Below, piece by piece: positions 1-64,000 of a stretch of DNA of 64,000 nucleotides; within the stretch, counting starts at the first letter, position 1, and the number at the start of each line of letters is the position of its first letter. The notes beneath the pieces are model-generated. The model saw only the letters and a program-made list of their open reading frames with translations, searched no databases and had not been told where the DNA came from. The position numbers were made by a program, and so were the translations under genes. The stretch lies in IMG/VR virus record IMGVR_UViG_3300025928_000005, positions 47,342 to 111,341 of that record; one strand, 5' to 3'. The DNA is from a virus.

Positions 1-98
1 CGGCCGTCGGCGTAGTCGACGCCGAACTCGAACGAGGCGCCCTCGCTCCCCCAGATCTTCTTGCTGGTGCACTTGACCTTCGCGGTCACCTGAGCCAT
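1..98 (-). CDS. Partial hypothetical protein, N-terminal end only
   Basis: An ATG at 98 opens a frame (MAQVTAKVKCTSKKIWG...) that runs off the left edge, leaving about 32 residues. It follows the 118-729 gene on the same strand, so it belongs to the late structural operon, where head-tail connector or tail genes would be expected next. Too little is visible to name it. Confidence 0.6.
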   Translation of the reverse strand, partial: MAQVTAKVKCTSKKIWGSEGASFEFGVDYADG

Positions 99-117
99 CG
101 CCGCCCTCAATTCTCCG

Positions 118-729
118 CTAGAAGTTGATGTGCTTTGGGTGGCAGTCGCCCCGCACGACCCGGACCGGCACCGCGAGGCGCTTGGCCAGGCGGTGCACGT
201 TGAGGTCCACGTACGGGTAGTGCCACTCCTTGAGGCCGTCCGTGACGGCCGCGTCGATGAGCCGCCGCGGCAGGTACGTGAAGCAGAACGTGAACCACTC
301 GGGGTCATCCACGTCGGTCTGCCACAGCTTCATCGCCTGCTCGATGGTGGCGTTCGGCTCGGGCTCGCGGCGGTGGCTCCACACCCAACTCGGCAGGTGG
401 GTGGACCGTGGCCAGATCCGCGTCGGGGCGGTCCACACGACGGTGGGGTCGGACCCGACGTGCTGGATCATCGTTCCGAGGTCGGTAGGCTCGATCGCGA
501 CGTCGCCATCGAGCAGGAGCATCCCCACGTCCTGCGGGGTCGCCATCTGGCGCCACGCGGACGCGAGGACGAGGCCCTTGCGGCCCTTGGGGTGCGCCGG
601 CTCGGGGTTGACCTCGATGACGTGGAACGGCTGCTCGACGCTGGGGATGACGTGGCCACGCCACGCCACCCTCACGCAGACGAGGTTGATCACCTGGCCG
701 GCGACGCCCGGCCCCTCAGGTGCTGGCAC
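118..729 (-). CDS. Putative glycosyltransferase (GT-A-like, DGD motif)
   Basis: A protein of 203 aa with a GTG start preceded by GGGAGG at 6 nt. Around residue 74 a hydrophobic strand ends in LLLDGD, which resembles the DxD metal/nucleotide-sugar site of GT-A glycosyltransferases, followed by aromatic-rich segments. It lies downstream of the capsid and two virion-protein genes, so its target could be a virion protein; that is inference. A UDP-sulfoquinovose synthase at 35.5 kb could supply a sugar donor. The family call rests on one motif and the general pattern, so an unrelated alpha/beta protein is possible. Confidence 0.5.
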   Translation of the reverse strand: MPAPEGPGVAGQVINLVCVRVAWRGHVIPSVEQPFHVIEVNPEPAHPKGRKGLVLASAWRQMATPQDVGMLLLDGDVAIEPTDLGTMIQHVGSDPTVVWTAPTRIWPRSTHLPSWVWSHRREPEPNATIEQAMKLWQTDVDDPEWFTFCFTYLPRRLIDAAVTDGLKEWHYPYVDLNVHRLAKRLAVPVRVVRGDCHPKHINF

Positions 730-841
730 TCGACGCCTCCCGCTCGGGACGGAGAGACGGCTCTCCCCCTGGCGTCACTATATCTACTACCAGCACGTTG
801 AAGGCCGAGCGTCGCCGCGCTGTTATCGAGGTGTCGTGATG

Positions 842-1345
842 CTAGGACGTGCCGGCGACGGTCTTCACCGTCGCCGTCGCCGTCCCGGTCACCGTGGCTA
901 CCTGCGCCCCCGCCCGGTGGTCGTAGACGACCGCGGCGCTCAGGGTGATGTGGGTGCTGTCCGGGAACGACGCGATGGTGCCGACCTCGGCGGTGTTGCC
1001 GGTGCCGACCTGGACGAGGTTGCCCACCGCGAAGTTCGCGGTGGTGCCGACGGACAGGTTGCTGGTGCTGCCGCCGGTGGTCGCTGCGGTCAGGTTGGTC
1101 ACCGCCGTGCCGCTGACGGTGACGCCGCCGGCGGCCGCGTAGATGGCGTTGACGCCGTTGGCGAAGTTGACCTCGTTCAGCGGGGGCACCGCCAGGCCGC
1201 TGGTCGCCGTCACGCCGACGCCGCCGACGTACACGGTGGCGGGGCCGGTGTTGTGGATGACGACGTGCGGCCGGCCGACGCTGGCGGGAGTGTAGACCTG
1301 GACGGCTGCCGCTCCCACGGGCGTGTAGATGGAACGGCTCGCCAC
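842..1345 (-). CDS. Putative virion decoration/fibre protein, paralogue of its upstream neighbour
   Basis: A protein of 167 aa rich in Thr, Ala, Gly and Val with no charged core, typical of beta-rich virion proteins. It starts 1 nt after the stop of the 1347-1703 gene. Both proteins share the pattern N-x-GP-x(3)-YVG followed by a YAA...GG segment, so they look like a tandem duplication. The position just after the capsid gene suggests a head decoration or connector role. No enzyme motif is seen. Confidence 0.6.
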   Translation of the reverse strand: MASRSIYTPVGAAAVQVYTPASVGRPHVVIHNTGPATVYVGGVGVTATSGLAVPPLNEVNFANGVNAIYAAAGGVTVSGTAVTNLTAATTGGSTSNLSVGTTANFAVGNLVQVGTGNTAEVGTIASFPDSTHITLSAAVVYDHRAGAQVATVTGTATATVKTVAGTS

Positions 1346-1346
1346 G

Positions 1347-1703
1347 TCACACCACCGACGGGTTGGACGCCAGCGCGGCCAGGATCGTCGCGCTGCCGCC
1401 GTTGGCGACGGCCGCGTACAGGTTCTGCACCCGGCCCTGGACGGTGAGCTGCTCGCCGGCGTTGAGCAGGACGCCGGCGGTCGGGGCGGTCATGCCCGAG
1501 TTGGTGCCGACGTAGGCGACGCTCGGCCCCTGGTTGAGGACGGTGTACGCCTGGTTGGCGACCGTGGAGCTGATGAAGTTCCAGGTGTAGGTGCCGCCGG
1601 CGTGGCTGACGGCCGAGCCGGAGGTCGCGAACACCTGGGTGCCGCCGGACGTGGTGATGGTGGTGTTCTGAAGCTGGGGGTAGTCCCCCTCGAAGATGGC
1701 CAC
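1347..1703 (-). CDS. Putative virion decoration protein
   Basis: A protein of 118 aa with a GTG start and an AAAGGA ribosome site. It is beta-rich, small and uncharged, and lies directly after the major capsid gene, where head decoration proteins often sit. It shares the NQGPSVAYVG / LYAAVANGG pattern with the next gene (842-1345). Function is inferred from position and composition only. Confidence 0.6.
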   Translation of the reverse strand: MAIFEGDYPQLQNTTITTSGGTQVFATSGSAVSHAGGTYTWNFISSTVANQAYTVLNQGPSVAYVGTNSGMTAPTAGVLLNAGEQLTVQGRVQNLYAAVANGGSATILAALASNPSVV

Positions 1704-1767
1704 TTCGGTCCTTTCGCGGACGAGGGTCGACGGGGCGCGGCGGCTCGGTGAGCCGCCGCGCGGCCGA

Positions 1768-3573
1768 TCACGTGTAGGGGGTGGTGTTGGTCTTCTGCAG
1801 GCCGGCGAGGTGTGCCGAGTACTGCGGCGCGTGCGCCACCATGGCCCCGTACAGGAAGATGCTGTAGCGGAAGGTGGCGTCGATCACCGGCCACGCGATG
1901 GACACGTAGTCCTGGACCGTGGTCATCTCCCACGCGTTGGCGACGTTCGTCCACGTCTGGGGGAGCTGGTAGGTCATCAGGTCGGCGTTGCCCTGCTTGT
2001 ACCAGGGGTGCACGACCATCTTCATGATCGACCGGGTGAACGGGTTGCGGAACTCGTCGACGGCGGCGCCGGTCTGGATGCCGCCGGTCTCCGACTGTTG
2101 GATGAACAGCCGGTAGTTGGTGGCGGAGCCCTGGGCGATGACGTCGTCGGACAGGTTCGCGATGTCGGTCGCGGAGCTGAGCAGCTCCGCCGGGTCGGCC
2201 TTGAACGCGCCCGGGTTGTTGGACGAGCTGTCCCACAGCGCCTTCAGCGTGGTGTTGATGACGTTGTAATTCAGCGTGGTGCCGACCGCGTTGTTGACGT
2301 AGCCGCCCTGCCAGCCGGACGGGTAGATGCCGGCGGTGGCCGACACGCCCGCCAGGGTCGGGATGACTCCCTCCATGCGGGTGCCCTTGCCGGTGCCGGT
2401 GTCGGCGGCCGGCACGGCGCCGGTCGTCGCGGCGGTGCCCTGCAAGGTGAAGCGGGTGCCGCCGACCTGCGCCTGCTGCAGGAAGTAGCCGGCGCTGGCG
2501 TTGTTGGTGTAGATGTTGGTGAACAGGGCGCCCGCGACGGTCGGGATGGTGACGTCTACGACCTGGCCGGCGCCGACGGTGACGCTGTTGCTGGCGACGG
2601 ACGGGGCGGTCTCACCCCAGTAGTTGCCGGCGGTGACCTCGACGGTCAGGGTGCCCGTGGTGAACGCGGTCTCGTTGGAGCCGGCGGTGCGCAGGGTCAG
2701 GGTCGGCGCGGCCGGGACGGCCAGGTTGACCGACGTGCCGGCGATCATCTGGTACTCCTCGCCGAGCATCATCTCCTGCAGGAGGATGAGGTTGGCGAGC
2801 GCGGAGACGTCCTCGAAGCCCTGGCCGCTGAACTGGGCGAGCCAGGACAGCTGCTCGGTGATGCCGAAGAACCGGTAGGGCACGTTGAGCGTGACCTCGG
2901 TCTGGCTACCCGAGGGCGGCAGGTTCAGCGGCCAGGAGCTGAACGAGCCACCGGAGGTGACGAGCTCGTCAATGGAGATGTCGAGCACGCCCTGCCCGCC
3001 GGTCTGCGAGCCGCTGATGCCGGTGAACACGCGCTCGATCCGGCTGAGGCCCTGGCCCGCCGGGCGCGGGAACTTGTTGCGGTACAGGGTGTAGACCGGG
3101 TAGATCAGCCGCGACGGGGCGAGCAGGTCGAACGGCACGAGGCCGTAGATCGAGCCGATGCCCAGGTTGCCGGCGGTGAACGACTTGTCGGCGCCGGGGA
3201 TGCCCTGCAGGAGCTGGCCGATCTGCTCGCCGATGGACGGCTGGGTCAGGGCGGTCTTCAGGTTGCCGAACTGGTTGAGGAAGCCCTGGTTCATGGACTT
3301 CACGACCGACTGGCGGTTCGTGTAGCCCTGCATGGTGGCGGTGCGCAGGTCCAGGGCGGCCTGGTGGGCGCGGTAGGTGATGTCGGCCTGGTCCTCCAGC
3401 GGCTTGTTGGAGCCGATGGTGGCGAGGCCGGCGCCCTTCACCAGGTTGGGCAGCTGGGCCTTGATGGCGTCGCCGGTGGTGTTGCAGCGGGACACGGACT
3501 CCTGCAGGCCCGCCTTGAGCTCGCTCATGTCGGCGGGGGTCTGGGTGTCGGCGCCCTCGAGGAGTGCAGCCAC
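1768..3573 (-). CDS. Major capsid protein, HK97-like
   Basis: A protein of 601 aa with a GTG start. The N-terminal 130 residues are helical, with a conserved-looking segment around LVPFDLLAPSRLIYPVYTLYRNKFPR. The middle (about 270-390) is Thr/Val/Gly-rich and looks like an inserted Ig-like domain (TLTLRTAGSNETAF..). The C-terminal part (FIQQSETGG.., MKMVVHPWYKQG) resembles the spine helix and axial domain of capsid proteins. It lies directly after the protease-scaffold gene, as expected for HK97-type heads. It is long because of the insertion; typical members have 300-450 aa. Confidence 0.82.
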   Translation of the reverse strand: MAALLEGADTQTPADMSELKAGLQESVSRCNTTGDAIKAQLPNLVKGAGLATIGSNKPLEDQADITYRAHQAALDLRTATMQGYTNRQSVVKSMNQGFLNQFGNLKTALTQPSIGEQIGQLLQGIPGADKSFTAGNLGIGSIYGLVPFDLLAPSRLIYPVYTLYRNKFPRPAGQGLSRIERVFTGISGSQTGGQGVLDISIDELVTSGGSFSSWPLNLPPSGSQTEVTLNVPYRFFGITEQLSWLAQFSGQGFEDVSALANLILLQEMMLGEEYQMIAGTSVNLAVPAAPTLTLRTAGSNETAFTTGTLTVEVTAGNYWGETAPSVASNSVTVGAGQVVDVTIPTVAGALFTNIYTNNASAGYFLQQAQVGGTRFTLQGTAATTGAVPAADTGTGKGTRMEGVIPTLAGVSATAGIYPSGWQGGYVNNAVGTTLNYNVINTTLKALWDSSSNNPGAFKADPAELLSSATDIANLSDDVIAQGSATNYRLFIQQSETGGIQTGAAVDEFRNPFTRSIMKMVVHPWYKQGNADLMTYQLPQTWTNVANAWEMTTVQDYVSIAWPVIDATFRYSIFLYGAMVAHAPQYSAHLAGLQKTNTTPYT

Positions 3574-3606
3574 GGTGGTTCCTTCCGAAAGCAGCGGGTT
3601 GGTGCC

Positions 3607-6555
3607 TTACTTGGTGAAGCCGGTCATCTTCTTGAGCTCCCGCCACGCAACTTCCCGCTGCATCGGGTCGGGGTTGTTCCGCCACTGCTCGTGCAGGGCC
3701 TGGAACACGGACTCCTGAGCGCGCTCCACGCGACTCACGGACGGCAGCACCTCCGGTGCGGCCGCGCTCTTGGTCAGCTGGTCGAAGGCGACGCCGCGGT
3801 AGGGACCCGCCGGGTCCGGCTGCGCGGCGAGCTCCTCGACCTGCTTGCGCATCTTCTTGATGGTCTTCTTGAGGTCGGTGACCTCGGTGAGGTGGGCGGC
3901 GGTCGCGTCGGCGACCGCCTTGTTGATGAGGCTCTGCACGACGTCCACGTCGAGCGTCGCCGCCTTCACGACCTCGGCCGAGGTCTCCTTGCCGTAGGTC
4001 GTCTCGAGCGTCTCGGTGACGGTCGGCGGCTCGACGGTCTTGGCCTTCTTGGCCTTCTTCGCGGCCTTGGCCGCGCCGGGGCCGTGCGGGGCTGGCATGC
4101 CGACGCCGGTGGGCACCGGGCGGGAGCCGGGCAGGCCGCCGTTGCCGTACGGGCTGCCGTCGGGCGCGGCCGGGCACAGGTCGGGGAAGGTCTGCGCGAT
4201 GTGGTCGTGCATGGCCAGCATGGCCTGCCGGGCGTTGTCGCGCATGGCGTTGGTGTAGTAGGTCCGGGTGGGGACGCCGGTGACGGACGGGGCGCTGACC
4301 GGCCGCATCGGCTCGCCGGAGCTGGACGGGGCCTCCGCCGCGTGGCCGCCGGTGAGGTAGCCGCGGCCGTACTGGCTCGCGCTGATGGACCCGAACGGGT
4401 CGGGCGCGGTGTTGGGACCCGCGTGGCCCGGGGAGGCCGCCTCGTGGCCGGCGGTGATGACCGGCCGGTTGTAGGAGCGGCCGTTGATCGAGCCGGGGGT
4501 CGGGAACGTGCCCGGGCCGGGGTTCGCGTCCCGGAACTCCTTGTAGAGGTCCGACCGCGCCTCGAGCAGGTAGCGCGGGTCGGTGCCCTTCAGGAGGGTC
4601 ACGTGCTGCCACAGCTCGTTGGCCTTGCGGGCCTGGTCGAGCGGGGCGGACGCGGCGAGCTCGAAGGCCTTGCGCTGCCAGTGGTTCGGGTCGAGGCTGG
4701 ACAGGTCGTAGCGCGGGTAGCTCTTCGCGACGTCGTCCGGGTGGAAGCACGGGCAGGTCAGGTCGTGGAGCGTGCCGTAGTCCACGGGCACGTTCAGCAT
4801 CTTGAGCCGCATCGCGGCGGACCCCTCGGGGTCATCCGGGAAGATGAGGTCGGCGGCCTTCACGGACGAGTCCGGGACGGTGGGAACCTTGGCGTCGCGC
4901 TCGAACGCCTCGATCACGGGGCCGTCGGGCTCGCGGTGCTCCGGCACCGGGTCGGCGTCCTCGGTCTCCTCGACGCCGTCGGTGGGCGTGGGCTTCTTGA
5001 CCACGTCGGCCTTGGCCGCGGCCTTGCGCGCCTTCCTCGCGGCCTTGGCCGCGGCCTCCTGGAGGTCGGCCTCGCTCACGCTGGAGCCCTGAACCTGAAC
5101 CTCGACGGTCTTGACCTTGGAATCCGCCTCCGGCAGGTAGCCGGGGTGGGCCTTGCCGCAGCTGGGGCAGTACTTCTCACCCTTGTCGAGCTGGTAGCCG
5201 CAGCCGAGGCACGTGAAGTCGTGGTTCTTCTTGATTGCGAGCGCGCCCTTGAGCTTGCCGCCGCACTCGGGGCAGAAGTTGTGCTCGGCGTGCAGGTTCG
5301 CCCCGCAGCCGGGGCACATGACCTTGTCCTTCTTCTCGACGGTGACGACCTTCTCGATGGTCGGCTCGGCGGCCTTCATGCCGTCGTCGCACTTGTCGTC
5401 CTCGTCGCCGTCCGCGTCGGCCTTGTCGGTCGCGCCGCTCGAGCCGCCGCCGGCCGTGCCGCCACCAGCGGCCCCACCGCCGGCGCTGCCGCCGCTCTCG
5501 CCGCTGCCGCCGCCGGTGGAGCCGGCCTTGACCTCGTCCGGCTCCTCGGTCTTCGCCTCGGCGTCGCTCTCGGTCTCGACGTCGACCGTCTTCTCCTCGG
5601 CGTCCTCAACCACCTCGACGTCGACGACCTTCTCGCTGTCGCCCATGCCCAGCTCCTTCTTCCAGCTCTCGGGGAGCCGGGCCACGAAGGCGGCACCCTT
5701 GCGCCGTGCGATGCGGATGATGCTGCTCTTCAGCCCCTCCGGGGACTTGTTGTCGGCCCCGGCCCGTCCGATCGACAGCGCGGCGTCGTGAACATCCTGT
5801 GGCGTGACGATGGGGAAGGAGCGATCGTTGCCGGCGAAGTCCTCGGCGGGGATCTTGTCGCGGTCGGTGCCGCCGCCGACGTTGGGGTCCACCTTGCGCT
5901 TGGCGACCCCCTCGTGGCCGGTGAGCGCCTTGGCCACGTCGGCCGGCGTGACCCGGTCGGCGGCGAGGGCGGCGCCGGCTGCCTTCACGATCTCTCCCGC
6001 GAGCGCGTCGTCGAGGATCAGCTGGCCCACGTCCTCGGGCTGACCCGAATCGCCGGCGGCCTTGACGAGCTGGAACTTCGAGTTGAAGTTGCTGCCGCGG
6101 TCGACCAGCGAGATCTCGCTGATCTTGGTGAGGCCGTCACGGCGACCGCGGATGATGCCGTTCATGGCCTTGCCGGTCGGGTCCGGCACGATGTCCGGGT
6201 GGGTGATGCCAACCGAGTAGCAGGTGAGGACGCCCTTGCGGACGAGCTCCTTCGCCACGGGCTCCACGACGAGGGACTTGACCCAGTGGCCGTCGGGCGT
6301 GGCCTCCACCTCGAGGCCCTTGCCGGCGGGATCGCGGCGGGCCTGGTGCTGCACCCGCAGGTTGCCGCCGGTGTCGAGCCACTCGTGGATGGCCTTGGCT
6401 GACCAGTCCTGGTCGACGATCTGGAGGTCGGAGTCGACGGTGCCGTCGGTGGCCTTGCCGTAGACGATGAGGTCGCCGTCGCTCGTCTCCTCGGTCTTCT
6501 CGATGGGGAACGAGAAGTAGGTCAGCTCGCCGTCGGGGGTGAGGGTCGCGGCCAC
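3607..6555 (-). CDS. Prohead protease-scaffold fusion with internal zinc ribbons
   Basis: A protein of 982 aa. Residues 1-150 resemble the HK97-family (U35) prohead protease: a beta-rich start, H70 in RVQHQARR and S114 in CYSVGI as likely catalytic residues, then an EISLVDRGSN segment. The middle is acidic and Gly/Ser-rich, with two zinc ribbons (CPGC...CPEC and CLGC...CPSC, about 413-470). An Ala/Lys-rich stretch and a coiled coil (ATAAHLTEVTDLKKTIKKM) follow, suited to scaffolding. It sits between portal and capsid genes. The zinc ribbons inside a scaffold are unusual. The length, three times a usual protease, indicates a fusion. Confidence 0.75.
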   Translation of the reverse strand: MAATLTPDGELTYFSFPIEKTEETSDGDLIVYGKATDGTVDSDLQIVDQDWSAKAIHEWLDTGGNLRVQHQARRDPAGKGLEVEATPDGHWVKSLVVEPVAKELVRKGVLTCYSVGITHPDIVPDPTGKAMNGIIRGRRDGLTKISEISLVDRGSNFNSKFQLVKAAGDSGQPEDVGQLILDDALAGEIVKAAGAALAADRVTPADVAKALTGHEGVAKRKVDPNVGGGTDRDKIPAEDFAGNDRSFPIVTPQDVHDAALSIGRAGADNKSPEGLKSSIIRIARRKGAAFVARLPESWKKELGMGDSEKVVDVEVVEDAEEKTVDVETESDAEAKTEEPDEVKAGSTGGGSGESGGSAGGGAAGGGTAGGGSSGATDKADADGDEDDKCDDGMKAAEPTIEKVVTVEKKDKVMCPGCGANLHAEHNFCPECGGKLKGALAIKKNHDFTCLGCGYQLDKGEKYCPSCGKAHPGYLPEADSKVKTVEVQVQGSSVSEADLQEAAAKAARKARKAAAKADVVKKPTPTDGVEETEDADPVPEHREPDGPVIEAFERDAKVPTVPDSSVKAADLIFPDDPEGSAAMRLKMLNVPVDYGTLHDLTCPCFHPDDVAKSYPRYDLSSLDPNHWQRKAFELAASAPLDQARKANELWQHVTLLKGTDPRYLLEARSDLYKEFRDANPGPGTFPTPGSINGRSYNRPVITAGHEAASPGHAGPNTAPDPFGSISASQYGRGYLTGGHAAEAPSSSGEPMRPVSAPSVTGVPTRTYYTNAMRDNARQAMLAMHDHIAQTFPDLCPAAPDGSPYGNGGLPGSRPVPTGVGMPAPHGPGAAKAAKKAKKAKTVEPPTVTETLETTYGKETSAEVVKAATLDVDVVQSLINKAVADATAAHLTEVTDLKKTIKKMRKQVEELAAQPDPAGPYRGVAFDQLTKSAAAPEVLPSVSRVERAQESVFQALHEQWRNNPDPMQREVAWRELKKMTGFTK

Positions 6556-6574
6556 ACGGGCTTCCTTTCGTCGG

Positions 6575-9500
6575 TCAGTCGGTCGTCTTGTTGAGGTGAT
6601 CGTCGCCGTGATTCAGCTGGAACGAGTGAGCCTCGTCCCACGGCCCGACCACGGTCGGGACCCGACCGACGTACGCGGTCAGCGGCTTGCCCAGGCGCTG
6701 GGCGGCCAGGGCGCGGTGGTGGCCGTCGACGACCTTGAGCTTGGGGTCACCGGGGGTGTCGACGAGGATGGCGGGGTGGGTCGGCTCGCCGGCGCGCAGC
6801 TTGGCCTCGAAGCGGTCCACGGCGGCGTCCTCGTGGTGCGCGGCCCACCGCGGCTCGTTGCTGAAGTCGATGAGGCTGGTGGGGACGTTGAGGGGCCCCA
6901 CCCAGGTCGCGTCGTCGACCCACGCGTAGCCCTCGTCGCTGAAGTTTTGGCTCATCAGGGCCGCGACCTCGTCGGCGGTCGCGGCGCGCGTTCCCTCGCT
7001 CGCCGGCCGGCTCAGGGCGTTGAGCACGAGCTGCAGGTCAGCCCGGAGCTCGGCGCGAACCGACGGGTTGTCGACGAGGTGCGTCGGGTCCCACCACGCG
7101 AGCGCCTCCACCTGGTCCCCGTCGGGGTCATCCGGGTTGGTGACGCGGTCGCGGCCGTCGAAGATCGGCACGTCGGTCTCGTGGTCGACCTCGTAGACGA
7201 AGCCTAGCCACCGGCCGCTCTCCGTGCCCCAGCCGGGCACGAAGCGGCCGACCGGAAGGACGCACCCGGTCTCCTCCTGCCACTCGCGGATGGCGGCGCT
7301 GCGGGGCTGCTCACCGGGCTCGAGGCAGCCACCGGGGAACTCCCAGGAGCCGGCCGCGGGATCGTCGTCGGTCAGGCCGCGCTGCAGCATGAGCACGCGG
7401 CCGGTGTCAGCGGCGCGGACCGCGAGGCCGGCGGCGACGCAGGCTCCCTTGGTCGCGGTGCGGCCCTCCCACCGGTCGCACACGTCGATCAAGTCGATCG
7501 AGCCCGACACGAGGTCGCACGAGTGCGTGTCGAGGTGGAACATCACGCAGGTGCCGCAGGATCGAGCGCGGCTCGCCGCTGGCCGGTAGTGAACCGACTC
7601 CTTGGACACCTTGACGCGCTTGCCGAGGTCGCCGACGTTGGGCGCGCGGCCGCGGTCGTTCGCGTCGCCCGGCGGCTCGCCTACCGACGACCGACCCGTG
7701 CCAACGCCACCTTGTGGCCAGCCACCGGTGCCTGAACTTGGATAGCGTGGAGGCTGAACGTCGACGTCCGTTTGGTGACCATGGGTGAGGGGTACCCGGT
7801 CATCGTGACCACCGGAGGGGTGATGCGCTTGAGAGTGATCTGACCCGTCGTAGAAGCCACCCATGTAGCCGTTGGGCGGCTGCGACGGAACCCACCGCGG
7901 GGGCTCACCCCCAGCCGTGCTCGACGGCACCCCGCCGGGAACCTCCGTCCCATCACCGAGGTGCCTGACGGGTGACCGGCCGCCACCGCCGGCCGCGGCC
8001 TGAGGAACGCGTGAGTCGATCCACGACTCCTGGCCGTTGAGACTGATCACTCGTCGCGTGGCCTTGACGACCCGGATCGCGTCATCGACCTCGAGACCCT
8101 CCGCCATGTGCTGGCTGATGCGAGCCAGCGCGTCGGGGTTGACGTTGCGTGGAACCCAGGAACTGACCTGTCGACCCTTCTTCACGTGCCGACTCAGGGC
8201 CTCGAGCTCGCTGCTCGCGGCCTTCTCCAGGGCCGCCGCGTCTGCCACCTTGGCGGGCGCGGCGGTCGGCTTCTTGCCGGTCGCGGAGCGGGATGGCGCG
8301 TTGCCCGCGCCGGTGGCCGCCGCGTGCCCGGGTGTCTCGACGTGCGGGCTCGGCGTCGGCTGCGTGGGAACGCTGCCCTGGCCGGTGTTCTGGATCTCAC
8401 CGGTGCCGGCCGCGGTGACCGGCAGCTTGGGCTGGACGCCGGGGAGCGCGAGCTGGCCGGGAGGCGTGGGAGCCGGGCTGCCGGGCGTGGCTCCCGGAAC
8501 GGTCCCGGGAACGGCGGCGGTCGCCATGCCGAACGGCACGGGGCCGTTCTTGCTGAGGAAGACCGGGCCGCTGGTCTCCGGCAGGCCCCAAGGCTGCAGG
8601 TTGAGCTCGTCCCGGGCCTCGTCGACGCTGCGCAGGCCGTTCTCAACCTGCTTGATGAGCAGGTCGGTGAGGAGGGACTGGTCCTCCTCCGCCTCGAGGC
8701 CCTCGAAGACGAACTGCATGTCGTCCTGGCCGCAGACGTATTCGAGGATGTTGTTGATGATGTCCGCGATGAACATCAGGGTCGGCTTGGTGGCCTTGCG
8801 CTCGCCCACGTTCTCGGCCATCTTGGCCATCTGATGCGACGCGCCTGGCGACATGGAGGTGCTGACCTTGGGTGCGATGCCCAGCTCCATGGGCATGATG
8901 TCGAACGCCATGCAGACCTGCGTCATGACGATCTCGTCGAACGCGTCGGCGAGCTGCACGCCGCGCTGCGGCTCGACCTTCGTGCCCGGCGGCAGCACGA
9001 TGATCTTGTGGTGCCAGGCGGGGTCGCCGGCGAACGCGTTGAGGGCGTCCTGCAGCTCGCGGATCTGGTTGGGGGTCATGTTCTCGTCGCCGGGCGACAT
9101 GTAGACGGCCGGGACGGTGCCCTCGCGGAAGTAGTCGAGCTGGTAGCCCTGCTTCTGCAGGCCGGACAGCACGGGGATCATGGCGCGCTCGATGGGCGGG
9201 AAGCCGTACGGCGTCCACCGCCGGGGCACCATGGGCACGTACAGCAGCTGGTCGCCACGGAACTGCGCGACCTGGCTGCCTCGGAGGCCGCCGTCCTGGA
9301 TGTCCATGTCCGTCAGCATCTTGATGAAGTCGCTGCGGGGGACGCCGTAGAGGTACTGCTGGTAGGCCGGGGCCGGCGGGGCCGGGAAGCCACCCTGCAT
9401 GTCGTAGAGCGGTCGGATGGTGGGGCCGCTGATCAGGTTCAGGCTGTCGAGGTCGCTGCCGAGCAGGCCCTTTCCCATGCCGCGGCCGCGCTTCGGTCGC

Positions 9501-10132
9501 AGGAAGAGCGAGAGCGCGTCGAAGACGAACACCTCCTCGAGGAAGGCGTCGATGAACGTGCTCCAGCTGTAGTAGTCCGGGTCGGGGCGCTTGAAGAACT
9601 TCTTGGCCTTGGCGCGGCGCTCACCGAAGTCCTTGAACCAGGCCTTGTCGCCGCGGTTGGCCTTGGCTGCCTCCTGCGTGGGCATGATGTCCCACTCGAG
9701 GCCCCGGATCTCCGACTTGCGGAGCTGGATGCAGGCGCGGGCCACGGAGTACAGGTCGGCGAGGGTGCGCAGCGTGCTGAAGCTGGCGAGCTTGAGGCCC
9801 TCCGAGCCGGGCGTGCCGACCGGGAGGTTCCAGCCGACGCGGTACTCCTCGCGGCGTGGGTCGGCCCGACCGCTCGCGGGGTCGGGCTCATCGACGGGAA
9901 CCGGCAGGATCGGGCTGAACGGCCCGAACGCGCCCTGCGTGAAGGTCGCCGGTGGCCGCGGCAGGAAGCCGGCGTAGGCGTTGGCGTAGCCGTGCTGCTC
10001 CGCGTAGCTGACCACCGCCGGCGACAGGGAGCCGGTGGAGATCCCCGATCCCTGAGGCGCGGGCGTGGGCCGCGCGCCGCCGGGTGAGTAGCGCGCCGCG
10101 CGCAGGATGGATCTAGTCGACGCCACCGGCAA
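6575..10132 (-). CDS. Portal protein fused to Cys-cluster, Nudix and ParB-like domains
   Basis: A protein of 1185 aa. Residues 1-520 match phage portals (YRVGWNLPVGTPG.., LRKSEIRGLEWDIMP, YFREGTVPAVYMSPGD). A Pro/Ala-rich linker leads to a Cys cluster from C859 (CGTCVMF...C...C). A perfect Nudix box follows (G935, E941, R949-E950, E953-E954, G956), and near the C-terminus DGHHRALA (1136-1143) is typical of ParB/Srx-fold domains. The frame opens with TTG at 10132; GTG at 10126 has better spacing to GAGGCGGGGG. Portals normally have 450-600 aa. The frame is open throughout, so this is one polypeptide unless it is cleaved after translation, perhaps by the head protease next door. Confidence 0.85.
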   Translation of the reverse strand: MPVASTRSILRAARYSPGGARPTPAPQGSGISTGSLSPAVVSYAEQHGYANAYAGFLPRPPATFTQGAFGPFSPILPVPVDEPDPASGRADPRREEYRVGWNLPVGTPGSEGLKLASFSTLRTLADLYSVARACIQLRKSEIRGLEWDIMPTQEAAKANRGDKAWFKDFGERRAKAKKFFKRPDPDYYSWSTFIDAFLEEVFVFDALSLFLRPKRGRGMGKGLLGSDLDSLNLISGPTIRPLYDMQGGFPAPPAPAYQQYLYGVPRSDFIKMLTDMDIQDGGLRGSQVAQFRGDQLLYVPMVPRRWTPYGFPPIERAMIPVLSGLQKQGYQLDYFREGTVPAVYMSPGDENMTPNQIRELQDALNAFAGDPAWHHKIIVLPPGTKVEPQRGVQLADAFDEIVMTQVCMAFDIMPMELGIAPKVSTSMSPGASHQMAKMAENVGERKATKPTLMFIADIINNILEYVCGQDDMQFVFEGLEAEEDQSLLTDLLIKQVENGLRSVDEARDELNLQPWGLPETSGPVFLSKNGPVPFGMATAAVPGTVPGATPGSPAPTPPGQLALPGVQPKLPVTAAGTGEIQNTGQGSVPTQPTPSPHVETPGHAAATGAGNAPSRSATGKKPTAAPAKVADAAALEKAASSELEALSRHVKKGRQVSSWVPRNVNPDALARISQHMAEGLEVDDAIRVVKATRRVISLNGQESWIDSRVPQAAAGGGGRSPVRHLGDGTEVPGGVPSSTAGGEPPRWVPSQPPNGYMGGFYDGSDHSQAHHPSGGHDDRVPLTHGHQTDVDVQPPRYPSSGTGGWPQGGVGTGRSSVGEPPGDANDRGRAPNVGDLGKRVKVSKESVHYRPAASRARSCGTCVMFHLDTHSCDLVSGSIDLIDVCDRWEGRTATKGACVAAGLAVRAADTGRVLMLQRGLTDDDPAAGSWEFPGGCLEPGEQPRSAAIREWQEETGCVLPVGRFVPGWGTESGRWLGFVYEVDHETDVPIFDGRDRVTNPDDPDGDQVEALAWWDPTHLVDNPSVRAELRADLQLVLNALSRPASEGTRAATADEVAALMSQNFSDEGYAWVDDATWVGPLNVPTSLIDFSNEPRWAAHHEDAAVDRFEAKLRAGEPTHPAILVDTPGDPKLKVVDGHHRALAAQRLGKPLTAYVGRVPTVVGPWDEAHSFQLNHGDDHLNKTTD

Positions 10133-10316
10133 CCCCCGCCTCGTTCTCCGCCCAGAGCTCTCGCTGCAGCCGCCGCGCGGCCACCTTCACCTCGTTCTTG
10201 AGCGCCTTGGCGCTCGCGTACCCCAGGGCCGCCGCGATCTCCGCCCACGTGGCGCCGCGCTCCTGCGCGTCGTTGATCAGACGCAGCTTGAGCATCAGCT
10301 CCTCACGTGGGGTCAA
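10113..10316 (-). CDS. Small helix-turn-helix protein
   Basis: A protein of 67 aa from a TTG at 10316 just after GAGGACGAGG, overlapping the upstream gene by 14 bp and the portal start by 20 bp. ATWAEIAAALGYASAKALKNEV looks like a sigma-4/HTH recognition unit, and the rest is basic and helical. Small HTH proteins beside terminase/portal genes can help recognise packaging sites, but that role is inferred. An in-frame start further upstream would add low-complexity residues and is unlikely. Confidence 0.6.
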   Translation of the reverse strand: MTPREELMLKLRLINDAQERGATWAEIAAALGYASAKALKNEVKVAARRLQRELWAENEAGVAGGVD

Positions 10317-10647
10317 CCTCGTCCTCCTCGTCCACGTCCTCCGGGTAGACCACGCGGCTCGCGTCCCAGGACTGCCAGTAGCTGAACTCGACGACGTCCC
10401 CATCGCCGTTGAGCTTGCCGGCCGCGAGGCGGGGGCAGGCCGGGGTGCTGGCGCCGGCGTGGATGCCGGCGCAGAAGCGGCAGAGGCCGCCGTCGGCGGC
10501 GACCTGCTCGAGCTCCTCGCGGTCCTCGCGGCTCACCGGCAGGCGGGGCTGCCCGGTGAGCAGGCGCTGGGCGCTGCTGACCGCGGCGAGCGCGGCGAGG
10601 TCGAGCTGTGACTGCGGCGCGCCGCCGCCGCCCTGCGGCAGGGTCAT
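10303..10647 (-). CDS. Small virion-cluster protein with Cys pair
   Basis: A protein of 114 aa whose ATG overlaps the preceding stop (TGATG). It contains CRFCAGIHAG and a later Cys, a possible metal site, and an acidic end (PEDVDEEDEVDPT). It lies directly upstream of the HTH and portal genes. The family is not recognised. Confidence 0.6.
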   Translation of the reverse strand: MTLPQGGGGAPQSQLDLAALAAVSSAQRLLTGQPRLPVSREDREELEQVAADGGLCRFCAGIHAGASTPACPRLAAGKLNGDGDVVEFSYWQSWDASRVVYPEDVDEEDEVDPT

Positions 10648-11891
10648 CAGTAGGCTCCCACGAGCGGCACGAAGCCGGTGTTGGTTCCCACCGTCGTGGG
10701 GTTGAAGGACGCAGGCAGCGCGGTCTGGCCGTTGAGGTAGAACGCGCGTCGGTTGCCGGCGTTGGTGACGCCGAGGCCCATGTACGGGGCGTTGGAGTCG
10801 TTCGCGCCCAGGGCGTAGGGCACGTTGACGCCGGTGAAGCCACCGAGGATGTAGAGGATGTAGACGAACCGCCCGGTCGCCTGCGCCGGCACGGCGGTGA
10901 TGCCGCCGCTGGTCCACCCCGCGACGTTCCACAGGTTGTTGTCGTTAGGGGACGCGTGAAGCTGGACGCCCGTGTCGTCGTAGATGCCGAGCTGGTTGGG
11001 CACCGTGGACGTCGAGTAGGTGCCGCCGGTGCGGATCGCCGCGACGAGGGTGGAGAGGGCGGTGTTGGCCGGCACCCAGCAGCGCGCGCCGAACACGGTG
11101 CCGCTGGCGAGGGCGGAGGAGTTCTGGAAGAGCAGGGGATCGTCGCTGGCGGTCAGCAGCCCGTAGCCGCTCAGGGGGAACGTCGCGCCGCCGGCCGCGG
11201 GTGCGGCCCACTTGATGCCGGTGGTCTGCGCCGAGTCGGCGGTGAGAACGTAGGTGTCGGTGCCGACGGCCTCGCGGGTGATGGTGCTCGCCGCGGTGGC
11301 GACCAGCAGGTCGCCCTTCGCCGTGGCCGTGGTGTCCTGGATGGCGTTGACGAGACGCGCGTCGTTGCCGGCGGCCACGGTGCCGGCCGTGGTGCCGACG
11401 TTGAGGGTCGCCGCCCCGCCGAGGCCGAGGTTGGTGCGTGAGGTGCCCGCGTTGGCGACGTCGCTCAGGTTGTTCGCGGCCTGGAGGGCGCCGGTGATCC
11501 GGGTGTCGTTGCCGGCGGCGGCGGTGCCGGCCGTCGTGCCGAGCTGATAGACCTGGTACCAGACCGCGGCGGCGGTCGCGACGCTCTCGGCGACGAAGTA
11601 GGCGGCGGTGAGGGTGTTGAGCCAGATGGAGCCGACGGTGTAGCCCTGAGTGCCGTCGTTGCCGGTTCCCGGGTTCGTGACCGCGGTGAGGTTGTTCTTC
11701 TGGCTGGTGAACTGCGTGGGTGCGGGCCACGCGCCGTTCGCCTTGGGGCCATAGAACACGGACGGGTTCGTCGTGTCGAGGTAGAAGTCGCCGTTGAAGC
11801 CGAGGGAGCTGGCGGGTGCGCCGGTGCCGGACAGCCAGCCGTTGCCCCGCGGGCCGGCGGTGCCGGCCGTGGTGATGGTGACGTTGACCAC
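10647..11891 (-). CDS. Tail fibre / receptor-binding-like protein
   Basis: A protein of 414 aa. It opens with a short collagen-like stretch ([10 protein letters not shown]) and a [11 protein letters not shown] segment common in fibres, followed by two copies of a (V/A)AAGND-(T/A)-R(I/L) repeat with [18 protein letters not shown]. The C-terminal half is a Gly/Asn/Thr-rich globular region that could bind a receptor. It lies between TerL and the portal, not with tail genes. Expression as a fibre is inferred from repeats and composition. Confidence 0.7.
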
Positions 11892-11903
11892 GCGCGCTCC
11901 CTT

Positions 11904-12278
11904 CTAGGGTTGGGCGACCGTGCGGCCGTAGAAGACGCCGGCGACGAGCGCCGTGGCGTCACTGAGGTTCTGGTCCATCCACAGGGTGTAGTTGGCCCCG
12001 TACTCGGTGAGCAGGTTGGTCGCGGTGGGGGTCAGCACGACCTGCAGGGTGGCGGTGCTGCTCGTGACCGTGATGGTGCCGTAGGTGGTGGAGGTGGTGT
12101 TGTTGACGGAGAACACCGTGGCGTTGGAGATGGTGTTGCGCACGACGAGCTCGAACACCTTGTTGGTGATGTTGGTGAGGGAGCCGTCGTCGTTGGTGAC
12201 CTGGTAGCTCTGCGCCCACTGCGAGCCGATGGGTGAGACGGCCTGGAAGAAGTTGGGGAGCGGCGCGGGCTGGGTCAC
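11904..12278 (-). CDS. BppU-like N-terminal domain protein
   Basis: A protein of 124 aa with GTG overlapping the TerL stop (GTGA). The pattern YQVTNDDGSLTNITNKVFEL..., an internal beta sandwich and TEYGANYTLWMDQ resembles the Ig-like N-terminal domain of baseplate/fibre adaptor proteins (BppU-like). Placed directly before the fibre gene, it may be an adaptor or partner of it. The match is by pattern only. Confidence 0.5.
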   Translation of the reverse strand: MTQPAPLPNFFQAVSPIGSQWAQSYQVTNDDGSLTNITNKVFELVVRNTISNATVFSVNNTTSTTYGTITVTSSTATLQVVLTPTATNLLTEYGANYTLWMDQNLSDATALVAGVFYGRTVAQP

Positions 12279-13768
12279 GCGGCCTCCTCGACCGGGGCGC
12301 TGCAGTACGGGCACTTGTCGCGGGGCTTGCCGCCGAGCGTCTTGGTGAAGGGACGGTCGCACCGCTCGCACTTGATGACGCCGTAGGCGTCGAGCCAGGA
12401 GCCGCCGATGAGGTCCTTGAGGTCGTACATGCCCCAGACGAGGGCGTCCATGCGGTCTGGGGACTCCTTGTCGCCGGGGGCCCACGTGCACATCTCGTCC
12501 TCGAGCTGCGGGAACATGCCGACGTGGTGGACGCGGTGCTGCTCGTAGAGGGCGGAGACCGGCTCGGCGCGGGTGTTCTTGCCGCGGCTGGCGCGGACGG
12601 ACCGGAAGGCGACGTTGTTGTCGATGGTGCGGACGACGGTGCCGATGTAGTCGCCGCCGTTGTTGACCTCGGCGACGATGCGGTCGGCCTCGAACTCGTG
12701 GTAGGCGTCGACGGCGCGGGTCATGCACTGCTTGGGGGTGCCGCGCATGGTGTAGTCGGCGAGGACGTAGCCGTGGCCCTCACGGTCGGCGGCGCAGACG
12801 ACGATGCCGGTGAGGTCGCTGGTCTCGCCCTCGGTGACGGCGGGGTCGACGCCGACGACGACGCGAACGAGGTCGAGGTCCCTGCGGGCCTCGAGGGGGA
12901 GGCGGTCGGCCTCGAGCCACTCGCGCTTCCACAGGGCGTTGTCGCGGTTCTCGAGGATCTCGGCGTCGAGCTCCTGCAGGCCGAGCTGCGTGCCGAGCAT
13001 CGGGGCGATGACGTTGGCCTTGTAGCTGTCGCTGAGGTTCTCGAGGTTGTCGACGGTGCGGCCACGGGTGACGATGACGTTGTCGCGCTGCATTAGGCCG
13101 GGCGTCGCGAGGTTGGTGTCGGAGACGCGAAGCAGGGCGACGGGCCGCGGGGTGGTGGCGACGACGATGCGGCTGACGTAGTCGAGCGGCCAGTCGGCGC
13201 GGCGCGGGAGGCGGGTGGCGATGGTGAGGTTGGACCACGTGGTGTCGGCCGCGGTGCCCTTGTGGGCGTCGGCCCAGAAGCAGGACTCGTCACCCCAGGC
13301 GAAGTGGAACTGGGGGCCGCGGAGCTGCCAGGGCTTCTCCGCCGAGTAGGTGAAGAACTTGCTGCCGTTCTCGAGGTAGAGCTCTCCGAGGGAGCGGTTC
13401 CACGCGCCGGTGATCTTGCCGCCGCGGAGCTCGGTCTGCTTGAAGCAGTTGAGCAGCCCCGAGTCACCCTCGATCATGGTGTCGCGGGTGTCGCCGATGG
13501 TGCGGGCGACGAGGGCGATGCGGCAACCGGGGTAGCGCCGGGCCTTCTCGGCCATGAGCTCGGCGGCGGTGCGGGACTTGCCCCAGCCGCGGCCGGCGAG
13601 GATCAGCCAGACGAACCAGTCGCCCTCGGGCTCGAGCTGGTCGGGGCGGGCGGCCTCGCGCCAGGTTTTCTTGTGGCCGTCCCCGTTGTCGAGGTCGACC
13701 TTCTTCTGCTGCAGCTCGCGGAGGCGGCGGAGCTTGTCGAGCTTGACCTCGAGGAGGGTGTCGGCCAC
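12275..13768 (-). CDS. terL: Terminase large subunit with C-terminal zinc ribbon
   Basis: A protein of 497 aa with a GTG start behind GAGGAGGG. The ATPase part has Walker A at 58-65 (AGRGWGKS) and Walker B ending D160-E161 (FAWGDE). The nuclease part starts near VVVGVDPAVTEG with acidic residues placed as in RNase H-fold terminase nucleases, followed by DRIVAEVNNGGD. The last 30 residues add a zinc ribbon (CERC...CPYC) that most large subunits lack. It drives genome packaging at the portal. TerS lies upstream, separated by a small opposite-strand gene. Confidence 0.92.
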   Translation of the reverse strand: MADTLLEVKLDKLRRLRELQQKKVDLDNGDGHKKTWREAARPDQLEPEGDWFVWLILAGRGWGKSRTAAELMAEKARRYPGCRIALVARTIGDTRDTMIEGDSGLLNCFKQTELRGGKITGAWNRSLGELYLENGSKFFTYSAEKPWQLRGPQFHFAWGDESCFWADAHKGTAADTTWSNLTIATRLPRRADWPLDYVSRIVVATTPRPVALLRVSDTNLATPGLMQRDNVIVTRGRTVDNLENLSDSYKANVIAPMLGTQLGLQELDAEILENRDNALWKREWLEADRLPLEARRDLDLVRVVVGVDPAVTEGETSDLTGIVVCAADREGHGYVLADYTMRGTPKQCMTRAVDAYHEFEADRIVAEVNNGGDYIGTVVRTIDNNVAFRSVRASRGKNTRAEPVSALYEQHRVHHVGMFPQLEDEMCTWAPGDKESPDRMDALVWGMYDLKDLIGGSWLDAYGVIKCERCDRPFTKTLGGKPRDKCPYCSAPVEEAA

Positions 13769-13785
13769 GGCACCCTCCTCAATTG

Positions 13786-13814
13786 TTTACAATTGTGTTT
13801 CACCGTGATACGAT
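13786..13814 (+). promoter_or_regulatory. Repeated-family promoter before the 13845 gene
   Basis: -35 TTTACA, 17-bp spacer, -10 TACGAT, on the strand opposite the surrounding packaging genes. It has the form shared by at least 21 sites in the window and drives only the small zinc-protein gene between terS and terL. Confidence 0.75.
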
Positions 13815-13844
13815 CGCGTCAGGAATCGAGGAAGGAGACGACTC

Positions 13845-13988
13845 GTGGACTTCGAGGCCAGTGAGGACGACTTTCAGAGCTGGACGCCGTGCGAGATGTA
13901 TGGTCACGACTACTCGCTGTGCGACCTGGACGACGGCACGACGGTCTACAGCTGCAGTGAGTGCGGCGAACCCGGCGATTCAGACTAG
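13845..13988 (+). CDS. Small Cys-containing protein inserted between terS and terL
   Basis: A protein of 47 aa with GTG and a strong AAGGAG at 8 nt. It is acidic, with C-x(13)-C and later CSEC, which may bind zinc. It lies opposite to its neighbours, has its own promoter and ends 4 bp into the 3' end of terS on the other strand. This layout, a self-contained cassette in a late operon, is that of a phage moron. Function unknown. Confidence 0.65.
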   Translation: MDFEASEDDFQSWTPCEMYGHDYSLCDLDDGTTVYSCSECGEPGDSD

Positions 13989-14530
13989 ATCAAGTTGATC
14001 TTACGGGCCTCGGCGAGCTCGCGCTCGAGCTTCGCGATCTCCGCGTCGACGCTGTCGACGCTGATGATCTCGGCCTTGGTGGGCGCGTCGAGGCCCAGGA
14101 GGCGCGCCCGCCGCTCCTTGATCTTGAGAATGCGGTCGACGATCTCCATGAGGAGGCGCTTGTCCGGAACGGGCAGGCCCTCCTCGTCGACGATGATCCG
14201 GCCCTGCTGGACGAGGCGCGGATTGGCCTGCAGCTCCCGCCAGCAGATGGCCTCGAGCTCGTCGTAGCTCTGCAGCTCGAGGGCCCGCGTCTCGTCCGTC
14301 GCGAAGCGGACGGCGCGGGCCATCGCGCGCTTGATGCCGGCGGCGGCCCGGTCCTCGCTGGGGCCGTTCTCCCGCTTGCCGCCGTGCCACAGCTCGAGGT
14401 GGATCGCGATCTGCTCGAGCGTCCACCCGAGAGCCTTGAGGCGCGCCGCCTCGGCGTCCCGGGTGCGGCCGTAGCTATCCACCGGGCCGATGGGAAGGGG
14501 CATCAGGAGGCGCTCGTTCTCGGTGCTCAT
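13985..14530 (-). CDS. terS: Terminase small subunit
   Basis: A protein of 181 aa from ATG 14530, with GGAGG six nt upstream. Residues 25-60 form an HTH-like unit (EAARLKALGWTLEQIAIHLEL). The rest is helical, with a C-terminal coiled coil (VDAEIAKLERELAEARK) suited to ring assembly. It lies immediately upstream of terL on the same strand. The call rests on order and architecture. Confidence 0.75.
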   Translation of the reverse strand: MSTENERLLMPLPIGPVDSYGRTRDAEAARLKALGWTLEQIAIHLELWHGGKRENGPSEDRAAAGIKRAMARAVRFATDETRALELQSYDELEAICWRELQANPRLVQQGRIIVDEEGLPVPDKRLLMEIVDRILKIKERRARLLGLDAPTKAEIISVDSVDAEIAKLERELAEARKINLI

Positions 14531-14558
14531 CCGATCCTCCCTCTGGGTCCAGGTATGC

Positions 14559-14595
14559 GACGACCCCACCCCCGGGGGACAGGGGTGGGGTCGTC
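14559..14595 (-). terminator. Strong hairpin after the lysin gene
   Basis: Perfect 14-bp arms (GACGACCCCACCCC / GGGGTGGGGTCGTC) with a 9-nt loop, between the lysin stop (14620) and terS. No U tract follows, as is common for GC-rich actinobacterial terminators. Confidence 0.6.
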
Positions 14596-14619
14596 ATCTC
14601 CTCCGGGCGGTGGAGGTCT

Positions 14620-15333
<714 letters not shown>

Positions 15334-15478
15334 TCACCCACGGTCGGTCGCCGCTCTCGCGGTACCGAGCTGGGGCGCTGACCGCAGCCATCGGCAGGCT
15401 GTTGAGACAGGTCACCTCTTGGCGATAGTATACCTCGTCACAATCAGCGTTGCCATCAACCGGTGGCTGCGCGGCCTG

Positions 15479-15507
15479 AACCTATCAACCATTGAAGATC
15501 AAGTAAA
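15479..15507 (-). promoter_or_regulatory. Promoter before the LysM-Rpf gene
   Basis: -35 TTTACT, 17-bp spacer, -10 TAGGTT on the minus strand, a one-base variant of the repeated promoter family. A TATACT box about 50 bp further downstream may be a second start. Confidence 0.6.
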
Positions 15508-15532
15508 CACCTGAGGTACGAGGAATAACACT

Positions 15533-15814
15533 TCAGTCGGCGGCGTCGATCTGGCCGGCGACCGCCTCGTGAGCCTTGATCAGCTTCTCGGCGAGGTAGA
15601 CCCGTACGTGACGCTTGCGGGAGCCGTTGACGCGCTTGCCGACCGGCCGCAGCTTGATCAGGTCGATGAGGCTGCGGACCTGGCCCTCGCTGAGGTTGGG
15701 CGGCCCGAGCAGCTCGGCCGCGTCGTACACGGACCAGTACTCCGTGGCGAGGGTGGGAACGACCGGCAGGTCACGCGAGGACCAGCCGCGGCGGGGTGAG
15801 GTGGGGTCAGTCAC
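15533..15814 (-). CDS. Winged-helix-like DNA-binding protein
   Basis: A protein of 93 aa with GTG overlapping the upstream stop. YWSVYDAAELLGPPNLSEGQVRSLIDLIKLRPVGKR and RHVRVYLAEKLI resemble MerR/excisionase-type winged helices (recognition helix, then a wing). It is co-transcribed with the zinc protein at 15811-16470. It may regulate late genes or be a packaging accessory. Confidence 0.6.
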   Translation of the reverse strand: MTDPTSPRRGWSSRDLPVVPTLATEYWSVYDAAELLGPPNLSEGQVRSLIDLIKLRPVGKRVNGSRKRHVRVYLAEKLIKAHEAVAGQIDAAD

Positions 15815-16470
15815 GAGGCGATCCCTACGTCTTGAGTGGCTGAGGCAGGCAGGCCGACGGTGCCGTCTCGCCAGGCGAGGACCCAGTCCTGGGTCACGAC
15901 CGAGTAATCCATGCGGGCGACGGGGCGGCGCTCGTCACCGTCGGCGCAGGCTGGGTTGACGCACCGGACCTCGCCGCGGCTGGACCAGAACCGCAGGGTG
16001 AGGCAGCTACAATAAGGGCAGCGAGCCTCCGACTGGCCGACGTTCCGGGGCAGCCGACGGGGGACGTCCCGCTCCCCGAGGACGACCAGGGAGCGTGAGC
16101 ACCAGCCACCGAGCTGGTGGGCGGGCTCGAGGAGCCACGAGTCCTGGACGGCCTCGGCGAGGTTGCCGATCGCCCGCAAGGCGAAGATCGTGTTGGCGTC
16201 GTCACCGCCGCGGGCGTGCCAGCGCATGCCGGCGAGGTCGCGAAGGTCGTTCTCGAGGTAGCGAGCGAGCGCGTGCAGCTCGAGGACGAGGTGAGCCACC
16301 GGGGCGTTCCACGGGGGCTGCGAGTGGTCGATCCGACCGGACCGACCCCGACCACCGAGCCGGCTGACCGCGGTCGCGATGATCGCGGCCAGCCGGGCGT
16401 TGAGGTCGACGGCGCTGCTGACCGCGTCGAGCAACCGATCGCGGCCCGTTGATCTTACGGGCTCCGTCAT
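15811..16470 (-). CDS. Zinc-ribbon protein of unknown function
   Basis: A protein of 219 aa. The first 130 residues are helical. CPYCSC...CVNPAC (about 148-176) forms a zinc ribbon, and the end resembles a hydrophobic strand domain. Overlap with the HTH gene suggests that the pair act together. The start is only 6 nt from a -10 box, so the mRNA is probably leaderless. Confidence 0.65.
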   Translation of the reverse strand: MTEPVRSTGRDRLLDAVSSAVDLNARLAAIIATAVSRLGGRGRSGRIDHSQPPWNAPVAHLVLELHALARYLENDLRDLAGMRWHARGGDDANTIFALRAIGNLAEAVQDSWLLEPAHQLGGWCSRSLVVLGERDVPRRLPRNVGQSEARCPYCSCLTLRFWSSRGEVRCVNPACADGDERRPVARMDYSVVTQDWVLAWRDGTVGLPASATQDVGIAS

Positions 16471-16476
16471 GGTGCG

Positions 16477-16482
16477 ATAGTA
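16477..16482 (-). promoter_or_regulatory. -10 box of a probable leaderless promoter
   Basis: TACTAT preceded by GTGA, six nt before the ATG at 16470. The -35 is poor, so this may be an extended -10 promoter giving a leaderless transcript. Confidence 0.45.
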
Positions 16483-16508
16483 TCACCGCACTGACCATCG
16501 TTCGCTGA

Positions 16509-16964
16509 TCAGAAGTTACCGTTCGATACCTGAAGGCAGGGGATCCCGACCACGTTTCGCCACAGGTCGACGACCTGGTTGCGGTCGTCGAAAGCGGCGA
16601 TGACGTTGAACCTGGGCTGGATCAGAACGTAGAAGAGGTGCCGCTTCAGGTCGACATCCCTAGCGTAGCGCCACTCGTCGGTGTCGGGTCGCAGGTAGAG
16701 GCTGTGCTTCACGACCTCACGGCTCAGCCGACCGTGCAGGTGGGCCGTGATGAAGTCGGTGGTCGCGTCGTGGCAGACGACGTTGCGGCCGGACGCGAAC
16801 ACGAGCTCGTCGCCGACGTCGAGCAGGGCCCGCGCGACGGCGAGCACGGGCTCGTTGGGGAGGTCCTCGTGGACCCGGTCCCAGTCGTAGGGCCCGCGGC
16901 CGCCCGGGGCCCGCAGGGCCAGGGTGCCGTCGACGTCGAACAGCCAGGCTCGCCTTCTCGCCAC
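16509..16964 (-). CDS. HAD phosphatase, polynucleotide kinase 3'-phosphatase type
   Basis: A protein of 151 aa from GTG 16964 with GGAG at 7 nt. Motif I FDVDGTLA (D10, D12 as nucleophile pair), GPYDW...DLPNEPV, FASGR (motif II) and FDDRNQVVDLWR (motif III) match the phosphatase half of T4 Pnkp-type enzymes, which remove 3' phosphates or 2',3'-cyclic phosphates from RNA ends. No kinase domain is attached. It is the last gene of the tRNA/Y-RNA/TROVE run on this strand, suggesting a part in RNA end healing. Confidence 0.75.
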   Translation of the reverse strand: MARRRAWLFDVDGTLALRAPGGRGPYDWDRVHEDLPNEPVLAVARALLDVGDELVFASGRNVVCHDATTDFITAHLHGRLSREVVKHSLYLRPDTDEWRYARDVDLKRHLFYVLIQPRFNVIAAFDDRNQVVDLWRNVVGIPCLQVSNGNF

Positions 16965-16993
16965 GTGTCTGCTCCGTTTCCTAGATACGACGA

Positions 16994-17017
16994 TGGGGCC
17001 GGGTTGACCCGGCCCCA
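16994..17017 (-). terminator. Hairpin between TROVE and phosphatase genes
   Basis: GGGGCCGGG / CCCGGCCCC with a TTGA loop, plus one flanking T-A pair. It may end the TROVE transcript or form the 5' leader of the phosphatase gene. No U tract. Confidence 0.45.
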
Positions 17018-17143
17018 CCATCTCTCCGCGCTCACATCCAAGGTGATGAGATTACTGTACCACTGATGTATCGCCTCTACCAGCGACTCGCCCGGCGAAG
17101 CAGCCAGAGCCAGAAGCCGAGGCGGTGCCGTCGCCGGCGTCGT

Positions 17144-17215
17144 CGGCGCACCTCAGCCACGACCTGGCAGCGCGGGAAGCTGCAGCCACCGGCGCACCAA
17201 ACGGCGCACCTCAGC
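17144..17215 (-). repeat. GCTGAGGTGCGCCG direct repeat after the TROVE gene
   Basis: A 14-bp repeat occurs at 17144-17157 and 17202-17215 (read on the minus strand), with a partial third copy (GGTGCGCCG) between. The GGTGCG core matches the motif at the base of the Y-like RNAs upstream. The 17016-17210 interval holds no convincing gene. Confidence 0.5.
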
Positions 17216-22907: not shown

Positions 22908-23073
22908 GCTTGCGGACTCCCAGCTCGACGAGGTAGATGATGGCCTGTCGCTCGGTCCAGCCGCCCTTCACGAGGGACGTGAGGATCTCGTGCATGGCGA
23001 TCGCGTCCTGCACGAGCTTGGACGCGACCTCACCGTCGAACTCGCCCAGGTCGGGGGTCGGGTCGTCACTCAC
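22900..23073 (-). CDS. Small helical protein
   Basis: A protein of 57 aa. GTG overlaps the end of the regulator gene. Helical: VASKLVQDAIAMHEILTSLVKGGWTERQAIIYLVELGV. Coupling suggests a partner of the regulator or of the ParB-like protein. Confidence 0.6.
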   Translation of the reverse strand: MSDDPTPDLGEFDGEVASKLVQDAIAMHEILTSLVKGGWTERQAIIYLVELGVRKRG

Positions 23074-23725
23074 CGGGCACCTCGCCCGTGTGTCGGCGGC
23101 GTCCCTTGCCACGGTTGGGGTAGGCCGCGAGCACGTCGGGGTTGAACAGGTCGGCCGCGGTGACGTTGAGCAGCTCGCAGGCCCGCACGACGAGGGACTC
23201 CGCCGGCAGACAGCCACCGTAGGCCCAGGCGATGTAGTTGCCCTGGTTGAAGTTGTCGACCGGGAGGTCGAGGGCGTTCGCCTCCTCCGTGAACCGGCGA
23301 GCGGTGTAGCCGCGCTCGCGAACGAGATCGCGGATGGGCTGCCAGCCCCACTTGGTGCGGTTGGGGTTGGGGGTGCGGTGGCCGCCGCGTCGGGGCGTGA
23401 GCTCGGTCTCCACCCAGGCAGCGAACCGGGCGCGCTCAGGGTCACCGTCCAGGTCGGCGAGGCGGCGGACGCCGGCGGCGGTCACGGCGTCGACCTGGGT
23501 GAGCTGGAACCGCTCGTAGGTGTCGACCAGGTCTCGCTCCTCGGGGCTGAGGGTGGTGAGCTCGTCGGGGTGGATCCCGAGGGCGAGGCAGGCGTCCTCG
23601 GCGTAGACGAGGACCCGTTCGCTGGGGGTGCCGGGCTCGAGCACGAGGTGCCGCACCGCCATGAAGCTGAGAGGGTAGTTGAGCACCCGTCGAGTGGGCG
23701 CGGGTAAGGCCTTGACGTCATCCAT
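23066..23725 (-). CDS. Putative repressor/antirepressor with BRO-N-like and HTH parts
   Basis: A protein of 219 aa from ATG 23725. Residues 15-50 (LNYPLSFMAVRHLVL...VLVYAEDACLALGI) resemble the start of BRO-N/antirepressor domains. The C-terminal half (DLVRERGYTARRFTEEANALDLPVDNFNQGNYIAWAYGG..) is an XRE-like HTH. A TAGAGT -10 box is 7 nt from the ATG and no ribosome site is present, so the mRNA is probably leaderless, as for many phage repressors. It is divergent from the plus-strand operon at 23785, the usual layout of an immunity switch. Confidence 0.6.
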   Translation of the reverse strand: MDDVKALPAPTRRVLNYPLSFMAVRHLVLEPGTPSERVLVYAEDACLALGIHPDELTTLSPEERDLVDTYERFQLTQVDAVTAAGVRRLADLDGDPERARFAAWVETELTPRRGGHRTPNPNRTKWGWQPIRDLVRERGYTARRFTEEANALDLPVDNFNQGNYIAWAYGGCLPAESLVVRACELLNVTAADLFNPDVLAAYPNRGKGRRRHTGEVPGE

Positions 23726-23732
23726 GTTGAAG

Positions 23733-23762
23733 ACTCTACCAGCGGTACGATGTTGATGACAA
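23733..23762 (-). promoter_or_regulatory. Promoter of the regulator gene
   Basis: TTGTCA, 18-bp spacer, TAGAGT. The transcript would start at or next to the ATG. Confidence 0.55.
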
Positions 23763-23784
23763 CCGAGAACGTTCAGCATTGCTG

Positions 23785-23813
23785 TTTACATCTTAGCCGC
23801 GTGGTGATACGGT
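23785..23813 (+). promoter_or_regulatory. Repeated-family promoter, divergent from the regulator
   Basis: TTTACA, 17-bp spacer, TACGGT. The 22 bp between the two divergent promoters are the likeliest operator site. Confidence 0.75.
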
Positions 23814-23850
23814 ATCTCCAGGAACGAGGAACCGAGGAGAGGAGCTCCCG

Positions 23851-24225
23851 ATGTCGAAGAGGTCGGAGCGCAAGCGGCTGCTGAGGGTTCGCCGCGAGCT
23901 CGCGGCGGCGACCCGCCACCTGAACCGGATCCACCGCCTGACCGACAGCGGCGAGCCGCAGCCGGCGCGGGTCTGGCTCGAGCGGGTCGGCCTGGACGAG
24001 GACCTCGCGAGGCGCTTCGCGCCCGTGTTCTCCCGCGGCGTCAAGACGAGCGTGACCGGCGAGACCGAGATCAAGATCCACGCTCACTCGCGGCTCGGCT
24101 ACAAGAAGGTGCCGGTGAAGAGGTACCGGCGCGACGAGTTCTTCGCGCAGCTCCCCGTCGCCGTCTCCCGGATCAAGGACCCGACCGCGAAGCGTGAGTT
24201 CGCCCGCGTCGCGGCGATCTACTAG
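23851..24225 (+). CDS. Small basic protein, first gene of the divergent operon
   Basis: A protein of 124 aa, rich in Arg/Lys (SKRSERKRLLRVRRELAAATRHLNRIH), with an alpha/beta second half. Its place after the divergent promoter is where a Cro- or regulator-like product would be, but no HTH is evident. Confidence 0.65.
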   Translation: MSKRSERKRLLRVRRELAAATRHLNRIHRLTDSGEPQPARVWLERVGLDEDLARRFAPVFSRGVKTSVTGETEIKIHAHSRLGYKKVPVKRYRRDEFFAQLPVAVSRIKDPTAKREFARVAAIY

Positions 24226-24244
24226 ATATAAGGAGCGACGAGCC

Positions 24245-24487
24245 GTGAGGATCTTCCACGTCGACCGCAGGCTCAGCCGGAGCGACTACGGTTGGACCCG
24301 GGGCGCGATCGTCATCGCCCTGAACGAGACCGCGGCCAGGCACCTGGTCGACGGCCTCTCGATGTCCAAGCAGTTCAACGACCCGACGGACCTGTGGCTG
24401 TCCCCGGAGCACTCCACCGCGCGTGAGCTGGGGGTCGCCCACGGCACCGAGGAGGAGATCGTGCTGACCGACGAGGAAGAGGGGTAG
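24245..24487 (+). CDS. Small hypothetical protein
   Basis: A protein of 80 aa from GTG 24245 with AAGGAG upstream. Acidic C-terminus (TDEEEG). The longer upstream frame overlaps the previous gene and is not used. Confidence 0.6.
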   Translation: MRIFHVDRRLSRSDYGWTRGAIVIALNETAARHLVDGLSMSKQFNDPTDLWLSPEHSTARELGVAHGTEEEIVLTDEEEG

Positions 24488-24491
24488 AGCC

Positions 24492-24656
24492 GTGCCGTGG
24501 TGCGGACGGTGCCAGCGGGTCATCCAAAACGGGTGCTGCTGTGGGTGTGGCTGCCGGCTCGCGAGCCCGGACTGGTTCGCGAGCCTCGACGCAGGTACTG
24601 TAACAGTTGATGAACTGAGCGAGGGGAGCGAGGGTGGGAAGCGACGCGCACGGTGA
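24492..24656 (+). CDS. Cysteine-knot-like micro-protein
   Basis: A protein of 54 aa from GTG 24492. Seven Cys lie in the first 21 residues (C4, C7, C15, C16, C17, C19, C21), followed by a short acidic then basic tail. The spacing suits a metal-binding knuckle. It overlaps the next gene by 23 bp. Confidence 0.5.
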   Translation: MPWCGRCQRVIQNGCCCGCGCRLASPDWFASLDAGTVTVDELSEGSEGGKRRAR

Positions 24657-25110
24657 CCTCGTGTACGGGGTGCCGCTCGGCGGCAGCGACGAGGGTTGGC
24701 TCCTGACGGGGCCCAAGGATAAGTGGGGTGACGTCAGCCTCGAGCCGGAGCACCTCCCGTGGCTGACGCCGGAGCAGGCCGAAGGCTGGGACCACTTCAG
24801 CTACAGCGAGGTGCTCGAGCTCGGGCTCAGGCACCTCGACACGGTGATGTTCAGCCTCACCGATCAGCCGCTCAGCGCCGGCCTCGAGGTGCACCAGCAC
24901 GGCTACGAGCTCAGGTCGTTCGCGCTCGCGCTCAAGAAGCCGCAGTTCGGGGCCTCGTGGGGTGACGCGACCGACGTCGACTGGCTCGCGCTGAGCGAGG
25001 TGGCCGGTGACACGCGGATCACGGTTCAGTTCCGCCGAGTTCTTCAGGAGCTCAACCTCGAGCCCGTGAACCCTCAGCCACGGTGGTTCCTGACCGCCCA
25101 CTACTTCTAG
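24634..25110 (+). CDS. Hypothetical protein
   Basis: A protein of 158 aa with a GTG start after GAGCGAGGG. Mixed alpha/beta with no known motif. It ends with the hydrophobic RWFLTAHYF. Confidence 0.65.
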   Translation: MGSDAHGDLVYGVPLGGSDEGWLLTGPKDKWGDVSLEPEHLPWLTPEQAEGWDHFSYSEVLELGLRHLDTVMFSLTDQPLSAGLEVHQHGYELRSFALALKKPQFGASWGDATDVDWLALSEVAGDTRITVQFRRVLQELNLEPVNPQPRWFLTAHYF

Positions 25111-25118
25111 GGGTCAAC

Positions 25119-25553
25119 GTGCAGACCTTCCTGCCCGACCCCGACTTCGCGACGTCCGCCGGCGTCCTCGACCGGCAGCGCCTCGGCAAGCAGCGCGTCG
25201 AGACGCTGCAGATCATGACGGCCCTGCTGACCGGCACGGGCTGGGTCAACCACCCCGCCACCAAGATGTGGCGCGGCCACGAGGTGAAGCTGCTCCACTA
25301 CCAGGCGGCGATCTGCGACGAGTGGGAGAACCGCGGCTACCAGGACACGTGCTGGGTCAAGACGCTCAGCCTGGCTTTCAAGCACGGCATCAAGCCCCTG
25401 CAGGTGACCGTCGACCCGTCGTGGCTCGGCGACGAGGCGTTCCACCTCAGCCACCGCTCCAACCTGTTTCGCAAGAACCCAGCACATTACGGCGCGTTCT
25501 GGCCGGACGTCCCGGCCGACCTGCCGTACGTGTGGCCCGTGAGAGAGGACTGA
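25119..25553 (+). CDS. Pyrimidine-dimer glycosylase-like protein (Pyr_excise family)
   Basis: A protein of 144 aa from GTG 25119. QTFLPDPDFATSAGVLDRQRLGKQRVETLQIM, WVNHPATKMWRGHE and CDEWENRGYQD match the actinobacterial branch of the Pyr_excise family, related to T4 endonuclease V (DenV). Likely role: DNA repair or base excision on phage or host DNA. The catalytic residue cannot be fixed by eye. Confidence 0.75.
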   Translation: MQTFLPDPDFATSAGVLDRQRLGKQRVETLQIMTALLTGTGWVNHPATKMWRGHEVKLLHYQAAICDEWENRGYQDTCWVKTLSLAFKHGIKPLQVTVDPSWLGDEAFHLSHRSNLFRKNPAHYGAFWPDVPADLPYVWPVRED

Positions 25554-25554
25554 G

Positions 25555-25821
25555 GTGCCTGGTCACCGACACCACGCCGTCCGCTACGGCGAGCTTCCCG
25601 AGTGGAACCGCCTCGCCAGCCGGGTGAAGACCGGCTACGAGATCCAGGTGGAGCCGCCCGACGGCGAGTGGCGTCGGGTCAGACGCAAGCAGCGTGACAG
25701 CGAGAACGGGGTCGTCCTCTTCACGTTCGAGGACGGCACCCAGCTCCGCGTCGCGGTCACGACCAAGATCAAGGCGCGGCGCACGCCGCTCCCCACCGAG
25801 GAAGGAACCGAGGAACAGTGA
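25555..25821 (+). CDS. Small hypothetical protein
   Basis: A protein of 88 aa, basic and beta-rich (EIQVEPPDGEWRRVRRKQRDSENGVVLFTFEDGTQLRV), possibly a small barrel. Its end overlaps the next start by 4 bp. Confidence 0.6.
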   Translation: MPGHRHHAVRYGELPEWNRLASRVKTGYEIQVEPPDGEWRRVRRKQRDSENGVVLFTFEDGTQLRVAVTTKIKARRTPLPTEEGTEEQ

Positions 25822-26420
25822 AGCTGACTCACCGGCAGAAGCTGCTGGGCACCCTGGCGGCCGTGGGCCTGCTGCCCATCGCCCTGATGGGTGACGCCTG
25901 CTCCAACAACTCCCAGAGCCAGGCCCAGCAGATCACCGAGCAGTACTCGCAGCACTCGCAGAGCGCGGTGCCTTACCCGCTGACGCAGATGGACGCCGGC
26001 GGCTGGACGGAGCGCACCCTCCTGAAGGAGCACCTGCTCCGCCAGAACGACCCCAACGCGATCCACTACGTCTACTGGATCGTCCCGATGACCGGCGCCC
26101 TGGTCGCGCAGTGGACCGTCAAGGGCATGGTCTTCTCGCCGAACAGCCAGCTGACCAACACGCAGTCCATCACGTGGTCGAGCAACGGCGGCAGCGGCGT
26201 CGTCGACGCGCCCGGCGACAACGGCACGTGGGGCCCCGAGCCGTTCTGCTACGACTTCTTCACCACGTCGGGCAACGAGATCCGGCTGCCCTGCAACGGC
26301 CTGTCGGCCGTCGAGTCCGACACGCCGATGACCTTCTCTACCCAGCCCGTGATCACCTACGACGCGAGCCAGAAGTCGCCGCTCGACAAGGGCGGCCTGT
26401 CCAAGATCGGAGGCAAGTGA
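25818..26420 (+). CDS. Secreted or lipoprotein-like protein
   Basis: A protein of 200 aa. KLTHRQKLLGTLAAVGLLPIALMGDAC gives a signal peptide ending at a Cys; the lipobox is imperfect (GDAC). The mature part is Gln/Ser-rich, then beta-rich. Its stop overlaps the start of a membrane protein gene. Phage lipoproteins often block superinfection, but nothing here proves it. Confidence 0.65.
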   Translation: MKLTHRQKLLGTLAAVGLLPIALMGDACSNNSQSQAQQITEQYSQHSQSAVPYPLTQMDAGGWTERTLLKEHLLRQNDPNAIHYVYWIVPMTGALVAQWTVKGMVFSPNSQLTNTQSITWSSNGGSGVVDAPGDNGTWGPEPFCYDFFTTSGNEIRLPCNGLSAVESDTPMTFSTQPVITYDASQKSPLDKGGLSKIGGK

Positions 26421-26896
26421 TGGACGACTTCGCGGACCGGCACCCCGTCGCCTACATCCTGACGGTGATCTTCTCCGTCATCCTCGTCCTGTTCGTGATC
26501 GCCGCGTTCATCATGGGGCTGAGGACCAACTTCAGCTATTGGTGGGGCCAGCAGCAGGCGACCCAGGACAAGAACTCCGCGGGGAACTTCGAGGCCGCCC
26601 AGCGGCAGTTCCTGCAGGACAAGAACGACGTCGACGGCTACGTGCAGAAGATCACCGCCGCGAGGCAGCAGCTCGCCGACTTCGACAAGGCCCACCCGAG
26701 CCTCGCGAGCGAGGACGGCCTCGCGGGCTTGACCGACGCGCAGCAGCGGCAGAGCCTGGCGACCAACCTGACCGGCCTGCAGCAGCAGTGCGTGAACGTG
26801 GTCAACGACTACAACACGAGCGCGAGGGCGTACCTGACCGCGGACTGGCGGGACGCGAACCTCCCGGAGCGGCTCGATCCCAACTCCTGCTCCTGA
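26420..26896 (+). CDS. Single-pass membrane protein with coiled coil
   Basis: A protein of 158 aa. A transmembrane helix at about 10-33 (VAYILTVIFSVILVLFVIAAFIMG) is followed by a Gln-rich coiled-coil region. Its ATG overlaps the lipoprotein stop (TGATG), so the two are co-translated and may form an envelope complex. Confidence 0.7.
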   Translation: MDDFADRHPVAYILTVIFSVILVLFVIAAFIMGLRTNFSYWWGQQQATQDKNSAGNFEAAQRQFLQDKNDVDGYVQKITAARQQLADFDKAHPSLASEDGLAGLTDAQQRQSLATNLTGLQQQCVNVVNDYNTSARAYLTADWRDANLPERLDPNSCS

Positions 26897-26905
26897 GGCG
26901 GCGAC

Positions 26906-27103
26906 ATGAGCATCATCCGCTGGTGCACCAGAACGATCGCTCGACAGGCGGCGAGGATCCGCGAGGAGCGAGCCCACAACCGACACCTCGTTCAGACGAA
27001 CGAGAGGTTGGTCAAGCAGAACGACACGCTGCGGCTGAGGTTGATCGACCTCGACGTCGATCCGGTCAAGGTTCTCGACGAGGAAACCGACGGCGAGGGC
27101 TGA
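26906..27103 (+). CDS. Small coiled-coil protein
   Basis: A protein of 65 aa, charged and helical throughout (IREERAHNRHLVQTNERLVKQND). Last gene before a strong terminator. Confidence 0.6.
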   Translation: MSIIRWCTRTIARQAARIREERAHNRHLVQTNERLVKQNDTLRLRLIDLDVDPVKVLDEETDGEG

Positions 27104-27108
27104 GCTAG

Positions 27109-27144
27109 AGCGAGGGGCGGAACCGAGAGGTTCCGCCCCTCGCT
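27109..27144 (+). terminator. Strong 16-bp hairpin
   Basis: AGCGAGGGGCGGAACC, GAGA loop, exact complement. It ends the operon that starts at 23785. Confidence 0.8.
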
Positions 27145-27161
27145 GTCTGTCTGCAACTTGA

Positions 27162-27172
27162 TGTGGTATTGT
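27162..27172 (+). promoter_or_regulatory. Extended -10 promoter before 27212
   Basis: TTGATGTGGTATTGT: TATTGT with an upstream TGTGG and no TTTACA. The similar TTGATGTGATACAGT precedes the 28410 gene, so these two genes share a second promoter type. Confidence 0.45.
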
Positions 27173-27211
27173 AAACCCCAGTTGCCGTGGAACCAGGAAG
27201 GAAGTCGAACC

Positions 27212-28276
27212 GTGAGCGAGACCACGAGGCCGGCGGGGACGACGCCGTTCTACCTCGCCGCATTGGCCGGCATGGCCGTGTCCCTGAACACCAGCTGGAA
27301 CTTCTTCGGGGACGTGCTGGGCGTCACCGACGTCGACCGCTACACCATGTTCTTCGTGCTGGAGCTCGCCCAGGTCGCCTGCGCCTGGGGCATGCGCGCG
27401 TCGATCCGCCGGCACGTCGACGGCGACCACCGGCCGTCACCGGGCCCGGCGCGCTGGGTCGCCTGGGCCCTCTGCGCCGTCTCCGCCTACATGGCGTGGA
27501 GCCTCAGCGGCTTCTGGGTCGGCGTCGCCCGGGTGCTGATCGGCCCCCTGCTCAGCCTGATCATGCTTCACCTCGCGCTGGGCATCGAGATCCGCGGCCT
27601 TCAGGTGGGCAACGACACCACCCTCGCCCGGGTCGGCCGGGAGCTGCGGGAGCGGCTCCTCTCCCTGCTCGGGCTCGGTGACGAGGAGCGGGACGCCAAG
27701 ACGATGTCACGGCTCCGCGCGGAGCGCCGCGCCTTCAAGATCCGCATGACCGCGAGCGGCAAGCGTCGGCACCGGCGCCGCTTCGTGCAGCAGATCGCGC
27801 GGGCCGGCGTGGCGAACGACCCGGAGGCCCTCGAGCGCTTCAACACCGGGATGATGCTGGCCGCGAACGTGAACAAGCTGTGGGACCAGGAGCGGCCGCT
27901 GCCACCCGAGCTGACGGGTGCCACGGACGACGTGCCAGGTGTCATCGACGCCGAGGTCGTGCCAGATGCCACCACCGAGGTGGCACCAGACAGTGACAGT
28001 GACAGTGACAGTGACAGTGACAGTGACAGTGACAGTGACAGTGACACCGAGGTGGCACCTGACACCAAGAGCGTGACACCCAAGGCGGTGCCGCTGACAT
28101 CCCTCAGCGCCCGGACCCAGGCGGAGGTTGACACCATCCTCGACCTGATGAGCGAGAAGGGTCTGGACGCGGTCACGATCGAGTACATCATGGAGCACGT
28201 TGGCCTGAAGTTCTCCACGGCGGCGCGGCGGCGGCGGGTCGCGGTGGCGCTCTTCGAGGCTCGACAGGTGTCGTGA
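27212..28276 (+). CDS. Multi-pass membrane protein, Spd-like, with Ser-Asp repeat
   Basis: A protein of 354 aa from GTG 27212. About four transmembrane helices (residues 12-35, 48-66, 82-102, 106-128) are followed by a basic cytoplasmic part, an acidic linker with nine Ser-Asp units, and a C-terminal helical region that may be a winged helix. It stands two genes before the TraB/FtsK-like gene, as membrane spread (Spd) proteins accompany TraB on Streptomyces plasmids. That link is inference. Confidence 0.6.
   Translation: MSETTRPAGTTPFYLAALAGMAVSLNTSWNFFGDVLGVTDVDRYTMFFVLELAQVACAWGMRASIRRHVDGDHRPSPGPARWVAWALCAVSAYMAWSLSGFWVGVARVLIGPLLSLIMLHLALGIEIRGLQVGNDTTLARVGRELRERLLSLLGLGDEERDAKTMSRLRAERRAFKIRMTASGKRRHRRRFVQQIARAGVANDPEALERFNTGMMLAANVNKLWDQERPLPPELTGATDDVPGVIDAEVVPDATTEVAPDSDSDSDSDSDSDSDSDSDTEVAPDTKSVTPKAVPLTSLSARTQAEVDTILDLMSEKGLDAVTIEYIMEHVGLKFSTAARRRRVAVALFEARQVS
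27989..28042 (+). repeat. (GACAGT)9 microsatellite
   Basis: Nine exact tandem copies of a hexamer encoding (Ser-Asp)9. The length may vary by slippage without breaking the frame. Confidence 0.95.
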
Positions 28277-28292
28277 CACCCGACACCTGACC

Positions 28293-28331
28293 TGCCACTG
28301 CCACCGGTGCCACGTGCCGGTGGCAGTGGCA
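28293..28331 (+). repeat. 15-bp inverted repeat made of TGCCAC units
   Basis: TGCCACTGCCACCGG, 9-nt spacer, exact complement, in the gap between 28276 and 28410. It may be a terminator, but its arms consist of the same TGCCA/TGGCA words that fill the next gene. Confidence 0.75.
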
Positions 28332-28371
28332 CGTCTGGCACGCGACCCACGTCACGTCCTCATTCATCAGT

Positions 28372-28385
28372 TGATGTGATACAGT
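28372..28385 (+). promoter_or_regulatory. Extended -10 promoter before 28410
   Basis: TGATGTGATACAGT: TACAGT with TGTGA upstream, 24 nt before the start. Confidence 0.45.
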
Positions 28386-28409
28386 GATACCACCGAGGAG
28401 GTGATGACG

Positions 28410-29915
28410 GTGAGCGAGAGGCTCGAGAGCGACGAGGAGCAGGTGTTCGCGTCGGCGGCACCGGTGCCTGAGGAAGGCCTGGTGAGCGGGTCGGAGACGC
28501 CGGAGAAGGAGACCGACCAGGCCTCCAAGGAGGAGGCCCCCAAGGTCCCGACCGGGGGCAAGGCCCGCCAGGCCGCGGGGCGACCGACGTGGCACCTGTC
28601 CCTGACCCTGGGCCTGGTGATCGCCCTAGCCGGCGGGGTGCTCCTGTGGATGCAGTCGCCGGCGCTGGCGCTGCTCGTTGGCGGCGCCCTGGTCGTGCTG
28701 GTGGGGCTCGCCCTCGCCCTGTGGCACCTCTTCGGGTCCGATGCCACCGGCCGTCGAGCTGCCAACCGCCGTGCCAACGACGTGGCAGCCCGTGCCACCG
28801 GGAACCGTGGCAGTGACACCTCACGGCGGCAGGCAGCTGGCAGTGACACCCGCCGAGGTGCCACCTCGCGTGACACCGGTGGCACCTCACGTGCCACCCG
28901 TGCCAACCGCCGTGGCACGCGAGACGGTGACACCGATCCGCGAGGTGCCACTCGCCGCCGGCGACGTGGCACCGATGACACCCGTGACCCGGCACCGCGT
29001 GGCAGGCGACGGGATCGTGCCACCGAGCCCCGTGGCACGGGTGGCACGCCGCGTGACCGAGGCGGTCAGCCACGGCAGCCGCGTGCCACGCCGCCCGGCG
29101 GCGGGCGACCGCAGCAGCCGCGCGGCGTCAAGGACCCGACCGGTGGCCGGCAGCCGGCACCGAACGCGGAGCGAAACCCGTACCGCAACCGAAACCGCAA
29201 CCCGTACTGGAACCGCGACCGTGACCGACCCGGCTTCTGGCGTGAGCGCACCTGCGTCAATGGCGGCCGCCCACCGATCACCAAGGTGCCGAAGGCTGAG
29301 GACGCCGCGGCCGACGAGGGAAAGAGGCCGGTGAGGTTGAAGCCACTTCGCTGGCGAAGCCGTCGAGGGAAGCTGCCGGTCCCGCAGGAGCCGAGGCCGG
29401 CTCGAGCCAAGGTGACCAAGCCGCCGCGGGAGCCGAGGCGTCCCAACGAGACCAGCGTGGAGTGGCCGAACGTGGATCAGGACCACTACGAGCCGGTGAT
29501 CGCGAGCAAGCTGCCGCGCATCACCCACGCGAGGCGAGCGGTCAAGCTGCCGCCCATCTACCACCGCAAGGGTGAGCCCCAGTGGCCCACCGACGACGAG
29601 GACCAGCGGGGACCCACCGTCCCCCCGCAGCGAGACAGGAGAGGCACCGTGGTAACCCCTGATCAGATGACCCGGGCCGACTGGGAGGCCCACTGCAGCC
29701 GGGCGGCCAACCTGGCTACCAAGGCGGCTCAGGCGAAGGACGAGCTGGCCACGAGGGCCCTCCAGGAGGCTCAGCTCCTGGACGGCATGGATGACCCGGA
29801 GATGCGGGAGGCGCAGGCCAACCACCTCCACGCGGCCTCCCGGGCGGCCCTCGACGGCGAGGTTCGCCGTCACAAGGCCGCGATCTGGAGCTCCCTGGGC
29901 CAGAATCCCGTGTAG
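28410..29915 (+). CDS. Membrane-anchored disordered Arg/Gly/Thr-rich protein
   Basis: A protein of 501 aa from GTG 28410, 8 nt after GGAGG. An acidic start is followed by two hydrophobic helices (about 65-110), then roughly 130 residues of Arg/Gly/Thr/Asp low complexity encoded by TGCCA/TGGCA/TGACA words, a Pro/Arg-rich section, and a helical end (TRADWEAHCSRAANLATKAAQAKDEL). A second start at 29649 (GTG behind GGAGAGG) could give the last 88 residues as a separate product. It lies directly upstream of the translocase gene, so it may be its membrane or DNA-binding partner. Confidence 0.6.
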   Translation: MSERLESDEEQVFASAAPVPEEGLVSGSETPEKETDQASKEEAPKVPTGGKARQAAGRPTWHLSLTLGLVIALAGGVLLWMQSPALALLVGGALVVLVGLALALWHLFGSDATGRRAANRRANDVAARATGNRGSDTSRRQAAGSDTRRGATSRDTGGTSRATRANRRGTRDGDTDPRGATRRRRRGTDDTRDPAPRGRRRDRATEPRGTGGTPRDRGGQPRQPRATPPGGGRPQQPRGVKDPTGGRQPAPNAERNPYRNRNRNPYWNRDRDRPGFWRERTCVNGGRPPITKVPKAEDAAADEGKRPVRLKPLRWRSRRGKLPVPQEPRPARAKVTKPPREPRRPNETSVEWPNVDQDHYEPVIASKLPRITHARRAVKLPPIYHRKGEPQWPTDDEDQRGPTVPPQRDRRGTVVTPDQMTRADWEAHCSRAANLATKAAQAKDELATRALQEAQLLDGMDDPEMREAQANHLHAASRAALDGEVRRHKAAIWSSLGQNPV

Positions 29916-29933
29916 GATTGAGGCGAGCGGCAT

Positions 29934-29966
29934 CTCGACCCCCGACCGGAATGGTCGGGGGTCGAG
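29934..29966 (+). terminator. 14-bp hairpin before the translocase gene
   Basis: CTCGACCCCCGACC, GGAAT loop, exact complement. It separates the membrane protein gene from the FtsK-like gene. Confidence 0.7.
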
Positions 29967-29992
29967 GTCGCTCTACGGAAAGAGGAAAAAAG

Positions 29993-32170
29993 ATGACCAC
30001 GATTCCCCACAAGGTGTTCCTTCCCGCGGTGGGTGCCCTGCTGACCCTCTCACTGGGCATCACCCTGATCCTGTCCGAACTACCGTCGTGGCTCACGGTT
30101 CTGATCACGATCGCCGCGACGGGCGTCACGGTTCTGATTTCGGAGCAGCTCGTGCTCAGCGCGTGGTGCCTCGCGGACCTGACCGTGGACGGCAAGGGGA
30201 TCGCGGTTCGTCTGGTGGCGCTCGCGGTGGTGAGCGACGGCTCGCTCGCGGTGTTTCTCGAGGTAGCGGGCCTGAGCGCGCTGCCTCTCGCCCTGCTCGG
30301 TCAGCTCGCGCTGGCCGTCTCTCAGGTCCTCGTGGCCGTGGTCGCTGACGCGTACCTGTTCCGGATGCGGCCCCGGCTGAGGCGCGTGGCCTGGGAGAGG
30401 CAGCAGCACGCCGCGAGGCAGCGACAGCAGCAAGTTGAGGTGAGGAAGGGTCGGGAGAGGGCCGACGCGCTCGTGAGGGCCGACCCCGCGACGGTGACCA
30501 CCACCGAGAGCCACGACGTTCGGATCATGCGAGAGGCCCTCAAGCGCGTCAAGCTCGACTGGGTTGAGATCCGGGGTGAGCCCACGCGCCTGAGCGATGA
30601 CCGCGGGCTCTTCGGCATTCGCTTTGAGGTTCAAATCACCTCAACGGCGATGCTGAACAAGAACCAGCGCACGCTTTCCGTGGACAGCGCGGAGCCGATC
30701 GCGGTGGCTCTCTCGGAGCTCCTGAACCAGCGGCTGCACCGGAAGTGGGTGGCCATTCAGCGCCTCGAGCACGCCGGCGGCTACACGATCACGGTGACCA
30801 CGCAGGACGTCATGAAGCGGGTCTACCAGTTTCAGGACACGCTCGAGTGGGGGGACATCGAGGTTCCAGCTCGGGTGGGCTTTGGGTTGGATGCGCGGCC
30901 CATTTACCTAAAGCTTCGGCAGCACGGCCAGTTCCTGGGAAAGACCCGAGCCGGCAAGTCCTCGCTGATCAACTGCACGATCGCCTACGGCACCCGCTGC
31001 CGCAACGTCGTGTATTGGATCTGCGGCGTGAAGAAGCTGTACGACATCCTCGCCGGCTGGCTCGAGATCTACCTCGACACCGAGTTCGACATGCCCTTCG
31101 ACTGGGTCATGGCGGGCCCGGCGGACACCGCGGAGATGCTGGCCGCCCTGGAGCGCGTGTCGCGGTACCGCCAGTCCCTACGCAACCACGAGCGGCAGAA
31201 CCTGCCGGACATCATCCTCGTCCTGGATGAGGCCAGCTACGCCCTGCGCGACACCTCGGTGACGGGCGAGGTGGACGGCCTCGACCTGACCATGTCGGCC
31301 CTGTGCGGCATGATCACCCAGGGCGCGGGGTCGGCGAACTGCTGGCTGCACTACGCCACGCAGCGCGACACCAACGACCAGCTCGGCAGCGTCGGCGGCG
31401 ACATCCAGGCGCAGGTCGGGTTCACGGCCATGTTCGGCACGCAGGACAACCTCTCGCTCGGTCGGCAGCTCGGTGACTTCAAGCTGCCGCCGCCCACCCA
31501 CAAGGGCGAGTACTACCTGAAGAACGACGACGCGGAGGAGACCTACCCGGTCCTGGTGAAGTCGGAGTACATCCAGGAGGATGACCCCAGCAAGCCCGTC
31601 CTGCACGACGGGCTCAAGCTCAGCGAGGTGTCTTGGTCGCGGCGGAACTTCAAGACCCGCCTCGACGAGGGGTCGCAGCGCGCCGCCGGCGAGGTGTACC
31701 TGCGGCGGCCGACCCGGGTCACGGAGCGGTTCATCGACTACCTGCGAAACCCGCGGGGCGTCTCGATGCCCCTCAGCGGCCTCAGCTACGGGGCCGGGAC
31801 GGCCACCGAGGTCGACCCGGACGAGGCCGCGAGGGACCTCGCGAGGCACCAGGGGCTCGACTTCGATGACCTGCCGCCGGCGCAGAGGGAGGCCTACCGG
31901 GAGGTCGCGCGGGAGCTCCACGAGGACGTTCCGGCGCCGTCGGACGAGCCCAGCGCGCCGGTCAGTGGCAACCTCACGGAGCAGGTCACGTGGGTCCTGC
32001 GCCGCGCCGGCCGCCCCCTGGCGATGCGGGACCTCCTCGACGCGATGCGGACCGCTGGGCTGGAGGTCCGCAGCGAGGGGTCGGTGCGCAACCTGCTCGG
32101 GAAGCTCGTGGAGGACGGGGTCCTCACCCGAGGCGCGGACCGCCTCTACGAGCTTCCCGACGGTAACTGA
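29993..32170 (+). CDS. TraB/FtsK-type DNA translocase
   Basis: A protein of 725 aa from ATG 29993 with AGAGGAAAAA upstream. Four hydrophobic segments in the first 130 residues anchor it in the membrane. The motor has Walker A at 316-323 (GKTRAGKS) and Walker B DIILVLDE (406-413), then WLHYATQRDTN and GDIQAQVGF as in FtsK/SpoIIIE/TraB motors. The last 75 residues form a winged helix (EQVTWVLRRAGRPLAMRDLLDAMRTAG), as the FtsK gamma domain and TraB use to read DNA sequence. Such proteins move double-stranded DNA between mycelial compartments or cells. Finding one in a phage suggests a phage-plasmid or a DNA-transfer step. Confidence 0.82.
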   Translation: MTTIPHKVFLPAVGALLTLSLGITLILSELPSWLTVLITIAATGVTVLISEQLVLSAWCLADLTVDGKGIAVRLVALAVVSDGSLAVFLEVAGLSALPLALLGQLALAVSQVLVAVVADAYLFRMRPRLRRVAWERQQHAARQRQQQVEVRKGRERADALVRADPATVTTTESHDVRIMREALKRVKLDWVEIRGEPTRLSDDRGLFGIRFEVQITSTAMLNKNQRTLSVDSAEPIAVALSELLNQRLHRKWVAIQRLEHAGGYTITVTTQDVMKRVYQFQDTLEWGDIEVPARVGFGLDARPIYLKLRQHGQFLGKTRAGKSSLINCTIAYGTRCRNVVYWICGVKKLYDILAGWLEIYLDTEFDMPFDWVMAGPADTAEMLAALERVSRYRQSLRNHERQNLPDIILVLDEASYALRDTSVTGEVDGLDLTMSALCGMITQGAGSANCWLHYATQRDTNDQLGSVGGDIQAQVGFTAMFGTQDNLSLGRQLGDFKLPPPTHKGEYYLKNDDAEETYPVLVKSEYIQEDDPSKPVLHDGLKLSEVSWSRRNFKTRLDEGSQRAAGEVYLRRPTRVTERFIDYLRNPRGVSMPLSGLSYGAGTATEVDPDEAARDLARHQGLDFDDLPPAQREAYREVARELHEDVPAPSDEPSAPVSGNLTEQVTWVLRRAGRPLAMRDLLDAMRTAGLEVRSEGSVRNLLGKLVEDGVLTRGADRLYELPDGN

Positions 32171-32186
32171 GAGCACACGGTGCATG

Positions 32187-32265
32187 TGTCATATGCACCC
32201 GACAGGTACCCCCTGACCGGGGCATGCAGGGGGCTCAGGGGGTGCGTGTCATATGTCATATGACA
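32187..32265 (+). promoter_or_regulatory. TGTCATATG operator-like cluster
   Basis: Three copies of TGTCATATG (32187, 32247, 32254), the last within the perfect palindrome TGTCATATGACA, followed by CATGACA. This is AT-rich against its surroundings and lies in the gap after the translocase gene, so a dimeric repressor may bind here to control 32314 or the transfer genes. Confidence 0.55.
32208..32243 (+). terminator. Hairpin after the translocase gene
   Basis: ACCCCCTGA/TCAGGGGGT closing an 18-nt loop that can pair further. It sits between operator-like repeats. Confidence 0.55.
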
Positions 32266-32313
32266 CATGACAGCTACCGAGAGTAACATCACACCGAGCT
32301 AGGGAGACCAACC

Positions 32314-33072
32314 GTGTGCCTCGGGCGCACCCACGTTCTCGGCGGCGTCGCGGGCGGCTTCGCCGTCGCCGACGCCTACTCCGCCCTCGTGCGGCAGCTG
32401 CCGCTGACGGTGAGCCTCGCCTGCGCCGCCGTGGCTGGCGGGGCGGCCCTGCTCAACGACCTCGACACGCCCTCATCCACCGCGTCCCACTCCCTGGGGC
32501 GGCTCAGCCAGGGGGCGGCGCGGGGTGTCCAGTGGCTGGCTCAGGTCGCGTTTGAGGCGACCGCGACGCCGGCCGACGCGCGGTACGGGTCACCGGTCCA
32601 CCGAAGCCTCACCCACACCGGGGTCGCGGCCGTCGCGGTGGGAGCCGGCACGTGGCAGCTCGCGCGGCTGGGCTGGGGCGTGACGCTGGCCGTGACCCTG
32701 CTGACGACGTTCCTCGCCCTTCGGGCGCTGACGAGTCAGCGGGGCGTGGGGTCGGTGGCCGCGACGCTTCTCGGCGGCGGCGCGATCACCCTCGCGGCGC
32801 CGACCCCGGTCATCGTGGGGCTCGCGGTCACCGCGGGGCTGCTGAGCCACGACGTTCTCGACGGCTGCACGACGATGGGGGTGCCGTTCTGGTGGCCCCT
32901 GCGGATCCGCGGGATGCGGTGGCGGCGGGTCGGCCTGCCGCGCTTCCTGCGCTTTCACACCGGCGCGAGAGCGGAGGCGTGGTTCACGATACTGGTGAGC
33001 GCGGCTGGCGTCGCTCTGCTGCCGCCGGTTCTCGCGGTTACGGTGAGCTTGGCGCACGTCTACCTACGGTAA
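32314..33072 (+). CDS. YdjM-family membrane metal-dependent hydrolase
   Basis: A protein of 252 aa. RTHVLGGVAGG at the start, LLNDLDTPSS, HRSLTHT and LLSHDVLDGCTTMGVPFWWPL are the His/Asp motifs of the YdjM/DUF457 family of membrane-bound hydrolases, with about five hydrophobic helices. The substrate is unknown; related proteins are linked to phospholipid or envelope changes. Confidence 0.8.
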   Translation: MCLGRTHVLGGVAGGFAVADAYSALVRQLPLTVSLACAAVAGGAALLNDLDTPSSTASHSLGRLSQGAARGVQWLAQVAFEATATPADARYGSPVHRSLTHTGVAAVAVGAGTWQLARLGWGVTLAVTLLTTFLALRALTSQRGVGSVAATLLGGGAITLAAPTPVIVGLAVTAGLLSHDVLDGCTTMGVPFWWPLRIRGMRWRRVGLPRFLRFHTGARAEAWFTILVSAAGVALLPPVLAVTVSLAHVYLR

Positions 33073-33131
33073 ACGAGCTGAGGTATGCTGCGAGCTGAGA
33101 GCTGAGCCCGCCGAGCGAGGAGCTGAGAGCC

Positions 33132-33326
33132 GTGCCTCACAAGCGAGCCAAGGAGATCAAGGTGGATGACATCGTGTGGGGATCCGCCGGCTGGTGGCGC
33201 GTGACCAAGATCTACCAGAACTTCGGTGGCCGACCCGGCGAGTACGCCTTCGACACCGAACACCTCGAGACGAAGGCCGTGGGGTCGATGGTGGGACCAG
33301 CCATGATGCGACTGCTAGTCAAGTGA
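33132..33326 (+). CDS. Small hypothetical protein
   Basis: A protein of 64 aa with a GTG start. KEIKVDDIVWGSAGWWRVTKIYQNFGGRPGEYAFDTEHLET looks like a small beta barrel. It stands alone before the next promoter. Confidence 0.6.
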   Translation: MPHKRAKEIKVDDIVWGSAGWWRVTKIYQNFGGRPGEYAFDTEHLETKAVGSMVGPAMMRLLVK

Positions 33327-33338
33327 CCGAGCCAGCTG

Positions 33339-33367
33339 TTTACATCTGAGGTCGAGGGTGATAGGGT
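33339..33367 (+). promoter_or_regulatory. Repeated-family promoter before 33413
   Basis: TTTACA, 17-bp spacer, TAGGGT. Confidence 0.75.
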
Positions 33368-33412
33368 AGTCTCAGCGGCCAAGGGAACCGGCCTCAGGAG
33401 GAAGAGCGGAAC

Positions 33413-33700
33413 GTGACCGAGGAACGGCTCGAGTTCAAGCGAATGACCGGCGGCTACGTCGCCGAGAACCACCACCGGCACTACTCGATCTACAGCGGGT
33501 GGGGCTACCGCCCGGACCTCAAGGCTGAGGGGTTCATCTGGACCCTCGAGGTTCGAGAGAAGACCGAGACGCTGGGCCGGCGAAACGTCGTCGGGCAGCC
33601 GGTGATCTATCGGGTTGAGCGGCACACCCGAGGCGAGCTTCTAGAGCTGGCGCAGCTCTTCGAGGTGTCCATCCTCGAGGCGCTGCGAAGCCGGACCTGA
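33413..33700 (+). CDS. Small hypothetical protein
   Basis: A protein of 95 aa with a GTG start behind AGGAGGAAGAGC. Aromatic-rich middle (HYSIYSGWGYRPDL). No motif recognised. Confidence 0.65.
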   Translation: MTEERLEFKRMTGGYVAENHHRHYSIYSGWGYRPDLKAEGFIWTLEVREKTETLGRRNVVGQPVIYRVERHTRGELLELAQLFEVSILEALRSRT

Positions 33701-33736
33701 CGGTTCACGAGGAACGACGAGAGAAAGAGGCAACGA

Positions 33737-34075
33737 ATGAGCTGGCTCGGAGACAAGGCGAGCGAGAAGCTGGACCGCGCGCAGCCGAAGTCGCTTCTGG
33801 GCAAGGCCGCGGTCGCCACGGCGAAGGGGGTCCGCGCCGTGGACCGGCGCACCGGCGGTGACCCGCACAACAAGACGGGTGGCGACCCGACGAAGTGCCA
33901 CATGCGGGCGCGCCGCAAGGGCAAGGAGTGCAACGCCGATCTGAAGACCCGCCGGCAGATGGAGCAGGGCCACTGCGGCCACCACATCTGCGCCAAGGAG
34001 CACATCGCCTACACGTCTCACCCCGACTACGACGACCGCTTCGACACCACGCACCGCCACGTGAAGCGCTGGTGA
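33737..34075 (+). CDS. Small basic Cys/His protein
   Basis: A protein of 112 aa. The start is amphipathic; a Cys/His set (KCHMRARRKGKEC...HCGHHICAKEH) could bind zinc. It ends before a hairpin. Confidence 0.65.
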   Translation: MSWLGDKASEKLDRAQPKSLLGKAAVATAKGVRAVDRRTGGDPHNKTGGDPTKCHMRARRKGKECNADLKTRRQMEQGHCGHHICAKEHIAYTSHPDYDDRFDTTHRHVKRW

Positions 34076-34080
34076 CGCGA

Positions 34081-34120
34081 GCTGAGGCGCGGCTGGTGAG
34101 GGTGCCGGCCGCGCCTCAGC
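34081..34120 (+). terminator. 13-bp hairpin
   Basis: GCTGAGGCGCGGC and its exact complement around a 14-nt loop, directly before the next promoter. Confidence 0.7.
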
Positions 34121-34122
34121 TG

Positions 34123-34151
34123 TTTACAAATCAGCTCGGGTGAGGTACGGT
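34123..34151 (+). promoter_or_regulatory. Repeated-family promoter before 34181
   Basis: TTTACA, 17-bp spacer, TACGGT. Confidence 0.75.
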
Positions 34152-34180
34152 AGGCTCAGGAACGAGGAACGGAGGACCTG

Positions 34181-34405
34181 ATGGATCAGATCGAGACGAT
34201 CGAGGTCATCACACCGCGCTGCAGCGAGTGCCATCGAGTGAGCCGCCTGCGGGTGCCGCGGCCGGGCTACGAGCTCTGGCGAGCAGGCGCCCACATCCAG
34301 GACGCGCTGTCAACCTTGACGGCGCAAGAGCGCGAAATGTTGATGACCGGCATCCACCCGGACTGCTGGGATCAGCTGATGGCTGCGATCGAGGGTGAGG
34401 CGTGA
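34181..34405 (+). CDS. Small Cys-pair protein
   Basis: A protein of 74 aa. CSECHRVSRLRV and a later Cys (HPDCW) could form a zinc knuckle. Its stop overlaps the next ATG. Confidence 0.6.
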   Translation: MDQIETIEVITPRCSECHRVSRLRVPRPGYELWRAGAHIQDALSTLTAQEREMLMTGIHPDCWDQLMAAIEGEA

Positions 34406-34767
34406 TGGGAACCAACTACTACGCGTGCACGGATGACACGCCGGGCATCGAGGACGGTCTGCACATCGGCAAGTCCTCAGGTGGCTGGGACTTTCTGTGG
34501 CGCGGCCACGAGCGCCTCAACCTGATCACCCGTGAGCTGTGGGAGGGCTACCTCAGGCAGCCGAGGGTCACCATCGTGGCGGAGCACGGCGTCACGTACA
34601 CGCTCGACGAGTTCCTCAAGGTGATCGTGGACGAGAAGCCGTCGGTCGTCATCCGACACGCCAACTACTGGCTGCGTCACAGCCGCGACTCGCTCGAGAA
34701 CTCACTGAACGTCACGTGTTGGGTCGACGAGGCCGGCAACCCCTTCTGCGGCGTGGAGTTCTGCTGA
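34405..34767 (+). CDS. MGTNYY-family phage protein
   Basis: A protein of 120 aa starting MGTNYYACTDD, with GLHIGKSSGGWDFLWRGHE. I recognise the opening as that of a small protein family common in phages, of unknown function. Confidence 0.7.
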   Translation: MGTNYYACTDDTPGIEDGLHIGKSSGGWDFLWRGHERLNLITRELWEGYLRQPRVTIVAEHGVTYTLDEFLKVIVDEKPSVVIRHANYWLRHSRDSLENSLNVTCWVDEAGNPFCGVEFC

Positions 34768-34928
34768 TGTGGGGCGTGGCGTGGGTCGTGGTCCGCCGAG
34801 CGAACGGTCGGTTCGTTCGGCGGGTCCGGGCGAGGTCGAGCTACCACGCGAAGCAACTGAAGAAGACGCTCGAGGAGACCTACGACCACACCTACGGCGT
34901 GTCGATCGAGCGAGGTGAGCCGCGGTGA
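34767..34928 (+). CDS. Small basic protein
   Basis: A protein of 53 aa with ATG overlapping the previous stop. Hydrophobic start, then basic helix. Confidence 0.55.
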   Translation: MWGVAWVVVRRANGRFVRRVRARSSYHAKQLKKTLEETYDHTYGVSIERGEPR

Positions 34929-35116
34929 CGCTGACCGACCGGGAGTTCTTCGAGCGGTTCGAGCCGTTCATCGACTCCCTGACCGCGGTGACCCGGACGG
35001 AGGTCACCGAGCTGATGAGGCGACTCGGGGATGACCCCAGGGACGCCGTGACGCGTCAGCTGCGGATCGAGCAGCTGCTCAACGCCGTCAGGGGAAACCT
35101 ACGGAGGTGCCCGTGA
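34925..35116 (+). CDS. Small helical protein
   Basis: A protein of 63 aa with a GTGA overlap. All helical, charged; no motif. Confidence 0.6.
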   Translation: MTLTDREFFERFEPFIDSLTAVTRTEVTELMRRLGDDPRDAVTRQLRIEQLLNAVRGNLRRCP

Positions 35117-35316
35117 CCGACCTAGCCCTCAGCGTGCTGCAGATCGTGGGGGTGATCGCGGTCGCGTGGATTGCCCTGATCGCGTTCGTGGGAGTCGTGA
35201 TCGTTCTCGTCTTGATGGCGTTGAACTGGCGCGACCGCCGCTTCTGGCGGCGAGAGCGGCGTCGCCGCATGGAGCTCCGCGCCGAGGCTCAGCGCCGCCG
35301 CGAGGCCAACCGGTGA
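35107..35316 (+). CDS. Single-pass membrane protein
   Basis: A protein of 69 aa. A long hydrophobic helix (LQIVGVIAVAWIALIAFVGVVIVLVLMAL) is followed by an Arg-rich tail. GTG at 35107 or 35113. It might be holin-like, but it is far from the lysin and has a single helix. Confidence 0.6.
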   Translation: MPVTDLALSVLQIVGVIAVAWIALIAFVGVVIVLVLMALNWRDRRFWRRERRRRMELRAEAQRRREANR

Positions 35317-35528
35317 CCCACGAGAACCCCGAGCTCCGCCGCGGCCTGAACCGGGCCGCGGCGGAGTTTCTGCGCGAGATGGCCAACCTCGTGGAGGCCA
35401 ACGACGCGTACAACTTGAGCTGGGAGCGCCGGACCGAGTTCCCGTGGCTGGTAACCGGGCAGCGAGCGAGCGATGAGCCGCTCAGCGAGACCTGGGTCAT
35501 TCAGATCGACGTGCGACGAGAGACGTGA
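35313..35528 (+). CDS. Small hypothetical protein
   Basis: A protein of 71 aa with a GTGA overlap. Helical start, then beta-rich. It lies directly upstream of the sulfoquinovose synthase gene. Confidence 0.6.
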   Translation: MTHENPELRRGLNRAAAEFLREMANLVEANDAYNLSWERRTEFPWLVTGQRASDEPLSETWVIQIDVRRET

Positions 35529-35538
35529 GGACCAACCT

Positions 35539-36678
35539 GTGCGGATTCTGATCCTGGGCGGTGACGGCTACCTCGGGTGGCCCACCGCCCTTCACCTGTC
35601 CGACGCCGGCCACGAGGTGGGGATCGTGGACGACCTCAGCCGCCGGCGCATCGACCGGGAGCTCGGCACCGAGAGTCTCGTGCCGATCCAGGGCATCAAC
35701 GCTCGCCACGACGCGTGGTACGACGTGAGCGGCCACGAGCTGCGTTGGTTCAACGCCGCAGTTGACACCGGTGGGGAGCTCGTATACGAGCTGCAGGAGT
35801 TCCAGCCCGACGCGGTGATTCACCTCGCCGAGCAGCGCTCCGCGCCCTACTCCATGCTGGACAGCTGGCACGCGGCGTACACGCAGCGCCGGAACGTGAT
35901 CGGCACCCTCAACTTGATCCACGCCGTGGCGGAGGTCAACCCGGACATCCACATCGTGAAGCTCGGCTCCCTCGGCGAGTACGGCACCCCGAACCTCGAC
36001 ATCGAGGAGGGGTGGCTCAACGTGGAGCACAACGGTCGCCGCGACCGCGTGCTGTACCCGAAGCGGCCCGGCTCGTGGTACCACCTGTCGAAGGTGCACG
36101 ACTCCAACAACCTGGAGTTCGCGTGCCGAACGTGGGGGTTGCGGGTCACGGATCTGAACCAGGGGATCGTCTACGGCACTCACACCGAGCAGACCCTGCG
36201 GGATCCCGCGCTCGAGACGCGGTACGACTACGACGAGTTCTTCGGCACGGCTCTGAACCGGTTCGCGGTGCAGGCCGCGCTCGGTGAGCCTCTCACCGTG
36301 TATGGGGACGGCACGCAGGTCCGCGGGTTCATCGACCTCCGCGACTCGGTGCGCTGCCTCGAGCTGGCGTGCCTGCACCCCGCCGGGCGGGGCGAGTTCC
36401 GGGTCTTCAACCAGCTCACCGAGACGTTCTCGATCCTGGAGATCGCGCAGCACGTCGCCGCGGTGACCGGGGCGACGGTGCGACACCTCCCGAACCCCCG
36501 CGTGGAGGAGCAGAGCCACCGCTACCGCGTGACGCGGACGGGGCTCAAGGAGCTCGGCCTCGAGCCTCACCTCCTGAACGCGCTGGTGATCAACGTGCTC
36601 GTGGAGCGAGCCAAGCGCCACCTCAGCCGGGTCAACCCGGACGTGATCCAACCGACCGTGAGCTGGCACCGGCAATAG
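35539..36678 (+). CDS. UDP-sulfoquinovose synthase (SQD1/SqdB-like SDR)
   Basis: A protein of 379 aa from GTG 35539. The NAD site GGDGYLG is at 7-13 and the catalytic Y181-H-L-S-K185. Stretches typical of SQD1/SqdB are EQRSAPYSM, KLGSLGEYGTPNLDIEEGW, SKVHDSNN, TDLNQGIVYG, FGTALNRFAVQAALGEPLTVYG and VFNQLTETFS. The family turns UDP-glucose and sulfite into UDP-sulfoquinovose, the head group donor of sulfolipid and some sulfoglycans. No sulfolipid transferase is in the window. In a phage the product may feed virion, wall or DNA glycosylation, perhaps with the transferase at 118-729. Confidence 0.88.
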   Translation: MRILILGGDGYLGWPTALHLSDAGHEVGIVDDLSRRRIDRELGTESLVPIQGINARHDAWYDVSGHELRWFNAAVDTGGELVYELQEFQPDAVIHLAEQRSAPYSMLDSWHAAYTQRRNVIGTLNLIHAVAEVNPDIHIVKLGSLGEYGTPNLDIEEGWLNVEHNGRRDRVLYPKRPGSWYHLSKVHDSNNLEFACRTWGLRVTDLNQGIVYGTHTEQTLRDPALETRYDYDEFFGTALNRFAVQAALGEPLTVYGDGTQVRGFIDLRDSVRCLELACLHPAGRGEFRVFNQLTETFSILEIAQHVAAVTGATVRHLPNPRVEEQSHRYRVTRTGLKELGLEPHLLNALVINVLVERAKRHLSRVNPDVIQPTVSWHRQ

Positions 36679-36680
36679 GG

Positions 36681-36709
36681 TTTACATCCGACGGCTGACG
36701 TGATATTGT
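36681..36709 (+). promoter_or_regulatory. Repeated-family promoter before 36738
   Basis: TTTACA, 17-bp spacer, TATTGT, directly after the synthase stop. Confidence 0.75.
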
Positions 36710-36737
36710 TCTATCAGGAACAGCGGAAGGAGGAACC

Positions 36738-36938
36738 GTGAGCTACAGGGTAAACGACGTGGTGCCGCTCCCGCGGCGGCTCTCCCCGGACAAGCCGACC
36801 TGCGGCATCGTGCGCTACGTCAGCGTCGGCAGACGCGCACGCTTCGCCTACGTGGAGGTCGCCGGCCGGCAGGAGCTTCTCAGCTTCGAGGAGCTCGACG
36901 CCGCCGAGGACGCCCACCGGCGCGAGTTGGGCGTGTGA
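36738..36938 (+). CDS. Small hypothetical protein
   Basis: A protein of 66 aa, GTG start; beta-rich (CGIVRYVSVGRRARFAYVEVAGR) and acidic at the end. Confidence 0.6.
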   Translation: MSYRVNDVVPLPRRLSPDKPTCGIVRYVSVGRRARFAYVEVAGRQELLSFEELDAAEDAHRRELGV

Positions 36939-37132
36939 TGATCGAGCTGACGCCACCGAACGGGTGCCGGCACTGCGGCATCGAGCGGGACAGGCACATG
37001 AGCCTGTGGACCAAGGAGGCGGGGTGGCACACGTGGATGGAGCCGAGCGACCGGATGCGCAAGGAGCGGATGATCGCCCGTTGGGCGGTGCGGACGGGAA
37101 CGCCGTGGCGACGCTGGGGTCGGACGAGCTGA
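36938..37132 (+). CDS. Small zinc-knuckle protein
   Basis: A protein of 64 aa. CRHCGIERDRHM...WHTWMEP resembles a short Cys2-His2 knuckle seen in many actinophage micro-proteins. Basic tail. ATG overlaps the previous stop. Confidence 0.6.
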   Translation: MIELTPPNGCRHCGIERDRHMSLWTKEAGWHTWMEPSDRMRKERMIARWAVRTGTPWRRWGRTS

Positions 37133-37587
37133 CGCTTCTCGAGCGAACGAACCGCGACGTGGCGATCGACGTCATCGAGCGGTTCATCCGGAACGAGACC
37201 GGCGTCTACGCGGACGCGCCGGGTGTCCTGCTGGCGGCGGTTCGCGAGCAGGCGACCGAGCTCACGCGACGGCTCGCGGCGGCGAACCTGCTGCGGCTGT
37301 CGTCAACCAGCGCGTCGCGATTGAGTGAGCTGTCTCTCAAGGATGCCCTGCGCCGTGCCGCCCTGGAGCAGTGCGCCAAGGGATGGGGCTTCGAGAGCTG
37401 GCGAGCCTACGCCGGCGAGGACCTCGAAAGCGGCGCCGCGAGCTCCCGGGTTGTGTTCGACATCGTCACGACCGCGGTTCGCGGCCTGCTGCCCCTCGTG
37501 AAGGAGCAGCTCGGGATCCTCGAGACCGAGAACGATGACCTGCGCGGCGAGCTCGACGACGCTCGGCGCGCGCTGAACCAGGTGTGA
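37105..37587 (+). CDS. Helical hypothetical protein
   Basis: A protein of 160 aa from GTG 37105, overlapping the previous gene by 28 bp. Mostly helical, ending in a coiled coil (LGILETENDDLRGELDDARRALN). No family recognised. Confidence 0.55.
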   Translation: MATLGSDELTLLERTNRDVAIDVIERFIRNETGVYADAPGVLLAAVREQATELTRRLAAANLLRLSSTSASRLSELSLKDALRRAALEQCAKGWGFESWRAYAGEDLESGAASSRVVFDIVTTAVRGLLPLVKEQLGILETENDDLRGELDDARRALNQV

Positions 37588-37614
37588 CAGGCAGAAAACG
37601 AGAGGAGATCGACG

Positions 37615-37857
37615 ATGCCGATCTTTGGGCGTGGGTCGCGGCAGACTGGGCCGCAGCCGACGAGCATGAACCGCAGCGACAAGGGCGTGGACCCGGTCTA
37701 CCGCAAGCCGACGGACCGTGAGGTCAGGGACTACGCGAAGCGGCTGCAGGCGAACGACCGGTCGCTGAGCTGGCCGAAGGCGCTGGATCTCGCGCGAGAG
37801 CACGTGATGGAGCACCTCGAGGCTCACCTCAAGAACGTTGACGGCAAGAAGTGGTGA
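37615..37857 (+). CDS. Small hypothetical protein
   Basis: A protein of 80 aa; a polar disordered start, then helices (LALDLAREHVMEHLEAHL-like). Leader GAGGAGATCGACG. Confidence 0.6.
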   Translation: MPIFGRGSRQTGPQPTSMNRSDKGVDPVYRKPTDREVRDYAKRLQANDRSLSWPKALDLAREHVMEHLEAHLKNVDGKKW

Positions 37858-38093
37858 ACCAAGGGGAGGAGACGCGGCAGCCACCGCTGCTGTGGTGGTC
37901 ACCGAGCCTGGGGCTCGTGACCCTCGAGGATGGCGTCTGGTGGCGCTGCGAGAGCGGCCGCGTGTCCCTGCGCCACGACGGCCTGCCCAACGAGCTGCCC
38001 ACCGACGCGGTGTTCCTCGCGCCGGTGAGCCGCGACCGGGGACGGCTCGTCGTCCTCGTCGACCACGTGGAGGTGAGCGGTGATCAAGCGTGA
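37854..38093 (+). CDS. Small hypothetical protein
   Basis: A protein of 79 aa with a GTGA overlap. Beta-rich, Trp-rich (LLWWSPSLGLVTLEDGVWWRCESG). Confidence 0.6.
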   Translation: MNQGEETRQPPLLWWSPSLGLVTLEDGVWWRCESGRVSLRHDGLPNELPTDAVFLAPVSRDRGRLVVLVDHVEVSGDQA

Positions 38094-38295
38094 GCGCGAG
38101 CTCAACGAGATCGCGAGACGGCACGGGTTCGGTCCGCTTCAGCGAACCTCGGGTGGCCACTACGTCACCCAGCACCTGGTCACCAGACGCAAGGTGTTCG
38201 TCAGCTTCAGCAACTCGGGCTCGGGCTCGAAGCTGCTGCAGCTGTTCGAGAGCGACCTGCGAAAGGCCAACGAGGGCCGGGCGAACCGACGGTGA
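38080..38295 (+). CDS. HicA-like small protein 1
   Basis: A protein of 71 aa. ELNEIARRHGF...RTSGGHYVTQH...RRKVFVSFSNSG has the helix-strand-strand-strand pattern and G-H box of the HicA toxin fold (double-stranded-RNA-binding-like). The next gene is a diverged copy. No HicB antitoxin follows, so it may act as an RNA binder instead of a toxin. Confidence 0.5.
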   Translation: MIKRERELNEIARRHGFGPLQRTSGGHYVTQHLVTRRKVFVSFSNSGSGSKLLQLFESDLRKANEGRANRR

Positions 38296-38507
38296 GAAAG
38301 CACTGCCACGACATGAACGAGCTCGCCGCGAGGTACGGGTTCGACGAGGCCCGCCCGACGCGTGGCGGCCACCTCGTGTTCCAGCACCGCGTGAACGGCC
38401 GCAAGGTGTTTCACGCCAGCTCGCCGTCTGAGTCTCGATCCAACCGGAACTTCGAGAGCCAGCTTCGCCGCACCGCGCGGCTGCCGCCGGTCGGCGTCGA
38501 CGCGTGA
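38292..38507 (+). CDS. HicA-like small protein 2, paralogue of the previous gene
   Basis: A protein of 71 aa with a GTGA overlap. MNELAARYGF...RGGHLVFQHRVNGRKVF aligns along its length with its neighbour and keeps the GGH box. Tandem duplication. Confidence 0.5.
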   Translation: MRKHCHDMNELAARYGFDEARPTRGGHLVFQHRVNGRKVFHASSPSESRSNRNFESQLRRTARLPPVGVDA

Positions 38508-38523
38508 GGCGTGACCCATGGGG

Positions 38524-38552
38524 TTTACATTTTGCCGCGAGCAGGGTAGGCT
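38524..38552 (+). promoter_or_regulatory. Repeated-family promoter before 38587
   Basis: TTTACA, 17-bp spacer, TAGGCT. Confidence 0.75.
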
Positions 38553-38586
38553 GACACCGGATCAGGAACGAGGAACGGAGAGCGAG

Positions 38587-38802
38587 ATGATCCAGGCTGA
38601 GATCAAGAGCGAGGCTGAGGCCCACGGCCACTTCGACGTTCGCGTCTACGACCAGGTGTGGCTCGAGGTTTGCCCCGAGGTGAGGGCGGCTCGCCTTGTT
38701 GACCGTGAAATGGGTCACGAGACGTTCGTGGACACCGATAAGCTCGACGCGGTCATCACCGCGTTCACCTCCGTCCGCGAGCTGCTCAAGGAGAAGATGT
38801 GA
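38587..38802 (+). CDS. Small hypothetical protein
   Basis: A protein of 71 aa, acidic, alpha/beta; no motif. First gene of the unit that runs to about 40.0 kb. Confidence 0.6.
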   Translation: MIQAEIKSEAEAHGHFDVRVYDQVWLEVCPEVRAARLVDREMGHETFVDTDKLDAVITAFTSVRELLKEKM

Positions 38803-39029
38803 CCGACCGTCAGATCGCCAAGCCCACCGCGGAGGAGCTCAAGAGAGCGACCCAGGTCGCCCAGAAGCTGCCCTTCGCGGGCAGGATCCACGTCACCGAC
38901 TACGGGGTGTGGGTGGACGGCGCGGAACGCTGGGTGTGCCCGAAGTGCCTGACCGTCTGGGCGAACCGAGAGCTCCGCGCCAACCACTATTGCCCGAACA
39001 AGCGGTGCGACCACCCGATCGCGCCGTGA
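38799..39029 (+). CDS. Zinc-ribbon protein, paralogue of 39278
   Basis: A protein of 76 aa. A helical half and HVTDYGVWVDGAERWVCPKC...CPNKRC. The same layout (VTEHAVYAFGAEAWVCPRC) is found two genes downstream. Confidence 0.65.
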   Translation: MTDRQIAKPTAEELKRATQVAQKLPFAGRIHVTDYGVWVDGAERWVCPKCLTVWANRELRANHYCPNKRCDHPIAP

Positions 39030-39066
39030 CGACCCGAGAACCACGAGTCGAGAGGAACGATGAACG

Positions 39067-39285
39067 ATGAGCATGACCCTGCGTGAGGCCGTCGACAAGG
39101 TCGTCGAGCACACCCGCACCAAGGAGCGCAAGCCCAATTTGTCCACCGACCGCGCCCTGGCGCTGGTCCGGCAGCTGACCGAGGTCGACGTCAGTCGCCT
39201 GACCCGGGACGTGGACCTGCGCAACGCCTACGTCCAGGTTCTGGTGTCCTCGGACGCGCAGATCGCTGAGGCGCTGCGTGGGTAA
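39067..39285 (+). CDS. Small helical protein
   Basis: A protein of 72 aa, charged helices; lies between two paralogous zinc-ribbon genes. Unknown. Confidence 0.6.
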   Translation: MSMTLREAVDKVVEHTRTKERKPNLSTDRALALVRQLTEVDVSRLTRDVDLRNAYVQVLVSSDAQIAEALRG

Positions 39286-39517
39286 CCACTCGCGCTTCAC
39301 GCCGCCACCGACCCGAGACGAGCTGACCCAGGCCGAGTACGTCGCGTGGATGCTGCAAGGCACGACCAACGTTCGGGTCACCGAGCACGCGGTCTACGCG
39401 TTCGGTGCGGAGGCCTGGGTCTGTCCCAGGTGCCTCAGGCCGAATCACCCGATGCGGGAGGGCAAGATGCCCATCGTGCCCACGGCCTGCAAGCGCTGCC
39501 ACACGAGGCTGCTGTGA
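39278..39517 (+). CDS. Zinc-ribbon protein, paralogue of 38799
   Basis: A protein of 79 aa. CPRCLRPNH...ACKRC forms a ribbon; the 40 residues before it align with the 38799 protein. Possible nucleic-acid binder. Confidence 0.65.
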   Translation: MGNHSRFTPPPTRDELTQAEYVAWMLQGTTNVRVTEHAVYAFGAEAWVCPRCLRPNHPMREGKMPIVPTACKRCHTRLL

Positions 39518-39726
39518 CCGGTCGGCCGGAGCCGATCTGCCCGCAGATTCACAGCTCGCTCGGATACGTGTGCTGGCCGGCAAAATACCAGCGAGACCTG
39601 CCGCACGCCTCCACCTACTGCTGCGGTGCGGCCGACTGCGTCGAGGACGCGGCGGACTGGGTGGAGAGCGTCACGGGCCACCGGGGTGAGTGGCACCCGT
39701 TCGTGAAGCAGACGAGGAACCGATAG
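39514..39726 (+). CDS. Small Cys/His protein
   Basis: A protein of 70 aa with five Cys and several His (CPQIHSS..VCWP..TYCCGAADC), a possible metal site. GTGA overlap. Confidence 0.6.
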   Translation: MTGRPEPICPQIHSSLGYVCWPAKYQRDLPHASTYCCGAADCVEDAADWVESVTGHRGEWHPFVKQTRNR

Positions 39727-39734
39727 GAGATCAG

Positions 39735-40007
39735 ATGAGCTCGGGATCCAGGCAGGATCAGGACTGGCAGCCCAAGAACTCCAAGACCGTCAAGGCGGAG
39801 ACCATCCGGAAGGGTGACCTCGTGCTGAACAGCACGTGCAGCGCGTGGTACCTGATCACGACCGTCGACACCTACCCGGCGGAGGGCCGGGTCATGATGT
39901 ACGGGAACGAGGTGCTGGGTGAGACCGCACCCGGCAGGTACCTGCTCGGCAAGAGCCTTGGTCGGCTGAACGCCGTGTTCGGCGAGAACCGCATCCTCGG
40001 CTGGTAG
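39735..40007 (+). CDS. Small hypothetical protein
   Basis: A protein of 90 aa from ATG 39735 with AGGAGATCAG. SKTVKAETIRKGDLVLNSTCSAWYLITTVDTY suggests a small beta barrel. Similar in layout to the protein at 33132. Confidence 0.6.
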   Translation: MSSGSRQDQDWQPKNSKTVKAETIRKGDLVLNSTCSAWYLITTVDTYPAEGRVMMYGNEVLGETAPGRYLLGKSLGRLNAVFGENRILGW

Positions 40008-40018
40008 CGTTCGTGGGT

Positions 40019-40042
40019 CCCGGGCGAGCCCGCTCGTCCGGG
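40019..40042 (+). terminator. 10-bp hairpin
   Basis: CCCGGGCGAG, CCCG loop, CTCGTCCGGG (one wobble), 12 nt after the 40007 stop. Confidence 0.6.
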
Positions 40043-40081
40043 AGCCCTCGAGCGAGGAGCGGCTGAGAGGAGAACGACGCG

Positions 40082-40438
40082 GTGAACCGAATCACGCGCC
40101 AGGAGGTGTCCTTCGGGTTCACCATCCCGGAGTCAGGCAGCGCCATCAGCTCGCTGCTGGCGACCGTCGAGACCGCGAACGGCACCCACCACCGGCTGGG
40201 CGTCCTGCAGAGCGTGGCCAACCTGCCGGCCGGGCCGGCACGGATCAACCTCGAGCTGCTGCTCACGGTGCCGGAGCCGCCACCGCCGCGACCGAGGACG
40301 CTGCGCGACAAGCTCTGGGAGATCCTGTCGGACAGCGACGGGGACGGACCCGACAACCAGGTGAACGCGGTGCTCGAGCTGCTGAGCGAGGAGGAGAACC
40401 TGCCCGACCAGATCGACGCGCTGTTGGATGAGAACTGA
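40082..40438 (+). CDS. Hypothetical acidic protein
   Basis: A protein of 118 aa with a GTG start and AGAGGAGAACG. Beta-rich first half, then a Pro run and an acidic helical end. Confidence 0.6.
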   Translation: MNRITRQEVSFGFTIPESGSAISSLLATVETANGTHHRLGVLQSVANLPAGPARINLELLLTVPEPPPPRPRTLRDKLWEILSDSDGDGPDNQVNAVLELLSEEENLPDQIDALLDEN

Positions 40439-40450
40439 GAGGAGAACCAG

Positions 40451-40681
40451 GTGAGGGTGATCAAGGGCGTGCACGTCGGCAAGACGGTGACGCCGCACCA
40501 GTTCTGCAATGACTGGGTGACGGTCAAGGAGCTGCCGGGCGAGGTGCTCTCGCCGCTCATGCTGCGGGTCGAGACCAAGGCGGAGCGGGACTTCTTCCAG
40601 AACGACCCGAACCCGGGCGTCTTCTGGAACCTGTTTGAGATCGCCCGGGACGGCTGCTTCGTGCGAAAGCTGTCGCGGTGA
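40451..40681 (+). CDS. Small hypothetical protein
   Basis: A protein of 76 aa with AGAGGAGAACCAG upstream; alpha/beta, no motif. Confidence 0.6.
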   Translation: MRVIKGVHVGKTVTPHQFCNDWVTVKELPGEVLSPLMLRVETKAERDFFQNDPNPGVFWNLFEIARDGCFVRKLSR

Positions 40682-40893
40682 TGGGCCGGGTCAAGGTGGA
40701 GCGCTACTGCACGTGCGGCGCCGAGCTCATCATCGAGGCGAGCGACCTCAAGGCGGTCCAGATCGGCGACCAGCGCTTCGGCGAGATCCACTCGGGTGAG
40801 GGCCACCGCCCGGTCACGCGGCGCGAGGCCGCCCGGGCGCGCCGCCGGCAGCTCCTCCGGGACGCGGAGGAGCTGGGTCGCCGTGAGCGGTGA
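40681..40893 (+). CDS. Small Cys-pair protein
   Basis: A protein of 70 aa. Starts with YCTCGAELIIEAS, a half zinc finger, and ends in a basic helix. TGATG overlap. Confidence 0.6.
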   Translation: MGRVKVERYCTCGAELIIEASDLKAVQIGDQRFGEIHSGEGHRPVTRREAARARRRQLLRDAEELGRRER

Positions 40894-41158
40894 GCTGACC
40901 CTCGCGGACCTGCGGGCCCGCATCGCGGCACGCGGCCTCAGCTCGCGGATCAAGGTCGTCGGCGACCCCCGGCGGGTTCACCGCCTCGACATCACGCTCG
41001 AGGAGTTCGACCGCTGGCTCGACGAGACCGAGGCCGACGGCACCGGCGTCCTGATCAGGGTGGGGGTGCGACGTCGCCAGCACCTCTGGCAGCTGGTGAT
41101 CGACCGGGTTCGGAACGTCAACAGGTTGAGGATCAACGGGCGAGGCCGCGATGCCTGA
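40883..41158 (+). CDS. Small basic protein
   Basis: A protein of 91 aa from GTG 40883. Helix-strand pattern (LTLADLRARIAARGL) with a basic tail. Confidence 0.55.
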   Translation: MSGELTLADLRARIAARGLSSRIKVVGDPRRVHRLDITLEEFDRWLDETEADGTGVLIRVGVRRRQHLWQLVIDRVRNVNRLRINGRGRDA

Positions 41159-41366
41159 CGCCGACTACGAGGAGTTCGCCGCGGCCGAGGAGCCGGACCC
41201 CACCCACCCCAGCATGCCCGTCGGCTACCGTGACCTCGGCTACTCCGACGAGGTTAACTGGGACCGGTCCTGGCACCTCCACGTGAACCGTCAGCGTGCC
41301 TGCTGCACCACGCGGTGGGGGCGCCTGTGGTTCCGAGTGATGGGACGACATTGGTTCAGCGGCTGA
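41151..41366 (+). CDS. Small hypothetical protein
   Basis: A protein of 71 aa; acidic start, aromatic/basic end. It overlaps both neighbours. Confidence 0.55.
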   Translation: MPDADYEEFAAAEEPDPTHPSMPVGYRDLGYSDEVNWDRSWHLHVNRQRACCTTRWGRLWFRVMGRHWFSG

Positions 41367-41551
41367 GGGACGCGCTGCGGTCCTGGGCGCTGCGCCGGCT
41401 CGGGGTACCCTGCGGCGCCTACGGCGGGCGCTGGGCGGAGGGCGACCGCTGGTGCCTGCAGCCCTTCGGGCACGAGTGGTCGTGCTCCTACGAGGTGTGC
41501 TTCCAGCCCCTGTGGCGGCTGCGGGCCCGGCGGCGGGGCTGGGACGCCTGA
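41351..41551 (+). CDS. Small Cys-containing protein
   Basis: A protein of 66 aa from a TTG at 41351; other starts are possible. CGAYGGRWAEGDRWC...CSYEVC looks like a small metal-binding or disulfide fold. Confidence 0.45.
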   Translation: MVQRLRDALRSWALRRLGVPCGAYGGRWAEGDRWCLQPFGHEWSCSYEVCFQPLWRLRARRRGWDA

Positions 41552-41566
41552 CCCTGGCCTAGACTG

Positions 41567-41583
41567 TTTACATCTGGTACGAT
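41567..41583 (+). promoter_or_regulatory. Collapsed copy of the repeated promoter
   Basis: TTTACATC is followed after only 3 nt by TACGAT, a 5-nt spacer in place of 17. It sits where a normal copy would be, before 41638. Confidence 0.5.
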
Positions 41584-41637
41584 TGCAGCAGCAACAAGAG
41601 CTGATCGGAACCAGGAACCGAGCGAGAGGAGACCCAG

Positions 41638-41898
41638 ATGGCGAGCGTGGAGCAGGTGAGGGGACAGATCAACCTCGCGAAGGAGCAGGCCGAGCGCGGG
41701 ACCCAAGCCCTGCAGCAGGCCGAGCAGGAGATCGGCCACGCGCAGCAGGCCTTCCAGGAGGCCGCGCAGGGCAGCAACCAGTCCGAGGCCAGCGACGTGA
41801 ACAACATGTTCACCCACGCGCTGCAGAAGATCGGTGAGGCTCGGGACGCGGTCATGGCCGCGGTGAGCCAGGCCGAGAGCTACGCGGGGCGACTGTGA
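41638..41898 (+). CDS. Coiled-coil protein
   Basis: A protein of 86 aa; Gln/Ala/Glu heptads over its whole length (QINLAKEQAERGTQALQQAEQEIGHAQQA). Start of the coupled chain that runs to 48.9 kb. Confidence 0.65.
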   Translation: MASVEQVRGQINLAKEQAERGTQALQQAEQEIGHAQQAFQEAAQGSNQSEASDVNNMFTHALQKIGEARDAVMAAVSQAESYAGRL

Positions 41899-42110
41899 GC
41901 CACCTCGACGACTACGCGCGTGACCTCAAGCGCCAGGTGAGCTGGCTCAGGCAGCACCACCGCACCCTGGAGCTGGGCCTCAAGCGCCTCGAGGACAAGA
42001 GGGAGCGCGAGCGCCTCGGCGTCATCCTGATCCAGCTCGAGGCAAGCAAGATCGTCGGGGACGACGACCTGGCCTGGGCCCTGGCCACGTGCCGGAGGGC
42101 GCTGAGCTGA
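41895..42110 (+). CDS. Small helical protein
   Basis: A protein of 71 aa, charged helices; GTGA overlap with the coiled-coil gene, possibly its partner. Confidence 0.6.
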   Translation: MSHLDDYARDLKRQVSWLRQHHRTLELGLKRLEDKRERERLGVILIQLEASKIVGDDDLAWALATCRRALS

Positions 42111-42343
42111 TGCCCAGGAAGGGAACGATGAAGGCGCGGGTGCGCTGCCCGTGGTGCAACAAGCCCGACACCCTGCTGCTGATCACCGACCGCGCCGGCG
42201 GCAGCGGCGTCGACAACCAGCTGTACACGCACGGCGGCCTGTACGAGGACCCCGACACGGGCAAGCCGTTGGACTGCAAGGGCAGCGGGCGGTCGATCCC
42301 GAACCGGGACGTGCCGCCGATGAGCGAGTGGAGGAAGTGGTAG
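42110..42343 (+). CDS. Small zinc-finger-like protein
   Basis: A protein of 77 aa with CPWCNKPDTLLLITD early and a later LDCKGSG. Typical of mRNA- or DNA-binding micro-proteins. Start overlaps the previous stop. Confidence 0.6.
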   Translation: MPRKGTMKARVRCPWCNKPDTLLLITDRAGGSGVDNQLYTHGGLYEDPDTGKPLDCKGSGRSIPNRDVPPMSEWRKW

Positions 42344-42555
42344 TGGCCGACGAGCCCACGTTCAACGAGCTGACCGACCGCCAGGAGCGGTGGTACCGCG
42401 AGAACGGCGTCGCCCTCGAGACCGCGGTGACGACGGAGCGCGACCCGGCCACGGCCGCGGAGCTGAGGCTGCTTCTGAACTACCTGCGCCTCGGCACGAC
42501 GATCACGCCGGCGAGGCTTCGCTGGCTGGACGAGTACCTGGGAGGTACCAAGTGA
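42343..42555 (+). CDS. Small helical protein
   Basis: A protein of 70 aa; no motif recognised. Confidence 0.55.
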   Translation: MADEPTFNELTDRQERWYRENGVALETAVTTERDPATAAELRLLLNYLRLGTTITPARLRWLDEYLGGTK

Positions 42556-42746
42556 GTGACGCGGTGGAGCGTGAGGACGGCTTTCACGTGAGCAGCTTCT
42601 GCCAGGACGGTGGCTGCGTGGGGGTTGCGGTGAGCGAGGCGACGGTGTCGGTCCGGGACGAGAAGAGCCCGAGCCACGGTCGCATCACGGTGCCGCGGCC
42701 CGCGTGGCGCGCGTTCACGGCGAGCGTTGGAGACCTGGCCCCGTGA
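42552..42746 (+). CDS. DUF397-like protein 1
   Basis: A protein of 64 aa. SSFCQDGGCVGVAVSEATVSVRDEKSP...RPAWRAFTASV follows the DUF397 pattern (S-S-x-C, C-V-x-V-A, V-R-D-x-K, W-x-x-F). In Streptomyces these small proteins usually pair with XRE regulators and modulate them. Confidence 0.7.
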   Translation: MSDAVEREDGFHVSSFCQDGGCVGVAVSEATVSVRDEKSPSHGRITVPRPAWRAFTASVGDLAP

Positions 42747-43084
42747 CCGAGGACGACGTCCTGCTCGCGTGGCTGCGGGCCGCCCTGGTGGCGGTCCGCA
42801 GCACCGCGGAGGCCCTGGAGCGGTCCGGGGAGTACCTGGCGACGGTGAGCGGGATCCCGGCCGCGTCCCTCAGCGCCCGAACCCTGCTCGACGGGGTCGC
42901 CGCCGACGCGGCGATCCTCGAGGAGCACACGACCGGCGGCGTCGCCCAGTGCTCGCGGTGCCTGCGGCTGATCGATGACGCGGGCACGCCGCGGGCCTTC
43001 GTGGGAATCTGCCCCACGCTGCGGTTCGTGGCCACGCGGTACCGCCACGCCGTGCCCGGCTGGCGCGGGGAGTGGGCGTCGTGA
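42743..43084 (+). CDS. Hypothetical protein with Cys pair
   Basis: A protein of 113 aa; long helix, then CSRCLRLIDD...CP. GTGA overlap. Confidence 0.6.
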   Translation: MTEDDVLLAWLRAALVAVRSTAEALERSGEYLATVSGIPAASLSARTLLDGVAADAAILEEHTTGGVAQCSRCLRLIDDAGTPRAFVGICPTLRFVATRYRHAVPGWRGEWAS

Positions 43085-43377
43085 GCGCCGCGACGGCTGC
43101 CTGGCTCGTGGCGGTGTACGCGCTCGGCTCCGCGGACGTCCTGCTTTTCGAGGGGTTCGGGTGGGTGCAGGACGCGCTCTACGCACACCACGTCCGGCGC
43201 TGCGACGAGGACCACGGTGACTGGTCACCGCGGTGGGCCGCCGGCTGGAAGGTGGGGGTGGCTGGGTCCCTGCTGCGCGCCACCCTGTGGCCGGTGACGC
43301 TGACGTCCGACCTGCTGGATTGGGTCAGGGAGCTGCGGGTCAGGCGTGCCGCGCGACGCGAGGAGGAAGGCGAGTGA
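43081..43377 (+). CDS. Hypothetical protein, weakly hydrophobic
   Basis: A protein of 98 aa; a hydrophobic start (AWLVAVYALGSADVLLF) and a second hydrophobic patch near 60 suggest membrane association; Arg-rich end. Confidence 0.55.
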   Translation: MSAATAAWLVAVYALGSADVLLFEGFGWVQDALYAHHVRRCDEDHGDWSPRWAAGWKVGVAGSLLRATLWPVTLTSDLLDWVRELRVRRAARREEEGE

Positions 43378-43700
43378 GCCGAACCTGGCTGGGCCCGCGG
43401 GGCCGCGTCGCGGACGACGCGTGGCGACCCCCAGCGGGGTTGTCCCAGGGGGACCGCGCCGCGGAGCAGGACGCCGCTGCCGGAAGCCGCGCGGCGCGGA
43501 CCCGTCCCGACGGCAAGCTCGCGTCGGTGCTGCTGCGGGCCGCCCCGTCCGGCAACCACGTGTACGCCTACCTGCACTGGCGCGAGGCGGGCAAGGCCAG
43601 CGACAGCATCGTGTACCTCGGGGAGGTCTTCTACCCCACGCGCGCCGCGAACCTCGTGGAGGCGTGGTCCCGAGCCCTGACGAGAGGAGCCCTTCGGTGA
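43374..43700 (+). CDS. Hypothetical protein
   Basis: A protein of 108 aa; disordered start, then a beta-rich domain (SVLLRAAPSGNHVYAYLHW). Confidence 0.55.
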   Translation: MSRTWLGPRGRVADDAWRPPAGLSQGDRAAEQDAAAGSRAARTRPDGKLASVLLRAAPSGNHVYAYLHWREAGKASDSIVYLGEVFYPTRAANLVEAWSRALTRGALR

Positions 43701-43984
43701 GCCTGACCACCTGCACGGCGTGCGGCGGTGAGAACGTCACCTACCAGGCGTTCAGTGGCGGTCGCGAGTTCTACTGCCGGGACTGCGAGAGCGCCCACCC
43801 CTACCCCGAGGAGCTGCTGCCGCCGCGGCTCAAGCTGCTCCGGGAGGGTCGAATCGACGAGCTTCGGGCACAGCTCAGGGCGGAAATGCTCCCACCTGGT
43901 GACCTGGTTGAGGTCGACGGCGTGCCCGCGATCACCGCGTTCTACCGGTGGGCGCAGGGCGATGACGGCGCGGTAGCTCCCTGA
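43697..43984 (+). CDS. Zinc-ribbon protein
   Basis: A protein of 95 aa. CTACGGENVTYQAFSGGREFYCRDC is a clear N-terminal ribbon; helical remainder. Confidence 0.65.
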   Translation: MSLTTCTACGGENVTYQAFSGGREFYCRDCESAHPYPEELLPPRLKLLREGRIDELRAQLRAEMLPPGDLVEVDGVPAITAFYRWAQGDDGAVAP

Positions 43985-44181
43985 TGCCGCCCCGAGGCCT
44001 GCGCAGCGTGCGCTGCCACGGCGGCCCGTGGCACGGGGAGCGGCACCTGCTCGGTGCGGTGGAGAGCTCCCTGCCGGTGCCGGGCGTGGCGACGTTCCGG
44101 TACGAGCTGCGGCGAACGACCCGCGGCGAGGAGATCCTGGAGTGGTCCTTCGTGTGGAGAGGTGGTGAGGCTAGTGAGTGA
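43984..44181 (+). CDS. GGPWHG-family protein 1
   Basis: A protein of 65 aa starting SVRCHGGPWHGERH, a motif shared with the protein at 45732. A small beta-barrel-like fold is likely. Confidence 0.6.
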   Translation: MPPRGLRSVRCHGGPWHGERHLLGAVESSLPVPGVATFRYELRRTTRGEEILEWSFVWRGGEASE

Positions 44182-44374
44182 GACGTGGCTGACCAGCGCC
44201 GACCCCGAGCCCGGGGAGGGCGCGGCCGTGGAGACGGAGGGCCTCGTCCGGTTCGACCGCGGGTCGGATGACCTGCTGCCCGCGGCGTGGACCTCGGAGC
44301 ACGGGGAGCCCGCCACGTGGCGGAAGCTCGCCGGCAACTGGGGGCCGGTGCGGCTCGTGAGGGAGGCCGGGTGA
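44174..44374 (+). CDS. Small hypothetical protein
   Basis: A protein of 66 aa, acidic, Trp-rich. Overlaps the previous gene by 8 bp. Confidence 0.5.
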   Translation: MSETWLTSADPEPGEGAAVETEGLVRFDRGSDDLLPAAWTSEHGEPATWRKLAGNWGPVRLVREAG

Positions 44375-44973
44375 GCGGCCCGATCCTGACCGAGCTGACG
44401 CGGGGCCTGGCGCGTCGGCTGAGGGCGCAGCGCCGGCTCGCGGCGCGCGCCACGGACGTCCGCGACCAGGTCCGCCGCGAGGCGCGCCTGACGCTCAGCG
44501 CGGTCGCGGACGCCCTCGGGGAGCGCCGGCCGGTGAACCTGCTGGACCTGGCCGCCCTCCGCGAGCGGGCCCTGCGGCTCCGGGCGGACAACGTCGCCCT
44601 GAGCGCGGAGCTGCGGCGCTGCCGGGACACGCTCGCGGACGCCCTGGGTGAGCTCGGGGATGACCACGCGCGGGCGTACGGCTGGCTCACCACGCCCATC
44701 GACGGCTCCGACGACGGCGAGCACCTCGACGCCGAGGCGCTCGCGAGCGAGGTCACCGACCTGCGGGACCGCCTCGCGGAGACCCGCGAGCTGAACCGGG
44801 GCTGGGCCCGCTACGGGCAGCGCGTCCGGGAGCGCCGCCGCACCCACCGGGAGTGGGTCACCAGGGCGACGGCTGACCTGAGCCACCTCGCGGACCTGCC
44901 GGGGGTGCCGCCGCGCGTCGCGACCGGGATCAAGCTGGCCGTGGCGACCCTGCGAGCGGGGGAGGACGCGTGA
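44371..44973 (+). CDS. Long coiled-coil protein
   Basis: A protein of 200 aa; Arg/Leu/Ala heptads almost throughout. The longest product of this chain. No motif. Confidence 0.6.
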   Translation: MSGPILTELTRGLARRLRAQRRLAARATDVRDQVRREARLTLSAVADALGERRPVNLLDLAALRERALRLRADNVALSAELRRCRDTLADALGELGDDHARAYGWLTTPIDGSDDGEHLDAEALASEVTDLRDRLAETRELNRGWARYGQRVRERRRTHREWVTRATADLSHLADLPGVPPRVATGIKLAVATLRAGEDA

Positions 44974-45182
44974 GCGCCCGACACAACCGTCCCGAGCCGT
45001 GCGAGAACTGCGTGCGAATCTGGGCCTGGTCCGGCTTCAAGTGTCGTCGGTTCCACGGCGCGTGGGAGCATCGCCTGGATCGAGACTACTGGGCGGGCCA
45101 CGCCGGCACGTTCAGCGTCCCGGTGTGGTGCCTGCCGGCGTCGAAGCTGCGCCGTCGACGGCGAGGGGCGGTGCGCTGGTGA
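44970..45182 (+). CDS. Small Cys/His basic protein
   Basis: A protein of 70 aa. PCENCVRIWAWSGFKCRRFHG could form a zinc site; Arg-rich tail. Confidence 0.6.
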   Translation: MSARHNRPEPCENCVRIWAWSGFKCRRFHGAWEHRLDRDYWAGHAGTFSVPVWCLPASKLRRRRRGAVRW

Positions 45183-45448
45183 GCGCCCTCGACCCGATGC
45201 AGCTCGCGCCCTACCTGTTCGGGCCCGGCAACGCCGTGTCCGCGCTCGCCGTGGGCCGCGGGAAGCGCTGGGGCTGGCTCGTGCTCGTGGCCGTGCAGCT
45301 CGCGATGGTCACGTTCGGGCTCACCACGGGCTACGTGGGCTTCAGCATGAGCCTCGTCATGGCAGCCATCGGCGCCGACAACTACCGCCGTTGGCGCCGC
45401 CGCGAGGCCGCGGCCGCGGCTCTCGAGAGCGTCGAGGAGGACGAGTGA
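45179..45448 (+). CDS. Membrane protein
   Basis: A protein of 89 aa with two hydrophobic segments (WLVLVAVQLAMVTFGL and FSMSLVMAAIG), then an Arg/Glu-rich tail. Confidence 0.6.
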   Translation: MSALDPMQLAPYLFGPGNAVSALAVGRGKRWGWLVLVAVQLAMVTFGLTTGYVGFSMSLVMAAIGADNYRRWRRREAAAAALESVEEDE

Positions 45449-45735
45449 TGGATGGCGTGACGAGGCAGGCCGCGCACGAGGTGGCCCGGGAGCTGCTGGA
45501 CACGGTCCACGACCGCCTGCGGTGCGGCGGGGTCCGGACCCCGCTCGACGCGCAGCTGAACGAGCTGCGCGTGGCGGCCGCGGAGGCGTACCTGCACCTG
45601 GCGCGGGAGGAGCGGGTGCGCGCGAGCCGGCCCACCGACGCGGTCGTGGACGCCGCGGTGCGGTCCGGGGTCATCAGCCGCGAGGAGGCGGCGCTGCGGT
45701 TCCAGGCGGAGCGTCGGGCGAGCGGCGAGTGGTGA
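45448..45735 (+). CDS. Helical hypothetical protein
   Basis: A protein of 95 aa, ATG overlapping the previous stop. All helical, Arg/Glu-rich. Confidence 0.6.
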   Translation: MDGVTRQAAHEVARELLDTVHDRLRCGGVRTPLDAQLNELRVAAAEAYLHLAREERVRASRPTDAVVDAAVRSGVISREEAALRFQAERRASGEW

Positions 45736-45953
45736 GCCACCTGAAGCTGCGGTGCCTCGGCGGTCCGTGGCACGGCCAGCTCGTGGAGGTGAGCGGCCAC
45801 GCCCGGGAGGTGGAGGTGCCGGGCCGCCGCGACGGGCACTACGTTCGCTGGCCGGACGGCCCCGGCGAGCGCGCCGTCGCCCTGACCTGGGTGGTGCCGG
45901 ACGGCAACGGCGGCTGGGAGCGGCTGAGCGTGAGAGAGGAGGAAACGCGGTGA
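45732..45953 (+). CDS. GGPWHG-family protein 2
   Basis: A protein of 73 aa with LRCLGGPWHGQLVEVSG near the start, like the protein at 43984; beta-rich. Confidence 0.6.
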   Translation: MSHLKLRCLGGPWHGQLVEVSGHAREVEVPGRRDGHYVRWPDGPGERAVALTWVVPDGNGGWERLSVREEETR

Positions 45954-46291
45954 ACGGCCTGACCTGGGAGGTTGACGGCCCCGAGTGGGACGAGGCCGCG
46001 GTCGAGGTCTACGCGCGGTGGCTGGCTGAGAGCCTGAGGGCGCCGGCGGGTGGACCGCCGTGGGTACACGTCGGCGGTCGGGGCGGCTTCGGGCGGCGCT
46101 GGCTGCGGGGCCTCACCGAGACGGGCCGGGGGCCGCGGGTCGACCTGACCTGGGTGGACGAGACGGTGAGCTGGGGCGTGGACCCCAACGAGGCGCGGGC
46201 GGCGCTGACGCGCCGGCGGGACCTCGTGGACGAGTGCGTCGCCGTGACGCTGCGAGAGCCGACGTGGCTCACGGAGGGGAGAGAGCGGTGA
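45950..46291 (+). CDS. Hypothetical protein
   Basis: A protein of 113 aa; alpha/beta, Trp-rich. No family. Confidence 0.55.
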   Translation: MNGLTWEVDGPEWDEAAVEVYARWLAESLRAPAGGPPWVHVGGRGGFGRRWLRGLTETGRGPRVDLTWVDETVSWGVDPNEARAALTRRRDLVDECVAVTLREPTWLTEGRER

Positions 46292-46533
46292 GTGGGATCG
46301 AGCGCGCCAACCGGCGAGAGGCTCCCGTGGCTCAGCCACGAGAGGTCTACCTGACCGTCGGTCGGCTCCGGGAGCGTCTCGTGGAGATCGAGGCAGCCTT
46401 CCCGGGCGAGAACGTGAACGAGTGGGCGGTGGGTGCGGGAACGCCCACGTCCTTTCAGCTCGGCAGCGGTGACGTCGTGCACGTCAACCTGCCACACCTG
46501 CGTTGCGTGGAGGTGAGACTCCTTGAGCTCTAG
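46288..46533 (+). CDS. Small hypothetical protein
   Basis: A protein of 81 aa; REVYLTVGRLRERLVEIEAAFPGENVNEWAV is helical, the end beta-rich. Confidence 0.55.
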   Translation: MSGIERANRREAPVAQPREVYLTVGRLRERLVEIEAAFPGENVNEWAVGAGTPTSFQLGSGDVVHVNLPHLRCVEVRLLEL

Positions 46534-46948
46534 CGCCGAGACGACGTGCGCCCGGTGCGGCGACTGCTGCGACCCCGTCGTGGTGCCGTTCCACGTGGAG
46601 ACGTGGGCCGTCAGACAGCTGGCGGAGGCGGACGTGGCCGCCGACACGCGCGAGAACTGCGAGTTCCTGCTCGCGCACTGGACGACCACGGCGACCCTGG
46701 TGCGAGCCGAGGACGCGGACGTGACGGTCGGGTACGAGGTGCGGTGCGACGCGTTCAACCGCGAGACGCGGGAGTGCGAGGCGCACGACGCGCGGCCCCC
46801 GGTGTGCCGAGGCTTCCCGTGGTACGGCCGGGCCGCGACGGACGTCGAGGGCCGAGCGCCCGTGGCCGACAGCCTGTCGCCGCGGTGCTCCTTCAACCAG
46901 GACGTGCCGGGCCGCGCGCTCCTTCCCCTGACGGTGGTGACCCGGTGA
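46523..46948 (+). CDS. YkgJ-like cysteine-cluster protein
   Basis: A protein of 141 aa from TTG 46523. CARCGDCC near the start and CRGFPWYG with a further Cys follow the CxxCxxCC-type (YkgJ) cluster that binds Zn or Fe-S. Cellular targets are unknown; it may modify protein N-termini or sense metal. One of the few recognisable folds in this chain. Confidence 0.65.
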   Translation: MSSSAETTCARCGDCCDPVVVPFHVETWAVRQLAEADVAADTRENCEFLLAHWTTTATLVRAEDADVTVGYEVRCDAFNRETRECEAHDARPPVCRGFPWYGRAATDVEGRAPVADSLSPRCSFNQDVPGRALLPLTVVTR

Positions 46949-47169
46949 GCGTCGTCAGGCGCGTCGTCAGGCGTGAGGTGGGGGAGCTGACCGCCACGGA
47001 GACCCTGGAGTGCGACCACGTGAACGTCCTGTACCGGGAGATCCGGAACGGCCGCGTGGCGTGGCGCAGCCAGCGCGGCGCGGCGACGAACCTGAGCGTC
47101 AAGAGCCGGGAGTGCGCCGAGTGCGCCGCGGCCGTGGGGCGCGCCGCGAGGCGGGGGTGGCCGGTGTGA
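46945..47169 (+). CDS. Small Cys-containing protein
   Basis: A protein of 74 aa; ECDHVN...SRECAECAAA could be a treble-clef zinc site. Confidence 0.55.
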   Translation: MSVVRRVVRREVGELTATETLECDHVNVLYREIRNGRVAWRSQRGAATNLSVKSRECAECAAAVGRAARRGWPV

Positions 47170-47438
47170 GCGTGCCGACCGGGTACGTCGTGGTGCGGTT
47201 CCCGAGCCGCTGGCTCAGGCTCGGGCTCGTGCCGCCGGGCCTGGAGGGCCGCTGGTTTGAGGTGCCGGACCCGCGAACGGTGAACCCCGCCTGGGGCGGG
47301 CCAGGCGCGGTGGGCTGGGTGGGGGACGACGAGCACGGACCGGGAACCGCCGTGGCGCGGCCCACCGGGACGTTCGAGACGAGGGAGGACGGGGCCGTGG
47401 CCGAGGTGTGGCGCGTGGAGGAGCTGGTGGAGCCGTGA
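47166..47438 (+). CDS. Hypothetical protein
   Basis: A protein of 90 aa; beta-rich, GTGA overlap. Confidence 0.55.
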   Translation: MSVPTGYVVVRFPSRWLRLGLVPPGLEGRWFEVPDPRTVNPAWGGPGAVGWVGDDEHGPGTAVARPTGTFETREDGAVAEVWRVEELVEP

Positions 47439-47596
47439 CCGCGTTCCTGGGTGACGACGAGGACGACGACGGCCTGGTGAGGGAGCTCGAGGAGCTGTTC
47501 GCCCGCGGGACCTGGGTGGACGGGCCGGACGGGAGTCGGAGCCTGCAGCTGCCGCCGAGCGAGGACGAGGAGGGCGAGGAGGCGAGCGGTGGCTGA
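47435..47596 (+). CDS. Acidic micro-protein
   Basis: A protein of 53 aa with net strong negative charge (LGDDEDDDG..., SEDEEGEEA). Confidence 0.5.
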   Translation: MTAFLGDDEDDDGLVRELEELFARGTWVDGPDGSRSLQLPPSEDEEGEEASGG

Positions 47597-47798
47597 CGCG
47601 CCGCGCGGGGACCCCAGGGACGGGTGCGCGTGCGGGCACATCCGCCAGGCGCACCGCCACCCCGTGAGCGGGAACGCCGTGGCGTGCCGGGCGACGGTCA
47701 GGCGGGTGACGGACCCGCGGCGGCACCTGGGCGTCGTCGCGACGTGCGAGTGCGAGCGGTTCACGCCGTGGAACGAGACGAGGAGGGGAGAGGGCTGA
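47589..47798 (+). CDS. Small Cys/His protein
   Basis: A protein of 69 aa; CACGHIRQAHRH...CRA...CECERF suggests a zinc-binding fold seen in many actinophage small proteins. Confidence 0.6.
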   Translation: MADAPRGDPRDGCACGHIRQAHRHPVSGNAVACRATVRRVTDPRRHLGVVATCECERFTPWNETRRGEG

Positions 47799-48037
47799 TG
47801 GGAAACTGGATCTGGCAGCCGCTGACCCCCGGGCTGGCGAAGCTGGTGGAGGTGCGCGCCGAGGTGGTGAACGGGGACGACGAGGTGCTGCTGGACGTGC
47901 TGGGCGGGCCGACGGAGCGCGTCCAGCTGACCGGCACGCAGGCGATGGTCCTCGGCCAGGCGCTGTACCTGGCCGGGTCGGAGGCGACGTGGGCGCGGTT
48001 CAAGCGGGAGCGCGGGGACCGGGAGGGCGGGGCGTGA
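47798..48037 (+). CDS. Small hypothetical protein
   Basis: A protein of 79 aa, ATG overlapping the previous stop; beta-rich start, helical end. Confidence 0.6.
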   Translation: MGNWIWQPLTPGLAKLVEVRAEVVNGDDEVLLDVLGGPTERVQLTGTQAMVLGQALYLAGSEATWARFKRERGDREGGA

Positions 48038-48192
48038 TCATCGAGCTGGAGGCGTCCCGGCCGTGCCAGGTCAGGCCGGGGCTGTACCGGTCGCGGGTGA
48101 CCGTGTTCCGGGTCTGGTGGCTGTGGTTCGCGGTCGCGGTGATCCGCGGGGACGCGCGCGAGCGGACCCGATACGTCTGGGAGGACCGGTGA
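48034..48192 (+). CDS. Micro-protein with hydrophobic patch
   Basis: A protein of 52 aa with FRVWWLWFAVAVIRG in the middle, possibly membrane-associated. Confidence 0.5.
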   Translation: MIIELEASRPCQVRPGLYRSRVTVFRVWWLWFAVAVIRGDARERTRYVWEDR

Positions 48193-48647
48193 CCGCCCGG
48201 CTGCGGGTCGAGCCGTACCGAACGAGCGGGCTGCGGTACGCGCTGGGTGACCCGCGCCAGGCGGGCGGGTGGCGGTGGCTCTGCCGCGAGTGCTCGCGGG
48301 TCGGCTACCACCAGTTCGACCGCTGGGTGGGCCACGGCAGCTGGGTGGTGGACCCGTCGCACCCGTGGCGGCGGGCCCTGGCTGGGGCGGCGCGCCACGT
48401 GGCGGTGGTGCACCCCGAGGAGAGGGGAGCTGGAATGGCGCGGAGCGAGGCGGCGTGGGTCGTGCTGGACGGCGGGACGCGGGAGCCGGTGGCCGCGTTC
48501 ACGGTCAGGCACGAGCTCGTGACGTGGCTGGGCCGGCGGCCGAGCCTCGAGGGGCTCGAGGTGTGGCGCTGCGGGGACGGCCTGGCTCAGGGCGCGCCGC
48601 GCGCGGTGCCGCTCGACGAGCTGCGGGCGAGGGCCCGGCCGTGGTGA
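48189..48647 (+). CDS. Hypothetical protein, possibly two fused units
   Basis: A protein of 152 aa. The first half has CRECSRVGYHQFDRW. An internal ATG at 48435 behind GGGGAG could make the last 70 residues (SEAAWVVLDGGTREP..) as a separate protein. Confidence 0.55.
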   Translation: MTARLRVEPYRTSGLRYALGDPRQAGGWRWLCRECSRVGYHQFDRWVGHGSWVVDPSHPWRRALAGAARHVAVVHPEERGAGMARSEAAWVVLDGGTREPVAAFTVRHELVTWLGRRPSLEGLEVWRCGDGLAQGAPRAVPLDELRARARPW

Positions 48648-48859
48648 GGCGCGTGGGGTCGGGCCCGACCCGGGAGCGGGACGGGGCCCTGGTGAAGGTG
48701 ACCCTCAAGGGGGACCGGGACCTGTGCTGGCGGCACGGCTGCGCGCTGGAGCCCGCGGTGGTGATCACGTACCACGGGCAGCGGGTGTGGGTGTGCCAGC
48801 GGGACCGCAAGCTGGACGGGGAGGGGCCGGGGCCGCTGGGCGGCCCCTGGCGGTGGTGA
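48644..48859 (+). CDS. Small Cys/His protein
   Basis: A protein of 71 aa; DLCWRHGCALE...VCQRDRK could bind zinc. GTGA overlap. Confidence 0.55.
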   Translation: MRRVGSGPTRERDGALVKVTLKGDRDLCWRHGCALEPAVVITYHGQRVWVCQRDRKLDGEGPGPLGGPWRW

Positions 48860-48896
48860 CGACGACGACGATGACGACGACGAGAGGCGGACGAGG

Positions 48897-49088
48897 GTGA
48901 GCGACGTGCGGGACGACGAGCTGGCGTGGCGGACGGCCACGGGGAGCGTGGGGCAGGGCGCGTGCGTGGAGGTGGCGCCGGTGCCGGGTGAGGGCTGGCG
49001 GGTGCGGGACAGCAAGCGCCGCGGGGGCGGGACGCTCGCGGTGAGCGAGGCGGCCCTGCGGGGGCTGGTGCGGCTGGCCCGGGCGTGA
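48897..49088 (+). CDS. DUF397-like protein 2
   Basis: A protein of 63 aa. AWRTATGSVGQGACVEVAPVPGEGWRVRDSKRRGGGTLAVSE fits the DUF397 pattern better than the first copy. Last gene of the chain. Confidence 0.7.
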   Translation: MSDVRDDELAWRTATGSVGQGACVEVAPVPGEGWRVRDSKRRGGGTLAVSEAALRGLVRLARA

Positions 49089-49092
49089 GGGA

Positions 49093-49120
49093 GCGCCCCA
49101 GCTCGAGGGAGCTGGGGCGC
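49093..49120 (+). terminator. 12-bp hairpin ending the plus-strand chain
   Basis: GCGCCCCAGCTC, GAGG loop, exact complement, 5 nt after the last stop. Confidence 0.75.
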
Positions 49121-49202
49121 CTCAGCAAGTTGATGAGATTTTGAGGTTGGGGGAAACTACTCGCGGATGTGAGGGGGTAGTTTGCGAGCGAGCGCGCCCC
49201 TA

Positions 49203-49287
49203 TATAGTGCGTGAGCGCGGGACAAAACGGACATTCACGCTCGACGTGCGAAGTGACATTAGCGGCGCCCCACTGAGGGGCGCCGCT
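49203..49287 (+). ncRNA. Possible small RNA between convergent operons
   Basis: A TATAGT box (49203-49208) with TTTGCG 16 bp upstream could start a transcript of about 70 nt ending at the hairpin 49261-49287. No supported gene lies in 49089-49295; a 67-codon TTG frame is unlikely. An AAACTAC/GTAGTTT inverted repeat lies just upstream (49154-49183). Confidence 0.35.
49261..49287. terminator. 11-bp hairpin at the convergence point
   Basis: AGCGGCGCCCC, ACTGA loop, exact complement, 8 nt past the stop of the 49296 gene. Probably bidirectional. Confidence 0.7.
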
Positions 49288-49295
49288 CTCTCACG

Positions 49296-49625
49296 TCACG
49301 CTCGGCACGCGCTCACTCGCGCTCCCTCGATGAGCCCCAGGTAGGCGTTGACGAGCGTGAGCTGCGAGGTGGGGCCCTCCAGGTGCGGGAAGTAGGACTC
49401 ACCGAGGCGGGCGACGTGGTGGACGGTGTGGCCCGTCCTGGCCAGCCGGAGGGCGACCTCCACCAGCTGGTCCACCTCCCCCTCGAAGGGCACCAGCACG
49501 TGCCCCTGGCCCGGCGTGAGGTTCCCCACCACGACCCGCAGGCCGTCGGCGACGTCGGCCACCCGCTCCGTCAGCGCCTCGCCGTGCTCCGTCAGCTGGG
49601 CCACGAGCCTGGTCGTCATCTGCAT
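49296..49625 (-). CDS. Hypothetical protein
   Basis: A protein of 109 aa from ATG 49625 (ATG 49619 is better spaced from GAGGAA). Helical start, then mixed; no motif. Confidence 0.6.
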   Translation of the reverse strand: MQMTTRLVAQLTEHGEALTERVADVADGLRVVVGNLTPGQGHVLVPFEGEVDQLVEVALRLARTGHTVHHVARLGESYFPHLEGPTSQLTLVNAYLGLIEGARVSACRA

Positions 49626-49649
49626 CGTTCCTCGTTCCGTCATGGTATG

Positions 49650-49678
49650 ACCCTACCACATCGCCCTGCGTTTGTAAA
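49650..49678 (-). promoter_or_regulatory. Repeated-family promoter
   Basis: TTTACA, 17-bp spacer, TAGGGT; drives 49625. Confidence 0.75.
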
Positions 49679-49755
49679 CCCTGCACAGCCAGGTTCCCTG
49701 CCGGATCCTGGCGGCCAGCTGGCTGGGCCAGCCTGTGGCCCAGCCAGTTCCAGCC

Positions 49756-50112
49756 TCAGAGGCCGAGGATCCGCGAGGTGCGCGGGTCCAGGCCCAGCTC
49801 GTCGAGCACGTGGCTCGCCTTGGCACAGGTGATCTCGCCCTCGCGCTCCCAGCCCGCGATGAGCAGCGAGTAGCCCCTGCCCTTGGCGACCAGCGTGCCC
49901 TTGAACGCGTCCCCCAGCCACAGCTCCCAGCCCTTGCCGACCCGCTTGGCGACCAGGTCCACCGCGTCGTAGGCGCGCTCGAAGCTGGCCGTGAGGACGC
50001 GCGTGCGGTGGCCCGCCGCGTCCAGCAGCTCGGTCCAGGCACCCTCGGCGCCGACGCGGAAGAACAGCTCACCGGTGTAGTGGTCGGCGTAGCGGGGGTG
50101 GCTGGCGGTCAT
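49756..50112 (-). CDS. Hypothetical protein
   Basis: A protein of 118 aa with AGGAGG before ATG 50112. YTGELFFRVGAEGAWTELLDA..., WELWLGDAFKGTLVAKGRG; beta-rich. No family. Confidence 0.65.
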   Translation of the reverse strand: MTASHPRYADHYTGELFFRVGAEGAWTELLDAAGHRTRVLTASFERAYDAVDLVAKRVGKGWELWLGDAFKGTLVAKGRGYSLLIAGWEREGEITCAKASHVLDELGLDPRTSRILGL

Positions 50113-50152
50113 GGCTTCCTCCTGCGGTTCCGGGTTCCTGCGTTCTGGGTCA

Positions 50153-50181
50153 ATCATACACCAGCGGCGGGAGTTTGTAAA
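50153..50181 (-). promoter_or_regulatory. Repeated-family promoter
   Basis: TTTACA, 17-bp spacer, TATGAT; drives 50112. Confidence 0.8.
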
Positions 50182-50200
50182 CCCCCGCCGCGAACCGGTG

Positions 50201-50452
50201 TCAGCGAACGTGCTCCCGCAGCCACGCCTCGCCGCTCTCCCGGGCCCACGCCACGAAGTCCGAGGCGCTCATGTGGCAGAACGTGACGTGGTCCGCCAGC
50301 TCGCTCATCACGCGGTCGCCCCAGCGCCGCACGCCCTCCTCGTTCACCTTCTGCGCGCGCACGTCGTCGGCGGGGTCGAGCCCCAGGGCCTCCTGCTTCT
50401 CGCCGCAGAGGGCGATGAGGATGAGCAGCTGGCGGTCGGTGAGGCGTCGCAT
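50201..50452 (-). CDS. Small helical protein
   Basis: A protein of 83 aa; charged helices, one Cys-His pair (FCHMS). Monocistronic. Confidence 0.65.
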   Translation of the reverse strand: MRRLTDRQLLILIALCGEKQEALGLDPADDVRAQKVNEEGVRRWGDRVMSELADHVTFCHMSASDFVAWARESGEAWLREHVR

Positions 50453-50493
50453 CGGTCGGTCTCCGTTTCCTCGGTTCCTGCGTTGGTAGGACC

Positions 50494-50522
50494 AGCTTAC
50501 CAGAGCCCAGGGGTTTTGTAAA
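50494..50522 (-). promoter_or_regulatory. Repeated-family promoter
   Basis: TTTACA, 17-bp spacer, TAAGCT; drives 50452. Confidence 0.8.
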
Positions 50523-50541
50523 CCCCTGGGCTCCGGTCAGC

Positions 50542-50895
50542 TCAGCCGCGCGACTTCTCCACCCACGCCAGGGTCTCGTCGAGCCGCCTCGTGAAGTCCA
50601 CGAGCTCCTTGATGGCCGCCTTGCGGGTGCGCTCGAAGCCTCGACCCAGGCGACGGAAGCGGTCGCGGTCGGCGATCGAGTCGAGCCGCCGCACGCTGTC
50701 GTGCAGGTTGGCCGCCTCGAACCGCCAGCCCTGCTCCACGCGCTGACCCACGCTGTAGTTGCCGTCCTTGGCCATGACGTGGTGGGTCCGCTCGTCCTTG
50801 TAGACGTGCCCCAGCAGCCGCTGGCCGTCGAGGACGGCCTGCTTGAAGATGCCGTCGCGGTAGGCGCGCTTGTCGGTCTTCTGGATCGTGATCAC
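50542..50895 (-). CDS. Hypothetical protein
   Basis: A protein of 117 aa, GTG start; beta-rich first half, helical Arg-rich second half. Monocistronic. Confidence 0.65.
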   Translation of the reverse strand: MITIQKTDKRAYRDGIFKQAVLDGQRLLGHVYKDERTHHVMAKDGNYSVGQRVEQGWRFEAANLHDSVRRLDSIADRDRFRRLGRGFERTRKAAIKELVDFTRRLDETLAWVEKSRG

Positions 50896-50934
50896 GGCTT
50901 CCTCGTTTTCTCTCGTTCCTGCCTGCTGGTACCT

Positions 50935-50963
50935 ACCTTACCACGGCGCGGCGAGGTTGTAAA
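50935..50963 (-). promoter_or_regulatory. Repeated-family promoter
   Basis: TTTACA, 17-bp spacer, TAAGGT; drives 50895. Confidence 0.8.
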
Positions 50964-51005
50964 CCCCTGGGGCTCACGACCTCGCCCACCGTGGCGAGGT
51001 GGGGC

Positions 51006-51296
51006 TCAGCCCTGGCGGCGGATCGTGTAGCGCACGCCGCCGGCCTCGGCCAGCACGAACTCGCCGTGCGCCGCCGGCTCCTCGACCTCCGAGAGCTGCC
51101 GAGCCAGCTCGAGGCTCCGCTCGCGCACCTCGTCGCTCCCCGAGCCCAGGGCGTCCCTCACGACGTGGTTGACCAGCCGCACGCGCTGCTGCTCGAACGT
51201 GTCCCGCGGCGGGAAGTCGACCCAGCCCATCGCGGCGTGGAAGTCGTCGTCCGGGTTGGCGATCGAGCGGGTGGCGTAGAAGCGGGTCTCGGTCAT
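51006..51296 (-). CDS. Hypothetical protein
   Basis: A protein of 96 aa; FYATRSIANPDDDFHAAMGWVDFPP then helices. Monocistronic. Confidence 0.65.
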   Translation of the reverse strand: MTETRFYATRSIANPDDDFHAAMGWVDFPPRDTFEQQRVRLVNHVVRDALGSGSDEVRERSLELARQLSEVEEPAAHGEFVLAEAGGVRYTIRRQG

Positions 51297-51332
51297 GGCT
51301 TCCTCGTTTCCTCGTTCCTGCGTTCTGGGTCA

Positions 51333-51361
51333 ATCATACACCACGCGGGTGCGTTTGTAAA
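51333..51361 (-). promoter_or_regulatory. Repeated-family promoter
   Basis: TTTACA, 17-bp spacer, TATGAT; drives 51296. Confidence 0.8.
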
Positions 51362-51370
51362 CCCCTGATC

Positions 51371-51577
51371 TCAGCGCGGCGCGCGCTTGGCGACCACCGT
51401 GAGCCCCCGCGGGTCGAGCGTCACCACGCCCGCGTCGGTGTCCAGCTCGAGCACCGCGCGCCCCCAGCGCCGCAGCCGCCCGCTCGCCACCACGTCCAGC
51501 TCGCGGTCCACCACGGCCACGGGCAGCCCCAGCGCGGCCGCCCGCCGGTGCACGATGACCAGGTCCCTCGCGCTCAT
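51371..51577 (-). CDS. Small hypothetical protein
   Basis: A protein of 68 aa from ATG 51577; strand-rich (LVIVHRRAAALGLPVAVVDRELDVVASG). Confidence 0.6.
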   Translation of the reverse strand: MSARDLVIVHRRAAALGLPVAVVDRELDVVASGRLRRWGRAVLELDTDAGVVTLDPRGLTVVAKRAPR

Positions 51578-51613
51578 CGGGTCCTCCGTTCCTCGTTCCT
51601 GCGTCCTGGTCCA

Positions 51614-51642
51614 ATCATACACCGGCGGCGGCCGTTTGTAAA
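51614..51642 (-). promoter_or_regulatory. Repeated-family promoter
   Basis: TTTACA, 17-bp spacer, TATGAT; drives 51577. Confidence 0.8.
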
Positions 51643-51645
51643 CCC

Positions 51646-51936
51646 CTATCGGGGACCCGTTCCCAGGTGGCTTCGCAGCTCGTGCGTGCCGTGGTACCAC
51701 GCGCTCACCAGCAGCTCCGCGGCAGCGGAGCTGAGCGTGACCACCAGGTAGCCGTACCACGCCCCGCTCTCGTCGTCCCCCGCCTCGACGAAGAAGACGC
51801 GCCGCTCGTCCACCCGCACGTTCGTGAGGTCCACCCTGCCGCGCAGCTGCCGCAGCTCGCCGTCGAGCACGCCGCGCGGCGTGGCCGGCCCCTCGTCCAT
51901 CTGCGCGTCCAGCCAGATCGTGACCCGCTCGCCCAC
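51646..51936 (-). CDS. Hypothetical protein
   Basis: A protein of 96 aa from GTG 51936 with GAGAGG upstream; beta-rich middle (VRVDERRVFFVEAGDDESGAWYGYL). Confidence 0.6.
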   Translation of the reverse strand: MGERVTIWLDAQMDEGPATPRGVLDGELRQLRGRVDLTNVRVDERRVFFVEAGDDESGAWYGYLVVTLSSAAAELLVSAWYHGTHELRSHLGTGPR

Positions 51937-51965
51937 TTGCCTCTCCGTTCCTCGTTCCTGAGACC

Positions 51966-51994
51966 ATCTTACCACGTCCGGCGCGAGATGTAAA
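51966..51994 (-). promoter_or_regulatory. Repeated-family promoter
   Basis: TTTACA, 17-bp spacer, TAAGAT; drives 51936. Confidence 0.8.
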
Positions 51995-52022
51995 CACCTC
52001 GCGCCCGACGAGGCGAGCCCTC

Positions 52023-52328
52023 TCAGGCTGTGGCGTGGTGCTCGGCCAGGCGCCCCAGCCGGGTGCGCGGGCCGTCCTCGATCCCACACGCCTCCTCGAA
52101 CGAGTCGATCACGACCGTGACCTGCCGCGCCTCAGCCAGGGTGTACAGCAGCCGCAGGCTGTCCTCGTCGCCCCGGAACTGGAACGAGTTCTCCTCGTCC
52201 AGCCAGTACTCCACGTCGCCGTGCGCGGGCAGCAGGCGCTGCGTGGCGCAGATCAGGCTGTACGCCTTGCCGTCGGCCTCGTCGGCGTCCCGGCCGCTGA
52301 CGTCGAGCACCATCGTGAGCGTCTTCAT
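52023..52328 (-). CDS. Hypothetical protein
   Basis: A protein of 101 aa from ATG 52328; LTMVLDVSGRDADEADGKAYSLICATQRL then YWLDEENSFQFRGDEDSLRLLYTLAEA; ferredoxin-like strand-helix order. Confidence 0.6.
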   Translation of the reverse strand: MKTLTMVLDVSGRDADEADGKAYSLICATQRLLPAHGDVEYWLDEENSFQFRGDEDSLRLLYTLAEARQVTVVIDSFEEACGIEDGPRTRLGRLAEHHATA

Positions 52329-52367
52329 GGGGGCCTTCTTCCTGGTTCCTGACTGGCTGATAGGTAA

Positions 52368-52396
52368 ATCATACACCAGGTGAGGGGGTTTGTAAA
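52368..52396 (-). promoter_or_regulatory. Repeated-family promoter
   Basis: TTTACA, 17-bp spacer, TATGAT; drives 52328. Confidence 0.8.
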
Positions 52397-52416
52397 CCCC
52401 CTCGCCCAAGATCTTT

Positions 52417-52680
52417 TCAGGCGCCGATCCGGACGCGCGCCTCACGGCGCGAGGACGCGAAGCTCTCGTAGGGGCTGTCGCCGCGCACGACGGCGTACGA
52501 GACGTCGCGGTGCCCCGGCTTGCCGTACTTGCGCTCGAACACGACGCGGATCACGGCGCCCCGCTCGGTGACCCGATCGACCGTCCAGGAGTTGATCAGC
52601 ATCGTGCCCTCGGTCGAGCTCACGCCGTCGTCGCCCTGACGCGTGACCCGGCCGTTGCGGTGGATCTTGATCTCGCTCAC
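52417..52680 (-). CDS. Small basic protein
   Basis: A protein of 87 aa from GTG 52680 with GGAGG; EIKIHRNGRVTRQGDDG, then strands and an Arg-rich end. Confidence 0.6.
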   Translation of the reverse strand: MSEIKIHRNGRVTRQGDDGVSSTEGTMLINSWTVDRVTERGAVIRVVFERKYGKPGHRDVSYAVVRGDSPYESFASSRREARVRIGA

Positions 52681-52717
52681 GCCGTCCTCCGGTTCCTCGT
52701 TCCTGCGTTCTGAGACA

Positions 52718-52746
52718 ATCATACACCAGGTGAGGGAATTTGTAAA
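52718..52746 (-). promoter_or_regulatory. Repeated-family promoter
   Basis: TTTACA, 17-bp spacer, TATGAT; drives 52680. Confidence 0.8.
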
Positions 52747-52766
52747 CCCCCTCACCCAGGTTTTTC

Positions 52767-53021
52767 TCAGCCGCGCGCCGCCTCGTACGAGGCGCGAGCG
52801 TCCGCCTCGCGGAGGTACGCCACCGGCGCGGCGACGTGCGTCAGCAGCAGCCACGCGCCGCTCAGGCGCAGCAGCGTGGCCCGCGGGCTGGCGTCGGCCA
52901 GCTCCGCCTGCACCCACGTCCCCGGCGCGTCCACCCACTCGACGGCGAACGTGGTGGCCCCCAGCTGGCGCACGGCGCACGGCCGCACGCACAGCCAGGT
53001 GAAGCCGTCCGGGCGCCTCAC
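52767..53021 (-). CDS. Small hypothetical protein
   Basis: A protein of 84 aa; GTG overlaps the stop of 53018 (GTGA). Beta-rich. Confidence 0.6.
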   Translation of the reverse strand: MRRPDGFTWLCVRPCAVRQLGATTFAVEWVDAPGTWVQAELADASPRATLLRLSGAWLLLTHVAAPVAYLREADARASYEAARG

Positions 53022-53245
53022 AGCGCCGTCTCTCGCCCGTCCACGACGACGCGGATCTGCGCGACCTTGTTGAGGGCGCGCGCCGCGCGCCGCAGGTTGT
53101 CGGCGACCCTCAGAACCCCCTCGGCGTGCGCCTGGCCGCCCGCCGGGCACTCGGCCTTGTGCAGGGTCACCCAGCCCGCGAACGCGCCCATCGACTCCGC
53201 GCGCACCCGCAGCTGGACCTCGTACGTCTCCATCTTCACGTCCAC
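53018..53245 (-). CDS. Small hypothetical protein
   Basis: A protein of 75 aa, GTG start; METYEVQLRVRAESM then a helical ALNKVAQ segment. Confidence 0.6.
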   Translation of the reverse strand: MDVKMETYEVQLRVRAESMGAFAGWVTLHKAECPAGGQAHAEGVLRVADNLRRAARALNKVAQIRVVVDGRETAL

Positions 53246-53277
53246 TCCCGGTTCCTCGTTCCTGCTGTCCTGCGTTC

Positions 53278-53306
53278 AGCTTACCACGTCCTCGGACGTT
53301 TGTAAA
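53278..53306 (-). promoter_or_regulatory. Repeated-family promoter
   Basis: TTTACA, 17-bp spacer, TAAGCT; drives 53245 and 53021. Confidence 0.8.
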
Positions 53307-53309
53307 CCC

Positions 53310-53501
53310 CTACGCGCAGATCGTCTCGATCTCGTCGAACGCGTCGTCGGTCGACGTGTACGACGTGACCCCGCGCGCCCTGAGCGCCGCGCGCAGCTCC
53401 TCGTACGTCTCGCACGCCTCGAGCGCGACGTAGGCGTCGCACGCGACCCACGGCCGCGCGCTGCCGCGGATGAAGTCGACCTTGACCTGGCTCCGGCCCA
53501 C
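53310..53501 (-). CDS. Small acidic protein
   Basis: A protein of 63 aa, GTG start; ends DDAFDEIETICA. Monocistronic. Confidence 0.6.
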   Translation of the reverse strand: MGRSQVKVDFIRGSARPWVACDAYVALEACETYEELRAALRARGVTSYTSTDDAFDEIETICA

Positions 53502-53537
53502 CGGTTCCTCCTCGCTCGTTCCTGCTGTCCTGCGTCC

Positions 53538-53566
53538 AGCTTACCAGCTGCGGCTCAGTTTGTAAA
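53538..53566 (-). promoter_or_regulatory. Repeated-family promoter
   Basis: TTTACA, 17-bp spacer, TAAGCT; drives 53501. Confidence 0.8.
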
Positions 53567-53574
53567 CCCCTGGC

Positions 53575-53829
53575 TCACCCGAGCCCGCGCAGCACCTCGA
53601 CGCCCACGCGCAGCGGCAGCCCGAGCAGATGCCACGCGCCGTGGCGGCGGTGCCGCCGCCCGTGCCCCCGACGGTGGCGCGTGCCACGCGCTCGCGGCGC
53701 GGGTGCCACCGGCTGCCACGCGGCGGCCGGCAGCCACACCCAGCCCAGCTGCGGGTGCCACGCCCAGCTGCCAGGTGGCACCTGGGGTGCCGCGCCCGAG
53801 GGGCGCGGCACCCCGCGCCGCTCAGCCAC
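53575..53829 (-). CDS. Small Pro/Trp/Arg-rich protein
   Basis: A protein of 84 aa, GTG overlapping the previous stop by 8 bp. The gene is rich in TGCCAC/GTGGCA words like the 28.3-29.1 kb stretch. Low complexity, so coding status is less sure. Confidence 0.45.
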   Translation of the reverse strand: MAERRGVPRPSGAAPQVPPGSWAWHPQLGWVWLPAAAWQPVAPAPRARGTRHRRGHGRRHRRHGAWHLLGLPLRVGVEVLRGLG

Positions 53830-54103
53830 GCCGGACGTCGCCCTGCGTGGCGGGCCGCCCGTGCCGCGCCTGGAACTCCACCGCGTCGATGCCGGCCGCG
53901 TCGCACTCGTCCTGCGAGAGGACGGCCTCGACGCTCACTCCCGAGCCGAACTCGCGGTAGCCCTCGTCGCCGCGCGCGCCCAGCCACAGCTGCAGCACGC
54001 TCGCGCCCCAGCCCTTGAGCACGCCCTCGAACTGCCCGCCCGTGGCGCGGTCCGTGACGACGACGTGCTGGCCGCGGTAGGCGTTCCTGCGCGCGAGGCT
54101 CAT
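53822..54103 (-). CDS. Small hypothetical protein
   Basis: A protein of 93 aa. QHVVVTDRATGGQFEGVLKGWGASVLQLWLGARGDEG looks like an Sm/KOW-type small barrel. Confidence 0.6.
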   Translation of the reverse strand: MSLARRNAYRGQHVVVTDRATGGQFEGVLKGWGASVLQLWLGARGDEGYREFGSGVSVEAVLSQDECDAAGIDAVEFQARHGRPATQGDVRRG

Positions 54104-54146
54104 GTCCTGCTCCTAGCTTCCTGGTTCCTGACTGCCTGACCTGATA

Positions 54147-54175
54147 ACTGTATGCCGGAATCCCACGTTTGTAAA
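54147..54175 (-). promoter_or_regulatory. Repeated-family promoter
   Basis: TTTACA, 17-bp spacer, TACAGT; drives 54103. Confidence 0.8.
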
Positions 54176-54212
54176 CCCCTGTTTGGGGGTGTCTTTCGAC
54201 GAATCCGCGTGG

Positions 54213-54218
54213 TATAAT
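54213..54218 (+). promoter_or_regulatory. Plus-strand -10 box
   Basis: A consensus TATAAT with TGG upstream (extended -10); the -35 is weak. It points away from the 54103 operon. Confidence 0.45.
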
Positions 54219-54268
54219 CCCGCGCCCACCCGCACCCAGGTGCGCCCAGATATTATGGTCGAAGGGGG

Positions 54269-54297
54269 TTTACAAATCCATGATCATCTGGTACAAT
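54269..54297 (+). promoter_or_regulatory. Repeated-family promoter facing a gene-free region
   Basis: TTTACA, 17-bp spacer, TACAAT. It reads into about 110 bp with no supported gene. Confidence 0.7.
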
Positions 54298-54303
54298 CCG
54301 CGC

Positions 54304-54406
54304 CCCCTTCTCGGGCCCCTCGAGCCGTGTTGACCTTGAGCCACGTGATCAACACCTGCCCCGCCCCCGCCCGCCACGCGGGAAGCCACCACGCAAAAAT
54401 TTTTTT
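54304..54406 (+). ncRNA. Candidate small RNA opposite to its neighbours
   Basis: Downstream of the two plus-strand promoters lie a GTGTTGA/TCAACAC hairpin, a GC-rich stretch and an AAAAATTTTTTT tract (54395-54406) that could end the transcript. An 86-codon frame across this stretch has low-complexity content and no ribosome site. Confidence 0.45.
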
Positions 54407-54411
54407 CCTGA

Positions 54412-54444
54412 GTCACTCACCGCGAGCACCAGGCGGTGAGTGAC
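54412..54444 (-). terminator. 12-bp hairpin followed by T-tract
   Basis: GTCACTCACCGC and exact complement around a 9-nt loop, then an A/T tract on the minus strand. It ends the 54466-55191 transcript. Confidence 0.7.
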
Positions 54445-54465
54445 CCGCGCCACGCGCGCCGGCCC

Positions 54466-55191
54466 TCACCGCCGCACCGGCGAGCTCAGCGCCACCGCCA
54501 GGGTCGCCGCGTCCAGCGCCGGCGCCACGCGCCGCCCGTCCACCCCCACGCGCCGCGCCGCCTGGGCCACCGCGCGCAGCTCGCGCTCCGCCGCCACCCG
54601 CTCCTCGATCGCGGCCAGCAGCGCCGCGGGGTCCCCGCCCCGCGCCACCACGCGGCGCACCGCGGCCAGCTCGCGCCGGCGCAGCAGCCGCCGCACCCGC
54701 TCGCACCCCTTGCAGCTCGCCCGCCGCCCGCCCGGCTTGTTGGCGTCGCGGTGGAAGCCACCGGGCGGCTGCGCCACGCCGCACGTCGCGCAGACCTTCT
54801 CCACCGCCTCAGCCACCGCCTCGACGGGAACGGTGGACACGCCCCCGCACGTAACTGGCACACCTGTGCCACTCTCTTCCACGCGCGCCCGACCCGCGCA
54901 CCGGCACGCGCTCCCAGCCACCTCCCCAGCCAGTTCCGCAGCCAGATCTGAGCCAGGTTCCGGCCCAGGATCCAGCCCCTCAGCCGCCCCTCCCGGGCCC
55001 TGAGCCCCACGCTCGCCGCCCCTCGACCCAGCCAGGGCTTGGACCAGGGCCAGCACCTCGTCCACCCCCTCGGCAGCCAGGCCCAGCCGCCACAGCGCGG
55101 CCTCCACGTCCGCCGGGGTCACCCGCCCGCTCCTCCCCTCCCCAGCCAGCCGCCTCGCCCGCTCCACCGTCGCCCTTCCCACCCGAGCCAC
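54466..55191 (-). CDS. Zinc-finger protein, HNH/endonuclease VII-like finger
   Basis: A protein of 241 aa. Helical N-terminus, Gly/Pro linker, then CATCGVAQPPGGFHRDANKPGGRRASCKGC (about 134-163), the C-x2-C...F..D..K..G....C-x2-C finger found near phage HNH/recombination endonuclease VII-type nucleases. The second half is Arg/Ala-rich helix without an obvious nuclease His. It may bind DNA near the origin. Confidence 0.6.
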   Translation of the reverse strand: MARVGRATVERARRLAGEGRSGRVTPADVEAALWRLGLAAEGVDEVLALVQALAGSRGGERGAQGPGGAAEGLDPGPEPGSDLAAELAGEVAGSACRCAGRARVEESGTGVPVTCGGVSTVPVEAVAEAVEKVCATCGVAQPPGGFHRDANKPGGRRASCKGCERVRRLLRRRELAAVRRVVARGGDPAALLAAIEERVAAERELRAVAQAARRVGVDGRRVAPALDAATLAVALSSPVRR

Positions 55192-55285
55192 CCGTTCCCG
55201 CCCCCTGTCTCAGCCGCTCGCCGCCTCGCCCACCGTCCCAGGTAAAACCTACCAGCGAGGCCCCTCGCCGTCCGCGGTGAGGGCC

Positions 55286-55708
55286 TCAGGGTTCCAGCCC
55301 GGCCCGACGGCGCGTCGCGGTCACGTCCCTCGACCGGACGCCGATCCCGGCGTTGGGGTGACCCGGCCCATCCGGCTTGACGGGGTAGCCCGCGGCGAGG
55401 CACGCCAGGATGAGCTCACCGTTGGTCACGTACTCGCCCGTCGCCCGCTCGTAGACGTGCTTCAGCCCGTAGCTGCCGTGTCGGCCGGCTCCCCTCGTTG
55501 CCTCGAGGTTGTCCAGCAGCCAGCGGGCGACCCGCACCGCCCGGCTGAGGTTCCGCTCCAGGTCGGCCCGGTCCCTCGCGTGGCTGGCTCCGCTCGCTCG
55601 ACCGGGAGCCTCGAGCGTCCCGTAGCCGTGCGCCGTGAGGCTCGGGTCCGCGGCGAGCGCTCGCCGCGCCGCCTGAGCCAGCTGTCGGTCGTCAACGTTC
55701 CTCGTCAC
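55286..55708 (-). CDS. Hypothetical protein beside the origin
   Basis: A protein of 140 aa, GTG start 6 nt from a TAGGGT box, so probably leaderless. Helical; KHVYERATGEYVTNGELILACLAAGYPVKPDGPGHPN looks conserved in style. No family recognised. Confidence 0.65.
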   Translation of the reverse strand: MTRNVDDRQLAQAARRALAADPSLTAHGYGTLEAPGRASGASHARDRADLERNLSRAVRVARWLLDNLEATRGAGRHGSYGLKHVYERATGEYVTNGELILACLAAGYPVKPDGPGHPNAGIGVRSRDVTATRRRAGLEP

Positions 55709-55714
55709 GTGCCC

Positions 55715-55720
55715 ACCCTA
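55715..55720 (-). promoter_or_regulatory. -10 box of a probable leaderless promoter
   Basis: TAGGGT preceded by TTGATGA; 6 nt to the GTG start; no TTTACA at -35. Confidence 0.45.
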
Positions 55721-55740
55721 TCATCAACGTTGCTGTTCTT

Positions 55741-56095
55741 GGACTCCTGAACTTTTGGACTTTTCGCTCTATATGAGCGATTACGGCGGAACGGTTACAT
55801 ACGGTAACCACTTGGATACCCTATCTACCATCTCTTCCTTACCCAACCTACAGTTACTTTGAGCTCTATAAGTCCAAAAGTCCTACCTACCTACCTAGAA
55901 GACCTGGTAGAGGCCCTGTGACCCGGTTGGACTTACCGCTGGACTTCCCCTGGACTTTCCACCACGAGCCCCTCGAGGCGAGAAAGTCCACGCCCCACCC
56001 CGCCACCGCTGTGGTGACGGCTCCCGGGACGTGGACTTTCCACCGCCTCACCCCCTCGCGGAAGTCCAGCCCTCGACGACCTCCTTGAGAAGTCC
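55741..56095. other. Candidate replication origin with GGACTT iterons
   Basis: Ten copies of GGACTT in both orientations (55757, 55870, 55878, 55929, 55941, 55952, 55984, 56033, 56062, 56090), most as TGGACTT, plus a GGACTC at 55741. The left half (55740-55890) is strikingly AT-rich and holds a GGTTAC/GTAACC inverted repeat and a CTAC microsatellite. The primase-helicase gene ends inside the repeats. Nothing else is encoded in 55709-56047. Confidence 0.7.
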
Positions 56096-58720
56096 AGAGG
56101 CCCCGGGCAGCAGCCGCAGGCCCGTGAACGCCTCCAGCCGCGCCTTGCCGTTGCCGTCGACGCGGTCCCGCCGCCCCACCCCCGGCAGCTCCTCCACGCG
56201 CTTGTAGAACGCGTTGCGGCCGATCCCGTAGCGGCGGTTCTCGTTGGGGTGCTGGTCCGTGAACCAGTCGTTGAAGCTGTCCCACAGCGTCTTGGGCCTC
56301 ACCTCGTTCTCGACCGTCCCCGTCACCTCCACGAGGTCCGCCACGAACTGCGCCACCAGGTCCAGGTTGTCGTCCTGGTACGTTCGCAGCGCGGCCAGCA
56401 TCTCGTCCGTGAGGATCAGGCCGGTCGGCGCGCCCGGCTCCCGCCGCGCCACCCACCACTCCCGCCACCACCGCACCAGGTGCGCCAGCACCGCGTCCCC
56501 CTCCGCCAGGGCGGCGCGCTTCACGTCGAACTGCTCCGCCTTCGGCACCGGCACCGTCGACAGGGGGAACAGCGCGAGCCGGTTCACCACCTGCGGGGTC
56601 AGGTTCGCCCGCGGCAGCTCGTTCGTGCTGCACGTCAGCTTCCACGTCACCGCCACGTCGATGCGGTCCTGCCGCATCCGCCGCAGCGACACCACCGACC
56701 CCTCCGGGTTGACGAACCGCAGCACCTGCCCCTCGTCCAGGATCTGGCTCGCCGTCATCTCGTTCACCAGGGTCAGCCGGGTCCCGGCCAGCTGGTACTC
56801 CTCCGCGTCGTGCCGGTCCCCCTTCGTCCTCACCAGCAGGGTCGGCCGCCCCGCGAGCCACGCCAGGCCCGGCCCCAGCAGCTCCCCCACCACCTCCAGG
56901 ATCTGGTTCTTGCCGATGTCGCTCGCGCCCTCGAACACGCCCAGCTTCTTCTCCGGGTTGGAGCCGTGTAGCTGGTATCCGAGCCACCGGCCCACCGCCG
57001 CCACGCGCTCCGCGTGCACCGCCTCACTCACCTCTCCCGGGGCCGCGCACAGGCGATGCAGGAGCCCCCAGAAGCGCGGCGCGACCTCCGCGAGGGGGCG
57101 CTCAGCCAGCGAGAGATCCAGGTCCCGCTCCACGCGCTGCGACAGGCGGTCCGCCTGACGGTGCTCCCGCAGCTCACCCGTCGTGACGTCGAAGGTGCCG
57201 TTGCGGAAGCTCAGCAGCGCGGGCCGCGCGTTGAAGTCGCGCTGCGACACCCGCGTCGCCTTCGGCAGCGCCGCGCTCACCACGGCGGTGATTCCCGCGG
57301 TGTTGCGGAACGGGTGGTAGGTCGCGCGGATCCGCTCCACCCGGGCCCGGTCCTGCGCCTCCGCGGTGCCGCTCACCACCGCCAGGTACGCGGGGCTCTC
57401 CCGCAGCTCCCGCACCATCACGTCGTGGCAGCGCCGCGCGACGCGGTCCACCAGCGCCCACACGAGCTCGTGCTTCCCACCGTCCCACCGCCACACGCCC
57501 TCGGCCTCGCTGAACACCGCGAACCGTCCCACCTCGGGGTCCCAACCCACCCGGGAGCCGAACACGTCCAGGACGAGCTCCGCCATGCCCACCTGGTCCG
57601 GGCGATACGGGCCGTCGTCCTCCAGGTGGCTGAACGCGACCTCCTCGAGCGAGTTGGGCCGGCCCACGTCCCGCGACGGGGCCACGGCCACCGGCTCGGG
57701 CTCGGGCTCAGCCGCCGGCTCAGCGCTCACCGCGACCACCGCGCCGTTCACCGCCTCGAGCGCCGCCACCGCCACGGGCTGCGTCGGCGGCACCGGGGGC
57801 GCGCTCACGCTCGTCACGACGGCGTCGGGCGTCACCTCGAGGCCGTGGTTCACCCCATTCATCGCCTCGCAGTACGCCCAGTGCCGCTCGAAGACGTCCC
57901 GGTTGTCCTCCGACCAGCCCCACTCCGGGATGCTGAGCGTCAGCTTGTTCTGCGCGTGATCCAGCCACAGCGCCCACGCGGCTTCCTTCTCGTAGCCGGC
58001 GCGCACCAGTGAGCCCGTGTAGCTGAACAGCTGCGGCTCGTTTCCCTCACCCGCGGTCGCCGTGCCCTGCGCCACCGCGCTCCAGTGGTCGTCGCGGTCG
58101 GCCTCGATCGCGTCAAGCAGCTCGTCGGTCGCGATGATGATCTCGCCGTCCGCGGGCTCGTAGAGCTCACCCGAGTAGTGGACGCAGCCCGGCAGGGGCA
58201 CGAAGCCCATCGACTTCACGTCCCAGCCACCGCGTGGCCCCTGCTTGGGCCAGCGGTGCATCAGCTCCTCGGGCACGTACACGTAGGCGTGCCAGCCGCC
58301 GCCCCGCCGCGCGCACACCGCGTGAGCCTCGGTCACGAGCTCCGCCGTGTTGGATGCCGCGTATTGCTCGCGGTCGTCGACGTCGACCGCGAACAGGCGC
58401 GTCGACGGCGCGCACACCACCGCGACCTGGTGACCGTCGCCCTGCGGGCCGTGCTGGTCGTGGGTCTCGAGCAGCGCGTTCGCGCACCTTCCCGCGTAGT
58501 GTCCCGGGCTGGGGTAGATCGCGCCGTACTGAGCGTTGCTGAACCAGTTCTTGCCACCGTGCGAGAGGTGCTTCGACCACTCCTCTACCTCCACGCGCTG
58601 GCCGCCCACCACCCGCGTGAGCCGCATCAGCGCGTTGTGCCACCGGGCCAGCGTGAAGAAGAACTCGGTGCCGTCGCTCAGCACCGTGAGGCGGTCGTTA
58701 GCCCGAACCTCGGTCGGCAT
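56048..58720 (-). CDS. PrimPol-SF3 helicase replication protein
   Basis: A protein of 890 aa from ATG 58720 with GGGAG at 9 nt; a longer frame adds 33 unlikely residues. The N-terminus is a PrimPol-type domain with catalytic D113 and D115 in FAVDVDD and HAYVYVP. A Pro/Ala/Glu linker near 330-370 leads to a D5_N-like region and an SF3 helicase with Walker A G598-ASDIG-K604-N605 and RLTLVNEM. SF3 loops normally end GKS/GKT, so Asn at 605 is odd. The C-terminus (RRYGIGRNAFYKRVEELPGVG) is a winged-helix-like unit. It should open the adjacent iteron origin and prime it. Confidence 0.88.
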   Translation of the reverse strand: MPTEVRANDRLTVLSDGTEFFFTLARWHNALMRLTRVVGGQRVEVEEWSKHLSHGGKNWFSNAQYGAIYPSPGHYAGRCANALLETHDQHGPQGDGHQVAVVCAPSTRLFAVDVDDREQYAASNTAELVTEAHAVCARRGGGWHAYVYVPEELMHRWPKQGPRGGWDVKSMGFVPLPGCVHYSGELYEPADGEIIIATDELLDAIEADRDDHWSAVAQGTATAGEGNEPQLFSYTGSLVRAGYEKEAAWALWLDHAQNKLTLSIPEWGWSEDNRDVFERHWAYCEAMNGVNHGLEVTPDAVVTSVSAPPVPPTQPVAVAALEAVNGAVVAVSAEPAAEPEPEPVAVAPSRDVGRPNSLEEVAFSHLEDDGPYRPDQVGMAELVLDVFGSRVGWDPEVGRFAVFSEAEGVWRWDGGKHELVWALVDRVARRCHDVMVRELRESPAYLAVVSGTAEAQDRARVERIRATYHPFRNTAGITAVVSAALPKATRVSQRDFNARPALLSFRNGTFDVTTGELREHRQADRLSQRVERDLDLSLAERPLAEVAPRFWGLLHRLCAAPGEVSEAVHAERVAAVGRWLGYQLHGSNPEKKLGVFEGASDIGKNQILEVVGELLGPGLAWLAGRPTLLVRTKGDRHDAEEYQLAGTRLTLVNEMTASQILDEGQVLRFVNPEGSVVSLRRMRQDRIDVAVTWKLTCSTNELPRANLTPQVVNRLALFPLSTVPVPKAEQFDVKRAALAEGDAVLAHLVRWWREWWVARREPGAPTGLILTDEMLAALRTYQDDNLDLVAQFVADLVEVTGTVENEVRPKTLWDSFNDWFTDQHPNENRRYGIGRNAFYKRVEELPGVGRRDRVDGNGKARLEAFTGLRLLPGASGLLKEVVEGWTSARG

Positions 58721-58800
58721 GGTATGGTACTCCCAGTTTGTTTCGCAGCGTGGCCCGGCCACGGCGTGGGTGTCGCCGTTCCGGGGTGTTCGGGAGACGG

Positions 58801-58836
58801 GAAGCGGCGCCAGGCCCACCAGCCTGGCGCCGCTTC
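58801..58836 (-). terminator. 14-bp hairpin in the primase leader
   Basis: GAAGCGGCGCCAGG, 8-nt loop, exact complement, between a short leader frame and the primase gene. It could be an attenuator or the end of the upstream operon. Confidence 0.6.
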
Positions 58837-58842
58837 TCGCGT

Positions 58843-58878
58843 CTAGGGCTCGCCCCGCGAGCCGGCTCCTCTCGTCAT
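58843..58878 (-). CDS. Possible 11-residue leader peptide
   Basis: ATG behind GGGGAGG at proper spacing opens MTRGAGSRGEP and stops 7 nt before the hairpin. The strong ribosome site on such a short frame suggests a leader peptide; it could also be chance. Confidence 0.4.
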   Translation of the reverse strand: MTRGAGSRGEP

Positions 58879-58914
58879 CTCGTTCCTCCCCACCGTCCGG
58901 TTCCTCGTCCCCCG

Positions 58915-58920
58915 ATCATA
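58915..58920 (-). promoter_or_regulatory. -10 box before the primase leader
   Basis: TATGAT as in the repeated family, but without TTTACA at -35. Confidence 0.4.
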
Positions 58921-58955
58921 ACCCCGCGCGGCCCCGAACGACCCGCCCCCGGGGA

Positions 58956-59180
58956 TCACGTCTCGACGAACAGCTGCCCCACCACCTCGCCGTCGACGCG
59001 GTTCCACTCGTAGCCGTGCACCCGGTACGAGCGGACCCCCTCGCCGGGCAGGTCCAGGGTCACCCAGGCCTGCGCGGCCAGCTTCTGCAGCTCCGCCACG
59101 GACCGCACCGTCGTCTCGCCGAGCACGCGCCCGCGGCTCACGTGGTGCCGGACCTCCACGCGGATCGGGTCGGCGCTCAC
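58956..59180 (-). CDS. Small hypothetical protein, paralogue of 59177
   Basis: A protein of 74 aa with a GTGA overlap. IRVEVRHHVSRGRVLGETTVRSVAELQKLAA aligns with the next protein. Last of the chain from the right. Confidence 0.6.
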   Translation of the reverse strand: MSADPIRVEVRHHVSRGRVLGETTVRSVAELQKLAAQAWVTLDLPGEGVRSYRVHGYEWNRVDGEVVGQLFVET

Positions 59181-59371
59181 GGCTTGACCCACAGGAAGCA
59201 CCGCGGCGGGTCGTGGCGGTGGTCGACCCCGTGGTCGACCACGGGCAGCTTCCGTCCCGCCACCGCCGCGACCCGCAGCCGCGACACCTCGGTCACCGAG
59301 GCTACCGTCACCGTTCCCAGCAGCGCCTCCGTCTCGTGGTGGCACACCTCCACCGGGATCTGCCCGCTCAC
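59177..59371 (-). CDS. Small hypothetical protein, paralogue of 58956
   Basis: A protein of 64 aa. IPVEVCHHETEALLGTVTVASVTEVSRLRVAA; same strand-turn-helix layout as its neighbour. Confidence 0.6.
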   Translation of the reverse strand: MSGQIPVEVCHHETEALLGTVTVASVTEVSRLRVAAVAGRKLPVVDHGVDHRHDPPRCFLWVKP

Positions 59372-59556
59372 GCCAGCACCACCCGTCCCGGGTCCTCGTC
59401 GTGGGGACCCCAGTAGTTGTCGACCCGCCGGACCGGCAGGTCCACCGGCCCAATGTCCATCTCCACGACCCACGTCGCGCTGCCCGCCTCCGCGTCCCGG
59501 AGCGCCGTCAGCTCGTGAATCAGCTCACCCAGGGTGAGCGCCCGGTCGCCGCTCAC
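59368..59556 (-). CDS. Small acidic protein
   Basis: A protein of 62 aa; LTLGELIHELTALRDAEAGSATWVVEMDIGP. GTGA overlaps at both ends. Confidence 0.6.
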   Translation of the reverse strand: MSGDRALTLGELIHELTALRDAEAGSATWVVEMDIGPVDLPVRRVDNYWGPHDEDPGRVVLA

Positions 59557-59735
59557 AGCGGCTTCACCCACACGGTCGCGACCGGCTCACCCTGAACGAT
59601 GACGGTGTACTGCCCGACGACCTTGTACTTCCTGCCGAGGTAGTCGACCTCGACCAGCTGCCGCAGGTTCGACGGCTGCAGGTCCAGCTCGTCCAGCACC
59701 TCCGCGTTCCGCTTCAGCTTCAGGATCACCCTCAC
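59553..59735 (-). CDS. Small hypothetical protein
   Basis: A protein of 60 aa from GTG 59735; strands with a YLGRKYKVVGQYTVIVQ core. Confidence 0.6.
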   Translation of the reverse strand: MRVILKLKRNAEVLDELDLQPSNLRQLVEVDYLGRKYKVVGQYTVIVQGEPVATVWVKPL

Positions 59736-59944
59736 CGGCCACCTCCCTTCTCGTCGAGCTGGCGGCTCAGCTCCAGAACCGCGTCCGTCAGGGCGGTGCG
59801 GCTCACGCGCACCCGGACCGTCGCCGGGTTGCGGGTCCCCACCACCCGGCTCAGCACGTCGTCCGCCGCGACCGTCGCGGACCACGCCGCCTCCACCTTG
59901 GCGCGCGCCGCCAGCAGCGCGCGCCGCTCCTCCCTCGTCGTCAC
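59732..59944 (-). CDS. Small helical protein
   Basis: A protein of 70 aa from GTG 59944; Arg/Ala helices. Confidence 0.6.
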   Translation of the reverse strand: MTTREERRALLAARAKVEAAWSATVAADDVLSRVVGTRNPATVRVRVSRTALTDAVLELSRQLDEKGGGR

Positions 59945-60141
59945 CCGTTCCTCTCCTTCCTCTCGCGGTCCACCTCGAGGCAGCACGCGCAGGTCACCGG
60001 CGTGCCGTCCGACAGGATGGTCCACGTCATGACGAGGCCGCGGCTCGGCTGGCACGCCGTCACGAAGAACGCGTCCCGCCCGCCCCTGGTCAGCTCGTGC
60101 ACGACGTTGGTTCTCGGCTCACGAACCCTCTTCGAGCTCAT
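59941..60141 (-). CDS. Small Cys protein
   Basis: A protein of 66 aa, ATG with GGAGAGGC; ends VTCACCLEVDRERKE, a partial zinc site with C31. Confidence 0.6.
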   Translation of the reverse strand: MSSKRVREPRTNVVHELTRGGRDAFFVTACQPSRGLVMTWTILSDGTPVTCACCLEVDRERKERNG

Positions 60142-60153
60142 GCCTCTCCGTTC

Positions 60154-60276
60154 CTACCTCTTCATCGAGTCGAGCAGGTCGTTCGCGAACTTGCTCACGT
60201 CGGTAACCACCACGGGGTGGCTGACCAGCAGCGCGATCAGCAGCACGACCCCGACCACCGCCAGAAACCGTCCCAT
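60154..60276 (-). CDS. Single-helix membrane micro-protein
   Basis: A protein of 40 aa from ATG 60276; GRFLAVVGVVLLIALLVSHPVVV is a transmembrane helix, followed by a short polar tail. Confidence 0.55.
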   Translation of the reverse strand: MGRFLAVVGVVLLIALLVSHPVVVTDVSKFANDLLDSMKR

Positions 60277-60284
60277 CCCGGACC

Positions 60285-60488
60285 TCACCTCCCCTCTCGT
60301 CCCCAGCCACCGGGCCCTCGCCGGAGCGCCAGGCAGCGCTCGCACGTCACCGCGTCGGCGGTCACCCGCAGCTCCCTCCACTGGTCCAGCAGCGGCGCGC
60401 AGACCACCACGCGCTGCCCGTCCCACGCCGCCTCATCGTGCACGGCCCCGTCCGGGGTCCGCACGTGGCGGCCCGTCGGCCCACCCAC
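60285..60488 (-). CDS. Small Cys-pair protein
   Basis: A protein of 67 aa; VTCERCLALRR near the end, the common ...R-V-T-C-x-x-C-L micro-protein form of actinophages. Overall similar in layout to 59941. Confidence 0.55.
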   Translation of the reverse strand: MGGPTGRHVRTPDGAVHDEAAWDGQRVVVCAPLLDQWRELRVTADAVTCERCLALRRGPGGWGREGR

Positions 60489-60492
60489 CTCG

Positions 60493-60720
60493 TCACCTCG
60501 CCTCTCGATCGTCAGGGGCGGCGTCGCCGCCGTCCAGCAGCCGTTCCACCGCCACCGAGACGGCGTCCAGTGCCCGGAACGCGCCGTCTACCTGCGCGAC
60601 CAGGGGGTGCCGTCGACCCAGGGCCTGGCTGACCCTCGTCTCCGCGTCGTTCACGGTCCTCATCGCCGCGCCCAGCGCCCGCAGCGCGACCCGCAGCTCG
60701 CGCTCGACCGCGGCGGTCAC
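60493..60720 (-). CDS. Small helical protein
   Basis: A protein of 75 aa from GTG 60720; helical, four-helix-bundle-like charge pattern. Confidence 0.55.
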   Translation of the reverse strand: MTAAVERELRVALRALGAAMRTVNDAETRVSQALGRRHPLVAQVDGAFRALDAVSVAVERLLDGGDAAPDDREAR

Positions 60721-60836
60721 CGTCGACCTCCCCGCCGCCGGCGGCGACGGCGGCCGCCGTCGCCCCACGGCCACGCGTCCACCAGGCCATCCAGGAGCCC
60801 GGCCAGCAGCTCAACCAGCCAGTCCACTGGGATCAC
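60717..60836 (-). CDS. Micro-protein with Arg-rich tail
   Basis: A protein of 39 aa; amphipathic VDWLVELLAGLLDGLVDAWPW, then an Arg run. GTGA overlaps at both ends support translation. Confidence 0.45.
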   Translation of the reverse strand: MIPVDWLVELLAGLLDGLVDAWPWGDGGRRRRRRRGGRR

Positions 60837-61066
60837 CGCAGCTTCGCGGGCCACGTCGACCCGGAGCCACGCTCCGGCTTGACCACCGTGAGCTTGTCCC
60901 GCGTGAGCCACTGGGCTCGCGCCCCTCGCAGCTCGGGCTGCACCAGCCAGCGCTCTGGCTCACCGCCCTCGGCCACCGCGTGCTCCTGCACCACACCGAA
61001 CGCGCCGGGCACCACCCTCGAGCTCACCCGGGCACCCACCCTCAGGTCCTTCGCGTTCCACGTCAC
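60833..61066 (-). CDS. WLTR-family small protein 1
   Basis: A protein of 77 aa from GTG 61066, chosen for AAGGAGG at 6 nt (ATG 61084 is also possible). GARVSSRVVPGAFGVVQEH...PERWLVQPELRG..AQWLTRDKL is shared with two further genes downstream on this strand's upstream side (61284, 61492). Confidence 0.6.
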   Translation of the reverse strand: MTWNAKDLRVGARVSSRVVPGAFGVVQEHAVAEGGEPERWLVQPELRGARAQWLTRDKLTVVKPERGSGSTWPAKLR

Positions 61067-61083
61067 GTCAGTCCTCCTTTTCA

Positions 61084-61287
61084 TCAGGTCCTCCCCGCTC
61101 GCCTCAGCGCGTCCCGCACCGCGGTCAACGCGACGTCCGCCGAGTAGCGGGCGCTGTTCACCCGCTGGCTCAGCTGCGCGCAGCCCGGCTCGTTCTCCAG
61201 CAGGTGCACGGCCACGCTCAGCTTCGCCGCGGCCTCCGTCAGGAGGTTGCCCGCGTCCGTCAGCGTCTCTCGGTCCACGTGCGTCAC
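61084..61287 (-). CDS. Small helical protein
   Basis: A protein of 67 aa; helical, one Cys; lies between WLTR-family members. Confidence 0.55.
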   Translation of the reverse strand: MTHVDRETLTDAGNLLTEAAAKLSVAVHLLENEPGCAQLSQRVNSARYSADVALTAVRDALRRAGRT

Positions 61288-61478
61288 CCCTCTCGCGCCC
61301 GCGTGAACTCACCGCGGGTCAACCACCGCGCGATGTCGTGCCGGTTGCAGGGTGAGACGAGCCACCGCTCCGGGTCGCCGCCCTCTCGCCCCTGGTGATC
61401 CTTGATCGTGCCGAGCCCCTCGGGAAGCCGGCTCGACCACACGAGGTCACCCACCTGGGGCCTCCAGTCGTCCTCCAC
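61284..61478 (-). CDS. WLTR-family small protein 2
   Basis: A protein of 64 aa. VGDLVWSSRLPEGLGTIKDH...PERWLVSPCNRHDIARWLTRGEF; a small barrel is likely. Confidence 0.6.
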   Translation of the reverse strand: MEDDWRPQVGDLVWSSRLPEGLGTIKDHQGREGGDPERWLVSPCNRHDIARWLTRGEFTRAREG

Positions 61479-61491
61479 CTCTCGCTCCCTT

Positions 61492-61707
61492 CTACCGCTG
61501 CCACCAGCGCGGCTCGCCGGTGAGCGCGAGCTCCTCGCGGGTCAGCCAGACCGCGAGCGCGCCGGCCTGGCGGGGCTTGACGAGCCAGAGCTCCGGCTTG
61601 GCGGGGGTCGCTGCCTGGTGCCCGACCACCCGTCCCACCTCGCCGGGGATCCGGTCGGACGCCGCCGGCTCACCGATCCGCGGCTGCCTGGGCTCAGGTC
61701 TAGGCAC
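61492..61707 (-). CDS. WLTR-family small protein 3
   Basis: A protein of 71 aa from GTG 61707 with GAGAGG. IPGEVGRVVGHQ...PELWLVKPRQAGALAVWLTREEL. Confidence 0.6.
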   Translation of the reverse strand: MPRPEPRQPRIGEPAASDRIPGEVGRVVGHQAATPAKPELWLVKPRQAGALAVWLTREELALTGEPRWWQR

Positions 61708-61708
61708 G

Positions 61709-62158
61709 TCAGTCCTCTCGTCCGTAGAAACCGTGGTCCGCGTCATAGCCGACCCACGTGCCCGGTCGCTCGGTGGGCGTGGCCCACGCCACGAACTGCC
61801 GCACGGGCTCGGGCGTCGCGGTGCTCGCGGGATTCACGCGCACCGTGAGCTCGGCACCGCACTCGCAGTCCTCACGTTCCTCGCAGTGGTCGAGCGTGGG
61901 GTTGCGGCCAACGAGCGTCACCCTGGTCGCGACCCACTGGCCGTGCCGCCACGCGTAGATCGCGCGGATCTCGTGGGGGTCCCGTACCTGCCGCGGCGCC
62001 CGCTTGGACCGCTCGTTGCCGCCGCGTCCCGGTGACACGTGGTTCTCGACCACCGGCACCGGTTCGTCCCAACGCAGGAACGCCTTGACCTCGTGCGTGA
62101 CGCCCAACCGTGGGTAGTCCGCGTAGCTAAGTGAGTAGACGCGCCACTCCGTTGTCAC
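61709..62158 (-). CDS. Hypothetical protein
   Basis: A protein of 149 aa, GTG start; CEEREDCECGAEL in the middle may bind metal. Beta-rich start. Confidence 0.65.
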   Translation of the reverse strand: MTTEWRVYSLSYADYPRLGVTHEVKAFLRWDEPVPVVENHVSPGRGGNERSKRAPRQVRDPHEIRAIYAWRHGQWVATRVTLVGRNPTLDHCEEREDCECGAELTVRVNPASTATPEPVRQFVAWATPTERPGTWVGYDADHGFYGRED

Positions 62159-62159
62159 G

Positions 62160-64000: not shown

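What the first reader, a model, noticed from the sequence alone, without database searches (positions are those of the whole stretch)
55741..56095. Iteron origin overlapping the end of the primase gene
Ten GGACTT units within 340 bp, in both orientations, next to an AT-rich stretch and a PrimPol-SF3 gene form a classic plasmid-like origin. The last copies lie inside the coding 3' end, so repeats constrain the protein's C-terminus.
Basis: partly seen in the sequence, partly recalled or inferred. Interest (0 to 1): 0.75.

Follow-up and report, generated by a model that had tools for sequence, protein, structure and literature searches.

The report
Phage replication origin beside its initiator
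A cluster of short DNA repeats around an easily melted stretch, just after a phage's helicase-primase gene, is very probably where this roughly 111-kb phage starts copying its DNA; the layout is known from phage satellites, but its repeats and their changes among relatives are newly described here.

Summary
Ten GGACTT units lie in 55757-56095 in both orientations. Nine of the sixteen TGGACTT copies in the whole 111,341-base virus contig fall in 341 bp; 60 dinucleotide shuffles never gave more than three GGACTT in 345 bp. The AT-rich stretch between them (55804-55903) is the least stable 100 bp of the contig. The neighbouring minus-strand gene (56048-58720) encodes a D5-type helicase-primase ending in a predicted winged-helix domain. 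Decisive is the comparison. In five other viral loci carrying a relative of this helicase (42-52% identical), the strongest repeat cluster and the least stable DNA also sit at the 3' end of the helicase gene. There the repeat differs (GGTCTTT, TGTGGGG, GCGACAGTT) and the downstream gene usually differs. All share one core: a tandem pair, an AT-rich stretch, then an inverted tandem pair. This is the rep-ori layout described for SaPI/PICI satellites: Rep binds iterons flanking a melting site just downstream of its own gene. I conclude it is an initiator-bound replication origin of that known kind, a new member. The in-gene copies lie in the protein's low-confidence tail. GC skew does not help. 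Function is inferred, not shown.

The parts
55740..56096 (.). Iteron array: nine TGGACTT + one AGGACTT + one degenerate TGGACTC, both orientations
55756..55762 (+). Iteron TGGACTT flanking the AT-rich stretch on the side away from the helicase gene; with degenerate TGGACTC at 55740-55746 it forms the distal pair (16-17 bp apart)
   Evidence: same 16-17 bp spacing in L002, L015, L023
55763..55869 (.). AT-rich stretch between the two iteron pairs, proposed DNA unwinding element; least stable 100 bp of the whole contig is 55804-55903
55870..55884 (-). Proximal iteron pair (TGGACTT 55870-55876 and AGGACTT 55878-55884, 8 bp apart)
55928..56038 (.). Third cluster between AT-rich core and gene end: TGGACTT at 55928, 55940, 55951, 56032 (+) and 55984 (-)
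56062..56096 (-). Two iterons inside the 3' end of the helicase CDS (56062-56068, 56090-56096), encoding the non-conserved tail (about residues 875-887)
56048..58720 (-). D5-type SF3 helicase-primase (890 aa), proposed initiator that binds the array
56111..56359 (-). C-terminal winged-helix domain (residues about 788-870), proposed iteron reader
55286..55708 (-). Downstream 140-aa gene of unknown function; a different gene lies here in most relatives

Best explanation
This is the replication origin of a large tailed phage, built as a rep-ori module. The D5-type helicase-primase encoded at 56048-58720 reads the TGGACTT units through its C-terminal winged-helix domain. Two tandem pairs of units face each other across a 107-bp AT-rich stretch. 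Copies of the initiator assemble on each side, probably as two hexamers, melt the AT-rich stretch and load as 3'-to-5' helicases. Primers are then made by the N-terminal PrimPol region, and forks are extended by the phage's own family A DNA polymerase and/or host enzymes. The extra cluster running into the gene's 3' end probably loads or titrates more initiator. Shown here: the array, its statistics, its position, the unstable core, the helicase family, the predicted winged helix and the conservation of the layout with a changing motif. Inferred: binding, melting, priming and origin activity.
For: Cluster far beyond chance. Least stable DNA of the contig lies inside it. In L002, L015, L023, L017/L018/L027 and L022, all D5-helicase relatives (42-52% identity), the strongest repeat cluster of the locus lies between about -90 and +420 bp of the helicase stop codon, and the least stable 100 bp begins at +84 to +257. 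Repeat sequence changes with the protein: GGACTT, GGTCTT, TGTGGGG, GCGACAGTT. The core 'tandem pair, AT-rich 67-114 bp, inverted tandem pair' is kept, with 8-9 and 16-17 bp pair spacings in the four GGWCTT loci. Downstream genes mostly differ, so the array travels with the helicase. The C-terminal domain is predicted as a winged helix (pLDDT 84-92) and best matches the RFX5 winged helix and ASFV PrimPol, another PrimPol-helicase protein. [quoted passage not shown] SaPI Rep reads iterons directly downstream of its gene by its C-terminal domain, and SCC Cch2 does the same in vitro (PMC7581432). The contig encodes DNA_pol_A.
Against: No binding, melting or replication data. GC skew does not change sign at the array. 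Two relatives with fused PrimPol-D5 proteins (L003, L019; 34% identity) have no comparable array within the 6-10 kb searched on either side, so the module is not universal in the family. Own N-terminal region has no Pfam Prim-Pol match. The full-length structure model was poor (pLDDT 53.8). Phages this large often use several origins or recombination-driven replication (general knowledge).
Confidence: 0.83

Rival explanations
1. Operator array for a transcription regulator controlling the downstream 140-aa gene and neighbouring minus-strand early genes; the AT-rich stretch is the promoter region.
For: The array lies upstream of the start of the gene 55286-55708; AT-rich DNA and repeats fit operators; phages have multi-site operators (general knowledge).
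Against: In relatives the array stays with the helicase while the downstream gene is different: RecD-like in L002, zinc-finger-like in L015/L023, a possible ribbon-helix-helix protein in L017 (read from sequence). The small minus-strand genes use another, unrelated repeated promoter-like unit. Ten copies in both orientations, some inside the upstream CDS, would be excessive for one promoter.
Confidence: 0.07
2. Helicase binding site used for something other than starting replication, e.g. copy-number control, autoregulation or a secondary origin, with the main origin elsewhere.
For: GC skew has no inflection here. Another dense palindromic cluster (GTGNCAC, 25 copies at 27918-29083) lies beside an FtsK-like gene.
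Against: The GTGNCAC cluster is GC-rich and largely in coding DNA. The skew pattern follows gene blocks and third-codon-position usage. Only the GGACTT array contains the contig's least stable DNA.
Confidence: 0.07
3. Partition (centromere) site of a plasmid-like prophage.
For: Clusters of short repeats in mixed orientation can be centromeres (general knowledge).
Against: No ParA (AAA_31) match in the contig and no tyrosine integrase; association is with the helicase gene in all array-bearing relatives found.
Confidence: 0.02
4. Chance or low-complexity repeats without function.
For: The unit is only 7 bp long.
Against: Shuffles never approach the density, and position and architecture recur in related loci.
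Confidence: 0.01

Closest known systems
SaPI / PICI rep-ori (Rep helicase with iteron origin)
   Same: Origin directly downstream of the initiator helicase gene; two sets of short iterons flanking an AT-rich melting site; C-terminal domain reads the iterons (PMC6092414, PMC7581432).
   Different: Here in a roughly 111-kb phage, not a small satellite; the iteron sequence is different; an additional cluster reaches into the initiator CDS.
Phage P4 alpha protein and its origin
   Same: Primase-SF3 helicase with C-terminal winged helix binding origin repeats (as described in PMC4234260).
   Different: P4 alpha has a Toprim-type primase; repeat sequence differs; P4 needs a second cis site (general knowledge), none found here.
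SCCmec Cch2 and its downstream direct repeats
   Same: Helicase binds iterons just after its own gene through its C-terminal domain (PMC7581432).
   Different: Only three AAGTG iterons; priming by a separate polymerase pair.
pRN1 ORF904 origin
   Same: PrimPol-SF3-winged-helix protein with its origin just downstream of the gene (PMC4234260).
   Different: pRN1 uses a long stem-loop, not iterons.
D5-helicase genes of Gordonia phage GMA4, Mycobacterium phage TM4 and a Streptomyces xanthophaeus plasmid
   Same: Also have repeat clusters and unstable DNA at or downstream of the 3' end of the D5 gene.
   Different: Helicases only about 25-27% identical; unrelated repeat units.

Membership tests
SaPI/PICI-type rep-ori module | Initiator is a D5/SF3 helicase with primase region | tested here: met
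   D5_N 1.9e-13; phrog_1156 DNA primase 1.9e-50; conserved GxxxxGK and other helicase motifs
SaPI/PICI-type rep-ori module | Iterons directly downstream of the initiator gene | tested here: met
SaPI/PICI-type rep-ori module | Two iteron sets flanking an AT-rich melting site | tested here: met
SaPI/PICI-type rep-ori module | C-terminal DNA-binding domain of the initiator | tested here: met
   Predicted winged helix, pLDDT 84-92; Foldseek matches to winged helices, E 0.004-0.03; prediction only
SaPI/PICI-type rep-ori module | Specific binding of iterons by the initiator | not testable with these tools
   Needs gel shift or footprinting
SaPI/PICI-type rep-ori module | Autonomous replication of rep plus ori | not testable with these tools
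   Needs cloning in a host, which is unknown
SaPI/PICI element itself | Small satellite that hijacks a helper phage | tested here: not met
   111-kb contig with terminase, portal and DNA polymerase genes: a phage, not a satellite
pRN1-type origin | Long stem-loop downstream of the PrimPol-helicase gene | tested here: not met
   Inverted pairs in the region are dispersed iteron arms of 12-19 nt, 29-127 nt apart; no long hairpin
AEP PrimPol (PF09250) domain in this protein | Pfam Prim-Pol match | tested here: inconclusive
   No match in own N-terminus; matched in L002, L003, L017, L019; the DxD motif aligns

The most novel reading that the evidence does not exclude
The arrays form a natural series in which the iteron sequence changes together with the winged helix of the initiator (GGACTT, GGTCTT, TGTGGGG, GCGACAGTT) while the geometry stays fixed. 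In the GGWCTT branch, extra units lie within the initiator's own coding end in all four loci, suggesting a conserved, undescribed third binding cluster that couples initiator gene and origin, for loading or copy control.
Probability: 0.4. Interest if true: 0.5.

Novelty: new member of a known kind. Interest (0 to 1): 0.38.

Why it matters
It gives a testable origin for a group of uncultured phages of up to about 111 kb and ties them to the replication logic known from phage satellites. The related arrays offer a natural experiment on how a D5 helicase's winged helix chooses its origin: the geometry is constant and only the 7-8 bp unit varies. It also gives a simple marker (strongest repeat cluster plus least stable DNA at the 3' end of a D5 gene) for annotating phage origins.

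Tried and rejected
GC skew as an origin test: no inflection at the array; switches at contig 24 kb and 96 kb follow gene blocks and third-position codon usage. GTDB genome contigs: no relative found. Near matches in phage records: none. PDB sequence search with the family profile: none. Full-length fold: too poor to use. Chance, partition site and operator readings were considered and ranked low. L003/L019 and several Arthrobacter/Microbacterium/Curtobacterium phages with distant D5 proteins show no array at the gene end, so the layout is common but not universal.

Full report
What is there. The window is bases 47342-111341 of a 111,341-base IMG/VR virus contig. Terminase, portal and DNA polymerase A genes make it a tailed phage. 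Ten GGACTT units occur in 55757-56095, five on each strand, nine of them as TGGACTT. The whole contig has 16 TGGACTT, nine of them here. In 60 dinucleotide-preserving shuffles of the contig no 345-bp stretch held more than three GGACTT, and no 7-mer cluster of any sequence came near the real one (log10p -9.0 at best, against -21.7).

The core. Read in the direction of the helicase gene, units run -47, -19 (inside the CDS), +10, +59, +91, +102, +114, then a tandem pair at +165/+173, then about 107 bp of AT-rich DNA, then an inverted unit at +286 and a degenerate one about 17 bp further. The least stable 100 bp of the entire contig, by nearest-neighbour energies, is window 55804-55903 (z 5.1; next 3.7).

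The neighbour. The minus-strand gene 56048-58720 encodes 890 aa with D5_N and a near full-length match to phage primases (phrog_1156, residues 92-871). Its own N-terminus gives no Pfam Prim-Pol match, but relatives do, either fused (L003, L017, L019) or as the adjacent ORF (L002). The C-terminal 152 residues fold in prediction as a winged helix with pLDDT 84-92 for most of it. The tail encoded by the in-gene repeats is below 50. Foldseek ranks the RFX5 winged helix first and an ASFV PrimPol chain next (E 0.004 and 0.03, so a lead rather than proof).

Comparison with relatives. Scans of viral contigs gave relatives at 34-52% identity. In L002 (GGTCTTTT), L015 and L023 (TGGTCTT), L017/L018/L027 (TGTGGGG) and L022 (GCGACAGTT) the strongest repeat cluster of the locus sits at the helicase gene's 3' end. 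The least stable 100 bp of each tested locus begins +84 to +257 after the stop codon. All have a tandem pair, 67-114 bp of AT-rich DNA and an inverted pair. In the four GGWCTT loci the pair spacings are 8-9 and 16-17 bp. L015 and L023 are 90% identical in the helicase, and L017/L018/L027 are one group, so these are five protein lineages including this one. The gene downstream of the array differs between lineages, which ties the array to the helicase and not to the next gene. In-gene units occur in all four GGWCTT loci and in neither of the other two types.

Limits of the pattern. L003 and L019, with fused PrimPol-D5 proteins 34% identical, lack an array and have their least stable DNA elsewhere. 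More distant D5 genes give mixed results: TM4, GMA4 and a Streptomyces plasmid show repeat clusters near the gene end, while several Arthrobacter, Microbacterium and Curtobacterium phages do not.

Mechanism. The published precedent is close. [quoted passage not shown] P4 alpha binds origin repeats by a winged helix (PMC4234260). By analogy the protein here binds TGGACTT units on both sides of the AT-rich stretch, melts it, loads as helicase and primes. Binding and replication are inferred.

The repeats, AT-rich stretch, gene and origin reading stand. The model should be satellite-phage rep-ori rather than a classic plasmid origin. The coding overlap touches only a non-conserved tail. GC skew, one of the proposed checks, is not informative: its sign does not change at the array, and coding-strand third-position skew differs between late-type and early-type gene blocks.

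Verdict. A well-supported origin, a new member of a known kind, with a useful comparative series.

Noticed in passing
window 27918-29083: The interrupted palindrome GTGNCAC occurs 25 times in 1.2 kb (63 in the whole contig; control palindromes 0-2 here), in several reading frames, directly upstream of an FtsK/SpoIIIE-like gene (29918-32170; phrog_1358). It could be a recognition-site cluster for that translocase, like clt/KOPS sites.
   Followed up: partly
window 27989-28046: Perfect hexanucleotide tandem repeat GACAGT, 9.7 copies, inside a plus-strand ORF.
   Followed up: no
window 49672-54175 and 62575, minus strand: At least twelve near-identical promoter-like units (GGGGTTTACAAAC, about 16 bp, TGGTAAGCT or GTGTATGAT, then CAGGAACGAGGAACC) upstream of small orphan genes, recalling repeated start-associated promoters of some actinobacteriophages.
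   Followed up: partly
contig ends (G000:C1:1-57 and last 57 bases): The two contig ends share a 57-bp direct repeat at 95% identity, so the genome may be nearly complete and terminally redundant or circular.
   Followed up: no
window 6575-10132, minus strand: An ORF of 1185 aa joins a portal protein with a NUDIX hydrolase domain and a weak ParB-like C-terminal match.
   Followed up: no
contig-wide: Structural-gene blocks on both strands have strongly C-biased third codon positions (coding-strand skew -0.22 to -0.27) while early-type blocks do not; this sets the cumulative GC skew of the contig.
   Followed up: partly
P0001 residues 598-606 and relatives: Walker A of this clade reads GxxxxGKN instead of the usual GKS/T in all relatives that cover it.
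   Followed up: no
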